This document shows positions 1-64,000 of a stretch of 64,000 nt of DNA, piece by piece (position 1 is the first letter of the stretch; every line of letters starts with the position of its first letter). The stretch is from positions 52,904,166 through 52,968,165 of the forward strand of contig OX439044.1 in NCBI GenBank assembly GCA_949317995.1, in the 5' to 3' direction. The DNA comes from Acholoe squamosa (taxonomy: Eukaryota > Annelida > Polychaeta > Phyllodocida > Polynoidae). Position numbers and translations under genes: made by a program. The notes below the pieces were generated by a model. The model was not told the origin of the DNA, ran no database searches, and saw nothing but the letters and a program-made list of their open reading frames with translations.

Positions 1-1750
1 GCTCACCGCGGGAGGATCCGCGTAGAGTCCGCTGCAGACGCGGCAGGCGCTGTAGCCCTGAGGACTAGCTAAACCGCTGTCATCGGTATCCTGCAAAGTG
101 AACCTGTCTTCTTACTATAAATAGCTATGCTAGGGGGTTTTCCCATTCTTCAGTGACATCATCATTACTTTAGGGTTGCCTGAAGACAGATCTGAATAAA
201 GGTCTTCATGCAATCTTTAAAGACTGATAAGCTTGTCCCCTTCATAACAACTGTTATTAGTGCATGACACAAAGTCATGTCACTCGAGTTGTAGCAGCAG
301 GGCTATAGATCTATAGGCTGGAGGCTATTTATTAACAAGCTATAGGAATGTCATTGATGTCCACAATATTGAAGTATCGGCATTATTGAAATAGTGAATA
401 TCATGTCAACATTACTCTCATATTGATATATAAGTAGGGTCACATTAAAAAGATATATTTTGGGCTAAATCCTCTGTAATGTTCACACCCCTGTAGACAT
501 ATATTTGGTATGAAATTTAAGCTTACGGTGTCAAGCAAGAAATTGGGAAGGGATTATCTGCTTCCTCACAATTTTATAAATTCAGTAAATCCTCAAGTCA
601 TAATTTGTGAACTTTTCCAAGTAGGTTTATGCCACTAAACTTATAGGTCCCTATAGTATCCATGGCGAAAGAGCTAAACATTATCACATATAATTATTAT
701 AGGCGATCTCTAAGGACAGGGGTAGCTCAGGCCTTCAGGCAATCTTCAATCTGAAGACATGTGTTAGAAATGCAAAAAAATATGAGTCAAATGACAGGTT
801 AGATATAGGATTTCTCAAGATATCTTTAAGAGTTCAGAGATATCTTCAGTTATAAATGGAAATACCATTCACCTATCACCCCCCTTTGAAGACATCTTCG
901 CCCTTGGTGAAAAAGACAACAGTACGTGTACAGGCTTTTCTCATTCTGAGCAGTGCTTTCACTAAAGTAATACCTGAGCTAAAAATTGGTGTAAGTTAAA
1001 AGGAACTTTAGCCATTGGCGGTAAGTGCAAATAGGATTTGGGATGTAATTTTAGCAGCAATACAATGCATTGCGCATGCAGTAGGGGAGATTGAAAAATG
1101 AACCACTGCAAAAGTCTTTGCTCTTCAGGAATGAGATATTGAAAGGAAAACAAAGTTCATCATAATTTCTCTGCCAAACGTGGTTGCAGTGATTGAGTGA
1201 AATTAAATCCCTTTCTGTGCCACCTTAAGACAAATGAATAAAAAACTCAGGCAAAAGTTTGATTGTGTGAAGCCCTAGGCACAGTTCTTTGTTAACTTTC
1301 TCAGGGCCAGCTGAAATTGTAGTAATAGAAAGACATTAAAAGTTAAGTGAAGGGATGGCGTTGGGCCCCGACTGAAAGGACTGAATTTAGTCAATGTAAA
1401 AAAAATGATGTATTCCCATAAAAGAGAATCGTTAAGTTTGATTAGGGAGTTTAAGATATGAACGTGTACCGCTACTGCTACGTGTAACGTCACAGGTCAC
1501 ATAGGGGGGAATCCCAAGCTAGCCATATACAACTTGCAGACTAGAAGTTTTAGACTTGTAGACCCCTCTCTACAAGTACATCTAGAACTTCTAGGCAAAC
1601 TGTAATTATATTTGACCTATGTTATATATCTATCCTATAAGGGAATCACTGAGGACACATAATTGTGAGGTTTATATGCAGGATTCTGAGGTGTTAATTG
1701 GTGGTAGGATAAATATATCAAACTGTAATTACTCACTCAATGAACCCTAA
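1..1750. other. No gene recognised
   Basis: The first 60 bases are GC- and CpG-richer than what follows. The rest is AT-rich with no long frame, no splice-bounded coding exon and no repeat I could define. The two short minus-strand frames near 962-1493 have no domain-like composition and are probably chance. Confidence 0.5.
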
Positions 1751-1754
1751 CCCA

Positions 1755-2310
1755 GCAAATTGGTGTCAGTCTGAGCCAGCATGTGCCACCAAGTGTGAGC
1801 AGGTTTAGCGTGATAACACGGAGCGTCAGCTCGAGCCACCATATGTCAATAGTCACGATGTGTGACATATTGTGACACATAGTGACTCATCTCCAAAAGT
1901 CATAGGATTATGCAGGGTGAGCATGCGCCAGTCTGTGTCAGTAGTCACATTGACTGACTCATGGTGACGCATTTCATGCTTCGTGTGAGGTGAACCTGTG
2001 TGAGCATGTGCCAGACTGTGTCAGTAGTCACACAGAGTGACATTTGCTCACACATTCTGCTATCTGTGTGAGGTGACACTGCATGAGCAGGCACCAGTCC
2101 ATACCAGTAGTCACACAGAGTGACTCATAGTGACACATACAGATATTTGTGTGAGGTGACAACATGTGAGCATGTGTCAGTCAGTGTCATTAGGTGTCAG
2201 TATTCACTCAATGCCACACATATTGACGCATTTATGAAGGCATAAAGTGACACATGTGTGAGAATGTGTAGGTCTGTGTCAGTAGTCACACTGGTTAGCA
2301 CATGAAAACA
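1755..2310. repeat. Approximately 83-bp minisatellite, left arm of element 1
   Basis: The word GTGTCAGTAGTCAC or a close variant starts at 1935, 2018, 2101, 2194 and 2276, giving spacings of 83, 83, 93 and 82. Each unit also contains GTGTGAGGTGAC and GTGAGCATGTG blocks. Two more diverged units lie at about 2750-2930 (anchors at 2778 and about 2870). Confidence 0.8.
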
Positions 2311-2936
2311 TAGGTGTCAGGTCTGAGAGAACTTGTTTGGATTCACAGTATGTGTATACTTTGGGGCAGGGGGAAATCAGATAAATGCTGATTCAACTAA
2401 TATTGCCTAATGAATCAATGTGTTTATAAGTGATATGCATTGATATGTATGTAGGGAATCTAATGATACCTGAAAAGATGAATTTAAATTTGGCTTTGGC
2501 ATATTAAAAGGTAGTTTCATTTGTCTAGGGGACTTAACACTGAATTGGAATCATCAACATCTCATGTAGTATTGAGGCACAGATTTATCTTGGTTTCATA
2601 AATGATCAATAGTTTGATGCACAGTGATCAAGAAGGTGGCATGTATTCAAGAAACATGTGTAAGAACTCTTGATATAAGGACAATTAAGATTGTGCATTG
2701 GGTGATAATAGGGGCAGTATGCTGCATTTGATCCAAACATGATAGGTTCTGACACATGTGTGAATATGTGTCACTCTGTGTCAGTACTCACACATTATGA
2801 CGCAAGCTGACTTACAGTGACACAACCTGGTATTTCCTCTATGGTGTGTGCGTGACCATGCGTCACTCGATGTCAGTTCTCACACATTGTGACGCACACT
2901 CACTCACAGTGACACATCTTACAAGTTCCATGAATT

Positions 2937-2975
2937 CTGATTGGTCAATTTCAAATTCTTAGCCCCTGATTGGTC
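2937..2975 (+). promoter_or_regulatory. Two identical inverted CCAAT boxes
   Basis: CTGATTGGTC occurs at 2937-2946 and again at 2966-2975, exactly 29 bp apart (reverse CCAAT, NF-Y type). They lie about 100 bp upstream of a strong splice donor (3076/3077), a plausible proximal-promoter position for the mini-gene of element 1. No TATA box is evident. That they act as a promoter is inference. Confidence 0.4.
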
Positions 2976-3076
2976 CATTTCAGTTTTCCCTCCTTTTCCT
3001 AGTTCCTTTGTTCTCAGCATTTGTAACTTGGATTTCACAACACACAGGCACAGGAGGCAAGGATACCACATACAAG

Positions 3077-3585
3077 GTGAGTAGTCTTACAGTCTTTGTA
3101 CAGATTCTTATTGGAATTCCAAAAGACCTGCAGTTCTACAGAAGCACATGAGCACATATTGTCTTTTTCTTAATCTATAAATTCCTCGTTGATAGAACAT
3201 TTCATGTTGGTAATTTCCAGGCTGGATGGGTTGAGAATGCGGTACATTTTACTCCATTTCTATCTCATGGAGGGAGTGATATTTTTATAACAACAGGGGG
3301 GCTGGTGGGTTTGACAGGGAGAGTAAATTTTTTTCAGCCTCTTATCTGTGCATTACTATAGGCTAAATGGGCATGTTCGCGCATGGCTTTGCAAAAAATG
3401 TTGAGCCTCTCAAGGGGTGGGGAATTTTTTTCAACCCTTTGAAAATCCACCACCCCCTGTTGTTAAAAAAAGGATCACTCTCACCTGTGGGAGATTCAGG
3501 TGTGTAGAAATATGTGGTACTGAAAATGTTTTTATGCTATGCTTTATTGAATTTCATGTCTGTTGTCTGTTTTATATCTTGACAG
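3077..3585 (+). other. Candidate spliceosomal intron inside element 1
   Basis: The donor is ...ACAAG|GTGAGT and the acceptor is a pyrimidine-rich TGTTTTATATCTTGACAG|GT, bounding 509 bp. The reading frame that contains the downstream small ORF stays open across the junction and back through the upstream exon to a TAG at about 2960. The splice signals are good by eye. Transcription is not shown. Confidence 0.4.
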
Positions 3586-3615
3586 GTATATGAAGAGCAC
3601 CTCAAGGAATCAACC

Positions 3616-3678
3616 ATGGAGAAAGGCCATGCAAGAAACCCATACAAATCAAAAGGACATGGAAACAGGATGAATTGA
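3616..3678 (+). CDS. Candidate 20-residue micropeptide in exon 2 of the element 1 mini-gene
   Basis: The ATG sits in a near-perfect Kozak context (TCAACCATGG), 30 nt after the candidate splice acceptor, and the frame ends in TGA at 3676-3678. The product is 20 residues, basic (K, R, H) and glycine-containing. I recognise no family. An AATAAA polyadenylation signal follows at 3694-3699. In the same frame the upstream exon would encode a hydrophobic stretch but has no ATG, so a longer product would need a non-AUG start. A non-coding spliced RNA or chance signals are equally possible. Confidence 0.25.
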   Translation: MEKGHARNPYKSKGHGNRMN

Positions 3679-3693
3679 TGATATTTGATTTTG

Positions 3694-3699
3694 AATAAA
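3694..3699 (+). terminator. Polyadenylation signal AATAAA of the candidate mini-gene
   Basis: A canonical AATAAA lies 16 nt after the stop codon of the small ORF and is followed by a C-rich then T-rich stretch before the right-arm minisatellite begins. It supports the reading of 2980-3720 as a compact transcription unit. Confidence 0.35.
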
Positions 3700-3734
3700 A
3701 GAACCCCCTTCCCCATTTTAAAGGGATATTGAAA

Positions 3735-4012
3735 TGTCAGTATGCGTGAGTGTGAGTGAGTGTGTGTTATGGCACGTGTGTCATTATGTGTGAGAATGTG
3801 TCATAACTCATGTGTCAGCTCTGGTGAGGTTGCGTTATAACACATGCGTCAACATGTGTGACGCCGTGTCATAACACATGCGTCAGTATGGGTGAGGCCG
3901 TGAGTCATAACACATGTGTCAGTATGGGTTAGTGTGCGTTATGACACATGTGTGAGCATGGGTGGGGCTGCGTCATGACACATGTGTCAGTATGTGTCAG
4001 TTGGTGTCATCA
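3735..4012. repeat. 34-bp minisatellite, right arm of element 1
   Basis: ATAACACATG/ATGACACATG anchors start at 3837, 3871, 3907, 3941 and 3975 (spacings 34, 36, 34, 34). Degenerate units extend left to about 3735. The consensus contains ACACATGTGTCAGTATGGGT. Confidence 0.85.
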
Positions 4013-4099
4013 ATGACACAAGGTGGCTCAATTTTTTTCTGTAGAGCGCACGAGTTAGCACTCACACACATTGACTCAGAGCGACACCAATTTGCTGGG

Positions 4100-5340
4100 A
4101 ACATACACGTACACTGAGGGCTAACAGTGTACTTCTGCACAGACATGACCCAAATATAGAGGGAATTCTTAACCACAATACCTGAACAGGTTGGGGACGG
4201 GACTATCTTGTTGGGACACACCAGGATCATGGTAAAACAGTCTGATTTTAGTCTGTACTAAGATTCTGATACCATGCACAGTCTTAGGATGTACTGGGAT
4301 CTTAGTACCCTTGTGTGCGCACTGGACCATGACACTCACCTCCACAGGTCTATGGGCCAATTAAAGCCCTGGTCACTGGACCATGACACCTACCTGTGCA
4401 TACATTATTGGGGTCAAAGGTGGGATGGTGAAACCACTCCATCATTTGGTACTTATATTTACATTAAATGATACATTTACTCCCTTATTAAACAGCACTT
4501 AGCTCAAATGAAAACGTCAGTTTGCAGGCATTTGTCTATTCTTTAATCTTGTGGGTTCATATTTATCAGCAAATCAAACAAAAAATTAGCAAATCAATTT
4601 TAGTATAGCAAGACTGGGGGAAAGATTGTAAATATAGCCATTTCACAGAGAATATTCCGATTTTACTTCTGTAAATAGGTGTATATGTAAAATATAGACC
4701 CTTTCTACCTATGGTGACATCAAAATTATGTATTTTGATAAGAAAGTAAGAGAAATGTGAAGATAAACAAGGGTACTGAGTTCTTAGTACACACCATGAT
4801 CCAGGGACTATCATTCAATCTTAGGGTGTACTATGAAATGGGTGAGTCCTGAACCTGCTGAACTTGTACTGGAACTTGTACTTCTAGATCTTGACGTACC
4901 CGTACAGGTACACGTTCTCAAATCTTAAACTCTCTATTATCATACATAATGCTCGTTATTTTATATTCAGATAGGATATCTACCTACAGAAGCACTCATC
5001 AAATCCATTTTACCCTACTCTATTATCCTTGTCTTTTTGCGAAAACTGCAATGGGGGAGCAGAAGTTGCAATCTTCTGACAAGCCTTCGACCTTAAGACC
5101 TGTGGCTGCCAGACTTATAGCATTGTAAACTGCTTTACAGTAAAACCTATGACTGTAATGGTAAATGGGTCGAACCTAGTTATGTTGCTGACATTTCCTT
5201 TGTCTATTCATATCTAACCTTGCCAAAAGTATCATGTCAATATCCTTAGGAAGATGATTGCCTTCATCTGATATTCATCAACTTGCATGTGCTCGGAAAA
5301 AATATCAAGTTATTTAATATTGTAAAAACATAAATATGTA
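4100..5340. other. No gene recognised
   Basis: AT-rich DNA. The phrase CTGGACCATGACAC occurs twice (about 4322 and 4377). Short frames here carry no recognisable protein signal. Confidence 0.5.
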
Positions 5341-5720
5341 TTAAGGTGGATGGCGCGGATAGACTAAAAGTGGACAGATTTTCGTCATATTGTAACAGGG
5401 TAGCTGGATGGGGAGATTAATTGGGTGATAGATGACTCTCAAGAAAAATTTTCGTTCGACGTCTTTCCATGATCCAGGAGGAATATACTTCAGAACCATT
5501 TCAGTTAGATTTTTCATTTTTCTTATAAAATTTAGTAAAGATTGCATAAGCAGGATTTGAACCCCCAACTTCTCATTAGGACTCTAACAGCCTACAGGTT
5601 AGCCACCGAATCTGGTGCTTTTGGGAGCACATAAGGCTCTTTTGTACATACCATATCTATGCACATCTGCTCAGAAACCTGCGCAGTAGACCAGTTTTTT
5701 AAGGCCGCAATCCACCTTAA
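5341..5720. mobile_element. MITE-like element with TTAA target duplication and a tRNA-like core
   Basis: TTAA at 5341-5344 and 5717-5720 flanks inverted termini (GGTGGATGGCGCGG at the left, complement of GGTGGATTGCGGCC at the right). TTAA duplications are typical of piggyBac- and Kolobok-type transposons. At 380 bp with no coding capacity this would be a non-autonomous derivative. A tRNA-like sequence lies inside it. Confidence 0.6.
5550..5622 (-). pseudogene. tRNA-like sequence (tRNA pseudogene or SINE head)
   Basis: On the minus strand there is a D-arm-like GGCTAACCTGTAGGCTGTTAG with a CTAA/TTAG stem, then about 30 nt later a B-box-like GGGTTCAAATCC. The T-stem does not pair cleanly and no clear 7-bp acceptor stem forms, so it is unlikely to be a functional tRNA. 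It lies inside the TTAA element. Confidence 0.4.
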
Positions 5721-5930
5721 GAGGATATCATGATGAATAAACCTTTATCAGGCCCCAAAATCAATGAGTGACTGTCTATTAATCACATACATGTATGACC
5801 TTTACATCTTTAGGATGCATCAGAATTCATTATGCATTTGCTCACATATAAATATACATAATTTATGGTATCCATCCATAGAGTCCCGGACATCCAACTC
5901 ATCCAAGCCCACCCCAACATCTGGCCAGTG
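5721..5930. other. No gene recognised
   Basis: Short AT-rich spacer between two MITE-like elements. Confidence 0.5.
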
Positions 5931-6300
5931 CAGAGGTGTAGGAAGCAAATCTTCATTGAGGGGGCCCAGCGAGGGCTCATTTGGAGCACCTTAAATTGTC
6001 GGTTCAGGCTTGATGATGCCTATACATGTACATGTATATGTATATAGACTTTGTAGGAAAAAGGTAAATTTTGCTCGGTATTGGATCTGACTTTAGGCTC
6101 TGACCCCCATTTCCCCTATCCCATTACCATATTAATATAATTTGAGATGAAAAGTGTTTCTTCCATTTTGTTTTTAGCAATTTTTTTTTGGGGGGCCTAG
6201 ACATACTCAGGCCCCACCTCCAGGTCCCCTGGCCCCCCCATCTTTTCCTGGGGCCCTCTCTGGCCCCCCCCCCCATGAGGATTTGCTTCCTACGCCTCTG
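5931..6300. mobile_element. hAT-like MITE, CAGAGG termini
   Basis: The left end CAGAGGTGTAGGAAGCAAAT (5931 onward) is mirrored by the right end ending at 6300, whose reverse complement reads CAGAGGCGTAGGAAGCAAAT. The match runs about 26 bp with two or three differences. CAGNGGCG-type termini are typical of hAT elements. The expected 8-bp duplication is not evident (GGCCAGTG against AAATTACA). The interior is G/C-homopolymer rich and non-coding. Confidence 0.6.
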
Positions 6301-6366
6301 AAATTACATTATCACTGCACACTGGCAGCTGACAGGTGGCCAAAGGGCGGCCACCATTGCTATGTG

Positions 6367-6382
6367 TGACGTCATGACGTCA
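6367..6382. promoter_or_regulatory. Two abutting CRE palindromes
   Basis: TGACGTCA occurs at 6367-6374 and again immediately at 6375-6382. Each matches the full CREB/ATF palindrome. There is no recognised gene nearby, so activity is unproven. Confidence 0.3.
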
Positions 6383-8334
6383 TGATATATTGGCCTCAAA
6401 ATGAGGCTAGCCATTATCTCCTGCCTGTAGCAGCAGCCTGATGAAAATCATGTGCTTCAAGCCAAACCACTGATGAAAAGCACCATATTGTTAAGGTCCA
6501 AATTTCATCAGTGTTGCGGGCTTAAGGCACTTGATTTCTGTACATAGGGCTGGGTAAACACTGTAGAGGTTCATCTGAGCTGCTGTCACACACGTAACAG
6601 TACTAAATGTATATGGACCACATAGAAGAGATTAAATGGGCTGTCACATATAGCAAATATACTGGCTGTCAGCATCACGTTAGTTCCAGTGTCAACTCAG
6701 TACCTCTCTTGTGATAAAAAAGCTCAGGTTATCAAAAAAAGCAATAGATAAGGCCAAATCGTGGTGTAAGCTGTGATAAAAGCCATGTATTAATGATACA
6801 GGCAAGTTTTTATCCAGGCAGAAGACAGCTATTTTCGACCTTGGCTGGAAAAGACCATACATATGGCGTCCCCAATAATGCACTTACTACAGTAACACTG
6901 CCCTGGAGGAAGTCCAATCTGATTATAAAGCAATCTTCCTTACATCCTTCTACAACAATACGCTCCAACCGGAATCAAGTTTACCTAGTCATCATTTCTG
7001 AGTGGCTTTACTGTCCACTTTCATCGCCGCAATGAACTGTATAAATCCTTCTTGAAGCCTCCTTTTTTTAAGAATTGTTCTTTATAGGGAATGATGCATC
7101 GATTCCGACGGGTGTACATAAATGCTCTTTCATTGTCCTTTGGGTCCCTGTGGTCTTGGAGAAAAGGGGGTTATACACGATGGTAGACTGTTCCCGACAT
7201 AGTTAGGAACTGCATATGTACACTCATTGGCATTATGACACCTATTCAGGATATCACCAAAACCAAATATGCAGTAATTTGATAACAAAGACTATGAATC
7301 TTTATGTAAATAACATAAATTACCTCATTCTTTAGTTAATTTCTATATTTATAATTAACAAATCAATCAAAAGTTGCATTTCCAGTCCCAGATTCTTTTG
7401 TTATAGCTATATTGTTTTTCACTGAACATATCATAATTTGTTTATAGCAGCATATATATATATGATGTGATAAACAAGTAATGAGACAAAGATATATATT
7501 TGAGGACAATTGGGGTAGAACAGACCCCCTTATTTATTACTAAATAACAAAACAAAACCAAGACATTTCCCTCCTGGGACCCAAGAACCAATATGGCTAT
7601 CTGTGGGGTGTGTGAAACTGTGTGGTACTGTGAAAGAGAGGTTTGTTATATAGCCCTAGAGGTCAGGAGGTGGGACACCTCCACACACATAGAGACCAGA
7701 GGCCCTGGGTGGGAGTTACATGACTAGTACTATATATATAATAAATGCACACATAGATTATAATACAAATAAATTTATTATTGATTATATATATGTAGGT
7801 TCCTCCCTATACTACAAAAGTAATTATTAACATAATCACTTACCACATCATTAACATAATCACTTACCACATCAGATTTGGTTGGCCTTATTTTCCCTGA
7901 TTCTCCTCCCACAATCCTTCGTAACTTGTTTCTCATAATCCCATTTGTTAACACTGTATAATCTCAACTAACATTACCTTTCAAAAACAAGACCTGTGAC
8001 CTCATCTTCAACCCAATCCTTTCTGGACTTTTATTCTTCTTGCAAATAACATTTGAGTGAAACTTCTCCAGGAATTGTACAACTGCGTCTTATAACATAT
8101 CTGAAAGTAGAGTAGGTTCAACTTTAGTCCGTTATAAAACAATTTGTTATCATACTTATTGCCAATACAAGTGCCACTGAAGAGCCTCATAACTTCACAT
8201 ATGTGACGAAACAGGGAAAATGATAACATTAAGGGAAATACACACAAATGCTCTAAATACGATATTTAAGGAGATATGACCAAAAGAGTAAAATATTAAG
8301 TGAAAACAAGTCTAGGGTAACATTTTCCGATGAA
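6383..8334. other. No gene recognised; 24-bp duplication at 7826-7873
   Basis: Mostly AT-rich, with a short AT microsatellite near 7448-7466. A 24-bp unit starting ATTAACATAATCACTTACCA is exactly duplicated in tandem at 7826-7849 and 7850-7873. No coding exon is recognised. Confidence 0.55.
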
Positions 8335-8700
8335 TCTGATTATGCTATAGCCAAAGCTCTATTTTCATTCTAAAATTACCTTATTTAGAATCCAAAAAGA
8401 ATGTTTTTCCTTAAATTCAGCAGATTTGTTGACATTCGGTTGTCATGGAAACTATAATTTTGTTCTTTTTGAATAAAACATTACTTTATCATATTAATCT
8501 GTCCATAAGGTTTTCATAACTGAAAACAGAATTGAATTATCCCTTCTAGATCCAAAATTATGTATGATTATGTTTAAAAATTGTTATTTTTTCCAATTAT
8601 GACATTTTTTATGAATTTTACCAGAATATTTCAATATGCAATTGAGTTAAGGGCTATCCTAAATTTCCCCATGTTGCTGACAACGAATGTTTGAGATCTC
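8335..8700 (+). repeat. Diverged copy of the X-box-bearing dispersed repeat
   Basis: It shares with 60800-61140 the order: an X-box-like word (GTTGTCATGGAAAC, 8439-8452), then a CTAGATC-AAAAT block, then an A/T-rich ATTTTTTATGAA block. Similarity is judged by eye and is moderate. Confidence 0.35.
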
Positions 8701-9714
8701 ATAATTCTGTAGCTATTTGGACTATTTTATCATGCAAAGTACTAAAATGTAGCTGAAGACGTGAATTTGAAAAAAGGGATTTTCCCTTAATGTTACGCTT
8801 TCCCAAGTTTTGTCACATATTAGCATTTTCCAACCAAACTCATGATCACATTTTTTGAAGGACAGGGACATTTTAAGACGTAGGGTCCTGTCAATCCTCA
8901 TCATGCATATCTAAATTTTAAAATATTTCCATCCAAAAGCCAGGTTTCATGCAATTGACTTTATTGTATAAGGTACCTCTTTGCTCCTATTGCCTTGGAG
9001 AAATTATAACCTGCACTATGAAGGACGATGTGTTTAATATGATATAGCATGCTAGATATGAAAAAAAAAAACGAAATGGAGCACATCTATGACATAAGCT
9101 CTTTAACAAATTCATATCCTACATGCATTGTTCTTGTACTATATAATAGTGTGTCACTCGCAAAGGCTGATAAACGAGACATGGTTTAATAGGTGGTTTT
9201 CTAATCTGCTCTGTGAATCTGTAATTGTCAAATAAGACAAACACTTGGATCGCAAATCTTCCTTCATTAAAATTAGTAAAAGCAGCCTTATTATGTAGAT
9301 TGGTCGCAGAGATGAAATCAGAAAGATATAAACAAGAGCAGAGAAATTATGTTTATCTTTGATCAGGATGAATTGCTCACTTTAAAGAGGATTGCAAACC
9401 TTCAGCATTCAAGGAATGTAGTGTTAATAGGAGGCAAGGACATTCCCATAAAATATAATCAATAGTTTGCAAACAGATTCAAGCATCTGCAAAAAAGGTT
9501 ATATATATATATATGCATATTAGTCAGATAATTATTAGTTATATTATTGTCTTCAATAAGAGACAACAGGGGGCTGCCACTAATAAAGCCTTAATGTGCC
9601 TTTGGTATGAGGACAAAATATTCCCGGTTTAGACAATAAGAGGAAAGACATGCAGACAGATTTACTTTAAGCCATAAATGAATATCATTTTAGGGTTATT
9701 GATAATTTGATAAT
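8701..9714. other. No gene recognised
   Basis: AT-rich DNA with a short TATATA run near 9500. No frame with protein-like composition. Confidence 0.5.
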
Positions 9715-9729
9715 TTGCCTCAGGTCTTA

Positions 9730-9960
9730 CTGAGTTGCTTTAGAGGAGATCGGCCCGACAACAGTAATATCGTGATATTATCCGATATTATCCGGTTGCA
9801 TCGGGGGCACATCAGGCACTGTCGGGCACCTATCGGGCAGTGTCGGGCAAGAATTGGGCTGAAATCTTCTTTGGTGGAAGAGCTCATTTTTTTCCAATAG
9901 GAACCACCGGCGATGCATCTCCGACGGTCCCCGACAGTGCCCGACAGGGACCAAATTTTT
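9730..9960. repeat. GC-rich imperfect inverted repeat built of TCGGGCA units
   Basis: The left part repeats TCGGGCA/ATCGGGCA roughly every 10 bp (9803-9850). The right part (about 9918-9948) contains the complementary CCGACAGTGCCCGACA. It may be a small foldback element. The ends are not defined. Confidence 0.35.
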
Positions 9961-9993
9961 TCCAATCAGTTAGAAAAAATTGGGTACCTGCGC

Positions 9994-10054
9994 CCTCGTG
10001 TAATTATCCTTTGCTAACACACACTCGTCATGAATTATCCATTGATTACTTGTT
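9994..10054. repeat. Single arm of the palindromic element seen at 26472-26594
   Basis: The sequence TTGCTAACACACACTCGTCA with its flanks matches the right arm of the 26472-26594 hairpin with few differences. Only one arm is present, so it is a solo or truncated copy. Confidence 0.55.
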
Positions 10055-12490
10055 CAGTAACCATTTACCCACTATATAGACCACCACTATTGAACCCCCA
10101 TAAATACATAGATCAACATAACGATCTGATACATAGCTATATGTATGGGCAAATTTGTTGGCAAGGGGTTTATTTGTAGTGGCATTTGCCAAAATATTTA
10201 TGTTCATGAGACATTGATGGAGCTATAGATCTATAGTATTGTTAGATGATATGGCGTATCAATGGCATATGTATGCAGTAGGGGTGAGAACCTCCTAATC
10301 TCTGATCAAAAGAGGACAGCCTATATCAGTATATTTGACTTAAGTATTTTTGACAGGGATGCTGCAAAGTCTAGAAAGATCTTTTGAAAATGATAATAAA
10401 TCAACCAAACCAAAGATTTCTTCTATTGCACACAATTCTCACGATGCATTCAATGAATTCTTTAGAATTACATTATCCTACCTACTCAATGTAAAACTGG
10501 GATTGAATATCAATACATTAAAGTATAAATTTTTTATGTTACCCGATGCTGTCAAGGCCCTTTTGATGTTAGGATATTAAGTTCAGGTCACGCACACCTT
10601 TGGCTGCTATAAATATGAATGGAATTCTGTTGAATACAGATGATTAGTTCTCAATGGACTCGAAACCCAGACCCGCATTTCTAGTTTTATAAAAACAACT
10701 ACACTTATTCCTCTGTACCGCCAATTCTTATTGTGAAAATAAAGTTCAATATTAACTTTGTTTGACCGTGTCTAGTTTTGTGTGAATTCTATCTATGAAA
10801 AGAAATTCTGTCATGAAATCGCTGGGAGGCAAATTGCACTGCTACAAAATGATTTCCATCCATTAACTCAATATTTTGACATGAATCTATTAGTTCAGGG
10901 ATATTTGGGTACGGAAATTTCATTTGAAACACTACATGGATGATCAGTATTTACAAAATGTCAAAGATTATGGTTGCAATGGTGTGGAAAATGTTACCTT
11001 GACAGCGGGAACCACGTTCATTTCTTTTCACTCCCTTCATTGTAAGGTTCTAAAGGGGATCTTAGATATTTATGTACCTGGTTACCAGATGATAGCTATT
11101 GAAGGTATTGTGGTAATGATTGACTTCAACCGAAATACTACATTGCCTACAGCCGCCTGATTCACCATTTTGAAATGGCAAGGAATCTCTGAGAATTATG
11201 GAACTAATGGCCAAAGATTTCTCATAAATGATTCACTTTATTTTGATCATTTTCTTTACCCACAATGGCAGTGAGGGACTACAGGGAGGAATATACACTG
11301 TAATACCATTTGTCATCACATACCTAACATTAGAATCCAGCTGACACTTTGTATGTCTCTTTGTGCGTAGACAGTAAAGTAGAAGGAGGGTGATTGGGTG
11401 TAGATGGTAATTTAGAGAAAGTGTTCATTGAAGTGTGGACAGGCAGAATCTATCTCTGAGCGCCACTTGTGGTGCCTGTATTATAGACCTACAGTGTTGT
11501 GAATATGAATGGTGAATATATGCAAGAGTCAGCAGTGATACATCAGGGCTATACGGGAGGAAAGATGGAGAAAGCAAAGTCCTCCATAGCCCCACTCTCT
11601 TGACCGGGGTGCTTATGTAGAGGTTCAAGTTTGCTACTGCTTCTATCTGGATAGAAAGGACAAATGAGGGGATAAATGAGAACGTTTCGAATAGGTAAGT
11701 GGGTCTTTATTCAGGGGATGAATAAATCAACCACAGCCACTGAGGTCACATGTTTAGGCTGTGCAGCAGAACTATAGAAGAGCTAGTAAAAAGTGCGAGC
11801 AGTAGGTTAGCTGTTACTGGCCATACCTAGGCAAAAATTGCCTTTTTAAAGTGCCAAAACAAGGGCGGTTCCCCTGGTGTTATGGATGGAAACCTAATGA
11901 CTGTGCTGCTGTTAGGTGCATTTTGCTGATCTGCGCCGATTGCCAATTTCGCGTTGCGCCATGCACAAATGGTGTGAGTTTTCAATAAAGTTTATAAAGA
12001 TTTCCTTAAATTCATTTCTCTTGCATATTTGGGAGTATTTATGTTTGCCAACAGATTGTATGAGCAGACACATCTTTATCACTTTATATATATAAAATAT
12101 CTCAGACATGTCAGACCTGCTCGCCGATACACTGATATTGGTGCTTTGTGCAAAATTGGAGCTTTGCGCGGCGCCGATGTTGCCCAATTTGCAAATTGCG
12201 CTGCGCTGTTTGCAAATTGTGCCGATTGGTGATTTGCTCATGACACTGCCACCTTCACTGGGATCTCACCATTACATCTGAAGACCTCAACCTACTCTTA
12301 AGGACTGAGAGTAGACTGAAATGGCCTGTCTCTAAAACATAGACAAGGATAGCCCAATTTGTCCCGGCCTTGAACCCTGGTTGCAACTGGTTTTACTGCT
12401 CATTTGCATATACTTTTACTCTATCTTTGATTATCATGAACATCTATTGATACATTAAAGAAGGAGGCTCTTTAAAATGCAGTCAATGCC
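10055..12490. other. No convincing gene
   Basis: Frames at 10350-10580 and 10924-11160 are short. The first follows an acceptor-like TATTTTTGACAG, but neither has a recognisable domain, so I do not call a gene. Around 11925-12245 there is a G/C-rich patch with repeated TGCGCCGATTG-like words of unknown nature. Confidence 0.4.
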
Positions 12491-12590
12491 ACACTTGTGA
12501 AAATCCTACACCAGCACTGGGAATTGAACCCGAGCCCAAGAACTTAAAGGCATTGAGCATGCTTGACTATCAGGGCCAACTAACAAATCT
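12490..12590 (-). repeat. tRNA-derived SINE head (class II-like)
   Basis: On the minus strand there is an A-box-like TTGGCCCTGATAGTCAAGCA, a longer variable-arm-like segment, then GGGTTCAATTCCC, a good B box. Spacing suits a Leu/Ser-type tRNA ancestor. No acceptor stem pairs well, so a tRNA-derived SINE remnant is favoured over a tRNA gene. Confidence 0.45.
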
Positions 12591-12743
12591 AGGCAAAAAC
12601 AGCATTGAACCATAGGACCCCTTATAAACTCAAAGTTTCTTGTCCGGTTAAACATCCAAATATTTTTGTATCATTATCATTGGCCTATTGTTAAATATTG
12701 TTAAAAGTCTTTACATGCTAAGTAAAACATACCAACACATGTT

Positions 12744-12834
12744 ACATATGTGACCCATCTGGACAAAATGTGCATCTGGGGGAAATTTTGGTTCTGCTTT
12801 TGGCCACCATAGGGCAGTGTATGAGTAAAACATT
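12744..12834 (+). repeat. Copy of the CTCF-motif dispersed repeat, abutting a LINE end
   Basis: It shares ATATGTGACCCATCTG, GCATCTGGGGG, TTGGCCACCA and GGGCAGTGTATGAGTAAAAC with the reverse complement of 41622-41735. Here the CTCF-like core is degraded (GCCACCATAGGGCAG). The copy stops where the 3' tail of the first LINE begins. Confidence 0.6.
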
Positions 12835-13067
12835 GAGTTTGAGTTTGAAAAAGGTTTATTGTATTTAAGTATTTAACAATATTTCTTAATTGTTATAACT
12901 TGAGAGTACCCTGTGAGTCCATCTTTTTACAGTGCTGTTTAAAATTTAAATCAAAACCAATTACAACACCAAGATAGTTGAAATGCTCAACACATGCTAG
13001 TTTTATATTGTTCAAGGTAATATCATATTTAATAATTCGTTGCATGTTTGAGTGACACCATAGGACC

Positions 13068-14642
13068 TTAGTTTTTTTTTACATTCATAGTAAGAATATT
13101 TTGTTTACACCACTTCTCAATATTACCGATATCGTTCTGCATTAATTTACTCATAATCTCATTATTTCCACCATTTAATACCAGTGCTACATCGTCTGCA
13201 TAAAGAAAGTATTCACAATTATTTATTGCCTCGGTTATACTATTTATATATATATTGAAGAGCAAAGGACCAAATACCATCCCCTGTGCTACCCCACAAT
13301 CCAGTACCTTTTCATCTGACGTGGTGTCATTAGCTACAGTTATTTGTTTTCTATTATATAGAAAACTTTCCATCCACCTCAAACAGTTATTGTCACAACC
13401 AATACTTCGTAGTTTACTCATCATTATATTCAGATTTACAGTATTGAAAGCTTTTTTTAAGTCCAAAAACAGTACTAAAGAAAGGTCACCTCTATTTCTA
13501 GCTTCAATAAGGTACTGTATTAACCCAAAGGTTGCATCAACAGTCGATCTATTTGGTATGAAACCGCATTGTCTATCACTAATAATTTTATTTTCAACAA
13601 CATAATTCATCAACTGGGTTTGTATCAGTTTCTCTGTTAATTTAGAGAAAATATTTATTATTGTTATGGGTCTCTAGTTAGATACATCTTATAAGTTACC
13701 AGCTTTAGGTAGTGGGACTATTTGTCCCAGTTTCATGATATCAGACAATATTCCATTACCAATAGAATCATTCACCAAGCTCTGTAGCAGATATGGTTTA
13801 TGACATAATAAACTTTTGATAATATTAGATGGTATATCCTTAATACATGAGCTTTTATGTCCCTTTATAGCTTGCACGACTCTATTACACTTATTTACTG
13901 TTATTTCTCTCAGGTTCATGACACTATTAATTATTAATCTATATGGTGTGTATACTGAACCATCTATTTGACTTGCTAGGTCTGCACCTATATCTATATA
14001 ATAGTCATTTACATAATTAGCAGTATGTTGATGTTCAATAACATTTCCATCAGTATCTTTTAAACACATTGTTGGTTTCGAATTATGTCCTTTCCATACC
14101 CCATTCAAAATTTTCCAGAAGCACCTTGGATCATTTTTAAACTTTACAAGGAGGTTTGTGGTTACATCTTTCCTTTTAATAACCAATTTTTTATTAATGT
14201 TCTTTTGGATCTGTTTAGCTCTAGCCAATGCCATATTTACTCTGTTTGGTCTACATTTCTTGGCCTTATTAAAAAATTGCTTTTTTAATGTTATCATATG
14301 ACGTATGTCTTCAACAAAGAACACATCATTCTCCCTTACAATACGAGTTCTTACACAGTGATTTGTATTTAAATACCCACTAACATTGTTAATTATACAT
14401 TCATACTTGTCGTTTACATTCATGTCATCTCGTGTAGCAATATTCCAATCTAGGTTGTCCATTGTATTCAAAAAGTCTCGTTCTGAAAACTTTTTCATAT
14501 CTCTATTTCGTAACAGTATTGCTTTGGGTTTTGCTATTCTCTGTTTTTTCCTTATAACAAATATAGGAATATGGTCACCACATAGATTGTCAAGTACGCC
14601 ATATGTCTTAACACAGTCACAGTTTGTGTAGAAATGGTCCAA
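13068..14642 (-). pseudogene. LINE reverse transcriptase, copy 1, interrupted
   Basis: This reads as one frame with two close in-frame stops (TAA 13689-13691, TAG 13674-13676). Visible RT motifs are a PLPKAG segment before the stops, GFIPNRSTVDA, LFLDLKKAFNTV (first catalytic Asp), GVAQG, and YADD (about 13190-13203). The frame ends at 13068 with a further stop. Recognisable RT sequence continues to about 12870 in another frame. It is the same family as copy 2. It cannot encode a working polymerase as it stands. Confidence 0.85.
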
Positions 14643-15223
14643 TGTAGATTTCCCATGTGGGTGATAATATGTAGATGTCTAAGTCCAGTGTGTTTAAAAA
14701 AATTGGACATCCTTCTAAATTTTATACAGTTTCTGGCTCTGCCGTTGACATTTAAATCTCCCATAATCCAGCATTCATTATGCTTAACACCGACATGTCC
14801 CATACATGTTGTCAAGAAGTTATAACACTCAAGAACTTTACCCTTGGGTGGGCGATATACAATACAGAAAATCTTACTTTTATGACCAGGATATTTCAGT
14901 TTCAAGCATAAACACTCAATATGTTTGTTTACTATTGTGAATTCTTGAAAGACTTCTATATATGGAACAAATGCATTTCTAACGTAGCAGGCTACTCCAC
15001 CTCTTTTACCTCTATGACGATCATTTCTAAACAATGTCATATTGTTTATATGAAGCTGGTTACTTGATGTCGATGTCTTCAGCCAAGTTTCAGTGATACC
15101 TATTAAATCAAACCCTTGCAGATATCTGCTGATGAAGTTGTATTTGTCACATAGACTCTGAGCATTCATTGCTAGGTATTTCAAACCTATCTCGGAGACT
15201 ACCTCCTGAGGGCTCTTACCCAT
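14552..15223 (-). pseudogene. LINE endonuclease domain (APE type), copy 1
   Basis: The open frame begins with ATG at 15221-15223. It shows the exonuclease-endonuclease-phosphatase signature: an N-terminal NAQSL segment, ITETWL, RGGVACYV, VYRPP and the catalytic GDLN motif in order. This domain nicks target DNA for target-primed reverse transcription. The frame shifts at about 14640, where the next frame continues with a GDH motif (normally the end of the endonuclease) and then RT. The shift and the later stops make this a fragment. Confidence 0.8.
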
Positions 15224-15613
15224 ATTTTAATATACAATTGTTCCACCTGACATCACCTTCTACAAGAATACCACTATTTGAGGATCTTCTTGATAACATA
15301 TTTACATGTGCTAGGTATAGACACTACGATTTCTAGGGTCCAATACCAGGATAACGGTAGTGTATGCTGTCCTATACAGTGAATCCGTATTACCGAGCAG
15401 TGGTATAACTGAACCACAAAAATGCAGGGTAATGGTCCACGTGGTGAGACACATAATAACGTTCACAATTAGTCAATACATCAATTAACCTTTCACCAAT
15501 ATAACAAAATTGAAATTATGAAATTAACCCACTACTAGTTATTATACTACTTCTTACTTATACTAATTCAAACTGTTTTAGTAGTAATGGGACATTGTAT
15601 ATTATTGTCCCAT

Positions 15614-16613
15614 ATCAAGAGTCATATATCTTTATATTGCTGAAAAATATACCAAAAATAATGCTTTAGGCCAATTTCTGATGGGAAATCCAGTGGTATG
15701 CTCAGAATTATTTAATTTGGCTATGTCCACATTCTCAGGGTCTAATCTTGAACATGATTGGAGCATTGTTCTTCCTCTCCTGTGCATATTAGTCCAGTAT
15801 CCGACTAAACTAAGCCCACACCCCCACCCGAAGGGTTCCTGCAATTGGAAATAGCTGCTTTTAGAGTGAAGCATATACATATAATTTACTTATACGATCA
15901 AATGATTTGCTACAAAATAAAACTGATTAATTTGTACCTGGAACACAACAGGCACCAATAATGATTCTCAAACATCAAAGTTAATGCAATTCGACACCGA
16001 GACCTAGTCCGAAGGCAGCAATGTTGGATTTAAACGTGGGACACGGTGGAAATGCATGTGACTTGATGTGAATACAATAGTGGATATCTTGATTAGATCC
16101 AAATCCTACTCTTACTCCTACTACTATTACTACTTCTACTTCTACTCTTACTCCTTCTCCTCCTCCTATTACGGAAAATTACTGGATATATTTGGACGGA
16201 AGTGCTTTTGAGTTTCCACTATTCATTTTCCAGTCCTAACATCAGAGGTGGTGGTAGCAAAATAAATCAATATTGGCTTGCTATTTATGCACTAGCTAAG
16301 TACATGAATATCTAGTGGGTACACTCATCCTCTCAACAGGTAATGTGCCTGTTGTCTACTATCATTATAGTAGAGGCAGGCCATCAATTGGGGGGTACTT
16401 GAAAGCCTCATTGGGTTACTCATGCGTTGCATTCACTATCAAGTGAGCCATTCACTTTCTATTATACAGGGTGAAACGCACCCTAGACATTATAAATAAC
16501 TCATATAAGGGAGAGGAACAATGCTTATGCCCTTTTGTAATTAGGAGTGTTCCACTGCTATTGAGTCATTCTCTCCCTCTTGCAATAAGCCTGGCACTGT
16601 GCAGAGAGTGTCT
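15614..16613. other. No gene; trinucleotide-rich tract at 16106-16172
   Basis: A degenerate TAC/TCC repeat (CTACTTCTACTCTTACTCCT style) occupies 16106-16172. The rest is unremarkable AT-rich DNA. Confidence 0.6.
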
Positions 16614-17175
16614 GAGTTCGAGTTTAACAGGTTTTATTGGCATGATAAACGTTTTATTATGATAAGCTTTTCAGGTCAGCCAAACAACAAACAAAAAAGG
16701 TGAAAGTACACTGTTTATAAAATGAAGGATTACAAAAAGCACATATGAGTTGGCACAGAATGAATTACGATTTAACACTCATCCATGGTAGTAAATTACA
16801 TAGTGGAAAATTTGACCAGTTTTCCAAGGAATGACTAGCTAGAACTCAATAATTTACAAGCAGATGGATCTATCCAGTGACAGAATCCATTTTATACAAC
16901 TGTATGTTATAAACGGTCGCCCATCATAAGGCCCGCAAGCCTTTAAGCCCCCTGACATAAAGCCCCCTGACACTAGGCTCCCATGACACAAGGCCCCCAA
17001 GACACAAAGCCCCCTAGACAGACGGCCCCAAAATTTTTTTTCCTTGTCCGTCATGTACACGTGACTTACAGCGTTATGTACACGTAATGTACACGTTATG
17101 TACACGTTATGTACACGTTATGTACACATTATGTACACGTTATGTACACATTATGTACACGTGACCTACACGTTA

Positions 17176-17394
17176 TTTACATGCTAAAGGCATAATTGCA
17201 TACAATGAATACCAGGAGAAATCCCTAGTGATAGTTCATAAATACCGTAATCTCCCGCGTATAAGGCGCGTCTTATATGGGTTTTTTTATTTGATCAACA
17301 AGAGGGACACCAAGACCTTTCTTTTCATATCTACATCCCGCCTTCTTCATCTTAGGACATAAGGGGGGCCAGGAGGGTCTGGCATGGCCCAAGC
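17176..17394. other. Unique core of foldback element 2
   Basis: About 215 bp of non-repetitive sequence between the inverted minisatellite arms. It includes ACCGTAATCTCCCGCGTATA followed by AGGCGCG. That resembles the common hAT-type terminal motif with CCG...TATAAGGCGC, so a second element may be nested here. Confidence 0.35.
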
Positions 17395-19240
17395 TACACC
17401 TCGCAGTACATAACATGTACATAACGCATACATCGCAGTACATAACATGTACGTCGCAGTATGTCACGTGTACATAACGTGTACATAACGTGTACCTAAC
17501 GTGTACCTAAGGTGTACGTCAAGTGTACATAAAGTGTACCTAACGTGTACATAACGTGTACATAATGTGTACCTAATGTGTATGTCACGTGTACATAACG
17601 TGTACCTAACGTGTACATAACGTGTACATAATGTGTACATAACGTGTACATAACGTGTACCTAACGTGTACATAACGTGTACATAACATGTACATAACGT
17701 GTACCTAACGTGTACATAACATGTACATAACGTGTACCTAACGTGTACATAACGTGTACTTCACGTGTATGTAACTGGTACCTAGCAGTACATAACATGT
17801 ACATAACGCGTACGTCACAGTACATAACGTGTACCTAACGTGTACGTCACATGTACATAATGTGTACATAACATGTACATGACGCGTACGTCGCAGTACA
17901 TAACGTGTACCTAACGTGTACGTCACGTGTACATAATGTGTACATAACATGTACATGACGCATACGTCGCAGTACATAACGTGTACCTAACGTGTACGTC
18001 ACGTGTACATAACATGTACCTAACGTGTACATAACGTGTACCTAACGTGTACATAACGTGTACATAACGTGTACCTAACGTGTACATAACGTGTACCTAA
18101 CGTGTACATAACGTGTACCTAACGTGTACATAACGTGTACCTAACGTGTATGCCACATGTACATAACGTGTACATAACGTGTACCTAACGTGTACGCCAC
18201 ATGTACATAACGTGTACATAACGTGTACCTAACGTGTACATAACGTGTACCTAACGTGTACATAACGTGTACGTAACTGGTACCTCGCAGTACATAACAT
18301 GTACATAACGCGTACGTCGCAGTACATGACGTGTACCTAACGTGTACGTCACGTGTACATAACATGTACCTAACGTGTACATAACGTGTACCTAACGTGT
18401 ACATAACGTGTACCTAACGTGTACATAACGTGTACATAACGTGTACCTAACGTGTACATAACGTGTACATAACGTGTACCTAACGTGTACATAACGTGTA
18501 CCTAACGTGTATGCCACATGTACATAACATGTACATAACGTGTACCTAACGTGTACGCCACATGTACATAACGTGTACATAACGTGTACCTAACATGTAC
18601 ATAACGTGTACGTCGCAGTACATAAGGTGTACCTAACGTGTACGTCACGTGTACGTCACGTGTACATGACGTGTACATAACGTGTACATAACGTGTACAT
18701 AACGTGTACATAACGTGTACATAACGTGTACATAACGTGTACCTAACGTGTACATAACTTGTACATAACGTGTACCTAACGTTTACTTCACATGTACATA
18801 ACGTGTACATAACGTGTACCTTACGTGTACATAAAATGTACATAACGTGTACCTAACGTGTACATAATGTGTACATAACGTGTACATAACGTGTATATAA
18901 CGTGTACATAACGTGTACATAACGTGTACTTCACGTGTACATAACGTGTACATAACGTGTACCTAACATGTACATAACGTGTACCTAACGTGTACCTAAT
19001 GTGTACATAACATGTACATAACATGTACATCACGTGTACATAATGTGTACCTAACGTGTACATAACGTTTACATAACGTGTACCTAACGTGTACATAACG
19101 TGTACCTAACGTGTACCTAATGTGTACATAACATGTACATCACGTGTACATAACGTGTACATAACGTGTACTTCACGTGTACCTAACGTGTACCTAACGT
19201 GTACATAACGTGTACGTCACGTGCACATAACGTGTACAAG
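17395..19240. repeat. 11-bp minisatellite ACGTGTACATA / ACGTGTACCTA
   Basis: About 165 units of 11 bp alternate between ...ACATA and ...ACCTA, with interspersed variants (ACGTC, CGCAGTACATA, CATGTACATA). Higher-order structure is visible: a GTATGCCACATG block recurs at 18148 and 18509, and an ACTGGTACCT(A/C)GCAG block recurs near 17775 and 18277. Because three units equal 33 bp, every minus-strand frame stays open and gives an artefactual 11-residue peptide repeat. These are not genes. Confidence 0.9.
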
Positions 19241-19470
19241 ATGCTGTACAAGACGCTGTACAAAAACGTGTGGTACCGAAGGGAAAAAAAAAATTTTACC
19301 ACATACCATGTGTGAAAAACAAAAAATAATTATATTGGGGCCGTCTGTCCTGGGGGCTTTATGTCTTGGGGGCTTAATGTCTTAGGGGCTTTATGTCAGG
19401 GGGCTTTATGTCAGGGGGCTTTGAGTCTTGGGGGCCTTACACCATGGAACCGTTATAAACATCACAGTAA

Positions 19471-19925
19471 TCTACTTCAAGATCATTTTGATAGAATCAC
19501 TTTTGTTTACAGTATTCTGTATTGGGGCACTCAAGGCATCCCATAAATTTGAGGCCCTCATCAAAGGTGACTTATCATACACTTGGCATCTACATTGGCT
19601 TACAGTAAGTTGTTTTTCTCATGATTATGCAGCAAGCAGGGAGGGACTCTCAGATTTCCTGTTCCCTTGACCAATTGTACATCAAGAATAACAGTTGTCA
19701 CATCTCTCTTTAACGGTTTTACATTTTGCTTCATTATGCAGATTAGCAATCGTTATTATCTTTCTGGCCCATGATACCCAGACATAGTCTTAAAAAGTAG
19801 TTCTGCACGGTTTGCAATTTCTTAACAAGATTTTTAGGTCCACATTCACATATAAAACTAGCATGCTCGATTACAGGGATCACAATTTGTTTACATAATT
19901 TCAAGCTCAGATTCAAGCTGGTAGT
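19471..19925 (-). pseudogene. LINE reverse transcriptase C-terminal region, copy 4
   Basis: The minus-strand reading contains LCKQIVIPVIEHASFI, then CGPKNLV, LQTVQNYFLR and, nearer the stop, ASNLWDAL. This is the characteristic LINE post-RT region (IYKTMIVP..EY..YI..SGP..., ..TIQN..LR.., ..LWD.L). It aligns by eye with copy 2 at 22192-22767 but is clearly diverged. The frame changes between these blocks. The ORF stop is at about 19475, immediately before foldback element 2. Confidence 0.65.
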
Positions 19926-21865
19926 AGCATCATGCTGTGCTCCTACTACCACCAGGTAAATGAATAGTGCTGGTATTTCTATTACCTGAAAGTCACGGAC
20001 TACCATCACATAAAGCAATAGGGGGGGATTTTGCTTATGCAATTAGCCAAAATTAGGGGCTGCCCTATGGATTTACTAATGCCATCAAAAATTTGGTCTC
20101 AGGTCCAACTTAAATGATGGCTTAGATTTGGGGGAACCTTCACTAATGGATAGTAATGGTTTAACAGTCTGGTATCTACATCATTGTCTAGAAGTTCTTG
20201 TATTAAAGTTTAAATCAAATTCCAAGTTGTGATGTCCAGATGCGTCCACCGTTTCCTATGGGGGCTACACTACTGATTATGATGTCTAAATTATCTACCT
20301 GGTCATTAAGAATATCTTCAAAGGTTCAAAAATGGTCTAAAAAATTATATGGACGCATTAAATATATGGTGGGCTTGACTTTGGTTCTAATGTTACAAAA
20401 GTTGTACATCACAGTCCCTTGGGCTAAATATAATTTTATTTCCTATTGGTTGACTTTATTGTTGAATCAATCGAGGTAGCAGCCACAATTGGTTCTGTCG
20501 TAGTAAAATGACTATAATGGACCATGGAGTTCCTCATGAAGGAAATGCTATGACATTACAGGCTTGAAGTGGCTCTAATGGATAGCCAGAAAGTACACAA
20601 AAACATAATGTGTGAATGTAAATAGCCCGGCACGGCAGATGTAGCATATCATCAGCTGGTGAGTACCATCACTTGGAAGTAATTGTTATTGAATATGACT
20701 AATGTAAGGGGCCTATTCCATGTCAGTTCAACCAATCTTCCCAGATGACCATCTCAGATTTTCTTCTAACTAATATATATGAAAATTCCAAATAGTCTGC
20801 AAGTTTTGGCCCATATAGTGGGAGGGGGTCAGCCCTCGGGAACAATCCCTGTCACAAGAAAACTGCTATTTTTACAGGTCCAAGTTTAATTAGATATGTA
20901 CTACTACTTATTAATAATTGATAGCAGTTACAAGTCTTGTCCTCGTTTCTCATGGCCACCTGTCTTATGCAGCCACAATTACCATAAACTAGATCTTCAA
21001 CACTGGGCATTGCGAGCAATTGCAAGTAACCTTCACTTCTATACATATCTGGGTAAGCTACAGACCGCATCTAGCTAACCCTTCTAATACAGTCTATAAA
21101 CCTATATTTATAGTGGAGGCAAATCCCCTACTTCACACTAGATCTATATGCAGGGTGTACATGTCACAAAACAACTTAAGCAGAGAAGACCAGTGAAGAA
21201 AAGATGTAGGTTGATTTAATACTATCCAATAAACTGAAAGATATTGGACCGCAAGTATTTGATATTCCCTGATTGATAAGGTAATTGAAGATTATGCAGT
21301 CACTTTAATTTTCACTGTGAGTCAAATCAATATCCTTTATTCAGTACAGCATGACCAGTGATAGTGACTGCCTTAATCTGATGGTATTCGAGAAGGTAGA
21401 GTGAGAGGTATAGAGATCCATCTTATAAAGTTACTAAAGTCTCTGTTATCTTGCACTTTTTCTCAATTATAGCCATCTGCATTGACCTGGCTGCCCTTAA
21501 TTTGGGTTGCAATTGTGTTTTGTACATCAAGTTTATTTGTTTTTTGTTGTTGTTTTTTTTTACTTGCTCATCGCATTAATGATCTGCTATGTTCATTTAA
21601 ATAATGCTAGTCATAACCACATGTCTCAATCATCAGTTTTTATCAATCCTTAGTATGTAGACATCAACTTAAATCCAAAATCCCCTCTGTGTTTGCATTG
21701 GTGTTTAGCTAGCTACATTGCAATGACACATACAACAGGTTTTGACAAGTTTGGCCTCAGGAAAGTCACCCTTGAACCCAATCAAGGTCAATGAATGTCA
21801 GGCAACTGATGACCCATAATATTATATGTAATTATGGCTGTGTAAAAGGAAAAGCCCTCAGGAAT
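19926..21865. other. No gene recognised
   Basis: AT-rich sequence with a poly-T tract near 21538-21562. No repeat boundary or coding signal could be supported. Confidence 0.5.
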
Positions 21866-24665
21866 GAGTTTGAGTTTGAAATGAGTTTATTGGCCAACAA
21901 TATCTTAACGTACTGAAGCTTTTACAATTATCAGCCGATATACAGAGGATACATTAAACATGATTGTATGTTGTATACATTTAGTGTTTGACAAGTGGTT
22001 TCCATGAACAGTCACATACTTAAGTTTGTCCTATACATATTATATAACATACATATTTCTGCTGCCCAACATTAACGCTCAAGTCAAATTATAATTTCAT
22101 ACAAGTATTTCTTGAACTTTTGAAGGTTATCCACGATCTGTACATGTACCGGTAGATGATCCCAGATAATACTACCTCTATACAGCGGACTTTATCTATA
22201 TAACTCAATTCTAGGTCGATTTACCTTAATTTTTATTTTAGCATTACCCCTGAGAGGTCTAATTGGGGCAATTCTGTTCTCTAACACTTGTACATATTTA
22301 TACATCATACAGGCTATTACCTGATTTCTTCTGTTTGCTAGTGTGTTGACCTTATATGCTATCAGTAAATTGTTTACATGGATATCTTGAGGTTGTCTAA
22401 CCTTTTTGCATGCTCGTAAACAATGGTTCTGGATTGTGTCCAAGTGATCTACTATTGTAGCAGGGCCACTTTCCAATATATAACTACAGTATTCTAACAA
22501 TGGGACTATCATAGTCTTATAGATTTTAAGGCTGGTATCAGCATCCAAGTATTTCACAATATTTCTTAATTGTTTTAGTTTAACAGTACCTTGTGAATCT
22601 ACTTTCTTACAATATGGCTTAAAGTTCAAGTCAAAGTCAATTATTACACCGAGGTAGTTGAAGTGATCTATGCCAGACAATCTTGTATTATTCAAAAAGA
22701 TGTCATATTTAACAATACGTTGGTTATTTGAGTAACACCATAGAACCTTTGTTTTTTTGACATTCATAGTTAAGATATTCTGTCTACACCATTTTCGATA
22801 TTACCAGCATCATTCTGCATAAGTTTACTCATAATCTCTGTATCTCTACCATTTAATACTAGCACTACATCATCTGCATATAGAAAAAATTCTCACTGTT
22901 TTATTACACTGGTTATGTCATTGAAACTATAACGGACCTAGGACTGTTCCTTGGGCTACTCCACAATCCAATAACTTTTCATTTGATTTAATATTGTTAG
23001 CTACAGTTATTTGTTTTCTACCGTATAAAAAGCTTTTCAACCACCTTAGGCAATCATTATCACAACCAATATTACGTAATTTACTCATCAAAATACTCAA
23101 ATTTACTGTATTAAAAGCTTTCTTTGAATCTAGGAACAGTACCAATGAATAGTCACCTTTATTTCTAGCTTCAATCAAATACTGAATTAACCTGAATGTG
23201 GCATCAACTGTCGATCTGTTTGGAATAAAACCATATTGCCTGTCACTGATAATATTATTTTCAATAATATAATTCATCAACTGTGCATGTACAATTTTCT
23301 CTGTTAATTTAGAGAATACATTTGTCACAGTTATGGGTCTCCAGTTAGATACATCAGATAAATTTCCTGTTTTGGGCAACGGGACTATTTGTCCAAGTTT
23401 CATAACATCAGGTAGTGAACCCTTAGCAATAGATTCATTGACCAGGTTTTGTAGTAGATACGGTTTGTGACTTAGTAATAATTTTATAATATTACATGGT
23501 ACATCTTTAATACATGAACTTTTGTGACCCATTATAGATTTCACAGTTGTAGCACATTGATCTACAGTTACTTCTCTCAAACTCAAGACACTGTTGGTTC
23601 TCAGTCTATCTGGTATGTAAACAGTACTAGTTATTAGACTCAATAAATCTGTACCTATATTTATATAATAATCATTTACAAAGTTCGCAGTGTGACACTG
23701 TTCAATGGTATTACCATTATTATCTTTCAAACACATCCTTGGTTTTGAACTATGTCCCTTCCAGACTCCATTTAGGATTTTCCAAAAACGCCTTGGGTCA
23801 TTTTTGAACTTGTTTAATAAATTTGTAGTTATATTCTTTCTTTTAACATCCAGTCTTTTATTGATATTTTTTTAACCTGTTTAGCTCTTGCCAAGGCTAC
23901 ATTCACCCTGTTAGGTCTACATTTCTTGGCTTTATTGAAAAATCTCTTCTTTAATGTTATCATACGATGTATCTCCTCGTCAAAAAATATATCATTCTCT
24001 CTCACAGTACGAGCCTTTACAGGATGTTTTGTATTTAGATACATATTAATATTATTAATAATACACTCATATTTGTATCATATCTCATATCTACATTATT
24101 ATTGTCCATTACAATATTGTTCCAGTCTGAGTTATCCATTGCATTTATAAAGTCTTCTTTTGAAAAATTTCTCATATCTCTACATTGTTTGACTATGGCT
24201 TTGGGTTTTACTATTTTCTGCTTTTTCCTTATAACATTAATCGGTATATGGTCACCACATAGATTATCAAGTTCACCATATGCTTTGATACAGTCACAGT
24301 TTGTATAAAAGTGGTCCAAGGTGGACTTCCCATGTGTATGATAATGTGTTGCAGGGTATGGACACTATGGTGGGTCCAATACCAGGATAACGGTGGTGGT
24401 TGCTATCCTATACTGTGAATCCGTATTACCAAGCTGTGGTGTAACTGAACCACAAAAGTGCAAGGTAATGGTCCACATGGTGCAAAACATATTAATTCTA
24501 TCAGTTAGTTAATACATCAATATCCATGTACCAGTATAACAAACTTATAATAGAATACCATAAGACCCGTCTTAACTACTAATTATTTCAATGAGTTCCA
24601 GTAGGGAATATCAATACCAATTTTAGTAGTACTGGGACTGTATAATTATATTATTGTCCCATACT
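21866..24665 (-). mobile_element. Non-LTR retrotransposon (CR1/Jockey-type LINE), copy 2, defective
   Basis: Same family and orientation as copy 1. The 5' UTR (about 24665-24352) matches copy 1 around GGGTCCAATACCAGGATAAC and GAATCCGTATTACC. A deletion between about 24346 and 24352 removes what in copy 1 is the endonuclease (roughly 650 bp). The RT, post-RT region and 3' UTR are present, ending in the GAGTTTGAGTTTGAA tail at 21866. Several frameshifts and stops inactivate it. Confidence 0.85.
22192..24319 (-). pseudogene. LINE reverse transcriptase, copy 2, multiply frameshifted
   Basis: Four open pieces occur in three frames: 24035-24319, 23829-24044, 22927-23736 and 22192-22767. Motifs in order are GDHIPI, LPKTGNL, WRPITV, GFIPNRSTVDA, LFLDSKKAFNTV, GVAQGTVLGP, and YADDV (near 22866-22882, in the gap between two open pieces). 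The post-RT IYKTMIVPLLEYCSYI, SGP and TIQNHCLR blocks follow. The conserved C-terminal LYRGS...WDHLP segment follows an in-frame TAA just below 22192. It is not functional. Confidence 0.85.
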
Positions 24666-25640
24666 TGTGCCTGTGTGAAGATATCTGTATCCTTCTTAAA
24701 TTGAATTTGTGGTCAAATTGTGACTTTTGACCTTGAATATGACCTTGTTCCGACCTAGATATTGTCATAAGCAGTCCAAATTCGGATTCTACACCATCAA
24801 ATTACCCAGACCCACATGCCATATCAACTCTAGCTCTCAACACCAGTTGATTATAATGGACCACATTTGCCATCAATTTCACTATAGTTATACGGACACA
24901 TAGGCCTAATTATACTTTATCTGCCTGAGTGTTACATCATCAAGTAATATCTGACACAGCCAATCTGAATGCTGCCTTAGAGTTGTAGTTTTCTTGCACT
25001 TGAAACCATGAACGTATGTTAACATCATGGATGCATTCCCAATAGATGAAGAGTTGACCGATGTAGGATTATTACTGTGGGGGCAGTGATACATGTTAGG
25101 CAGACTGAGTTAGCAATGATCACACTACATTAGGAGCCCAATAGGCAAGAGTAGAAGTAAATCAATGCACAACTCATCTTAGTTTATTCAGGTAATATGA
25201 AAATCTGCCAAAGGCTAATCAATGCTTCCTCCATCCCCACAATGGGGGTGATCCATAGTCATAGTCCATTTGCTGTGACTTCAACTTGGACTTGGCTTGT
25301 CCCCCCCCCCTCTCACCCGCCTTACACAGTACATGTTCTTCCGAAAAAAGGGTACCCAAATAAAAAGTCATACTCTGGCTCCCCACTTGTGGCCAGAATT
25401 AGCATTATAACCCCCCCCCCCTTAGGAGCTTATCTGCAGTCTTATGTCCAGTCCTTGAGAAACCATTCTTAACCATAATATGCTCTAGACTAGACAGTTT
25501 AACCAGATGATTTTTTGGGTCTTCACAGATTATGGGCATTTATACCACGATTTCTGGGTTACACAGTGCTTTTTGGTGGCTATTCCCATCCACATATCTG
25601 TCGATATTGCACAGCATTAATGCTGTAGCATGACTTTTGG
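24666..25640. other. No gene recognised
   Basis: Contains two close TGACCTTG nuclear-receptor-like half-sites (near 24730-24750) and C homopolymers (about 25302 and 25411). No coding exon is seen. Confidence 0.45.
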
Positions 25641-25642
25641 AA

Positions 25643-25704
25643 GGCGTGCGGTTATCCATGGATAACCCGCACCCCATGCAGTTATCCATGGATAACTGCA
25701 CGCC
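25643..25704. repeat. Nested perfect palindromes (cruciform-like)
   Basis: The 16-bp palindrome GTTATCCATGGATAAC occurs twice. The first is extended as CGG...CCG and the second as TGCA...TGCA. The whole 62 bp is bounded by complementary GGCGTGC and GCACGCC, so it could fold as one long stem with two internal hairpins. Confidence 0.7.
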
Positions 25705-25759
25705 TCTCATGTCCTTCCATGTCATATATTACATGTTAAAGCCCACGAAATACTCCAGG

Positions 25760-25832
25760 CCAGGGAATGGATCGAACCTGCAGTCTCACATCCCAAATCC
25801 AACTCCCTATGCACTGCGCCACAGGGACTGAC
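25760..25832 (-). repeat. tRNA-like sequence (SINE head)
   Basis: The minus strand has CCCTGTGGCGCAGTGCATAG (A-box-like) and, about 35 nt later, AGGTTCGATCC, a strong B box. The acceptor stem does not pair convincingly. It is probably a tRNA-derived SINE remnant. Confidence 0.45.
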
Positions 25833-25889
25833 GAGATACGCTCGGTTCGAACCACCTCTCGATATGATACAAAGCCGTGTGCGCTGTCG

Positions 25890-26345
25890 CTGTCCACTGC
25901 CGGGCGAGGAGGTGTATTTAGTAGATAAACATAACAGCGAGACGCCTTTGTCGGAGGAGACACGGTGGTCTAGCGGTTAGTGCATTGCGCTCAGCCGTGA
26001 CAGGTCTGCGGATCGAATCCTGGCCCAGACCCATCTTTTTTCGTCGTGTGCGCTGTCGCTGTCCGCTGCCGGGCGAGGAGGTGTATGTACCGATTGTGTA
26101 CAAACACTATTTTTCGCCATGTGCCGCTGCCAAGCCTAGCCGAGACGGGCACTGTCGCTGTCCGCTGCCGGGCGAGGAGGTGTATTATACACAAATATAA
26201 CAGCGAGACGCATTCAAAGACTTAGCTGTCCGCTGCCGGGCGACGAGGTGTATGTACCGATCGTGTACAAACACTATTTTTCGCCGTGTGCCGCTGCCAA
26301 GCCTAGCCGAGACCGGGGCTGTCGCTGTCCGCTGCCGGGCGCCGA
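25890..26345. repeat. Compound tandem repeat, about 167 bp
   Basis: CTGTCC(A/G)CTGCCGGGCGA(G/C)GAGGTGTAT recurs at about 25890, 26059, 26158, 26226 and 26325. Spacings combine to 169, 167 and 167 bp, with a 99/68 substructure. ATAACAGCGAGACGC also recurs (about 25931 and 26200). The repeat is GC- and CpG-rich in an AT-rich neighbourhood. Confidence 0.7.
25958..26033 (+). repeat. tRNA-like sequence (SINE head) inside the compound repeat
   Basis: GGTGGTCTAGCGGTTAGTGC is a good A-box arm and GGATCGAATCC follows as a B box about 35 nt on. It interrupts the 167-bp repeat array. It could be a tRNA pseudogene or SINE promoter. A functional tRNA is unlikely because the outer stem is poor. Confidence 0.5.
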
Positions 26346-26471
26346 GGTGTATGTACCGATTGTGTACACACAATGGCTGGCATCGAGTCCCGGGGAGGGG
26401 GAATAATTTTTGTTTTCAACTTGAAATTATTGGTATTATATTGATTATTTATTGGTTTCGTGGTATAAAAT

Positions 26472-26594
26472 AAGTAGTCAATGGATAACTCATGACTCGT
26501 GTGTGTTAGCAAAGGCTAATAACACTCGGCCTACAGCCTTGTGTCATTATCCTTCACTAACACACACTCGTCATGAGTTATCCATTGGTTACTT
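26472..26594. mobile_element. Palindromic MITE (54-bp arms, 15-nt loop)
   Basis: Arms 26472-26525 and 26541-26594 are near-perfect inverse complements around TCGGCCTACAGCCTT. They contain ATGGATAACTCATGAC and GTGTGTTAGCAAAGG. A solo arm of the same family is at 9994-10054. Confidence 0.7.
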
Positions 26595-27037
26595 GCTCAA
26601 AATCTCTCATATGATTATGAAGAAAAAAAAATCATGAGCCTTTCATTGAGGACATAACTGTATTAAACCAAACCAGCTCACAGTGTAAAAATGATATATA
26701 GCTCACTCTCTCATGTAGTATTATGCTGTTGCTGACAGAATTGAATCAGTGGCATTTAGATGATGCTAACAAAGACAGTCCCAGCACTGATAACTGACCC
26801 TGTTTTTCTGTCCTCTGCCCTACTGCCCTCCTCATAAATATGAGAAGTGAATTCTAGAATGCTATGGGGCATCGTAATGCTGTAGGTGATAACTTTCATA
26901 AGGATGGCATTCGCTACAAGAGCAAAAACCTCAGTGGTTTTAGTTCCGACCCTCAATATTCACTGATTTAAGAAAGAAAATAATAGGTTTCAGATCATTT
27001 CAAATTAAGAAAATTTCACTGAAAATATAAGCCTTTA
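26595..27037. other. No gene recognised
   Basis: Unremarkable AT-rich DNA. Confidence 0.5.
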
Positions 27038-27632
27038 TAAAGGTGCTCTGTATTGATCACTTACTGTCCTCTTTCCACGCTGATGACCCAAGGTCATCAT
27101 GATGAACACCTAGGGTTATCACTTTGATGATATTTTTCTGCCACCAGGGGGCCTTAGTATACCACAATAGAATATACAATACCCACCCTGTGGGAAATAT
27201 TGATAGTTATCTTCAATCCTTTTGATCATGGGTCTTTACAAGATGAAAGATGTGAAGAATGATATCACACTGGACTATTAGTTGATCATAAAAACTATAG
27301 TTACAACCATAGGGGCTAGCTGCCATTTGTTATACAAACATCATTCTAATACATGTATGCCTCATTAGGGCATAGCTTACCTGTAAGTACCCACAATAAA
27401 GACCTGGTTGTGGGAGGGAAGGGTGTAATTATGCAAATATTTGAAAATGATAATTTAAATATGTTAATTAATGACAAAATATTCATCTACAAGGTCCTCT
27501 CTGATCTGATCAGACAGGTACTCTGTAGTGATCACCCATGGTAATCACATATGATTAATTCAAAGATAACCTGTACTCTCCCCAGTCATCATCTTTAAAA
27601 TGACAAAAGGTAATCACTACAGAGTACCTTTT
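27038..27632. mobile_element. Possible inverted-repeat element, GGTACTCTGTAGTGAT family
   Basis: AAAGGTGCTCTGTATTGATCAC (from 27040) is mirrored at 27607-27630 (complement reads AAAGGTACTCTGTAGTGAT). A third copy of the word in direct orientation lies at 27516-27535 and forms a shorter hairpin with the right end. A CTCF-like CCACCAGGGGGC is at 27141-27152. Boundaries are tentative. Confidence 0.4.
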
Positions 27633-30031
27633 TAAGCCATATATTTTCTGAGCAGGGTGTGGAGTAAGTACTTCAATGACTTAGACATGAGTACATTTTT
27701 GCATTCATCTTAAGACAAGGATCTATATTTGAGCAGCAATTGGTTGTAAGGCACAACTTTCCCTGAGTTAGCTTCAAAGTGCTTGATGTGAATGTTTTAT
27801 AGGACTATTTGTAGTCAATTCATGGAGCTCCGCTGCTCAGGAGCTTATGCTGAGATGTTGAGGAACCTTTTAGTGATTCAGCATGTCACTTGGGATATGA
27901 GTCCCTTTACCCTGGCCCCTAAATAACAGACAATCGATGCTGACCTGACCAAAGTATCCTTTATGACTACAATCCAACGATAAATGTTCTCTGTTGATTT
28001 GAGCAACTGTTTTTTTTTAAAAGGTTTTATTGGATCTAAAGTTAAATACCAGAATTCGGTCTGGCCGTTCTGCCATCTGGGCCCACATTTCAGCCTCCTA
28101 TGTTGACAATTGGTATGGTGGCAAGTGATAATATTATCTTCAGTGGACCATAAAGCAGAGAAAATAGCTTCTAACAATCGTATTCACACATGATAGATTA
28201 GAAAAATCAGAAAAGTTCAAGACTCCAGGCACTCGCATTATAGTATTGGTGAAACCACTCAGTGGTCTTGGGGAAGGGGAGGGGAGTGGCAGGTGAGGGA
28301 TGAAGGGGGATTAAAAATGTGGAAGAAGTTTAGTATTTTGTCATAATGTGATATTTTACATCCTGAAGTATAATACATGCAGCTCATAGAGACTCCGGTA
28401 CACTCAGGTTTGGCTCGATCAGTGCCGGAAGATCTACATGTATATGTATATATATATTACTGCTAGCACAGTGACATCAACATATATAAACAGAGATAGA
28501 GGGAAGCAAAAGAAAGTTATCATGAGGAAGAGATCTAATACTGTGCCTGGAGAATTCAACTTAGTATATGTTATTTTGAAAAATAAGATAAGTATAGTGT
28601 AATGATATGTAAGTGTGCATAGTATGAACATCTGGCATAGTAGTAAATACTACATTACCAAAAGACCTCTTATCATAGGAGAAAAGCCCATATCAATCTC
28701 GAGCGTAAATGTCGATTCACCATAATGACTGTGGTAATACCACATGACATATCCTAGGATGAAAATAGAATGCAATATTAAGGACATAGACATAAATATG
28801 GAGAAACAGTAAAACAGTGATAATATCATAGATAATACAGCATGAAAAGACATAGATAATGACACAATGAGCACTGTGTACTAGTGTAAGATAAGCCGCT
28901 CCTTATGAATGGTAATCATTCAACATTCTGGTATCTGCTGATTGAGGGGATGTCATTTAAATGTAATTTTTCATGGCTGATTACGTCTATTATGTGCTGC
29001 CTGGAACCATCTCTGCATACCACCGCATATAACCAATATACTGATGCATACGCTCATGGATCCCTTGAGCTATAGTCTTGGTAAGGCAGGGCAAGTGGTG
29101 TTCATCAAAAACAGTTCCTGAAACCTTCCAAAGAGGGATACAGATTCCCCTCTTGCCAGCCAAGGTGGGATGCGTAATTGAATGAGTATCATCTCAATAT
29201 CTCAGAATAGTATAGTATCTGAGTTACCATAGAAAAAGAAGTCTGTATTTTCAATTCCATCCCAGGTCAATTACTTTCATCTTAGCTTTCAATAGTATGA
29301 TATCTTATGTCAAGTTTCTTCTGGCCCTCTTTTGACCTAATTATCAATTACAGAAACTACTTGGAGCTTGACAGTGCACAACGGTAGTCAAGGGTTTAGG
29401 ACTGAAAATAGGTGAACAAACATACAAAATCGCTGGTATAAAATCTATGGCTATGTGCACACCTCTAATGTGGTGTGAGCCTTATTATGCATACGCTGAA
29501 CTATCAAATGCAGTCTCAGGATTTGCAGAACACCCTTTGCTTATATGTGAGCCACAGTTTCACTCCGAAAATCCCTACGGAGTGATCAATGGATGCCCCC
29601 CGGACAGCCAATTATTGAGGCTAGATGCATAACATAGGTTCACCATCCTAGCTGAACTAGTTTAAGACACATTAAACATGTAAGGTACACAATCATCATG
29701 TCCCTGGGCCAACAACAGAACCAGCCTTATTTTAATATTCCAGTATTTTAATTCCTAATGTCGCTCGCAGATGTAATAGGCCTTCCAATATTTTCTCAGA
29801 TCTTATTGGGAGGAACTGCCTTTGCAAAGGTCTTGTGAGTAACTGCTTACTAGATCTATGTAAGCTAACTTGACTAGATTATGGGGTATCTCATAGAGAC
29901 TCCCCATACACACATAGAGCTTCATGGGAGTGGAAAACCATACACCTTTTGGCATTGTGTTAGGTGACCTACATTATGGGTGATGTCATGACAGTACCTC
30001 TGTACAATTTCTTTACCCATAATTCATCAAT
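27633..30031. other. No gene recognised
   Basis: AT-rich DNA with a short TA microsatellite near 28440-28458. The tail-like TTTAAAAGGTTTTATTGG at 28016-28033 resembles LINE 3' ends, but no further LINE sequence is recognisable. Confidence 0.45.
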
Positions 30032-30429
30032 AATTTATATCGTCACTACCTTCTTGTATAATAGGCACACTCAATAGAACTGGTACTGAGGCTGATATAA
30101 TATGCTTAATATGCATAGAATCTACAAATGAAAAGAGGAAGATTAGTGGCTCTCTTTTACAGTACAGTGGCTCTCTTTTAAACAATTGAATTGAATCATG
30201 TTAATTGCACAAAGTCACCTTTACACAGGTAATTTATATCGTCACTACCTTCTTGTATAATAGGCACACTCAATAGAACTGGTACTGAGGCTGATATAAT
30301 ATGCTTAATATGCATAGAATCTACAAATGAAAAGAGGAAGATTAGTGGCTCTCTTTTACAGTACAGTGGCTCTCTTTTAAACAATTGAATTGAATCATGT
30401 TAATTGCACAAAGTCACCTTTACACAGGT
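30032..30429. repeat. Exact 199-bp tandem duplication
   Basis: 30032-30230 and 30231-30429 read the same base for base by eye, starting AATTTATATCGTCACTACC and ending CCTTTACACAGGT. No minisatellite substructure is apparent. It is either a very recent duplication or an assembly artefact. Confidence 0.85.
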
Positions 30430-30479
30430 GGCATTCTTCCACGCACTTGGCCAAGTAGAAGAGCAGTTATGAATATGTT

Positions 30480-31245
30480 TATAAATAGTAAATATTTATT
30501 TATTTCTGAATATATGAATGCTGTATAGAGTTCAGGATGAATATCAGCAGTTTATGTTTGATACCCTTTTTCAGTCCATTTCAGCCTATTCACTCCATTA
30601 ACTTACTAATAACTTAAGCTCCCAACTAGAGGAATCAAGTTCTTTTAATTTTTGTTTAAATGATATTAAAGTCTCAGTTTTTTGGGTACTTTCGTCCAGA
30701 GCATCACACAGCTTAACTCCCCTGTAGAATGGTCCTTGCTGGTAGAATGTCGTTCTGGCCCGTCTAACTCTAAAGCGGACCTTTCTTGATGCCCTGGTGC
30801 CCACTTCTCTGACTAGCAATTGTTCATTTAATTTTTAGCACTTCCACGTTATTGCCAGTAGTTGCCTTTGTCTTCTGTCTTCTAGCTTGACTATGCCTGT
30901 GTTAGTGTGCATTTCATCAATACCATTACCCCTGACCCTTAATTTACAACAGATTCGAATTGCACTGCTTTGCATCCTCTGTAATTTGGCAAGTTCACCA
31001 GCATTGGCCGGTGTAGAAGCTGTAATAGTCAAGTTTGGGTGCAATCATAGTCCTATATACAGTCAGAGGGTCATGTTCACTGAGAAATTTATGGAGCTTT
31101 GTTAGTTTCAACAACTTAATACAGAGGTTTTTCTTCAGCTTATTTATATGTGGCAAAATAGACAAACAGCTGTCTAGCTCACATCCCAGATAGCAGTACT
31201 GGGTCGATTCTGGTAGGACAACGCCATTTAGAGTCAGACCATAAT
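30480..31245 (-). mobile_element. LINE fragment (copy 3, a different family), 5'-truncated
   Basis: Only the C-terminal RT region and the 3' UTR remain. The protein blocks differ from copies 1, 2 and 4 (for example FKQKLKEL near the end). The 5' truncation lies at about 31245 and the 3' end near 30480 in an A/T-rich run. Confidence 0.7.
30598..31240 (-). pseudogene. LINE RT C-terminal domain, copy 3, frameshifted
   Basis: On the minus strand the blocks run YLGCELD, INKLKKNL, LTKLHKFLS, VYRTMIAPKLDYY in one frame. The next frame gives ELAKLQRMQSSAIRICC and RRQRQLLAI, and a third open piece (30598-30819) gives RTTFYQQGPFYRGVKLCDAL. This is the usual order of the post-catalytic region of Jockey/CR1-type LINE polymerases. 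At least two frame changes make it a fossil. Confidence 0.75.
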
Positions 31246-31954
31246 ATATAGGTTAAAAGTGCCCTTGATTCTACCATGTCATGTCCATTATTCTAGTGAA
31301 TTTGGATGGGAAAACACAGTTTTTCACTAAAAATGGATGTTAGCCATGTCAGTACAAATATATCATCCAGTGTGTGGTGATTTAACATATAGTCAGAAAG
31401 AAACAAGCAAAATGACAGCATTAAAAAACAAACATTTTCTTATTTTGCCTATATCTCAAAACATGTATTTTCCACTCACGACCTTCTTCTACCAAGGTGA
31501 CGCTGTGTTGTACCTGAGAAGAATACAGTGACTGCAGATGTATTGAAAAGTAAAGCAGGCTTAAAGCACCTCTTTAGGGGGCGAGGGCAAAAGAATCTCA
31601 CCCCTCTACTAGTTCTAATTCTAAGAACCAGTGTCTATTATCTACCACTCTCCATTCACTTGATGCCCTCTAATGGACCGACCACTAATGATGGAGCTTA
31701 TTCAAAGTAATGAGCACACTTAAGATGTACTGCGGACAGACCATCTGGGGCCTGTCCAATGACATGACCTGAGACTACCAAGACCTCTCTGGGGTGTAAG
31801 GACCAAGGAGGTTGATGTTTGAGGCAGTGCTGAAAGTTTGCTGGAACCTTACTGCATGCCTGTTTTCTATGGGACTCAGTTTCTATTCTGGGTCTATATA
31901 AAAGGCAGGGGATGCGCTCCTGCATATTTGTCTATCTACAGGCCCAGATTGATT
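31246..31954. other. No gene recognised
   Basis: AT-rich DNA without definable features. Confidence 0.45.
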
Positions 31955-32240
31955 TTCTGCAGGTCCAAATATCTGTGAGCCAGCAAGCAGAAATGGGAGT
32001 TCCTGCGGGATTTAGTACCTGATTTAGCCACCAGGGGGCACCACTAAGGGCTAGATAATGGGAAATATGCATAAAACTACTACAGGGTACTTTTTGATGG
32101 AGAATTCAATGGTTTCTGATAAAACGTTCTATTTTGGCATGTTAAAAGAATGTTTTTGGGCCTAAATAAGCATTTTTGTTGATTTCTGTTGCCATGGAAA
32201 CATGATTTTCATTCTAAATAGGAAAAGTAGTCATCACATT
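31955..32240 (+). repeat. CTCF/X-box dispersed repeat, copy at 32 kb
   Basis: It contains ATATCTGTGAGCCAGCAAGC, GCGGGATTTAGTACCTGATT, the CTCF-core-like CCACCAGGGGGCA (32028-32040) and, 160 bp on, GTTGCCATGGAAAC (32188-32201), a full RFX X-box-like word. The order matches the copy at 60670-60960. Confidence 0.55.
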
Positions 32241-32768
32241 TGAAAGAACGCTTCACAAGGAGCACCCTTTCTCCTTGCCCCTACACATCTCAAGATAACT
32301 TTTGCAGGAAAGAAATAAAGAAGAGCAAAAGTTGATTAATTTGGATACCTAAAATGGTAATTGCCGTTATTCTTTTTTTTTTACCCTGTAAAACCCTTAA
32401 TGATGCTCTGTTTTGCAAGCTGACATGGTGACTAGGGTCCTAGGACGACAGCTAAATATCATTTTATCCAGCCGGCTGAAAAATTCTGCTGGCCCACCTG
32501 CTGCCATGCCATATACTAGAAAAGACCTATAAGAGGTGGCTCAAACTTTCTAGGCAATATAAATAGTGTTAAGGTAAAAAGCTGATTCACCTAGGGATAA
32601 TGACACATATTAGGCAATGTGGGTAGAAACTAGAAATGTGCACCTTATACACAATGTGTCTTTTAGAATCTTCCTCTGCATAGAAGAGTAATAAGATAAT
32701 ATGGCTCCAAGTGTGCCCTATATATAGGTTTCACACGAACTCAACCTTAAAATGGTGGGCCACATGAA

Positions 32769-32942
32769 TCTGTGGCAGATCCAGGATCTCGAAAAGGATG
32801 GGGCGCAACCCAAAAGGAGAGGCCGCACCCCCTATTTTTTTATCAAATTTTCGGGACCAAAATATGTAATCAAACTCGTGAGTACTGGGGAAAAGGGGGG
32901 TGCTTGCTCCCTGTGCCCCTCCCTCTAAATCCTCTACTGAGA
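32769..32942. mobile_element. Possible hAT-type MITE
   Basis: The left end CTGTGGCAGATCCAGGATCT and the right end (complement CAGTAGAGGATTTAGAGGGA) are imperfect inverted termini. They are of the CAGTGGCGGATCCAGGATTT style common to hAT MITEs, with G-runs just inside. No clean duplication is seen. Confidence 0.4.
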
Positions 32943-34964
32943 TATGATTGAGCATAATATTCCCTTATTTTATAATAGGCCACGCTTGGTGGTATTGACA
33001 AACCTGTTATGAAAGGCGTGATCGGTCAGTAAGCAGCAGGGGGTGAATTGCCATAACGTCTTGGGATGTGCTGTCCATATAAAAAGAAGTGATGCTTTTA
33101 CACACTTTCTAATTTTGACAATAAGATTACATTCACCATCACAAAAGTGGTCATCATTTGGCAAGTACCTCTGACTGCACAGGTTGAATAGGAGAAACTG
33201 TAAACTGAGAAGGGACAAGAAAATCAATTAACCTTGCCTTGTTGGTGTATAGAAAGCAGGTGGTTTTGGCCATCCTAGTCACTATTTCTGGCAACTAATT
33301 AAACCATTATCCCTGGTCAGCCGCCTAATAAGACACGGGCTATGTATGTGCCTCTATAAGGGGGACTCAAAGGCAGAAATGTAGCCAGACTGAAATAAAA
33401 TTATAAATATCAAGCAATAAATACATACCCATACCAAAACCATTCTTCAGGAGAATACTTGCAGTACTTTTAAAATGTTGAAATCATTTGTCAGATATGT
33501 CCCTTTCATCAATTACAAGATAGCAACAATTGTCGCGACAAACATAAAATTCCCCTTCCCTATACAGACATGTCTTTATAAACTGGTCTTCAATAGGTTG
33601 GTTGATTGACTTACCAGTCACCTATACCAACAAACAGATTTGATTATAGCCATTGAGTTCTATTGTAATCATGATTCAGAGAACCAGCTGATTCAGGAAC
33701 CAGCCAAATTTTATCTAAAACAGAGGTGGCCGGTTTATAGAGACATGACTGTAGTAGCACATGGAACTGACTGCTATTTCAGGCTTCAATTGAGATGCTG
33801 ACCATACACTCATCCTCTACCTAAACAGTGGGACAAGGCCCATCACTCACCAGGCTCTTGACCTATGCAGGACCGGCTGGGGCATCCTACAATGCCTAAA
33901 GGTCAACCAAAACTGCCTCTATGATTTCTCATATCAACTTAAATGTGAGGAGCCTTTCAGATGAAGGAGAGGCCTGTACATCTTTGCTATCACTGATCTG
34001 CTATGATGCAAAGGGTGAGCTACCCTCAGCCATTGGCAAAGTAGGACAGTGAAAGGGGATATACAAAGGGAATTTAAGGGTACAGGATGTATATGGCGCA
34101 ATGTGGACAGAGGGGCAAAGGGCAGCACACACACCCTATAAACTGAGCGGTGGTCTCCCAATCCTGGCAAAGCGATGGATCAAGGAGCCTATGTTGGGGA
34201 GGTCACGTCTTCTATTAACCTACATAGGGCCGCGCAAGGAGCCCTTGCTGCCCAGAGTTACTCTTGTTACCTTCACCTTCTCGCTGCATCTCTGCTAGGA
34301 GATTAGATCTCATAAGGGGCAGAGAAAAAGAAGAGGGCAAACGGGATCATATAATACCTACATAAGCAGGCTGATATACAAAGGAATTTTGAATTCCTGT
34401 TATGGATATTTAATTCCCTTTAAGCAGGTTGCAATCATCCCAGAAACGTATGGCGTGGCTTTGATGGGGGAAAAACAACTACATTATGTAATGGGAATAA
34501 TTGAACAGCTTTTATTTTTTTATGTTTATGGTCAGGCAATGGGAGATGAACACATTGAATATGTTTCAGGGGCGGGAAAGAGTGCATGGGTGGAGGTGAT
34601 GAATGGAGACAACCTAGGGACATGAAGCCTGTGTTGTATGAAAGTAGTGAATAGTCATATGTTATCCAGGTCCACATTATTTCCTACAGATCTTTGGAGC
34701 AGAAAGAAATTTGTAGTCCTATACACTGAGTCTCTGTAATTTCGCCTTGATTAATACCCCCATCTGGCTTGAGGAACACGTTTCAAATAAACGGACCTTA
34801 TTTTTATCAATGTTTATAGAGTATCTGTGTGAAGGTATTAAGTTCTTCTTACTTTAATTTTGAATAAGAATAACCTAAACACCTCAGATAGTATTTTCAT
34901 TAAGACCAAGATCATTGGAATGGGTCAATGTTAAAACAAACACTGACTACTCTGCCATGAGATT
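32943..34964. other. No gene recognised
   Basis: Short frames at 33934-34298 and 34389-34677 have no domain features and overlap on opposite strands. I see no splice-supported exon. Confidence 0.45.
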
Positions 34965-35210
34965 CACTGTCTGGGAACCTGTTACGGTAATTTGAATTAC
35001 TGTAACGAAATGCACTCGACCATGACCATGACACCAAATTGAAAAAAAACCTAATTTAGTGTATTTTGGAATGGTTTCCGGAGAAACCATTGAATATACA
35101 GATGCATAAGGGGTAAAGCTAATTATTGGCAGAAAAAGCTAGGTGAAAAACGCTATAAATTCTGTGACATCGGCTTTGGTAGATTCTTTCTTGTGTTACG
35201 GTAATTCATT
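34965..35210 (+). repeat. Dispersed repeat, copy A (inverted partner at 38020-38405)
   Basis: It starts CACTGTCTGGGAACCTGTTA followed by a palindromic ACGGTAATTTGAATTACTGTAAC. It shares ACCATGACCATGACACCAAATT, the GCATAAGGGGTAAAGCTAA block and TATAAATTCTGTGACATCGGCTTT-like sequence with the reverse complement of copy B. GTAATTCAA words continue to about 35470. Confidence 0.75.
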
Positions 35211-36192
35211 TCGCACTTAACATAAAAATTACAGTAATTCAAATGCTGCTATTAAGGTAATTCAAATGTATATCATCTCAATTTTCCTGAATTCTACAGC
35301 TTTAAAATAAGATGTAACACTTTGAAATTCCTTGTTCCTGTTCAACTGATCTATAGGATATGTTTTCACTTTACTGATGAGATCCACAGGCTGTGAACCA
35401 TCAAAATGCACATTTATTATGGTAATTCCTCCTCTCAGAAAGGTATCATGGTAATTCAACATAATCATCTGCATGGATATACACTAATATTTTGGGCATT
35501 TAATTAGCCAGGCAAGCAGTCTAGAACAAAGCAGTCTCATTTTAAATATATTTTACTGGTCCAATGTACAATTTCAAAGAAGTATAGAAAAAAACATTGG
35601 CCCAGAGATAAAACTACTAATCAGTGGTCACCGGGCAGGTGCTCTCTATAATACAAATCAAAGCTCGGACAGCAGCTAGACAAGGAGGGGCAGTTCTCAG
35701 CCCCTTATGTGATAATATTGTATAAACTCATCATGCCCAGTGGTTGTCATTATGCAGGAATGCTGCCCCTGCAGGCCTGATACAATTCTCAATGTTCAGC
35801 ATAATGCATGAATGAAATGCTGGTGAGCAAGGCACACTATTCACTCTTCAATCAGCAGTTCATAAAAGGATAAACAGACCCAGATTTCCCATGTTTGTAT
35901 GGGCATTTATGGAATATATCTTTTTACAGAATTGGTTAAATCAATGAACTGGGGCCAAGAATAATTTGTATGTCAAACACAAAGGTTCACTCTAAGTGGA
36001 TTCCATATAAAGAGACCTTATCTATAAAGAGACTTTTCTCATTGATACATGAAAGCTGCCCTGTACATGAATGCAACCATCTAGTTAGAGCTAAATTCAT
36101 GCATGGTCTATCTACCTTTAAGGCACTAGGAAGTCAGTTTGTTATAGAGGTTTGTTTGTGCTTTTCTGCTATACTGTCAGTATAAAGGTCAC

Positions 36193-36454
36193 TCGAGGCG
36201 TTCGGGCAGCGGTTTTCTAACAATATGCAGTGCATTGTGGGTAGGGGTGACCTCGAACGCTAACTACACAACCTTAGCTTGTTCCCTCTACCCCTGTCCA
36301 CCCCAGCCATGTCTGGGTAGGTACCAGTCCCTAACTAAGCTTGGGAGGGTAGTAAGTTGACTCAGGGATCAACATTGACCCACATGGGGTAGACCAATGG
36401 GGGGTGGCCTTACAAACCAGCATTGATCCCTCGGCCGTACTCCGAACGCCTCGA
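36193..36454. mobile_element. Small inverted-repeat element, TCGAGGCGTTCGG termini
   Basis: TCGAGGCGTTCGG (36193-36205) is exactly inverted at 36442-36454. The neighbouring TCAC on both sides may be part of a short target duplication. The interior is non-coding and includes GCAGTGCATTGTGGGTAGG. Confidence 0.6.
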
Positions 36455-37736
36455 CTCACTCACTGCCTCGTGCTACCTGGCTAGTCTTCAGGCAGTGTGG
36501 ATAAGGGCCCTAGTAAGGCTGGTAAGGCTATAACTGTACGTTAGGGGCCACTTCACTAGCAATCAACTTACTAGTTAGAGGTCAATGGGACAAGGTAGTG
36601 AACAATTGTTTTGGTAGTCAATGAGAAATAAGGCCAAGGAATAGGGAGTATACATATACCTAGTACCATAAGCCACAACTTTCTGAGTCTTCTGAGAATA
36701 CCTATTTACTTCTGATTAAGCTACACTTGGAGCCCTTTATACAGAAGTTCACTTATTCAGTACAGAAAGTTCTAAAGTTTGTTACTGAGGGGATGGTTAA
36801 AATCAAGCCTGTTCTGTACAGGGCAGGATTTCCAAAATCCTTTACTCATTTGTTGCCAAAAGCTAACATTAGGCCAACCATGGTGTTACCTTTTGGCAAC
36901 ATTAGACCTTTCTCATCTAGTTCTGCCTATTGGCAACATACATCTGGAATAGGTCAACCTGCTCTGATGCTAGCACTATAGTCCACGTTGGAGCACCCAC
37001 CAGCTGCTCCCACTCTGGCTCAGAACTCAGAGACACAGGGTTTTGCTGGTGCCATCTAGGATAGTTATGGCTCTGCCCTAGGATCCTTGGTCTTACTGCC
37101 ACAATATATATATTCAAAACCATCCTGGTATGGAGGCAGAGAAGCTGTTGATCTTTGAGTTATGTTGAGGGATGTTGAGGGTTAGTGGAGAGGCTCCTCT
37201 GATGCTGGTATGGTGCATTGATCCGCTAGCTTAACCCTGCACATCAGGGGGTGTCTCAGTTGATCACAACTTGCATGTTCAGCATGAGTTTCATTGGATT
37301 TTATGACATATACAAGGAAGTTATTTCTCTAGTGGTAATTTTACCACTGCTTGAGACTACTAGACCTGCTCAACATTCAGGTATATTAGACTTATGAAGA
37401 TCGTTAAAAGGCTAACTACAACTATGGTTACGGTATTAGATGATTACTATGAAACTTGGTATTCTAAGAGGTATATACTGGGAGTCTGGTAGCATGAGCC
37501 AATGGAAAGAATCATAATGTCTGGTCTTTCTACATAAGTGAGGGATATTTGTGGAGTGTTTGATTGTCGAAGACCAAGTGAGGGTTAGGGGTGAGTTAAC
37601 CTGAGACTATTTATTTATCAAGGGGGTGGGAGGTTGAGGGGGGACATAAAAGCTTTTGAACCCACTTGAGGGGGCATAAAAAAAATTGACTATTTAGCCA
37701 AAAAAAAACAACCATCCACTGCTACAGATCAAGAGG
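36455..37736. other. No gene recognised
   Basis: AT-rich DNA. Short frames on both strands near 36727-37123 overlap and have no domain features. Confidence 0.45.
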
Positions 37737-37757
37737 GGCGTGAAAACTTTTCACGCC
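37737..37757. repeat. Perfect 21-bp palindrome
   Basis: GGCGTGAAAA and TTTTCACGCC surround a single C. It may be a transcription-factor or cruciform site. No adjacent gene is recognised. Confidence 0.5.
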
Positions 37758-38019
37758 AGAGGCAGGGGAGGCGCATAAGATTTTGACTGTCATTGAGGTT
37801 GGGTATAAAGAATTTCTGCCCGGCTGCGTAAAAACGGACCACCCCCGGTTGATAAACAATAACCACTCCCTCATCAAAGCTAGGATGACTGTTATAGCAG
37901 AAATAACTCAGAAGGATTTAATACAAACACTTTCACTGAATTATCATAATACATATTTCATAGAATTACCGTAATAATTTAGTTCTTCAAAGTCTGAATT
38001 ACCTCAGTACCCTCTCTTG

Positions 38020-38405
38020 AATTACTGTAATACAAGAAAGAGTCTTCTGAAGCCGATGTTACAGAATTTATAGCATTTTTCACCCAGTTTTTTCTGCCAA
38101 TAGTTAGCTTTACCCCTAATGCATCTGTGTATCCTATGGTTTCTCCAAAAACCATTTCAAAACACCCTAAATAAGTTTTTTTTATGATGATTGCTATGAT
38201 AATTGCATTTCCCCCATGTGATGAGGTGTCACAATACAGAATCCCCAAACTAAATTCCCTCGTATGCAAGAAATGAAAAACGCCGGGAGGCGTTTTTTAC
38301 GCGGTCACAACCGCATTTCTTGTTTCAATTTGGTGTCATGGTCATGGTCCAGTACATTTCGCTACGGTAATTCAAATTATCGTAACAGGTTCCCAGACAG
38401 TGAGA
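38020..38405 (-). repeat. Dispersed repeat, copy B, with an extra structured segment
   Basis: It is the inverse partner of copy A (34965-35210). It carries about 150 extra bases (roughly 38176-38327) between the CACCAAATTGAAA and AACTTATTTAG blocks, including the three-way-junction-like sequence at 38267-38322. Whether this is an insertion here or a deletion in copy A cannot be told from two copies. Confidence 0.7.
38267..38322. other. Three-way-junction-like inverted repeat
   Basis: The outer stem CAAGAAAT...ATTTCTTG encloses two hairpins: AAAAACGCC-GGGA-GGCGTTTTT (9 bp) and GCGG-TCACAA-CCGC (4 bp). All stems are perfectly complementary. Either strand could fold this way. Confidence 0.6.
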
Positions 38406-38996
38406 TTGCAGTAGCTGTTAATGTGGAGCTGTCACTCTCCATACTGGTTCCTAGACTACACCTATTGATATAATCAGTATTGGCAAAGCCTCATTTCATA
38501 GGTTTGAGGAGGCCATTTCTTAACATACCAGTACCAGGACTGCCTACCTTCATGTCGTGGTGGGGACCCTTATTTCAGTGATATTGCAGCCAAACTAGTA
38601 TTTGTCCTGTAGTGCCTGCAGCACTACGACTGTCCTACCAAATGCTATGTAATTACTCCTTAAGTAGGAACTTCGGAATCCACCAGGTGTGTTGCTTGGG
38701 TGTTGTGCATGGGAGCAGCCTTTTTCTGTGCACAGGCTGTTTACCAGAGCCCCCAGACACTGCAGTCAAACCTCTCATATGGGCAACTTTCGTGTACTAC
38801 CCTATTTTAGGTAATGACAGTAAAAAGAAATGTGTTTCCAGCCATACCAAACACCACTATCTCAGATATTTCCATGTTTTTTTTTGTACATGTGAGTAGG
38901 GTATTTTCAGAGCATAAGCAGAGTATGAAATTCTTGCTGCTAATTTGGATGTAGATGCTCTTTTAGGTGCTTGATATGTGTACAAAGTCTCAACAC
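38406..38996. other. No gene recognised
   Basis: The frame at 38612-38899 shows no recognisable domain. Confidence 0.4.
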
Positions 38997-39130
38997 AATT
39001 AGGGGGATGCTCTCTAGTGCTCCAAGGCCATGAGATTTAGGTAGTTCTGCTGCCAATTCTGCCAATTAGGGGGATGCTCTCTAGTGCTCCAAGGCCATGA
39101 GATTTAGGTAGTTCTGCTGCCAATTCTGCT
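38997..39130. repeat. 67-bp tandem duplication (two copies)
   Basis: AATTAGGGGGATGCTCTCTA starts at 38997 and again at 39064, and the two 67-bp units are identical by eye. Confidence 0.8.
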
Positions 39131-39474
39131 TCTTTCACTGTAGGAGCTGGGCCTGTAAACAGCACAAAACCTACACAGTTAAAAAAAATCCCTTAAAATA
39201 CATTGAATCACTGGCAATGACAGATGCCTTACCCCTGCACTCCCCATTTCAACTGACACCATCCCAGTTATGGGAAATGAAAAATACCCCCTATTCACTA
39301 ATTTTGGAGTTGTAAAAGTACCCTATTTGTAGTGAAATCACTGATTTATTGCTGCCGAAAAATTACCATATTGTCAGGAAAAATGCTTACATAAAAAATA
39401 CTCCAAACAGAACATTGATGAGTTAAGTAATGTTTTCTCAGTTAGGGTGAAACTTTTACGGAGTTTCCATACAC

Positions 39475-39616
39475 AATTTAGGCAAGTTTATTGCAGTACA
39501 CTACCTATGATTGCTGACACTAATTTAGGCAAGTCTATTGCAGTACACTACCTATGATTGCTGACACTAATTTAGGCAAGTTTATTGCAGTACACTACCT
39601 ATGATTGCTGACACTA
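39475..39616. repeat. 47-bp tandem triplication
   Basis: AATTTAGGCAAGT(T/C)TATTGC starts at 39475, 39522 and 39569. The three units differ at about one base. Confidence 0.85.
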
Positions 39617-41621
39617 ATTTTTAATAGAAGCTAGCCGACGTGCCTACGAATGGCCTGGATCGTAGGGGATGGGCAATTCGTAGTGTACAGTCTCAATTCG
39701 TAGCGTTTGAGACATACCTAGCAGACACCCTCATGTACGATCACTCTCCAGTCAATATCACAGAACTGAATATAGTCATGTGTTAGACATGTACCTGGAG
39801 AGGTCGGGCACCAATCTTTTTGTGACTGGCCTTGTATCATCAAATTTATGTTCTTGGTCATGCTTCTGCATATTCATATCCTATGATCGACAAAATCATC
39901 TCCCAGTACATATAAAAAAGATATTGTGCAAATGCAGGATAGCTAGATACTTGAAACTATATGAACATCCCATGTTAAAATGCTCTTACGGGGTCGATCA
40001 ATGCTGCTGTCAAGTGATCATGCCTGAGGTGAAACCCCGGGATACCAATAAAAAGCAGGAAAATTTCCTTAACTTCAAGCACGGATAACTTTACTGAGGC
40101 TAACAAGGGTTTGGATAATTAAGTAATCTCATTGCAGTCTAAATTAAAGCAGTTGAGGTATGTAAGGGAAGCTTGGAATGCTGTCAGGGTAATAAATAAT
40201 ACATCTTGGCATTAGGCCTCCATGATCAAGTTTCAAGTATAAATTGTTTTACACACAACTACTGAAGGGTGCAGCTTGGTAAGAGTCTCTTCATTTTACA
40301 CAATTAATTCACATAGGATGATCAGACACCAGAGGAAACTTTTCCAGTTAGTCACAATATGATGTTATGAAAATGTCAATGTTACCGTGGCTTCATACTT
40401 TGGGACTGCTTAAAGTATATGAAATTCAAGTTTTGTCCTTGTGGTGTCTCACTTAATAATGCTTTAGGTTTCAAAAAGATGCTGCTGCCCATAGAATAAA
40501 TGAAAAGAATTAGTCTGATTACTTTTGTAAATTCAGAATACCCCCAGAGCTAGCAGGCTCAATTTTCTATTAGCCTAATTCCCCTCTCCTCACTCTTGCC
40601 ATATGCATGATATATGAGATAATTGTTTTCCACTCAAAGAAGAATGTTGAAGCTCTGCAGACTTCTTTCAGCAGCAGAGTCAAGTTCTGTGCTCTGTATC
40701 TAGGGCACTTCTTCATGTAGAAGGAAATCCATTTCATGTGATAGCTAGGCTGTTATATAGTATTTTTCTTTTAAAGATGTTCATCATCAACAAACATTAA
40801 TTTTTATCCTTATCCACAACTGGGATATAAGCAAATGTCAACGATCAGTGAATAATTTAGGATCGTATTCCCAGAGGTGCTTCTGCCCGTATTCAATGAG
40901 GCCTTATAGGCTCTGCTTCATTATACTTGCCAAAGCTTAGGTTCTCTCTTAAATCAGTTTATATAATTAAGAATTAATATACCAAGACCATGTACAATGA
41001 ATAAAGCCTTTGCTTTAATCTGAGCTTTACAGAAATTAAAATCCCTCAGTCTACGTAAACCTCACTTTAGGAGGACATCTAATGTAACTACCACACTAAT
41101 GGTATATATATATGAAACACAAAATTGTAGAAAATAAAAGAAGAAACATCTGTGACCAGATGGTAGAAAACCTGCATCCAGGGGGAAAAGGCTTCTTAAA
41201 GTTTAAATCACAGGCTTTAAAATGATATATCTTAGGCTTAGAATTTCCAGATAGTTCTTCTGTAATTGCTTGTCACACCAACTAAAAAACGTAAATATGC
41301 TCTAAATGCATTAAATGCTAACTTAAATACTGATAATGCAAAAGAAACAGTTTTGTGGAAAGATAAACAAAGAAATGTTATGTTTTTACCATTGGTTCAA
41401 GAGGGAATTTTTTTTTAGCTCTGTCTTCGGGTCTGAGTTCCTTATATAAATATCCAACACAGTTGTGGCAAAAATTCCCATTTAGAGTAATGGCAATGAA
41501 TGTTTCGATTGCATTTCATAAATAGAACACTTTCAGTAAATGGGATAAATGGGGTAGATGGGATAATTCTGAGCATACCATTAGATTCCCCATCAAAAAT
41601 TGAAATTAGTTTTTTTTTGGG
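39617..41621. other. No gene recognised
   Basis: The frame at 39780-40088 (102 codons) contains a CCQVIMPEVKPRDTN segment but no family I know. It lacks clear flanking splice sites, so I leave it unassigned. Confidence 0.4.
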
Positions 41622-41735
41622 TTTATTTTCCAGTGTTTTACTCATACACTGCCCCCTGGTGGCCAAGGCAGAATTAAAAGTCACCCCCCGGATGCATGTT
41701 TTCTTCAGATGGGTCACATATTATAATTATTGATT
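41622..41735 (-). repeat. CTCF-motif dispersed repeat, copy at 41.6 kb
   Basis: The reverse complement contains ATATGTGACCCATCTG, GCATCCGGGGGG, TTCTGCCTTGGCCACCAGGG and GGCAGTGTATGAGTAAAAC, closely matching 12744-12834. The CTCF-like core is at 41651-41662. Confidence 0.65.
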
Positions 41736-43426
41736 CTGATTGAATACGTCAATAGGGCAGGACAATTGCAGCAGACAAGGAATGTGAAAATTATGATAAT
41801 GATTGTATGAAGTATGAAATGGGTACATAAAGGTCATACATGTATGACCTATGATTATTTATAATTATAGTTTTTGTTAAAGCATGAGAGCAGATCTTTC
41901 TGATGCATTGTATGACGCCACAATTGACCAAATGCAGCACAATATTGACTGCACAGCACTTTTATTCAGTAAAGATTTAGTGTTAAACTGATTGGTTATT
42001 TCTTCTGTCAATAGATACAGAATATCCCCGGAGAGTGATCCTTTGTCATAATTATCATGTTGGGGAGGGAGCACTCTTGCATTTATCAAGATGTTTTCCA
42101 GAAGTGTCCATACTTAATCAGTGCAGCACCTGTTGCATTCGGTCAATCCTGGTGTCATACAATGCAGCAGAGAAGCTTTCTTCTCTCCCTTACAGTACTG
42201 ATTATTTAACTATGTATGCCAGAATTAGCACAAATACCATTGAAATAATATGACATGAAAAAAGGATGGTCTTTCCTTTTGACACTTACACGTTTGTTTT
42301 GTCAACAAACTACTGCATCCAATTACCGTTAATTGCCAAAAATTACTTCAATTACAACGAAATAATTGTCAAAGCAAAATTCAAGTAAATACCAGGCCAC
42401 TCTTAAAAATCAAACAATGATTTGATTTGGGATTTGGAAATGACTTGTTCTTCATCATCACATGACAATGAATCTCATTTTGGGCAGTTCTCTTACACTA
42501 ATTGAAACAACGTCCTTAGGGCCATTTATTGACTCTTTACTGTGAATTCATCTCTAATCTAAAAAAAAATAAAAACATTTATTGTAAGGAGAAAGTCTTT
42601 TCAAATGAATCATGATAGCAATTAAGAAAAATGGACAAATTGCTTATATACTCAAGGTCATCCCACTGCTGCAATGTATAGAGGCAATGAGTAGGGCGAC
42701 CTCGGTAATCAGGATATTTCAGATAGTGTATCAGATGGATGCTTCTTAAAGGATAGTGTTTACACCCCCCTCTCTTTTAACATTTTCTGAATTTTCAATT
42801 GCATGTATTTTCATGAATTTCAATAAGAGATTAACCTATTATACTTCATTTTGACCACAGATGTTATTTCTTTCAATATCCTGGCATTAGGAGGTTAGTT
42901 TCTAGGGACGGAATGCTAATGGAACAAAAATGTTTTTTTCATGTTAGTTTTTTTTTTTTCAGACGGCCATGTAGGGCGGTAATCTAGATATAATTTACTA
43001 GGGAAGGGTGTCTCATTTGGTGGATATCCCGATTAGCAAGGGCTAGAGAGAATGTTAAAGTAGAAAAATAGGATAGTGTATACCCCCCTATTCATTACTC
43101 AGACATAAATATGGTCTTGATTTGAAGCCAATGAATTAGCACACGTAAGGAAAATATAATATTATTCCATTTTACTAGCTACTGCTACTGCAAGTGGAAA
43201 AATATGAGTTGAGCAGCTAATGCAGTCCTAGCCCACACCTATAGAAGTAGATTTTACTCACAGGTATCCACCCATATAGTGTGCCTTAGGCGGTTTATAT
43301 TTAGCTGCTGTTGCAGGATATTTTACTGGGAATCCTCCTTCCGAGTAACCCTCTTTATGTGAGAAGATAAGACGCCCTATGTTCACAAGTGTGTCCTCAC
43401 TGCCGGGGATGTCATCCACACTGCTG
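41736..43426. other. No gene recognised
   Basis: AT-rich with poly-T tracts (about 42945). No coding or repeat structure could be supported. Confidence 0.45.
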
Positions 43427-44218
43427 GGGCCCTTATACCACAAACAGCCCTTAGACCTCAAATGGCTATCCAATTGAGGCCTAAGGGCAACCATGGGCCT
43501 TTATGCCACAAACGTGGCACTAAAGCACAAAGCCCTTATAGCACAAACGCCCTTATGCCATAACTGCCCTTATACCATAAGTGCCCTTATGCCCCGTGAT
43601 AACCCCTCTATGTGTGATTCTATGTCGGTTACTATAATTTATTGGGTACTTTTTTGGGGGAATTAAATGATTAATTAATAACTTCTATTTTCGATGTTAA
43701 TTTACAAGTAGGCCTCTTAGAAATGGATTTAGCAAGTCAAAAAGACCCATGTGCAAACTTTCATGCTTGCTGCCAAATTTGCCAATGTTGATGCTCCAAT
43801 TTAACCTGGCCATGGGTTTTTGGATAAAAAGTTTTGGGAGACCAGCAGGGCAAAAGTATCAAAATTCCCAAAAGCACTTCAAATACCCATTGGCCAGATA
43901 ATAAAAGGTAGATTTCTCATTAGCAAATTCGTGATAAACGGGTCAATGCCTGACATTGAGTTTTGTTGACCTCCCTTGTATTTTTAAAGATTTCTACACC
44001 AATAAATCACAGGCACCAGATAGAAAAAGAGAAATATTTAAGCATAAAGGTGTATGCGGTATAAAGGTGTTTGTGGCATAAGGGTATTTGTGGCATAAGG
44101 GCATACAAGCGTTTGTGGTGAAAGGTTGTTTGTGCTTTACTGCCACGTTTGTGGCATAAAGGCCCATGTTTGCCCTAAGGCCTCAAACAGATAGCCGTTT
44201 AAGGCATAAGGGCTGTTT

Positions 44219-44222
44219 GTGG
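44219..44222. repeat. Target-site duplication of the LTR element, left copy (GTGG)
   Basis: GTGG immediately precedes the TG of the left LTR and the same GTGG follows the CA of the right LTR at 57668-57671. A 4-bp duplication is usual for Ty3/gypsy-type integrases (a fifth base, T, is ambiguous). Confidence 0.7.
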
Positions 44223-44646
44223 TGTAGTGGTTCGTCTCGTTAACACTGGTTAAGTTAGATTAAATCATAACGAAGAGAGAGAAAAGTTTCCGGGTAGGCA
44301 ACCGAGCTTTTATTTCATAGCTTATGTTACATACGATCACAGCCTCAGAGGACTACATGCTACTAGGGCATTCGGTTACCCTTTCGGGTAACGACCTGGT
44401 TGAGCAGTGGGTAAACCACTGCTGAAGAACATGGGCTAGGACCAGCCTTATATAGGGGAAAAGCCCGCAAACTCAGACGGGCCACGTGACGTGTGGCGGA
44501 CGAGTGGTAGGCCCCCTGGTGTAATGGATACGAACCCAGAGGCAGGTGCTGCCACCTGCCATCCGGATTCCCCCACTACACCCGAAGGACCTAGGTCTGA
44601 GTCTCACGGGTACATGAACGTAAAGTGTAAATACCATACCCCTACA
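44223..44646 (-). repeat. 3' LTR (424 bp)
   Basis: Plus-strand ends are TGTAGTGGTT and CCCCTACA. Compared with the other LTR it has a 9-bp insertion (near 44244) and five base differences. It contains the same TATA, AATAAA and hairpin elements. Confidence 0.95.
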
Positions 44647-44657
44647 CTGCCCCCCTT
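44647..44657 (-). other. Polypurine tract (plus-strand primer)
   Basis: On the minus strand AAGGGGGGCAG lies directly against the 3' LTR, the expected place and composition for second-strand priming. A single C interrupts it. Confidence 0.6.
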
Positions 44658-46075
44658 AGACAATAACTTGGGGGTAATTAAACCGCAGTGTATTAATAAC
44701 CTAGTAAGTGATTGTTTACAATACTAAAAAGGGGTATTAATTACACTTGCTCGATGTGAAATAGGCTATAGTATAAGACTATCCTATTTCTGAAAAATTA
44801 TACAATAATAGCATTGAGTGTCGTTCATTTCATTTCCACCAGTAGCTTATAACAACCACAAATGATAAATATATAATTATCACAGATTTATAGTAACGTT
44901 TTGACAACAGTAGGGTCCTGAAAAGGACCGGTGGTTGTAAATAATGATCGTATTACAGTTATTAAACCCGGAAAATTTTTTTCGACTTTTTAAATTAACA
45001 ACTCTGTCCACTTTATAAAGTGAATTGAATATTAATGATCAGATATGAACAATTAATCTGATACTATATGAACACAATTAGGTATTAACCTGAGTAATAC
45101 AATACTAAGTTTAGAGAAATCCGTTGGACCTTCTCTTATTTTATAGAAAAATATTTATACTTTTGAGACGCAGCTCAGTTTATACCTTAGTGTTTTATAT
45201 TTACAAGTTACAGAAGAAGTATAGTCTCTTAATATATTGAGACCAGGAATGACCTATATAGACAGTTATAGGTCTAGGATTACCTTAAACAACTTTTAGG
45301 ATTCGCAGATCCAGTATATTTATAGGTAAGTACCCTTATATAATAATACATCTTTATAAAAGATATTTTATAGTTATAAATACAATTTTACATACAATAT
45401 AATATTATCAACAAAGTTACTTGTTTTCATGATTGGAGGATGTAACAGGAGTCGGATGCTGCTGATGTCTTGGTATGGGCGAGCTGAACCCTGATGCCTG
45501 TAGTGCTAGCTAACTGGAGATAATAAGAGGTCCATTTGTAGATTATTGAAGAACTTTATGGGCGTAGCTAAACCCTGATGCCTGTAGTGCTAGCTAACTG
45601 GAGGTAATAGTAGATCCAGTTGTAGACTGTTGATGGACTTAATGGGCGTAGCTAAACCCTGATGCCTGTAGTGCTAGCTAACTGGAGGTAATAGTAGATC
45701 CAGTTGTAGACTGTTGATGGACTTTATGGGCGTAGCTAAACCCTGATGCCTGTAGTGCTAGCTCACAAATAGTAGTGGTGTAGTAGTAAATCCGGTTTGT
45801 AGTTCAAAAGTCCATATTAGCGTAAATTGTCCATGATTTTATAATAGGCACAGTCATTATATTATAGCACGGTACAATTATGGTGTTTACAGCATTCATA
45901 CTCCTCCTCCAGAGTGACTTGTTCGTTTCTCCTTCGGTTTTCAGTTTCCGGATTAGGGTACAGTTTGGTACCCAAATCAATACGGGTTGGATAAAAAAAT
46001 GGTTTCCTATCCAACAATACATAGGTAATAGCACCCCGGGACACACAATTATGTCTGATCTTCATGCAACAGTTT
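44658..46075 (-). other. 3' untranslated region of the LTR element
   Basis: About 1.4 kb without an ORF lies between the 939-codon frame and the polypurine tract. It is AT-rich except for the 84-bp repeat array. Confidence 0.7.
45483..45770. repeat. 84-bp tandem repeat in the retrotransposon 3' UTR
   Basis: CCCTGATGCCTGTAGTGCTA starts at 45489, 45573, 45657 and 45741, exactly 84 bp apart. Units differ at few sites. The array begins in a GGGCGAGC/GGGCGTAGC context and has about 3.5 units. Confidence 0.9.
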
Positions 46076-48895
46076 TCACTGTTCCATGTTCTCCTCGGGT
46101 GGCTGGTTTGGACCTGGTTGTTGAGCCTGTGGCTGAACGGGGGGGTCCACACCAGCTCCATCCGTAGGTGCCAATGCGGGGACAGCAGGTGTTAGTTTCA
46201 CCTTTTGGCGAGCTTCGAACAGGTTCAAAGCATGCTCAGGTGTGCCGTCCCAGTTATCCATGATAACTCCAAAAACGTTGCTCGTTCTAGGTCGAGCATC
46301 TGAGAAGCTTTTTTCCTTCTCGGATAAGGCCTCCTGCCGCAGATTAGCAGCTTCCTGCTTATCTTTGGCAACATCCGCCTTTATCTGAGTAGAGATCCGG
46401 TTGATCTCTGACTTCTGGATCGCGTCAATGCACTGGAGAGTGCTCGACACGGTCCGACGATACATATCCAGGTGGAGGTTTTCCAGATGGTGCTGTAACG
46501 TCTCAAATTGCTTGCTCTGGATATTGCAAGACAATTTGTCCTCCTTCTTGAAGAAGGTCTCCACTGTCTGGATCAGCTTAGGCCGATGAACCACAGCACC
46601 AGGTGGGGGTACCTGACCCTGAGGCTTCAGCTGTGCTCCAGACCCACTCGCAGTGACAGCTACACGCGTATGCGAAGAAGCAACCGCAGTAGTAGCCGCA
46701 CTAGCAGTGGTCGTAGAAGGGCCTTGATTTGGTAATCCCTGAGCTAGGGGCAACCGCGACAATTCCCTTCTAAGGTCTTTGGCTGTCAACAATGGCACGG
46801 GTGGACGTTGTCTCACCACAGCACTCATTGTTGGTCGGGGAGCTTGACCTCCTACTGTCGGCAGTTCCTGCTTGACCCTCCCGTACTGATCAAAGATTTG
46901 CATCTCTGGTCCGGGTGGGCCCATAGCAGGGTACTGCTTTGGGTCTTTGACATTCAAAGGCGCGTGTTTCCGGGAGGACTGGCCACCCGGTCCACTGACA
47001 CCAAAGAATGTCGGGTTCTGTGCACCCAGTGGGGTTGGTGCTCGTCCATAATAGGAAGGAGTTCCAGTAGGAGATGGAAGATGTGGCTTCTTCCTTCCCC
47101 CATTCGTCTGTTTCTCCAGCGCCTCCAGTGGTGACCTGGCTCGGCTTGGAGATTCAGACGCCTGTCTCTTCCTATCTGCCGCGGAGGGTCCCTGACGGTA
47201 ATCCCTGCGGCTTCGGACCTGTTCTCCAGATGGAGTTACATAAGCCCCACCACGGCGGCGGGCCTTGTTGCTCCTCCATTCGTTCAACAGATCGTACTCC
47301 TCCTGAGCGTACTCTAGTTTGCCGGACCCGGGAGTCTGGGCAAACCGAGCCTTTAGTTTCTGGTTAGTACCAGGAACCGTAGGCGCAAACTGCTTCGTAC
47401 TCGGTGTGAGGGCAGCCAACTTCTCTGCATTGAGGCCCTTAAGGTTACCATAGAGTTCAGAGTGAATTTTCATCACCTGATCTATGGCTGCCTCCAGGCC
47501 CTCTCCATGCGAAGTCACATAGTGCCGGACCATGTCTCCGCGTCGGGGGGTGACACATCCTGTGCATTTAGCACATTTCTTGCCAACCTCCCGGTCCCAG
47601 ACATATTCCGGCCTCTGGTGCATATGAACCTCCACGAGATGACGAAGGAACTCGTCTTTCTCGATGAAGAATTCAACCTCACCCTCACTTTGAGTACAAC
47701 GTTGAAAGGGACAATCCTTACGATCCTCCCCGTAGTACTCATCTAGAGCAAACTTGAGCTTGCCCTTCTGGTCATAATTGTACAGACCATTGGGCGAATT
47801 CTTAACGAATTCCCAATAGATCCAGTACATATTGGCCGGCTTTCTATCGGAGAGCTTCTTGCGAAGCCACTCCTCCATATCTTCACGCTTCTCACAGGTG
47901 ATCCGAGGGGGCAGTCTCCATACGGATTTACTCCCCTTCAGGTGTCCCCTGTGTAGAGGAATGAAGTCGGCAAAGTTGCTATTGGCCCAGATAGCAGCCT
48001 CTTGCTCGTCAGTCGGAGTGGCATCCACAACTGGGTCAACCGGCTCCTCTCCCTCCGGGTCGGATGGTACATCCACAGGTTGCACAACGGGTTGTTGACC
48101 CTCGAGAACCTGGGCTGCGGCATCTTGAGCGTCTCCACTCAAATCGGCCATTACATCGTGTAGCTTGACGATTGGCACACCGAGCTCAACTTTTACGGTT
48201 GGGACAGCCGGTTCAGCTTCTGAAGTTTCAGCTTGAACATCTACCTCGATAGGTTCAGGTTTGCGTTGGTTAACCTTCTTCTTATTCCGCCTGCGGGATC
48301 TGCCGTTAATAGAAGTGCCGGGCTCGGATGCATCCGTCTCGTTGCCGGAGACATCCGAAGCCTTAGCTCCCTTCTTATTGGCCGAGCGTGGGGACACCCG
48401 ACGGGTTCGGGTACTGTTGGCCACACTCGTGCTGGTAGAGGGTTCGGTTCCTGACCGTTTTCCTTTACCCTTACCTTTGGTGGGGGTTCCTTTACCCTTT
48501 CCACCAGCTGCTTTCCCTACCACCTCAGTCTTCGTAGCAGTAGACTGAGCAGTTGTAGGGGAATCATCTGCACCAGATGGAACCTTCTCAGGTACTACTG
48601 CTGCGTCTCCTAAGGTAGGAGTTACAGCAGGAGACATGAGACGGTCCATCCGATCGGCCATCTTGGCTGTTACCTGCACGGGTGCGGGTCCTGGTACTAG
48701 CTCCGGATGCGCCAGTGCATACTGCCTCTCCAATAGATGTACTACGAGGTCCTGAATCACCCCGAGTCTGTCTAGTGGAGACACACCAATACGGGCCTCC
48801 TCCGCCTCAATGGTTTGAGACGTAATGGGGACCCCTGGACAGTAATCCACAACAGCGTTACCTGCTGCTTCATACTCATCCGCTGTGCCTAACAT
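46076..48895 (-). CDS. Large zinc-finger protein in the env position (939 aa), novel
   Basis: A complete frame from ATG (48893-48895), 18 nt after the preceding ORF stop. I recognise no family. Residues 125-210 are low-complexity and basic (KGKGKGKR, RSRRRNKKK), NLS-like. Two zinc-finger-like units follow: C395-x4-C400-x18-H419-x4-H424 and C444-x2-C447-x10-H458-x4-H463 (C441 could replace one ligand). 540-770 is rich in P, S, R, Q. 785-865 looks like a coiled coil. VKVE (234-237) and VKQE (674-677) fit the SUMO consensus. There is no signal peptide or membrane span, so it is not an envelope glycoprotein. Nuclear, nucleic-acid-binding or targeting roles are inference. That it is intact beside a broken gag suggests recent function or recent insertion. 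Confidence 0.8.
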   Translation of the reverse strand: MLGTADEYEAAGNAVVDYCPGVPITSQTIEAEEARIGVSPLDRLGVIQDLVVHLLERQYALAHPELVPGPAPVQVTAKMADRMDRLMSPAVTPTLGDAAVVPEKVPSGADDSPTTAQSTATKTEVVGKAAGGKGKGTPTKGKGKGKRSGTEPSTSTSVANSTRTRRVSPRSANKKGAKASDVSGNETDASEPGTSINGRSRRRNKKKVNQRKPEPIEVDVQAETSEAEPAVPTVKVELGVPIVKLHDVMADLSGDAQDAAAQVLEGQQPVVQPVDVPSDPEGEEPVDPVVDATPTDEQEAAIWANSNFADFIPLHRGHLKGSKSVWRLPPRITCEKREDMEEWLRKKLSDRKPANMYWIYWEFVKNSPNGLYNYDQKGKLKFALDEYYGEDRKDCPFQRCTQSEGEVEFFIEKDEFLRHLVEVHMHQRPEYVWDREVGKKCAKCTGCVTPRRGDMVRHYVTSHGEGLEAAIDQVMKIHSELYGNLKGLNAEKLAALTPSTKQFAPTVPGTNQKLKARFAQTPGSGKLEYAQEEYDLLNEWRSNKARRRGGAYVTPSGEQVRSRRDYRQGPSAADRKRQASESPSRARSPLEALEKQTNGGRKKPHLPSPTGTPSYYGRAPTPLGAQNPTFFGVSGPGGQSSRKHAPLNVKDPKQYPAMGPPGPEMQIFDQYGRVKQELPTVGGQAPRPTMSAVVRQRPPVPLLTAKDLRRELSRLPLAQGLPNQGPSTTTASAATTAVASSHTRVAVTASGSGAQLKPQGQVPPPGAVVHRPKLIQTVETFFKKEDKLSCNIQSKQFETLQHHLENLHLDMYRRTVSSTLQCIDAIQKSEINRISTQIKADVAKDKQEAANLRQEALSEKEKSFSDARPRTSNVFGVIMDNWDGTPEHALNLFEARQKVKLTPAVPALAPTDGAGVDPPVQPQAQQPGPNQPPEENMEQ

Positions 48896-48912
48896 TAGGA
48901 TCTGGTCTCTAT

Positions 48913-49566
48913 CTATCTAGAGACCTCATCTGCCTTGACACCGGTGTAACCCGTTTTGTCAGACACGTAGGAGGGCCTATAAGAGGTATTCCTTCGGAAA
49001 GCCATTTCTGCGTCCCAGACGGCTTTACGAAACCATAAGTGGACTACCAATCCTTTGGCCATCTGATGGTAATCCATCAACCAGGACTCCGGAAAGGTAT
49101 TAGCCCATTGCGGATGAGCACATTCCCAGATTGCGTTGACAACACGCTCGTCAACCTCTCTGGGCGTCCCATAACAGGTGGGTATCAGCATTTCCTCAGA
49201 AATTGCTAACATCCGTCCGTCATAGGGACTGGCTATATCATGCCATTCTGGACTGTCTGGTTGACAGGCCAGGTACATTGGCCTGTCAACCGGAGAAGCA
49301 GGTCCCAAAGCACCGAATGAGGTACTACCACCAAGACGGGGCGGCAATTGAGGGGGAGGTGGCATCAGAGCCCTGTCATGAGACTGGACTCCTGCCGGCT
49401 CTCCACTCAAACCTTCGGATGGAGGGGCTACATAAGGCTCACCTACATCAGTTCGTTGTTGAACACCTCGGCGTTCAGGACTAACTTGTCTGGAGTTGTC
49501 GGATGCATCATAGAACGATTCTACGTTGCTATCGTCTACTCCAGAGAAGTACTGATCAACATTCAT
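48913..49566 (-). CDS. Uncharacterised 217-aa ORF in the env position
   Basis: It starts at ATG 49564-49566 directly after an in-frame TAA that ends the small upstream ORF, and stops at TAG 48913-48915. The N-terminal half is acidic and proline-rich (a PPPPQLPPRLGG stretch near residue 73). The C-terminal half looks folded, with many W/Y/H residues (PEWHDI, ECAHPQWANTFPESW, GLVVHLWFRK). The GLVVHLWFR segment faintly recalls DLVVHLLERQ near residue 49 of the 939-aa protein. No family, signal peptide or membrane span is recognised. Confidence 0.6.
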   Translation of the reverse strand: MNVDQYFSGVDDSNVESFYDASDNSRQVSPERRGVQQRTDVGEPYVAPPSEGLSGEPAGVQSHDRALMPPPPQLPPRLGGSTSFGALGPASPVDRPMYLACQPDSPEWHDIASPYDGRMLAISEEMLIPTCYGTPREVDERVVNAIWECAHPQWANTFPESWLMDYHQMAKGLVVHLWFRKAVWDAEMAFRRNTSYRPSYVSDKTGYTGVKADEVSR

Positions 49567-49692
49567 TTAGTGATCTATCTGATCACAATCAGCATCGTAT
49601 GTATAAGTGGGACTCTGGGGAGAACCACTTCCATACTCCTGCGGGGTGCTGGCACCGGCACCACCGCCAAGGCGGACGGCCTCTTCTGCCAT
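49567..49692 (-). CDS. Small ORF (41 codons) in frame with the 217-aa ORF
   Basis: It runs from ATG 49690-49692 to TAA 49567-49569, followed with no gap by the ATG of the 217-aa ORF in the same frame. It begins MAEEAVRLGGG and is rich in G, S, T, Y. Either it is the true N-terminus of the next ORF, cut off by one stop mutation, or a separate leader peptide. An acceptor-like TTTTATCCCCGAACAG ends at about 49705, 13 nt upstream of the ATG. Confidence 0.4.
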   Translation of the reverse strand: MAEEAVRLGGGAGASTPQEYGSGSPQSPTYTYDADCDQIDH

Positions 49693-49704
49693 CGACAGAC
49701 GTGG

Positions 49705-49720
49705 CTGTTCGGGGATAAAA
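49705..49720 (-). promoter_or_regulatory. Candidate splice acceptor for a subgenomic mRNA
   Basis: A minus-strand pyrimidine-leaning TTTTATCCCCGAACAG lies just before the first ATG of the env-position ORFs. Paired with the donor-like GTAAGC at 57220-57225 it would remove gag and pol, as in retroviral env mRNAs. This is sequence inference only. Confidence 0.25.
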
Positions 49721-50305
49721 TATCCCAATCCACCGGATAAGCAGTAAGTACTGCTTACCCAGTGAAAGGCGGGTGCCTTTTAACGAGGGCACACCTCAGA
49801 ATATGGCTGTCACAGGCTATCAGACTCCAACAAGAGTAAGACCACCCTCGGCCACGTCTTCTTCCTTCGCAGGAATAAGACAATATGGCGGGATACTCGA
49901 ACTTGAATCGCTGCGCATGATCAAACCGGCGCCTCACGTGACCATTCGAAAATGGGTCAACAACTTTCCCGCGTGCCCTTAATTAGGTCACGCACCCTTA
50001 CATAAAAACAATACAATACCCGATCGGTCGTCTGTCCGTACTCAGGGTTCAACCATGACAACTCGCTAGGTATTATGGAGTTTATGGATAGCATAAGCAT
50101 ATCCACCGGATTATCCGTCCAAAACCATGGGTACATTGTCATAGGACCTTTTCCAGAAACTCATGACCGGCTCAAATATACATTGAACTAGGTTACAACA
50201 TATAACAGTACACAGTACAGGACAACACACTCGTTGTGTTAACAGGCTAGGTTACGGCAGTCTTTAGCAACCTTGGACTGCGTCTAAGAGGTTTTGAGAC
50301 CTCTT
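49721..50305 (-). other. Non-coding spacer between pol and env-position ORFs
   Basis: About 585 bp without a plausible frame. A palindromic AAGCAGTA-AG-TACTGCTT lies at about 49738-49755 (plus strand). Confidence 0.5.
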
Positions 50306-53300
50306 TTATTGACCTGGTATCCATAAGAGCCTTTTCCAAGGTCTTCTTAGCCTTAGAAGGACCTTTCCTCTTATTTTTACCTGCGCCTGCCGAGATTTTT
50401 GTATCTTCCCCTGTTTTCCGGATGTTACGACAGGGGGCACCACCCTCTTCGGGTCTGCAACCTTCCGTGGCCGCCCGGGTCCTCGCTTTCGGGTCGGCAC
50501 CACTTCGAGTTGCTTAACACGACTCTGTTCCATTACTTTCAATAGACCATCGCCATACATTTCGGTGGAGGTATCCCTCCCTCTCCATGGGCGTAGTCTT
50601 GCTACATTTGACTTGTAACATTTACCAAGCTGTGATTTAATAATCACTGTGCAATCACTAATAACCTGAGTTATAGTGAAAGGTCCATCCCAATTGCTGG
50701 CTAATTTCAGGTTGGCTAGAGGTTGGTGTAGACGCAGTACTCTATCCCCTAGATTAAAAAATCTAGCTTTTAGACCTGTGTCATAGCCAACTTTCTGCCA
50801 ACGCGCAGTTTTCTGCAACTCGTCTCTAACCCTCTCATAGGCTTGTTTGAAATTATCCCTTAGGGATTCTACAAACATCACCTGGTAAGGGGTTTCCGGA
50901 TTCATTCTTATTACGCCAAACACCAAATCTGCTGGCATAATCAAATCCTCTCCAAAAACAAGGAGATTAGGAGAACAGTTTGTGCTCGAATGTACAGTGC
51001 CATTATAGGCATGTACCACGAATTCACATTGTTCATCCCAATCATCCATCTGCTCATTTACTAGAGACTTCAATACTTGGATCAAAGTCCTATTGAATCT
51101 CTCTACCTGCCCATCGCTCTGTGGCCTATAGGGATTAGTTCTTGTCTTGCAGATCGCCAGACAATTACACATCTCTTGCCACAGACTAGACTCAAATTCT
51201 CTGCCTTGGTCACTATGTAACATGAGTGGGACACCTAGGTGCAGCACCCACCCTTTTACAAAGGCCATAGCACAAGTAACAGCCTTATGATCCAGTAAAG
51301 GAAACACTCGGGTGTACTTGGTATAATAATCAGACACGACCATCATACACGTGTTGCCACTAGGAGTGGGGGGAATCCCACTAATAATGTCAACAGCTAT
51401 TCTAGCAAACCTTACACCAAACAGTTCCTGGGATAATGGCAGTTTGCCTAACCCGGGTCCTGGTTTGTTCTTACAGCACTCGGGACAGGTCTCCACCCAT
51501 CGGGTGAGATCTGTACTCATGCCGGGCCAATAGTATCGTCTGGTTAGACGTTCTAGAGACCATTTCTTTCCGAAGTGTCCACTAGTTCTATGCCCATGAC
51601 AGAAATACATAATATCTCGTCGCATAGCACTAGGTATGACAACTTGCAAGGTTTTCTTCCTATTAGAATGGTTCTTCCATCGAAACAGAATACCATCCCG
51701 GACTTCTAGCTCGGCCCATTGAGCTAAGAATCGTCTCATCTCTCTGTTTTCCAATGACACTTCAGGTCTTGGAGGACAGATACCCTGATTAAGGAACTTA
51801 ATCAAACGTGATGTGACTGCATCAGACTCCTGGAACTGCTGGATGGTCTCCAAGGACCAATTCAAGACATGTTCCGGATGGGTTTCGAATGGAACTCGAA
51901 CCCCTGCCAACACAGCATTGTGTGCTCCACAATCAGTGCACTCAGCATTTGCACATTTCCTCACTGGGATTCTAGACAAAGCATCTGCATTCAAATGCTT
52001 TGCCCCGGCTCGGTGTTCAATCTGGCTGTGATTTAGACCGAATTCCGATAGGTGCGCTAACCAGCAACCTATCATCCCCTCTGCATCTTTGAAGTTCAAT
52101 AACCATCTGAGGGAAGAGTGGTCAGTCCGTAGAGTGAAATCACTCCCCCACAAAAAGTGCTTGAACTTCTTCGTATAGACCACCACAGCCAACAACTCAC
52201 GTTTAGTGGTACAATAGTTTCTTTGAGATTTACTCAACGTGTTACTAGCGAAGGCTATAGGAACTTCAACCCCATCCTGGACCTGAGAAAGGGCGGCTCC
52301 TATGCTTTCATTACTAGTATCGGTATCTAGAATGAAATGATCATTCTCCGTAGGGTACTTCAACACAGGTGTTCTTGCAAACAAATCCTTTATTTTCATA
52401 AAGGTCTCGTCTTGCTCGGATCCCCAAGGGAATCGTTCCTTTCTCACCCCGGGTGTCCAGTGGGACAAACTCTGGATAGGAAAGGCAACCCTTGAATATC
52501 CTGGGATAAAGTCCCGGTAGTAGGAACAGAATCCGAGGAAGGATCTGACTTCTTTCGCATTCGTGGGTGCCTGCCAATTTGACATGGCATCCAGTTTCTC
52601 CGGATCGGCTTTAATCCCTTCATTCGAGATTATTCGCCCCAAGTAATTAATAGATCTTTTAAAAAGGTTGCATTTCTTGGGCTTCAGCTTCAAACCGTTA
52701 GTTATGATCCTTTCCAGAACCATACCTAAATTTTCCAAGCATTCCTCGTATGTCTTCCCAAAGACAATCACATCATCTAGATAGACGAGACATTTCTTCC
52801 ATAATAGGTCACTTAATAAAGTTTCCATCATGGCTTCAAATGTCGCCGGTGCATTGCACAATCCGAACGGCATCACATTATATTGGAATAACCCAACATG
52901 ACTGGAAAAGGCCGTCTTCTCCATGTCTTTCGGATGCATACCCACTTGCCAGTACCCGGATTGTAAGTCTAGAGAGCAATACCATTGCTTACCTCCAAGG
53001 GAGTCTATAGTCTCATCAATCCGTGGTAAGGGATATGAATTCTTCTTGGTCATACCATTCAATTTCCGGTAATCTATGCAGAAACGGATGGTACCATCTT
53101 TCTTAGTCACCATGCACACAGGGCTAGACCAAGGACTGGTTGATGGAATTATTACATCCTGTTCAAGCATTTTAGCTATCTCCTCCTCAGCTACCCTTTT
53201 TTTTGCTAGTGGGAGTCTTCTATAAGGAATCTTAAAAGGTTCATTCTCACCAGTGTCAATCGTATGCAGTACCTTATCGGTACGCCCCAATTTTTCACTT

Positions 53301-53455
53301 GGTGCTGCAAAAGCTTTACGGTACTTGTATAACAAGTCAGTTAGAGCTTCACGTTGTTCATCAGTTTCTACATGGCTTTCGGCTACTAGAGTTTCTAGTT
53401 CCGGACTCCTTTTGGGTGAGGAAGGGACTCCGGGTGCCGAAACATGTTTACCAAT
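50306..53455 (-). CDS. Pol: reverse transcriptase, RNase H, integrase
   Basis: The frame is open from 53455 to 50306 (1049 codons). It has no start ATG at its head and overlaps the protease frame by 61 nt in the -1 frame, so it is probably made by frameshifting. Blocks in order: RT (SPWSSPVCMVTKKDG, RFCIDYRKLN, the catalytic YLDDVIVFG), RNase H (FILDTDTS, TDHSSLRWLL, HLNADALSR), integrase HHCC zinc domain (H...H, CPEC), DDE core (VDIISG, HSDQGREFE, PQSDGQVERFNRT), a GPY/F module (NWDGPFTITQVI) and a basic tail with an AT-hook (KRGPGRPRK). The active-site motifs are all present. It copies the RNA and integrates the DNA. Confidence 0.95.
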   Translation of the reverse strand: MGKHVSAPGVPSSPKRSPELETLVAESHVETDEQREALTDLLYKYRKAFAAPSEKLGRTDKVLHTIDTGENEPFKIPYRRLPLAKKRVAEEEIAKMLEQDVIIPSTSPWSSPVCMVTKKDGTIRFCIDYRKLNGMTKKNSYPLPRIDETIDSLGGKQWYCSLDLQSGYWQVGMHPKDMEKTAFSSHVGLFQYNVMPFGLCNAPATFEAMMETLLSDLLWKKCLVYLDDVIVFGKTYEECLENLGMVLERIITNGLKLKPKKCNLFKRSINYLGRIISNEGIKADPEKLDAMSNWQAPTNAKEVRSFLGFCSYYRDFIPGYSRVAFPIQSLSHWTPGVRKERFPWGSEQDETFMKIKDLFARTPVLKYPTENDHFILDTDTSNESIGAALSQVQDGVEVPIAFASNTLSKSQRNYCTTKRELLAVVVYTKKFKHFLWGSDFTLRTDHSSLRWLLNFKDAEGMIGCWLAHLSEFGLNHSQIEHRAGAKHLNADALSRIPVRKCANAECTDCGAHNAVLAGVRVPFETHPEHVLNWSLETIQQFQESDAVTSRLIKFLNQGICPPRPEVSLENREMRRFLAQWAELEVRDGILFRWKNHSNRKKTLQVVIPSAMRRDIMYFCHGHRTSGHFGKKWSLERLTRRYYWPGMSTDLTRWVETCPECCKNKPGPGLGKLPLSQELFGVRFARIAVDIISGIPPTPSGNTCMMVVSDYYTKYTRVFPLLDHKAVTCAMAFVKGWVLHLGVPLMLHSDQGREFESSLWQEMCNCLAICKTRTNPYRPQSDGQVERFNRTLIQVLKSLVNEQMDDWDEQCEFVVHAYNGTVHSSTNCSPNLLVFGEDLIMPADLVFGVIRMNPETPYQVMFVESLRDNFKQAYERVRDELQKTARWQKVGYDTGLKARFFNLGDRVLRLHQPLANLKLASNWDGPFTITQVISDCTVIIKSQLGKCYKSNVARLRPWRGRDTSTEMYGDGLLKVMEQSRVKQLEVVPTRKRGPGRPRKVADPKRVVPPVVTSGKQGKIQKSRQAQVKIRGKVLLRLRRPWKRLLWIPGQ

Positions 53456-54369
53456 TCAGACAGGACAACCGACCCGAGGATCGTATCCTTCTGTACGTAG
53501 ACAGTCTTATTACCGGTATTGGATATAGGAACCACCGTCCAAGCAGCGTTAGCTACTAGAACGTCGGCGGATTCCAATCCGATACTTGACAACATGGCCA
53601 TGTCTGGCTCTACAACTCCAGTTTTTCCTGAAAACTGTCTGTCCGCTCGACATAAGACATCACAGGCTGTGCCCGGTGGTATCTTAACAGTCTGGGCTAC
53701 ACTGGCTACACTGCTTACTTGCCTAAGTACACATTGTACTTCGAGATGATACGGGTCTCTCACTTCCAATATTCCCCTCTGGGAATCTAACCTTGCTCCA
53801 TATAATGCAGCAAAATCCAGACCAAGTATACCATCATCCGCGATGTTCGCCACAGTAGGAGTAAGGATGAAGTCCTTATCTTCCTGTAGACTGAACCTCA
53901 TACATGTTCTACCGAACGTTTGTATCATGCTACCGTCGGCCGTACGAGCATTTCCTTCCGTTGTGAAAGTTTCATGATTCGTAGGCAAAAGATCGTAGAA
54001 TCTCTTAGCAATACAGGAGTGGCTAGCACCCGTATCGACAAGAAACTCAGCGGATCTACCACTCACAGATACAACTGCGTACCACCTCCTACCTTTCAAG
54101 TAGGTAGGACTACTTGCGTACTTAGCAAGTTCCGTCTTAGCGCCGAGGTCAAATCCACATCCCTTCAAAAACTCGAGACAAGGATGACCCGGGGGGAACT
54201 GGGCACACCCCACCCTGGCCAACTCATTGGCCACTCCCTCTGGACTGATATCGGGTTTCCCCTCTGTGTTCTTCTGCCGGTTCTTGACACCTGGTGTACT
54301 ATCAGTCTCCCCAGCCTCATGAGTAAGGAACTGATCAGGCTCCTTAGCTTCACTGCTGGGCGAAAATCG
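53395..54369 (-). CDS. Aspartic protease region of the LTR element
   Basis: The frame is open between TAG 54370-54372 and TAG 53395-53397 and has no upstream ATG. The catalytic FLVDTGASHSC motif is near 54023-54050, followed by DGILGLDFAALYGA, the usual hydrophobic-hydrophobic-G flap-side segment of retropepsins. A linker rich in E, K, T, P precedes it. The enzyme cleaves Gag and Pol precursors. How translation enters this frame from gag is unclear (see gag). Confidence 0.85.
   Translation of the reverse strand, partial: RFSPSSEAKEPDQFLTHEAGETDSTPGVKNRQKNTEGKPDISPEGVANELARVGCAQFPPGHPCLEFLKGCGFDLGAKTELAKYASSPTYLKGRRWYAVVSVSGRSAEFLVDTGASHSCIAKRFYDLLPTNHETFTTEGNARTADGSMIQTFGRTCMRFSLQEDKDFILTPTVANIADDGILGLDFAALYGARLDSQRGILEVRDPYHLEVQCVLRQVSSVASVAQTVKIPPGTACDVLCRADRQFSGKTGVVEPDMAMLSSIGLESADVLVANAAWTVVPISNTGNKTVYVQKDTILGSVVLSELVNMFRHPESLPHPKGVRN
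53410..53416 (-). promoter_or_regulatory. -1 frameshift slippery heptamer CCCAAAA (protease to pol)
   Basis: On the minus strand C CCA AAA lies in the protease reading frame (codons CCA, AAA) and fits X-XXY-YYZ. It is inside the 61-nt overlap, 12 nt upstream of the protease TAG. Ten nt downstream is a short perfect hairpin (ACTAGA-AAC-TCTAGT). Pol is in the -1 frame relative to protease, as the model needs. The hairpin is weak, so a longer structure may be the stimulator. Confidence 0.6.
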
Positions 54370-54468
54370 CTAGAGGATTCTCACCAGTACCACAAGCGGC
54401 GATAGGCTGGCAGTCATGGCAATCACTCATTCGGGGGGTAATCCGGTTGCCTTCATGGACACCCCCTC

Positions 54469-57209
54469 TCAGTTTTCCTTCTTCACTGAGTCCTCCTTAC
54501 CCGGATTGTTCCGGTAACGAGTGTTTCTATAAACTGGCTTATCTGCCTCACACTCGGCAGCATAATGCCCAGTTTCCTGACATCGGAAGCATGTCACAAC
54601 GCTCCTATCAGGCTTAGGCCTCCTAAGATTTTCAGTAATCTTCTTTACCAAATTGTTAACCAGGTCCTTTGATAAAGACGGACCGGTAGTAGGTTTGGTA
54701 TCGGGTTGAGTCACAGGAGGTTTGGAAGTAATCACTTTCTCCTTGACGTAACCCGGTTTCTTTCCCCAGTTCCGGTTATACCGGGGGTTCCCTTGGCCAA
54801 TGGCCCCAACGTTTTCATCTTCGTCAGGTTCCCCTGATTCGGATGAATCGGTTTCGGGTATTCCTTCCGGGATTATCATTGCTGACATCCGTTGAGGTAC
54901 CTTCCCGGCAAAGATACGGGCCTTTCGATCATAATGATCTAGGGACTGGAACAAATCTGTCAGAGAGGCATCATTCTTTCAAGCTTCACAGGCTACTGTC
55001 CTGTGTTCCTGATTCCGCAATCCTTCAATGAATTGTTTAAACATTTCATCTAGGAAGCATTCATCATCTAGTCTCCATTGAGGTCTGGCTTTATGCAACA
55101 GTCGTTGACATTCTAAGCCGAACACTTTGGCAGATTCCTTAGGCTTCTGCGTTCTTTTAGTGAACGTCAGCCAAGGATCTTCTCCAACTATATTCCCATA
55201 TAAATATGAAGCAATCTCTATGAGTTCATCATATTTCATATGGGCCGAGAGTCCTACTATTTGAGAATCTCTCCATTGTTCCACGGCTCCTTTTCCGTCG
55301 CCTTCCTTTAACCAGCATACTAGATAAGAGAGAGCTTCCGCTTTACCCCATCCATTGCAGTTAAAGACATCTGCGCAGCCTTGATACTCCTCCTTCCAAG
55401 GGTTCTTGGCATTAAAGGGGGTAGGTATCTTAGCTACTCTACGAGCTGGATTCGTGGATCCAGTAAGGGTTAAACCCTTACTCCATTCCATGATCTCAGT
55501 ATCGTCCAGACCTTGATTGTAACAATCAACACCTAAGTTAGCAATCGCTGCATTAGAGTCATGCAGCGCTTGTAACCCTGGAGAAAGAGATACTCGGTGA
55601 CTGAGTCTCTTTTTCCTTGGAGGATTTGTACCATAAGTACCTCCAAAGCCTCCGGACGGTGGTCCTCCTCCACCCCCTGATCCCCCTGCTCCGTATGGAG
55701 GCACCTGTGAGAAGGTGTATCCGCCGGTTTGAGGAGTTGGCCCTGGATTATTGGTGGGTTGTGTATTTCCACCAAAGCTAAAGAAACCACTATTGGGATT
55801 AGTGTTTCCTCCTGTTCCATACGACTGATTTCCATTATTGAAACCAGTCCCACCGGCAGAGGGTCTGCTTCTGGAACGATCTCCTGAAGGTCCGGATCCT
55901 TGGTCACATCCGGATTGCCCTCCAGCTGGACTGGAATTCCCGGATGATTGTCCGGTTGTTCCTCCGGACATGTTCCGGGTGTTACCATTGGACGGATTCG
56001 CTCCTGTTTGGGACTGACTCCATCCATACTGGGCATACGGGCCATTTGGTCCCCCTAAAGGTGACTGTTGTGGCCATCCGCCGTCAAAGGTGGAGGTTTT
56101 TGCCGAGTGGCTTTGTTTAGCTCCACTCGCTGAGTCACCCCCACTATTTCCCGTACCTAAACCAAGAGGTTTGAAGGTATTATCCGTAAATCTAACCTGA
56201 TGACTCTTTACTCCTTCATAACGAGGTACAGTTGTCTCTGTTACCCCGTCATCGCCCCTCAAAGAGCTCATCTGGTTACTCGCCGTGTTTAGGGCAATTC
56301 CTGAAACAGTGAAGTCTGATTCAAGAGTGCCTACTGCACGACCACTATCTTCTAGATACTTTGACATCTGGATAGCTTTAGCTTCCAGTTCGGAATAGTC
56401 ATCCATCATCTTTGTCTGTTTGGCAGCCAAATCTGTGGATTCACGTATCCATTGACCTTTGAGTTTTTCATGCTCATCGGTTTGTTTTTGATACGTTTTC
56501 CGAGCATCCTTGAAGGCTGATTCAATTTTCATCAGCTCTTCTTGGTACTTGCCATAGGCCGATTGAGTTGAATTTAACTCTTGTTTAGTTCTATTCAACT
56601 CATCACACGAGGCTCTGTATTCCAGATCCGCCTAGTATAGTGCATCACGATACTGTTCGTGCTGGAGTTGAAAATCTTGTTTTTCTTTCTCCATCTGATC
56701 CAATAACAATTGTTGTTGGCGTCTACAACTTTGATCGTAATCAAGACGTTCTGATATCAACTGTTTGTTTTCAGTCAGAATCTTGTCTCGGGTTCCGGTC
56801 AGTGTAATAAGATCCTTCTGGATCTTCTCGTATTCAGCTCTCATGTCTTCAAGCTCGTCCATTTGTTCCTTTCGAATCCACATTTCTGGTGTTTAATTCG
56901 AGAACTATATGGAGTTTCAAACATACCTGCACTAGGCTTTGGTACCTCAAATGGTAGTTTACCAAATTGAGCAGTACTTTTATGCATTGGTGCAGGTTTC
57001 GAAGTACCTCCTGGCATGAATAAGGAGTCTCCAAATTCATCCAGTTCATCATGTAAGGTTTTTCTTACATCCTCTAACCCATCAGGGTAGTGTTCCAGTG
57101 GATCTCTCCACTCTGTACCTTGGGGTGGTGACTTGATTTCACCATCCTCCATCGGGGAGTTTAGCTCATGATTTGGGCCATTTCCCCTAACTGGGCTCAG
57201 CTCAGTCAT
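54469..57209 (-). pseudogene. Gag, broken in this copy
   Basis: It starts at ATG 57207-57209, 28 nt after the primer site. Order: an acidic N-terminus (57209-56841), a long coiled coil (56883 to about 56290), a G/S/N/Q/P-rich linker (about 56130-55640), a capsid-like helical region (about 55600-54980) and one CCHC zinc knuckle, C-x2-C-x4-H-x4-C (about 54551-54592). Visible breaks: a frame change within 56841-56883, an in-frame TAG at 56632-56634 and an in-frame TGA at 54979-54981. The frame ends at TGA 54469-54471. Beyond it the -1 frame stays open to about 54352, where another frame change is needed to reach protease. Sequencing errors could account for some breaks. Confidence 0.85.
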
Positions 57210-57219
57210 TTCTGACTGC

Positions 57220-57225
57220 GCTTAC
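57220..57225 (-). promoter_or_regulatory. Donor-like splice site upstream of gag
   Basis: The minus-strand TTCGG|GTAAGC lies between the primer site and the gag ATG, the position of the major splice donor in retroviruses. It could serve a spliced mRNA for the env-position ORFs. Confidence 0.35.
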
Positions 57226-57236
57226 CCGAAGACCAA

Positions 57237-57251
57237 CTGGTCACGGCACCA
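57237..57251 (-). other. Primer-binding site complementary to tRNA-His
   Basis: The minus-strand TGGTGCCGTGACCAG begins one nucleotide after the 5' LTR. It is complementary to a tRNA 3' end ...CTGGTCACGGCACCA. The acceptor GTCACGGC-A-CCA is that of eukaryotic tRNA-His (whose 5' end is GCCGTGA). Confidence 0.8.
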
Positions 57252-57328
57252 GTGTAGTGGTTCGTCTCGTTAAGTTAGATTAAATCATAACGAAGAGAGA
57301 GAAAAGTTTCCGGGTAGGCAACCGAGCT

Positions 57329-57334
57329 TTTATT
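57329..57334 (-). terminator. LTR polyadenylation signal AATAAA
   Basis: The minus-strand GAAATAAAAGC is the only canonical signal in the LTR. It is duplicated in the 3' LTR, where it would end the transcript. Confidence 0.65.
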
Positions 57335-57466
57335 TCATAGCTTATGTTACATACGATCACAGCCTCAGAGGACTACATGCTACTAGGGCATTCGGTTACC
57401 CTTTCGGGTAACGACCTGGTTGAGCAGTGGGTAAACCACTACTGAAGAACATGGGCTAGGACCAGC

Positions 57467-57475
57467 CTTATATAG
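57467..57475 (-). promoter_or_regulatory. LTR TATA box
   Basis: The minus-strand CCCCTATATAAGG lies about 130 nt upstream of the AATAAA signal, consistent with a U3/R layout. A GTTACCC-GAAA-GGGTAAC hairpin falls downstream, in the likely R region. Confidence 0.65.
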
Positions 57476-57667
57476 GGGAAAAGCCCGTGAAACTCAGACC
57501 GGCCACGTGACGTGTGGCGGACGAGTGGTAGGCCCCCTGGTGTAATGGATACGAACCCAGAGGCAGGTGCTGCCACCTGCCATCCAGATTCCCCCACTAC
57601 ACCCGAAGGACCTAGGTCTGAGTCTCACGGGTACATGAACGAAAAGTGTAAATACCATACCCCTACA

Positions 57668-57671
57668 GTGG
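57668..57671. repeat. Target-site duplication of the LTR element, right copy (GTGG)
   Basis: Matches 44219-44222. It joins directly to TATAAGAGCCC, the missing tip of foldback-like element 3. Confidence 0.7.
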
Positions 57672-57682
57672 TATAAGAGCCC

Positions 57683-58792
57683 GAAATTCCATGACCTTCC
57701 ATGAGAAAAATCTAAATTTACCCTGATGTGATTGTCCTTTTTTAAATGTAATCGGACATGGCCACAAGCATGATTTCTGTAATTTGGGAGGGGGATATGT
57801 TCCAAAAGGTTTTGGTATAGAATATTCCGTTTTCCCATTCTCAGTTATAATGAAGTTCCCTGGAATTAAATGTTAAAAGGGCCGTCCAGGGGGATTAGTA
57901 CCAATATACCAAAAGAGCTATATACTACTTTTTTATGTAGATTACAATAGTCCTAAAGGGAAAGTCACATTTTTGAGGAAAACCTTCCAAATTTGGAATG
58001 TTTTTGGGCATTTGGGGGCAAAAATCAGTGATATTGGTTGCCATGGAAACATTATTTTCACTCAAAATTGAGGAATCAACAAAGCCTATTTGTAGCCACA
58101 CCCACAAGGATCAATGTGTTTGAAAAAATGGTAAAAATCCGACGATCAGATAAAATTTTATGAGAAAAAGAATGTGAAGAATGTGACAATTTCCCTAATT
58201 TGCATAATTATGCATACTTATAATATCATCTGAGATATCTTGTGAAATATGCAGGTTAGACCTTATTTGGGATTTGGATAGGTCGGTAACCATCTAAGTT
58301 CATAGAGCTGTAACTCTAAAACTAGCAGAGATATTTTCTCATGTAATATATCATTGGAAAGTTCATGGCCTAAATTTGAAAATTGATTATTCCCCTGGGG
58401 GGACCCTTTTTGCTTGGCTTTAACCAAATTCTTCCTATTCACGACGGAGAGATGTAGGTATTCAGGGTCTTCCAAGTCTTAGCTTACTCAGTTATATATA
58501 CTGTATATGTACTATATTCTGTTTTTTTTCTTTTGTTTTTTATTTGCTGTTTTTTTTTCGTTCTATTAAAAGAACCCTTTACACTCTTCATTTGGACGGA
58601 ATGATGATCATTTAGACAGAATAGTTACTATAATTTACTCTTTCCCTGGTGCTCTACTGCAAGAACGTTGTAACTGCAGCGTCAGTTGCACCTTCTTTGC
58701 ACTAGGGAGATGAGATAACTCGTTGCCAGGTTGAGTCTGCATAGGTGTTATCTATATACTATAATATAAGGGTGAGTCAGTAAAGGCCGATG
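57683..58792. other. No gene; X-box-bearing repeat fragment at about 57900-58060
   Basis: GGTTGCCATGGAAAC (58036-58050) with flanking GGAATGTTTTTGGGC resembles 32150-32210, so this is probably another copy of the dispersed family. No coding sequence is recognised. Confidence 0.4.
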
Positions 58793-59678
58793 TTATTCGC
58801 ACAGGAATCTCGTGCGAATAAGGCCTGCTATTCACACAAGATTTTATGGTATACAGGACATATAAGATACAGGACAACACAGGGAATGGTAAGATACAGG
58901 ACATGTAAGATACAGGACATCCTAGTAAGGGTTAGATACAGGACATGTAAGATACAGGACTACACTAAAAGAAACCACAGTGCTAACCTGAGGAATGATA
59001 AGATAGAGGAACACCCTGAAGATGTCTTGTGATAAGGGGCAGCCCTGCATAAGTCCTCTATCTTCCCATTTCTTCAGTGGCATTTGTTTCGTCTTTCCTC
59101 CGTCTTCCTTATCTTATATGTCTTGTATTTTACCATCCCTGGTGATAGATAACCCTCCCTGGTGGTCCTATATCTGATATCATGTATCCTGCATACCCTT
59201 CCTGTAGAGTGCTGTATAATATGTGTCTTGTAACTTATGTTTCGTGATGTGGTCCTGTATCTGATATGTCCTGTATTTTACCCTCTGTGGAAAACGTGAA
59301 AAATCAGGGGTTTAGAGGGGTTCATAAATGGATACTTTGGATCTGAAGCCAGACTCCTTAACCATTAGACCACGAGGCAGGTTGTACAAATAATGTGAGA
59401 TAGCCCTATCTATATGTTGCAATATTGAATGCGTCTTCTGTCTTACATGTCCTGTATATTATGAAATCATTTGCTGAGCATGTCCCATATCTTATAATGA
59501 AATGTGTCTCGTATCTTACAAAATATGTCCCATATCTGACAGAAAATGTCCTGTATCTTACTAATATATGTCCCATCTCTTACAAAAATGTGTCCTGTAT
59601 CTTACATAAATGCGTCCTGTATCTTACAAAATCTCGTGAAAATAAACCCCTTTATTCACACAAGGATCTCGTGTGAAT
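58793..59678. mobile_element. Foldback-like element 4 with AGATACAGGACATGTA-type repeats
   Basis: The ends are hairpins: TTATTCGCAC-N9-GTGCGAATAA at the left (58793-58821) and ATTCACAC-N9-GTGTGAAT at the right (59654-59678). The left arm carries tandem GATACAGGACATGTAA units (58860-58960). The right arm has the inverse, TGTCCTGTATCTTACA (about 59200-59640), diverged. No ORF or target duplication was identified. Confidence 0.6.
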
Positions 59679-59689
59679 ATTGCTGGCCA

Positions 59690-59860
59690 ACAGGAAAGCA
59701 CCTTTGCTGCCCTCTGTTGGTTCTATTTGCTATGCATAGACCTTGATTGCGGAGGTGAAGTGGGACTTTGCCAAAGTCCCTACTCACCTCTGTAATCAAG
59801 GTCTATGTATAGGAAATAGTTCACAGGGCATCTGACAGAGGACAGCAAATGCCCCTTACT
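59690..59860. repeat. Long near-perfect palindrome
   Basis: The central 73 bp (59735-59807) pairs CATAGACCTTGATTGCGGAG... with its inverse, with essentially no loop and about four mismatches. Outer blocks (TTTGCTGCCCTCTGTTGG / CAGAGGACAGCAAATG) extend the inverted structure with gaps. It adjoins foldback-like element 4. Confidence 0.7.
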
Positions 59861-60535
59861 GTCTCACCCTTCTTATTACACATGGAAAACACCTTCACAG
59901 ACTCAGACAGGTAACCCGTCAACACCCGACGGACCTTATTCTTGTGTTATTGAATAACTGCATATCCTACGGCTCTCATAAAATAGTGAAGCTAGAGTGC
60001 ATTTTTTTAATCAATACTAGAAACGACACAACTCCATCCTATATTTATAACACAAACCAAGTGAACATTCATGATGAGAAGTTTATGACATTAAACAGGA
60101 GAGAGAGATAATAAAAATTAAAGATTGTTTGTTTGCTGTACTGCTGAGCAATATTTCTAGTGTTTAGCTTAATAATTACCGGTACCTTCTTTTAGCCATT
60201 TACATCTTATAGAATTAAAGAATTCCATATCTATATCTATGAACTGGAACATCAAAATAGATTACGTATAAATAACAATTTAGGATATGTTGTATCGTTA
60301 CAACATGTTTAATCCAAATTTATATGTACATTTTCATCTGCCTCAATAGGGTATCATAAATCCATCTTCTGATAAAATGATTATGCATGATACTTCTAAA
60401 ATCTTTTTGATAAAATTTTATTTAGCACTCTTTGGCATTGACGAGTTATGCAAAATTCAATGCCCTCATTTGGAAATTTAATTTTGGTGCAAACCTTTCA
60501 TATCAAGAAGTTGAATACGTTTTCCATGTGCCTGT
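59861..60535. other. No gene recognised
   Basis: AT-rich DNA. The frame at 60432-60629 overlaps an X-box-like word (GTTATCATGGGAACC, 60541-60555) and has no domain. Confidence 0.45.
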
Positions 60536-60669
60536 TTGTGGTTATCATGGGAACCATTCCACCAATTTAAAAACGTCAGTTCAGCTGGAGTCCTCTATTT
60601 TCAATAAAGTGCATAATTTATTGGGCTAAAAAGTGAACATACAAAACAAATAGCCAATGTGCCCCTTTC

Positions 60670-60960
60670 CCCACATTCACATATATGTGACTCATCAAGG
60701 AAGAACGCCGTTCCGCTGGGGATTTTTGATTCCCTATTTGGCCACCAGGAGGCATTGGACGGGCAAAATAACTCCAAAGTGATTATAAAAATACATTAAG
60801 CTAATTTTTTTATGCAGAATTCAATGGTCTCATTTGAAATGCTCCATTTTGGTTAGAAATGGCCGATATTTCGATGGTAAAATGACCGTTTTTCATGAGA
60901 AATCAACCTATATGCCTGTTCCTATTTGCCATGGCAACCATTGCAATTATCAAAATTTGC
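60670..60960 (+). repeat. CTCF/X-box dispersed repeat, copy at 60.7 kb
   Basis: ATATATGTGACTCATC, CGCTGGGGATTTTTGATTCC, the CTCF-like CCACCAGGAGGCA (60742-60754) and a perfect X-box-like TTTGCCATGGCAAC (60925-60938) occur in the same order as at 31955-32240. Confidence 0.55.
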
Positions 60961-61002
60961 TGATTTTTTGTGCGAATTTTGGGGATACTGCCTAAAAACC
61001 TA

Positions 61003-61306
61003 AAACTAAAAGCAGAAATGGAAAATTCCCTCTAGATCAAAATCTATGGTGAAAAATCATCATATTGTTATGTATTTTTTATGAAAAAGGCTGATTTATT
61101 GTGTTTTTGGACATAATTATGTTTTATAATGTATTAAGAGCTTAATTATCGATTTCAGTTATGAATAATGACCTATGTTCAAGGAGGGGTTCTGACATAA
61201 CTACTAGGAATATCTAAGCCAATGATGTCCTTCGAAAGATCTTGAAATGAACTTTGATAATGACTTTCCCTGCAGAGGGGTGTTTTTGCTTGCCTGGTCA
61301 CATTAT
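61003..61306 (+). repeat. Dispersed direct repeat, copy 1 (about 305 bp)
   Basis: It runs from TAAAAGCAGAAATGGAAAAT to GCTTGCCTGGTCACAT. It matches 62025-62335 at the great majority of positions and continues the family seen at 60670-60960. Confidence 0.85.
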
Positions 61307-62024
61307 TGGCTTTTCTCTGTCAGGACCCCTGCTGTAGTATACAATTCTCGAAGGATAACTCAATCATAAATGACGCTTAATAAGTCATTAGAACAATGTG
61401 CTGGGTGCTCTGCTTAGTTTAATTTTTTTCAGGATATGTTGTTTTGATATGATGAGAAGGGTTGAAACACAATGGAAATGAATCCTTTAACTGGGCGTGG
61501 TTGGAAAAAACCGTTCAGACAAAATGTCTACAATTAAATAATAAGTAGACTGAATTACTCTTGATGTGTCCTCATCCCCTTGGTCACAAGCTATGTTATG
61601 TATGAGGATTAGGGGCAATGGTGTATTTACATATTTAGGCACCCCTGTACCCTGATAGATATGGGACGTGACCTACACAGTGAGGTAAATTATAAGTGGT
61701 ATTCTATGTTCTACAAAGCCGATGGTGATCATAGGGAAGTGCTGTGGCCCATCCCCCATAGCATAAATGTCACTTTGAAAACACTGCTCAGCTCATGTGT
61801 CTGCTTTTCACAAACTTAAGTAATGTAGATGATGATGACTGTCATTTTTTTTTTCATTTGTGGTTAGGAATAAAAACACAGCAGGGTTAGACACAGGCAA
61901 ATGATGTGCAAAAGGCAATATAAGAAGCAAATTTAGAAATGAAGTCACGTCCATCCGTGGCTTCAAATTGCCTTGTGGGACAGACATATTGTCATGCCTG
62001 GTAAAAGCAGAATTGGGTTCTCAC
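61307..62024. other. No gene recognised
   Basis: AT-rich spacer between two direct repeats. Confidence 0.5.
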
Positions 62025-62335
62025 CAGTAAAACTGAAAACAGAAATGGAAAATTCCCTCTAGATCAAAATCTATGGTGAAAAATCATCATATTGTTATGT
62101 ATTTTTTTTATGAAAAAGGCTGATCTATTGTGTTTTTGGACATTATTATGTTTTATAATGTATTTAGAGCTTAATCATCGATTTCAGATATGAATAACGA
62201 CCTATGTTCAAGGAGGGGTTCTGACATAACTACTAGGAATATCTAAGCCAATGATGTCTCATTTGAAAGATCTTGAGATGAACTTTGATAATGAATTTCT
62301 CTGCAGAGGGGTGTTTTTGCTTGCCTGGTCACATG
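62025..62335 (+). repeat. Dispersed direct repeat, copy 2 (about 305 bp)
   Basis: It is similar by eye to copy 1, with scattered substitutions (for example GATTTATTG/GATCTATTG, AATAATGACC/AATAACGACC). The same orientation 1.02 kb apart suggests either two insertions or a segmental duplication. Confidence 0.85.
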
Positions 62336-63135
62336 TAATGTGTCTTGGTGGTTTAGCCATCCTATTCATCTTGGGGATTTAATCAAATCAGGACAATATG
62401 AATTTCATTTCAGGTGAATCCCAGGGGGATTCTTAAGATGTAATTATTTCTCGCTGACTTGAGGCTTAATCATTATAGGCTGATATCCATGATGGAAAAC
62501 ATTGGCCATCAATCTCCTTATAAGATGTAGACACAAAGTCACGCTAGAAAGTAATATCTAACACAATGTGAATGTTGACCTAGAGACCTAGAGTAGTTTT
62601 CCTGGACTTGGGACTATGTAAACACCATGGATAAGGAAGCTGGCACATATACCTGACAGATAATGAGTGGAACAATGTCCTATTGGGCAGCTTCCAAAGC
62701 CAGAGTCAATGCTGGTTCTTGGAAAAAAAAACAGTTCTCTAGCGTTGAGGGCTATTAAGCCATGGTATTTTTCACAAACCATATTCACCCATGATTTTAA
62801 ACTTTACAGCATAAATTATATGGATAGGCTCTAACTCACCCCCGCCCTATGGGAACCAGGGAGCGCGTGGGAAATCTGAGCCAATAGAAGGACTCCTTAC
62901 TTTAGGACATTAGCACTAAGCTAAATAGGTGGAAGTTTGGAACCCCTACCCCCAAACAAAAAGATCTTATCAAATTCATAATCTGATCATAGTGTATAGA
63001 CATATTTAACACCCTGTAGCTCCTTTCATGCAGTAAATGATTATTCATACCACAGTGGGCACGGAGAACAATGGATTTCACACCGTCTATATTATATATT
63101 ATATACAGCCTCTGGTATAAGCTGGTTATTATACT
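62336..63135. other. No gene recognised
   Basis: AT-rich DNA. The minus-strand frame at 62588-62788 has no domain. Confidence 0.45.
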
Positions 63136-63444
63136 TTATACCCTGGCTATCACGTTTTGGCACTGATTTGCGGTGCCGAACCCTGATAAACCCATGTATT
63201 TAGCATGCCCTAAGGCACCATGGAAAATTTCAATACAAGTTGTTACGTTGACATATGATCTGAGGTCATTCCGGCAGCCACATGCACTCCTTACCAGTAG
63301 TTCCCCTGGGACATATGTGATATAACACTTTGTGTCCGCGCAGTCCGGTCCACTAGCTGAGGAAGACGCCGTGTTTTGATTCGAATTAGAGCCCTGTTGT
63401 CGACGGAAAATGTCTAAATTGAGGAGAATTACATATGCCATCAT
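63136..63444 (-). CDS. Candidate coding exon, cysteine-containing (102 codons)
   Basis: Two tandem ATGs, the second in a good context (ATGATGG), start a frame in a locally CpG-richer patch. The first residues are hydrophobic (MMAYVILLNL), followed by a Q/N/S-rich linker and a region with seven cysteines (DCADTKC, CGC, TTC, QC), which suggests an extracellular disulphide-bonded segment. A donor-like CTACTG|GTAAGG near 63289-63294 could end the exon about 50 codons in. I recognise no family. It could be chance. Confidence 0.3.
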   Translation of the reverse strand: MMAYVILLNLDIFRRQQGSNSNQNTASSSASGPDCADTKCYITYVPGELLVRSACGCRNDLRSYVNVTTCIEIFHGALGHAKYMGLSGFGTANQCQNVIARV

Positions 63445-63693
63445 GGATTCTAGCCCAGCACGACTTATATATGTGTACTTACATTCACCTCTCTTGACAA
63501 AGGCTCCAGCTCGCTGTATTTACAGTGTAAATGGACAATATATGCTTGCATTACGGTGACTCGACAAGGGAACAATATGGCAGAGGACCAGCCTCATCAT
63601 GTTGACTCGCAACAAATAACATTGATTTTCATGGCTTTATAAGGTAAAAATAATTTAATTTAATGGTGAAAACCATAGTATAAACATCATAGT

Positions 63694-63761
63694 GCATGGC
63701 TAGGCTTCCACTCGGTCCTTTTATCCTGTAGATAAAGGACCTAGTGGAAGCCCAACCATGC
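63694..63761. repeat. Hairpin with about 31-bp arms
   Basis: GCATGGCTAGGCTTCCACTC and what follows is mirrored by GATAAAGGACCTAGTGGAAG and what follows around a 5-nt loop, with about three mismatches. It could be a miRNA-precursor-like hairpin or a palindromic MITE. Confidence 0.6.
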
Positions 63762-64000
63762 AATATGTCCTTAATAAGGCCCCCCTACATAAAGCTTACA
63801 ACCCTGTCCTAGTACAATAACCCCTAGATATTCTTTTCTACGAGTAATGCAGCACCTCCTACTGATATTCTAATCATTGATAACATATCGTCGCCTTAGT
63901 TTAAGAAGGTTGCAGGGCTTTTCTTCTTTTTTAATGTGTATTGACCCTTATCTAGCTACTATGAAAGTACTGAAGCTCTGTCTATGATATGTGTGCCTAA
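63762..64000. other. No gene recognised
   Basis: AT-rich end of the window. Confidence 0.4.

Follow-up and report, generated by a model that had tools for sequence, protein, structure and literature searches.

The question raised by this locus is which protein a Ty3/gypsy-type element encodes between pol and its 3' LTR, the position of env, and what that protein does. The window was the whole 64,000-nucleotide stretch analysed (Acholoe squamosa, contig OX439044.1, positions 52,904,166 to 52,968,165). The initial annotation had placed frames of 41, 217 and 939 codons here, and these were found between pol (50306-53335) and the 3' LTR (44223-44646), all on the minus strand. Together they are referred to as ORF3. 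The features of the element are listed below in its own 5' to 3' order.

44223..57667, minus strand: whole LTR element of Ty3/gypsy type, ∼13.4 kb (LTRs and gene order)
57253..57667, minus strand: 5' LTR, TGTAGGGG...CCACTACA (ends read from the DNA)
57240..57251, minus strand: primer binding site TGGTGCCGTGAC, 1 base past the 5' LTR
57220..57228, minus strand: candidate 5' splice site CGG/GTAAGC, past the primer site and ahead of gag; intron begins with base 57225
56841..57209, minus strand: gag, frame fragment 1 of the window copy (ORF)
54979..56598, minus strand: gag, frame fragment 2 of the window copy (ORF)
54469..54954, minus strand: end of gag with CCHC zinc knuckle (Pfam zf-CCHC, E 7e-6, above cut-off)
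53395..54234, minus strand: protease region of pol; its frame differs from that of RT in the window copy
50306..53335, minus strand: pol with RT, RNase H, integrase and AT-hook-like C-terminus (Pfam, homologues, motif)
49567..50305, minus strand: pol-to-ORF3 spacer and 41-codon start of the ORF3 gene (fold, splice context)
46076..49692, minus strand: ORF3 gene as a whole, 41 + 217 + 939 codons in the window copy
48913..49566, minus strand: 217-codon ORF3 fragment, ORF2 (ORF list)
46076..48895, minus strand: 939-codon ORF3 fragment (ORF list)
47507..47713, minus strand: zinc-finger-like core, Cys/His residues 395-463
46298..46516, minus strand: predicted coiled coil, residues 794-866 (longest helix in the AlphaFold2 model)
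46250..46279, minus strand: C-terminal motif, VFGVIMDNW in the window copy
45482..45766, minus strand: 84-nt tandem repeats between ORF3 and the 3' LTR
44223..44646, minus strand: 3' LTR (LTR comparison, ends read)

The element 44223..57667 is flanked on both sides by a CCAC target duplication, read from the DNA, and its two LTRs are identical at 395 of 402 aligned bases. Assignment to Ty3/gypsy follows the order of protease, RT, RNase H and integrase (Pfam; homologues share the domains), together with TG...CA LTRs, the short target duplication, a tRNA primer site and the zinc knuckle of gag. The primer binding site is one that we take to be complementary to the 3' end of tRNA-His. A similar site with 1 mismatch, which could be due to chance, lies at position 11671 of L001, an element of another organism. 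The protease region matches the start of L001 pol (E 1e-34), and the larger gag fragment (54979..56598) gave a weak match to L001 gag (28% over 234 aligned positions, E 2e-9). Both gag and pol of the window copy are interrupted, with protease and RT in different frames; among the 22 best pol homologues, 18 carry a single frame of 1,352-1,430 aa. Repeat arrays lie 3' of ORF3 in 6 of 8 copies, a count that includes the window copy.

The three frames had been described as separate and the large protein as intact, and neither description held. Of 48 genomic copies fetched, 16 have the 41, 217 and 939 codons joined in one frame of ∼1,225 codons, which begins in the window at 49692 on the minus strand (read from the DNA). 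The window copy is broken in ORF3 as well as in gag-pol. ORF2 was rejected as a separate gene because it shares the frame of the 939-codon part in whole copies. The idea that it duplicates the N-terminus of ORF3 was also rejected (shuffle z 0.7 in comparison with the start of ORF3, and 0.3 with L001 ORF3). In 30 of 48 copies no stop interrupts the 939-codon part before the usual C-terminus. Most copies have 950-953 residues here, 11-13 more than the window copy, in which ∼10 residues are missing, by eye, from an altered stretch that precedes the C-terminal motif. A chance frame was ruled out on length against stop counts: an open frame of 939 codons has a chance probability of ∼1e-18 at this base composition, and the other five frames over the region hold 20-51 stops.

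ORF3 was scored in 49 copies of the host genome and is under purifying selection, as had been suggested for checking. For the 16 whole-frame copies pN/pS was 0.306 (95% interval 0.249-0.375). Constraint was strongest in the wider zinc-finger-like core (0.16) and the coiled-coil region (0.20), with 0.56 in the disordered part and 0.64 in the tail. Variants common to several copies gave 0.15-0.19 and singletons 0.41-0.42. Pol (0.23, 10 sequences) is more constrained than ORF3, chiefly on shared variants (0.054 vs 0.15-0.19). In a synonymous-codon test the window ORF3, at -3.3, was the one value standing out, the others also being below zero (two control elements -1.5 and -1.3, both pols -1.9 and -1.1, L001 ORF3 -1.9).

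Relatives of ORF3 occur in other element families. In family C, a second young family of the host genome, which is large, 9 of 33 scored pol copies carry an ORF3 relative 1,879-1,896 bp downstream, where 0.004 were expected. A distant relative lies in the env position of L001. Between the window and L001 proteins the direct pair scored 36.6 bits against 31.2 for the best shuffle. In a local test of the core, which was picked after the BLAST match, 0 of 300 shuffles were as good, and in a whole-protein local test 33 of 300 were. An HMM of near-identical copies gave a best stretch of 7.0 bits on L001, with a whole-sequence score below six of 300 shuffles. The link is drawn because of the local core test and bridging relatives. 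A likeness of the altered stretch of the window copy to L001 (equalled by 10 of 300 shuffles) was discarded, since other copies differ there. The C-termini of family A and family B scored 26.2 bits, under the best shuffle at 29.3, and their shared motif is therefore treated as a resemblance.

The ORF3 protein is ∼1,225 residues long. Its N-terminal part is followed by a disordered stretch of basic character and by a Cys/His core of zinc-binding-like type; a linker, again disordered, leads on to the C-terminal coiled coil and the FFxxFGV(x5)W motif. The core is common to the window family, L001, L079 (a solitary relative) and family B, and its Cys/His ligands are kept in 28-29 of 29 copies. Of the two C2H2-like units first reported, the zinc-like Cys/His units are present but the second is not canonical in all relatives: the first (C-x2-4-C ... 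H-x3-5-H, with a long loop) is found in 4 of 4 branches, while the second is irregular in L001 and family B. The basic tracts were seen again, and the probable coiled coil agrees with a C-terminal helix modelled at 794-866, in a block with pLDDT up to 78 (mean of this model 34; 34-35 over the structure predictions). The two V-K-x-E sites were confirmed, and one F-K-K-E was seen in addition. The V-K-x-E sites are present in 29 of 29 family copies but absent from L001, and SUMO-type sites were therefore dropped as a general feature. The motif FFxxF[GH]V(x5)W is present in family A, L079 and family B, and reads FFKVFGVIMDNW in copies L019 and L023. NES-like strings were loose matches present in every protein scanned, ORF2 included.

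The reported lack of a membrane span was borne out by hydropathy. The highest 19-residue Kyte-Doolittle mean was 1.03 in the large window protein, and 1.16 when the L001 protein and the ORF2 fragment were taken together with the 939-codon frame of the window. In the 16 whole-frame copies it was 1.21, with at most 0.09 in the first 48 residues. By this measure no membrane span was found in any of these proteins, and no hydrophobic start in the whole-frame copies. By hydropathy, the signal peptide and membrane anchor of a retroviral envelope are thus both missing. There is good support for ORF3 being encoded by the element, kept by selection and not an envelope, and the description of a zinc-finger-like, probably nuclear protein in the env position stands.

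No Pfam family was found at cut-off for ORF3, and no zinc-finger family, C2H2 included, scored above cut-off for ORF3 or its relatives. A PDB sequence search of limited reach, the viral contigs scanned and the protein-database candidates scored held no ORF3 relative. The protein-database negatives are weak, because scoring was confined to candidates of comparable length that had short words in common with the query (at most 7,998 in one search) and because the L001 ORF3 was not listed, though the pol of its contig was (P0045). Within these limits no match to a known envelope or host protein was obtained, and capture of a host protein along the length of ORF3 was set aside. Known RNA families were absent from window positions 40000-60000 and from L001.

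The leader of the element holds a candidate donor, CGG/GTAAGC, which comes sixth among the 101 donors of the element with a positive score; at the same place L001 has GAG/GTGAGT, rank 2 of its donors. A candidate acceptor, ATCCCCGAACAG, has its last intron base at 49705, 12 nt before the ORF3 ATG, and its context is found in 43 of 45 copies in which the start was found. Acceptors before ORF3 rank 22, 23 and 48 of 69, and those of L001 21 and 30 of 39. The spacer and ORF3 start (49567..50305) fold better than shuffles (z -6.6, 20 shuffles), and the 3' repeats slightly better (z -1.6).

The reading that we favour, at somewhat short of an even chance, is that ORF3 is an accessory nuclear regulator resembling CERV and Rev. 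It would be translated from a message spliced from the leader donor before gag to the acceptor just before its ATG. The protein would enter the nucleus, multimerise via its coiled coil and bind the element's own nucleic acid through the putative zinc core; unspliced genomic RNA, we infer, could then leave the nucleus to serve for Gag-Pol and for packaging. This reading is favoured by a single gene under selection, relatives in the env position, the lack of a hydrophobic span, a leader donor in both elements, the acceptor context and CERV as a published analogue. Against it stand the modest donor and acceptor ranks, the non-specific NES-like strings, the stronger constraint on pol and the low pLDDT, and the Cys/His core, with its presumed zinc, may equally bind DNA or protein.

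A possible but less probable alternative is that ORF3 binds the LTR or chromatin and raises transcription or blocks host silencing. Retroviral transactivators raise transcription or block host silencing in this manner. The Cys/His core is the most constrained region, and with the basic tracts and lack of a membrane span it suits such a regulator, as does the predicted DNA-binding protein encoded between pol and the 3' LTR of Retand (PMC11963269), yet no Pfam DNA-binding family reached cut-off.

It is unlikely that ORF3 is a virion structural or Gag-accessory protein, either a nucleocapsid-like packaging factor or one for cell-to-cell capsid movement. The coiled coil, basic regions and env position are compatible with this, and sORF2 of insect elements is a precedent (PMC11952523), but gag has a CCHC knuckle already and sORF2 is a short transmembrane protein (PMC11952523), whereas ORF3 has no membrane span.

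Somewhat more improbable is a factor that targets integration or tethers the pre-integration complex to chromatin. Directing integration had been suggested on first inspection, and nuclear-type composition and the zinc-like core are in keeping with it, but it is less likely for ORF3 because many integrases of the clade carry their own AT-hook-like tail, a simpler route to chromatin. A GRP-containing motif was found past the last GPF/GPY in 41 of 120 pol homologues listed and in 31 of the 38 best, one of which (P0028) is not AT-hook-like.

It is very unlikely that ORF3 was captured from the host and does nothing for the element, or that it is a decaying passenger. A transduction would show up in a single copy or a handful, and its parent gene would lie in the host, a pattern that was not found: with 49 copies scored, purifying selection and relatives placed likewise in other families, ORF3 is no one-off, and limited searches gave no host protein. 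In favour is the solitary L079, with an intact 596-aa frame and no pol match in the 4-kb piece upstream; it may be a relic or domesticated ORF3, and that it is a host relative is possible but unproven. A divergent envelope protein has position alone in its favour and, given low hydropathy throughout, disordered lysine/arginine-rich stretches and no hydrophobic span or start, was rejected as hardly credible.

A broader proposal is tentatively made, and we think it rather less likely to be right than wrong. A large Ty3/gypsy clade, probably animal, would encode a dedicated nuclear regulator of a new family, in which a zinc-binding core is combined with a coiled-coil FFxxFGV(x5)W module, independent of Rev and CERV in origin and acting on unusually structured genomic RNA. 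Control in the style of complex retroviruses would then be old and common, and L079 maybe a host gene. A second protein family besides CERV would in itself make the role of a non-envelope gene in the env position a testable question with natural replicates. Not every ORF downstream of pol should be taken for env.

Among known systems, ORF3 resembles by description TRP28 of the plant element Retand, with a long region from pol to the 3' LTR, tandem repeats there and a conserved extra ORF predicted to be DNA-binding, for which a regulatory or anti-silencing role was proposed; TRP28 is antisense to gag-pol, whereas ORF3 is sense (PMC11963269). sORF2 of the insect MDG1 group is likewise an accessory protein of elements without envelope, but is short, transmembrane and likened to fusogens, whereas ORF3 is large and without a membrane span (PMC11952523). 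LTR elements of bdelloid rotifers, also from animals, carry ORF3s past pol that are varied and not envelopes, and which unlike the present ORF3 are enzymes (GDSL, DEDDy) and membrane or coiled-coil proteins; the word 'zinc' is absent from the main text on them (PMC5408684).

Retroviral Rev, Tat and Tas would act alike if the export or the activation reading were true; homology is not claimed. These are far smaller proteins than ORF3.

CERV is encoded by the C. elegans Ty3/gypsy element Cer1 as an accessory protein. Its mRNA is spliced, and the protein is required for genomic RNA export, in outline the same role as that of HIV-1 Rev (PMC10309623). CERV has 517 aa and a five-exon mRNA sharing gag exons, and its role was shown by experiment (PMC10309623). 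ORF3 has ∼1,225 aa and its own ATG, its role is proposed from features, and no sequence relation to CERV is claimed. CERV, like ORF3, is an extra protein beside gag-pol and not an envelope; it is nuclear, as ORF3 probably is, and highly divergent between species, and has a Cys-rich region that may be a zinc finger, a candidate NLS and a possible leucine zipper. In CERV those cysteines are indispensable, and a candidate NES is described as well (PMC10309623). Among the published systems compared, CERV is the one nuclear, non-envelope Ty3/gypsy accessory protein proven by experiment. The ORF3 family would be a second protein family to set beside it, under purifying selection and found in several element families of one genome and in an element of another organism.

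ORF3, the third gene of the window's Ty3/gypsy LTR retrotransposon, occupies the env position between pol and the 3′ LTR. The features of the element were located as follows.

44223-57667, minus strand: LTR element, bounded by two LTRs
45482-45766: 84-nt tandem repeats, between ORF3 and the 3′ LTR
46076-49692, minus strand: ORF3

The two LTRs were identical at 395 of 402 aligned bases, with an aligned 22-base terminal block, and CCAC flanked the element on both sides. The primer site starts one base past the 5′ LTR, gag carries a CCHC knuckle and pol has the Ty3/gypsy domain order of RT, RNase H and integrase. Among 120 listed protein homologues, the top 23 share 68-79% identity with this pol. 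In the window copy gag is broken into three frame segments and RT is out of frame with protease; unlike this interrupted pol, 18 of the 22 best homologues have a single pol frame of 1,352-1,430 aa. The 84-nt repeats were present in 6 of 8 copies checked, the window copy included. Adjoining the element, 61001-62334 holds a direct repeat with copies ∼1,028 bp apart and blocks 93-98% identical. Elsewhere in the window, broken non-LTR-retrotransposon-like frames at 13068-15223 and 22192-23736 were assigned by eye to endonuclease- and RT-like proteins and look related to each other, and a frame of the short repeated peptide YVHV.YTLCTR (18502-18843) is, by eye, probably satellite-like DNA.

The Acholoe squamosa genome (1.48 Gb, 63 contigs) was searched with the 939-aa protein, giving 11,418 first-look candidates. 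With 49 copies scored, the window's own counted, the ORF recurs in the genome and is not a one-off. Matches span residues 1 to 939 in all but two copies, the 48 non-window copies are 94-96% identical to the window's protein, and many of the 49 sit within an open frame of 1,253-1,254 codons. Sequence-level comparison covered 48 of the 49. In 16 of these 48 a single frame of 1,209-1,227 codons runs from the ATG of the window's 41-codon frame through the 939-codon region (the C-terminal end differs in one, L034), and 30 have an uninterrupted frame of 935 codons or more that reaches the usual C-terminus. The initial annotation had read three separate frames of 41, 217 and 939 codons and an intact large protein; because 16 copies carry a single frame, the three are fragments of one ∼1,225-codon gene, broken in the window copy. 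This copy is also diverged, with mean pN 0.030 and pS 0.080 against the others, compared with 0.017 and 0.057 among the others.

Two whole-frame copies, L038 and L039 (G000:C1:125581604-125590327), lie 4,508 bp apart and are equal at 4120 of 4216 positions, gap-free; the piece upstream of them, L076, holds only a trace of pol. At a further locus (G000:C15:62526026-62530244) one open frame (1594) runs from integrase-like sequence into ORF3.

Pairwise pN/pS was 0.309 in the 29 copies that met the criteria for the 939-codon region; for the full frame, 20 copies, of which four had unusual lengths, gave 0.290. The choice of open-frame copies may have lowered these ratios, so that regional and shared-versus-single contrasts outweigh the absolute values. 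A simpler count on the 16 normal-length copies gave 0.306 (codon-bootstrap interval 0.249-0.375). Variants in more than one copy gave 0.187 (939-codon region) and 0.148 (full frame), and singletons 0.42 and 0.41. From the N-terminal side, the regional values were 0.26 for the N-terminus, 0.48 for the helical part, 0.56 for the disordered basic/acidic part, 0.16 for the zinc core, 0.27 for the linker, 0.20 for the coil and C-terminal motif and 0.64 for the tail; core Cys/His residues were retained in 28-29 of 29 copies. The gene has thus been under selection, with pN/pS ∼0.3 in the test among copies that had been proposed earlier. The corresponding pol values were 0.228 (10 sequences) and, for shared variants, 0.054 (6 nonsynonymous, 31 synonymous); ORF3 is therefore constrained, but less than pol.

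Relatives were found in other elements. The 13.4-kb contig L001 is catalogued within a 'Calditrichota' MAG, but its ends overlap by 91 bp, its pol is 56% identical to the window's, and it is evidently an LTR element of a eukaryote. It carries gag, pol and then a 1,051-aa frame in the env position, with a layout similar to window ORF3. No close match to this frame was found in the Acholoe genome, which places L001 in another organism. The contigs that carry relatives of the window pol (L001-L012) had been placed in MAG bins of bacteria or archaea, a placement suggesting that eukaryotic DNA contaminates the bins. The L001 frame as query gave nine further Acholoe loci (E 5e-13 to 3e-8, 29-32% identity). 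Two sets of ORF3-related loci were distinguished.

L080-L082, with L085 nearby: family B, decayed repeats
G000:C10:27363765-27365552: L079, a solitary, intact 596-aa open frame

Family B matches L001 at E 1e-13 and the window family at E 1e-8; L079, which carries an extra N-terminal Cys/His unit, matches them at E 6e-20 and E 5e-4. The 4-kb pieces upstream of L081 and of L079 contained no pol match. With the L079 protein as query, 73 places were scored, itself and 72 at 29-36% identity (next-scoring match 31%); L079 is possibly a domesticated copy or a host gene. Of the 72, 22 hold an open frame of 1,009-1,013 aa, and 20 of those 22 were stop-free in the matched stretch. As a query, P0024, a listed pol homologue, scored 33 copies at 55-56% identity, mostly with 1,570-aa open frames, that belong to a different pol family; the elements concerned, family C, are defined here solely by coordinates and match. 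At 9 of the 33, one of the 72 L079 matches follows in the same orientation, 1,879-1,896 bp downstream (0.004 expected by chance); both lists hold best-scoring places only, and the other 24 pol copies are not evidence of absence. Together with the window and L001, this pairing therefore places an ORF3-type gene in the env position of at least three element families. Not every relative carries the gene: in L002 (37% pol identity), the 4.8 kb past pol contain no sense frame of at least 120 aa.

The core common to four branches is C-x-F ... T ... R-H-[LI]-[VI]-E-x-H ... P ... R-R-x-x-x-V-R-H (19 invariant columns). Of the two C2H2-like units reported initially, the first, with a long loop, is present in all four branches; the second is irregular. 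The absence of a membrane span was borne out, no hydrophobic span being found. A coiled coil is predicted at the C-terminus of the window copy, followed by FFxxF[GH]V(x5)W in the window family, L079 and family B and a looser version in L001; C-terminal likeness among branches did not beat shuffles by BLAST. No Pfam family scored above cut-off, and the whole-frame copy in L023 drew no Pfam hit whatever; the PDB sequence search gave nothing except one match at E 0.22, and two AlphaFold2 runs were uninformative. Protein-database searches, with the core tried up to E 10, returned no ORF3 relative; they also missed the L001 relative, and so do not prove relatives absent from public data.

A consensus-like donor lies between the primer site and gag (CGG|GTAAGC in the window, GAG|GTGAGT in L001), and 12 nt upstream of the ORF3 ATG a run of pyrimidine-rich sequence terminates in ACAG, which recurs in 43 of 45 copies with that start found. 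These candidate sites, read from DNA alone and of moderate score, would allow expression of ORF3 through a spliced message from the leader donor to the acceptor before its ATG. Predicted folding of the pol-ORF3 spacer is more stable than that of dinucleotide shuffles (z -6.6 in the window, -3.9 in L001; 20 shuffles each). Mean 150-nt tile z over the whole window element was -2.3 sense and -2.0 antisense (L001 -1.7 and -1.5), whereas flanking DNA gave -0.3 to -0.7 and seven other loci -0.1 to -1.1; as the strands are nearly symmetric, the folding may be DNA-level as well as RNA-level. Local hairpins pervade both 44223-57667 and L001. Window ORF3 departs from synonymous-codon shuffles at -3.3 (controls -1.3 and -1.5).

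An accessory nuclear regulator fits the predicted features of ORF3, because it has basic tracts, an env position, splice-like sites and no membrane span, and because its zinc-like core and multimerisation segment are most constrained. By analogy, a role in RNA export or handling is tentatively proposed, in which ORF3 would act in kind like CERV, the accessory protein of Cer1 of C. elegans, in export of genomic RNA from the nucleus. A function in transcription or anti-silencing, paralleled by the antisense TRP28 ORFs of plant Retand elements (excerpt of PMC11963269), is a somewhat less likely alternative. A role in targeting integration is a weaker candidate, since an AT-hook-like motif already closes many integrases of this clade: a GRP-containing tail (GRPRK and similar; in the window, C-terminus of pol, 50306-53335) was found in 41 of 120 listed homologues and 31 of the best 38. 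A literature search on such tails in Ty3 elements gave no match by title.

Extra ORFs downstream of pol are already known, as excerpts of the respective papers report, in plants (PMC7264820) and rotifers (PMC5408684), and no description of the ORF3 family was found in the literature searched, where subscription journals are thinly covered; ORF3 thus counts as a new protein family occupying a position already known to hold extra genes. The excerpted part of PMC9040795 describes Odin elements of sea anemones without an env-like gene. Repeats also occur in Retand elements, in the region that corresponds to the 84-nt arrays (PMC11963269, in part). Insects (PMC11952523, in part) and nematodes have accessory proteins of different kinds, CERV being the nematode example. 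Of the accessory proteins compared, CERV most resembles ORF3 in kind: the excerpt of PMC10309623 describes a nuclear protein that is translated from a spliced mRNA, contains a Cys-rich loop and possibly a zipper, and is required for export of genomic RNA.
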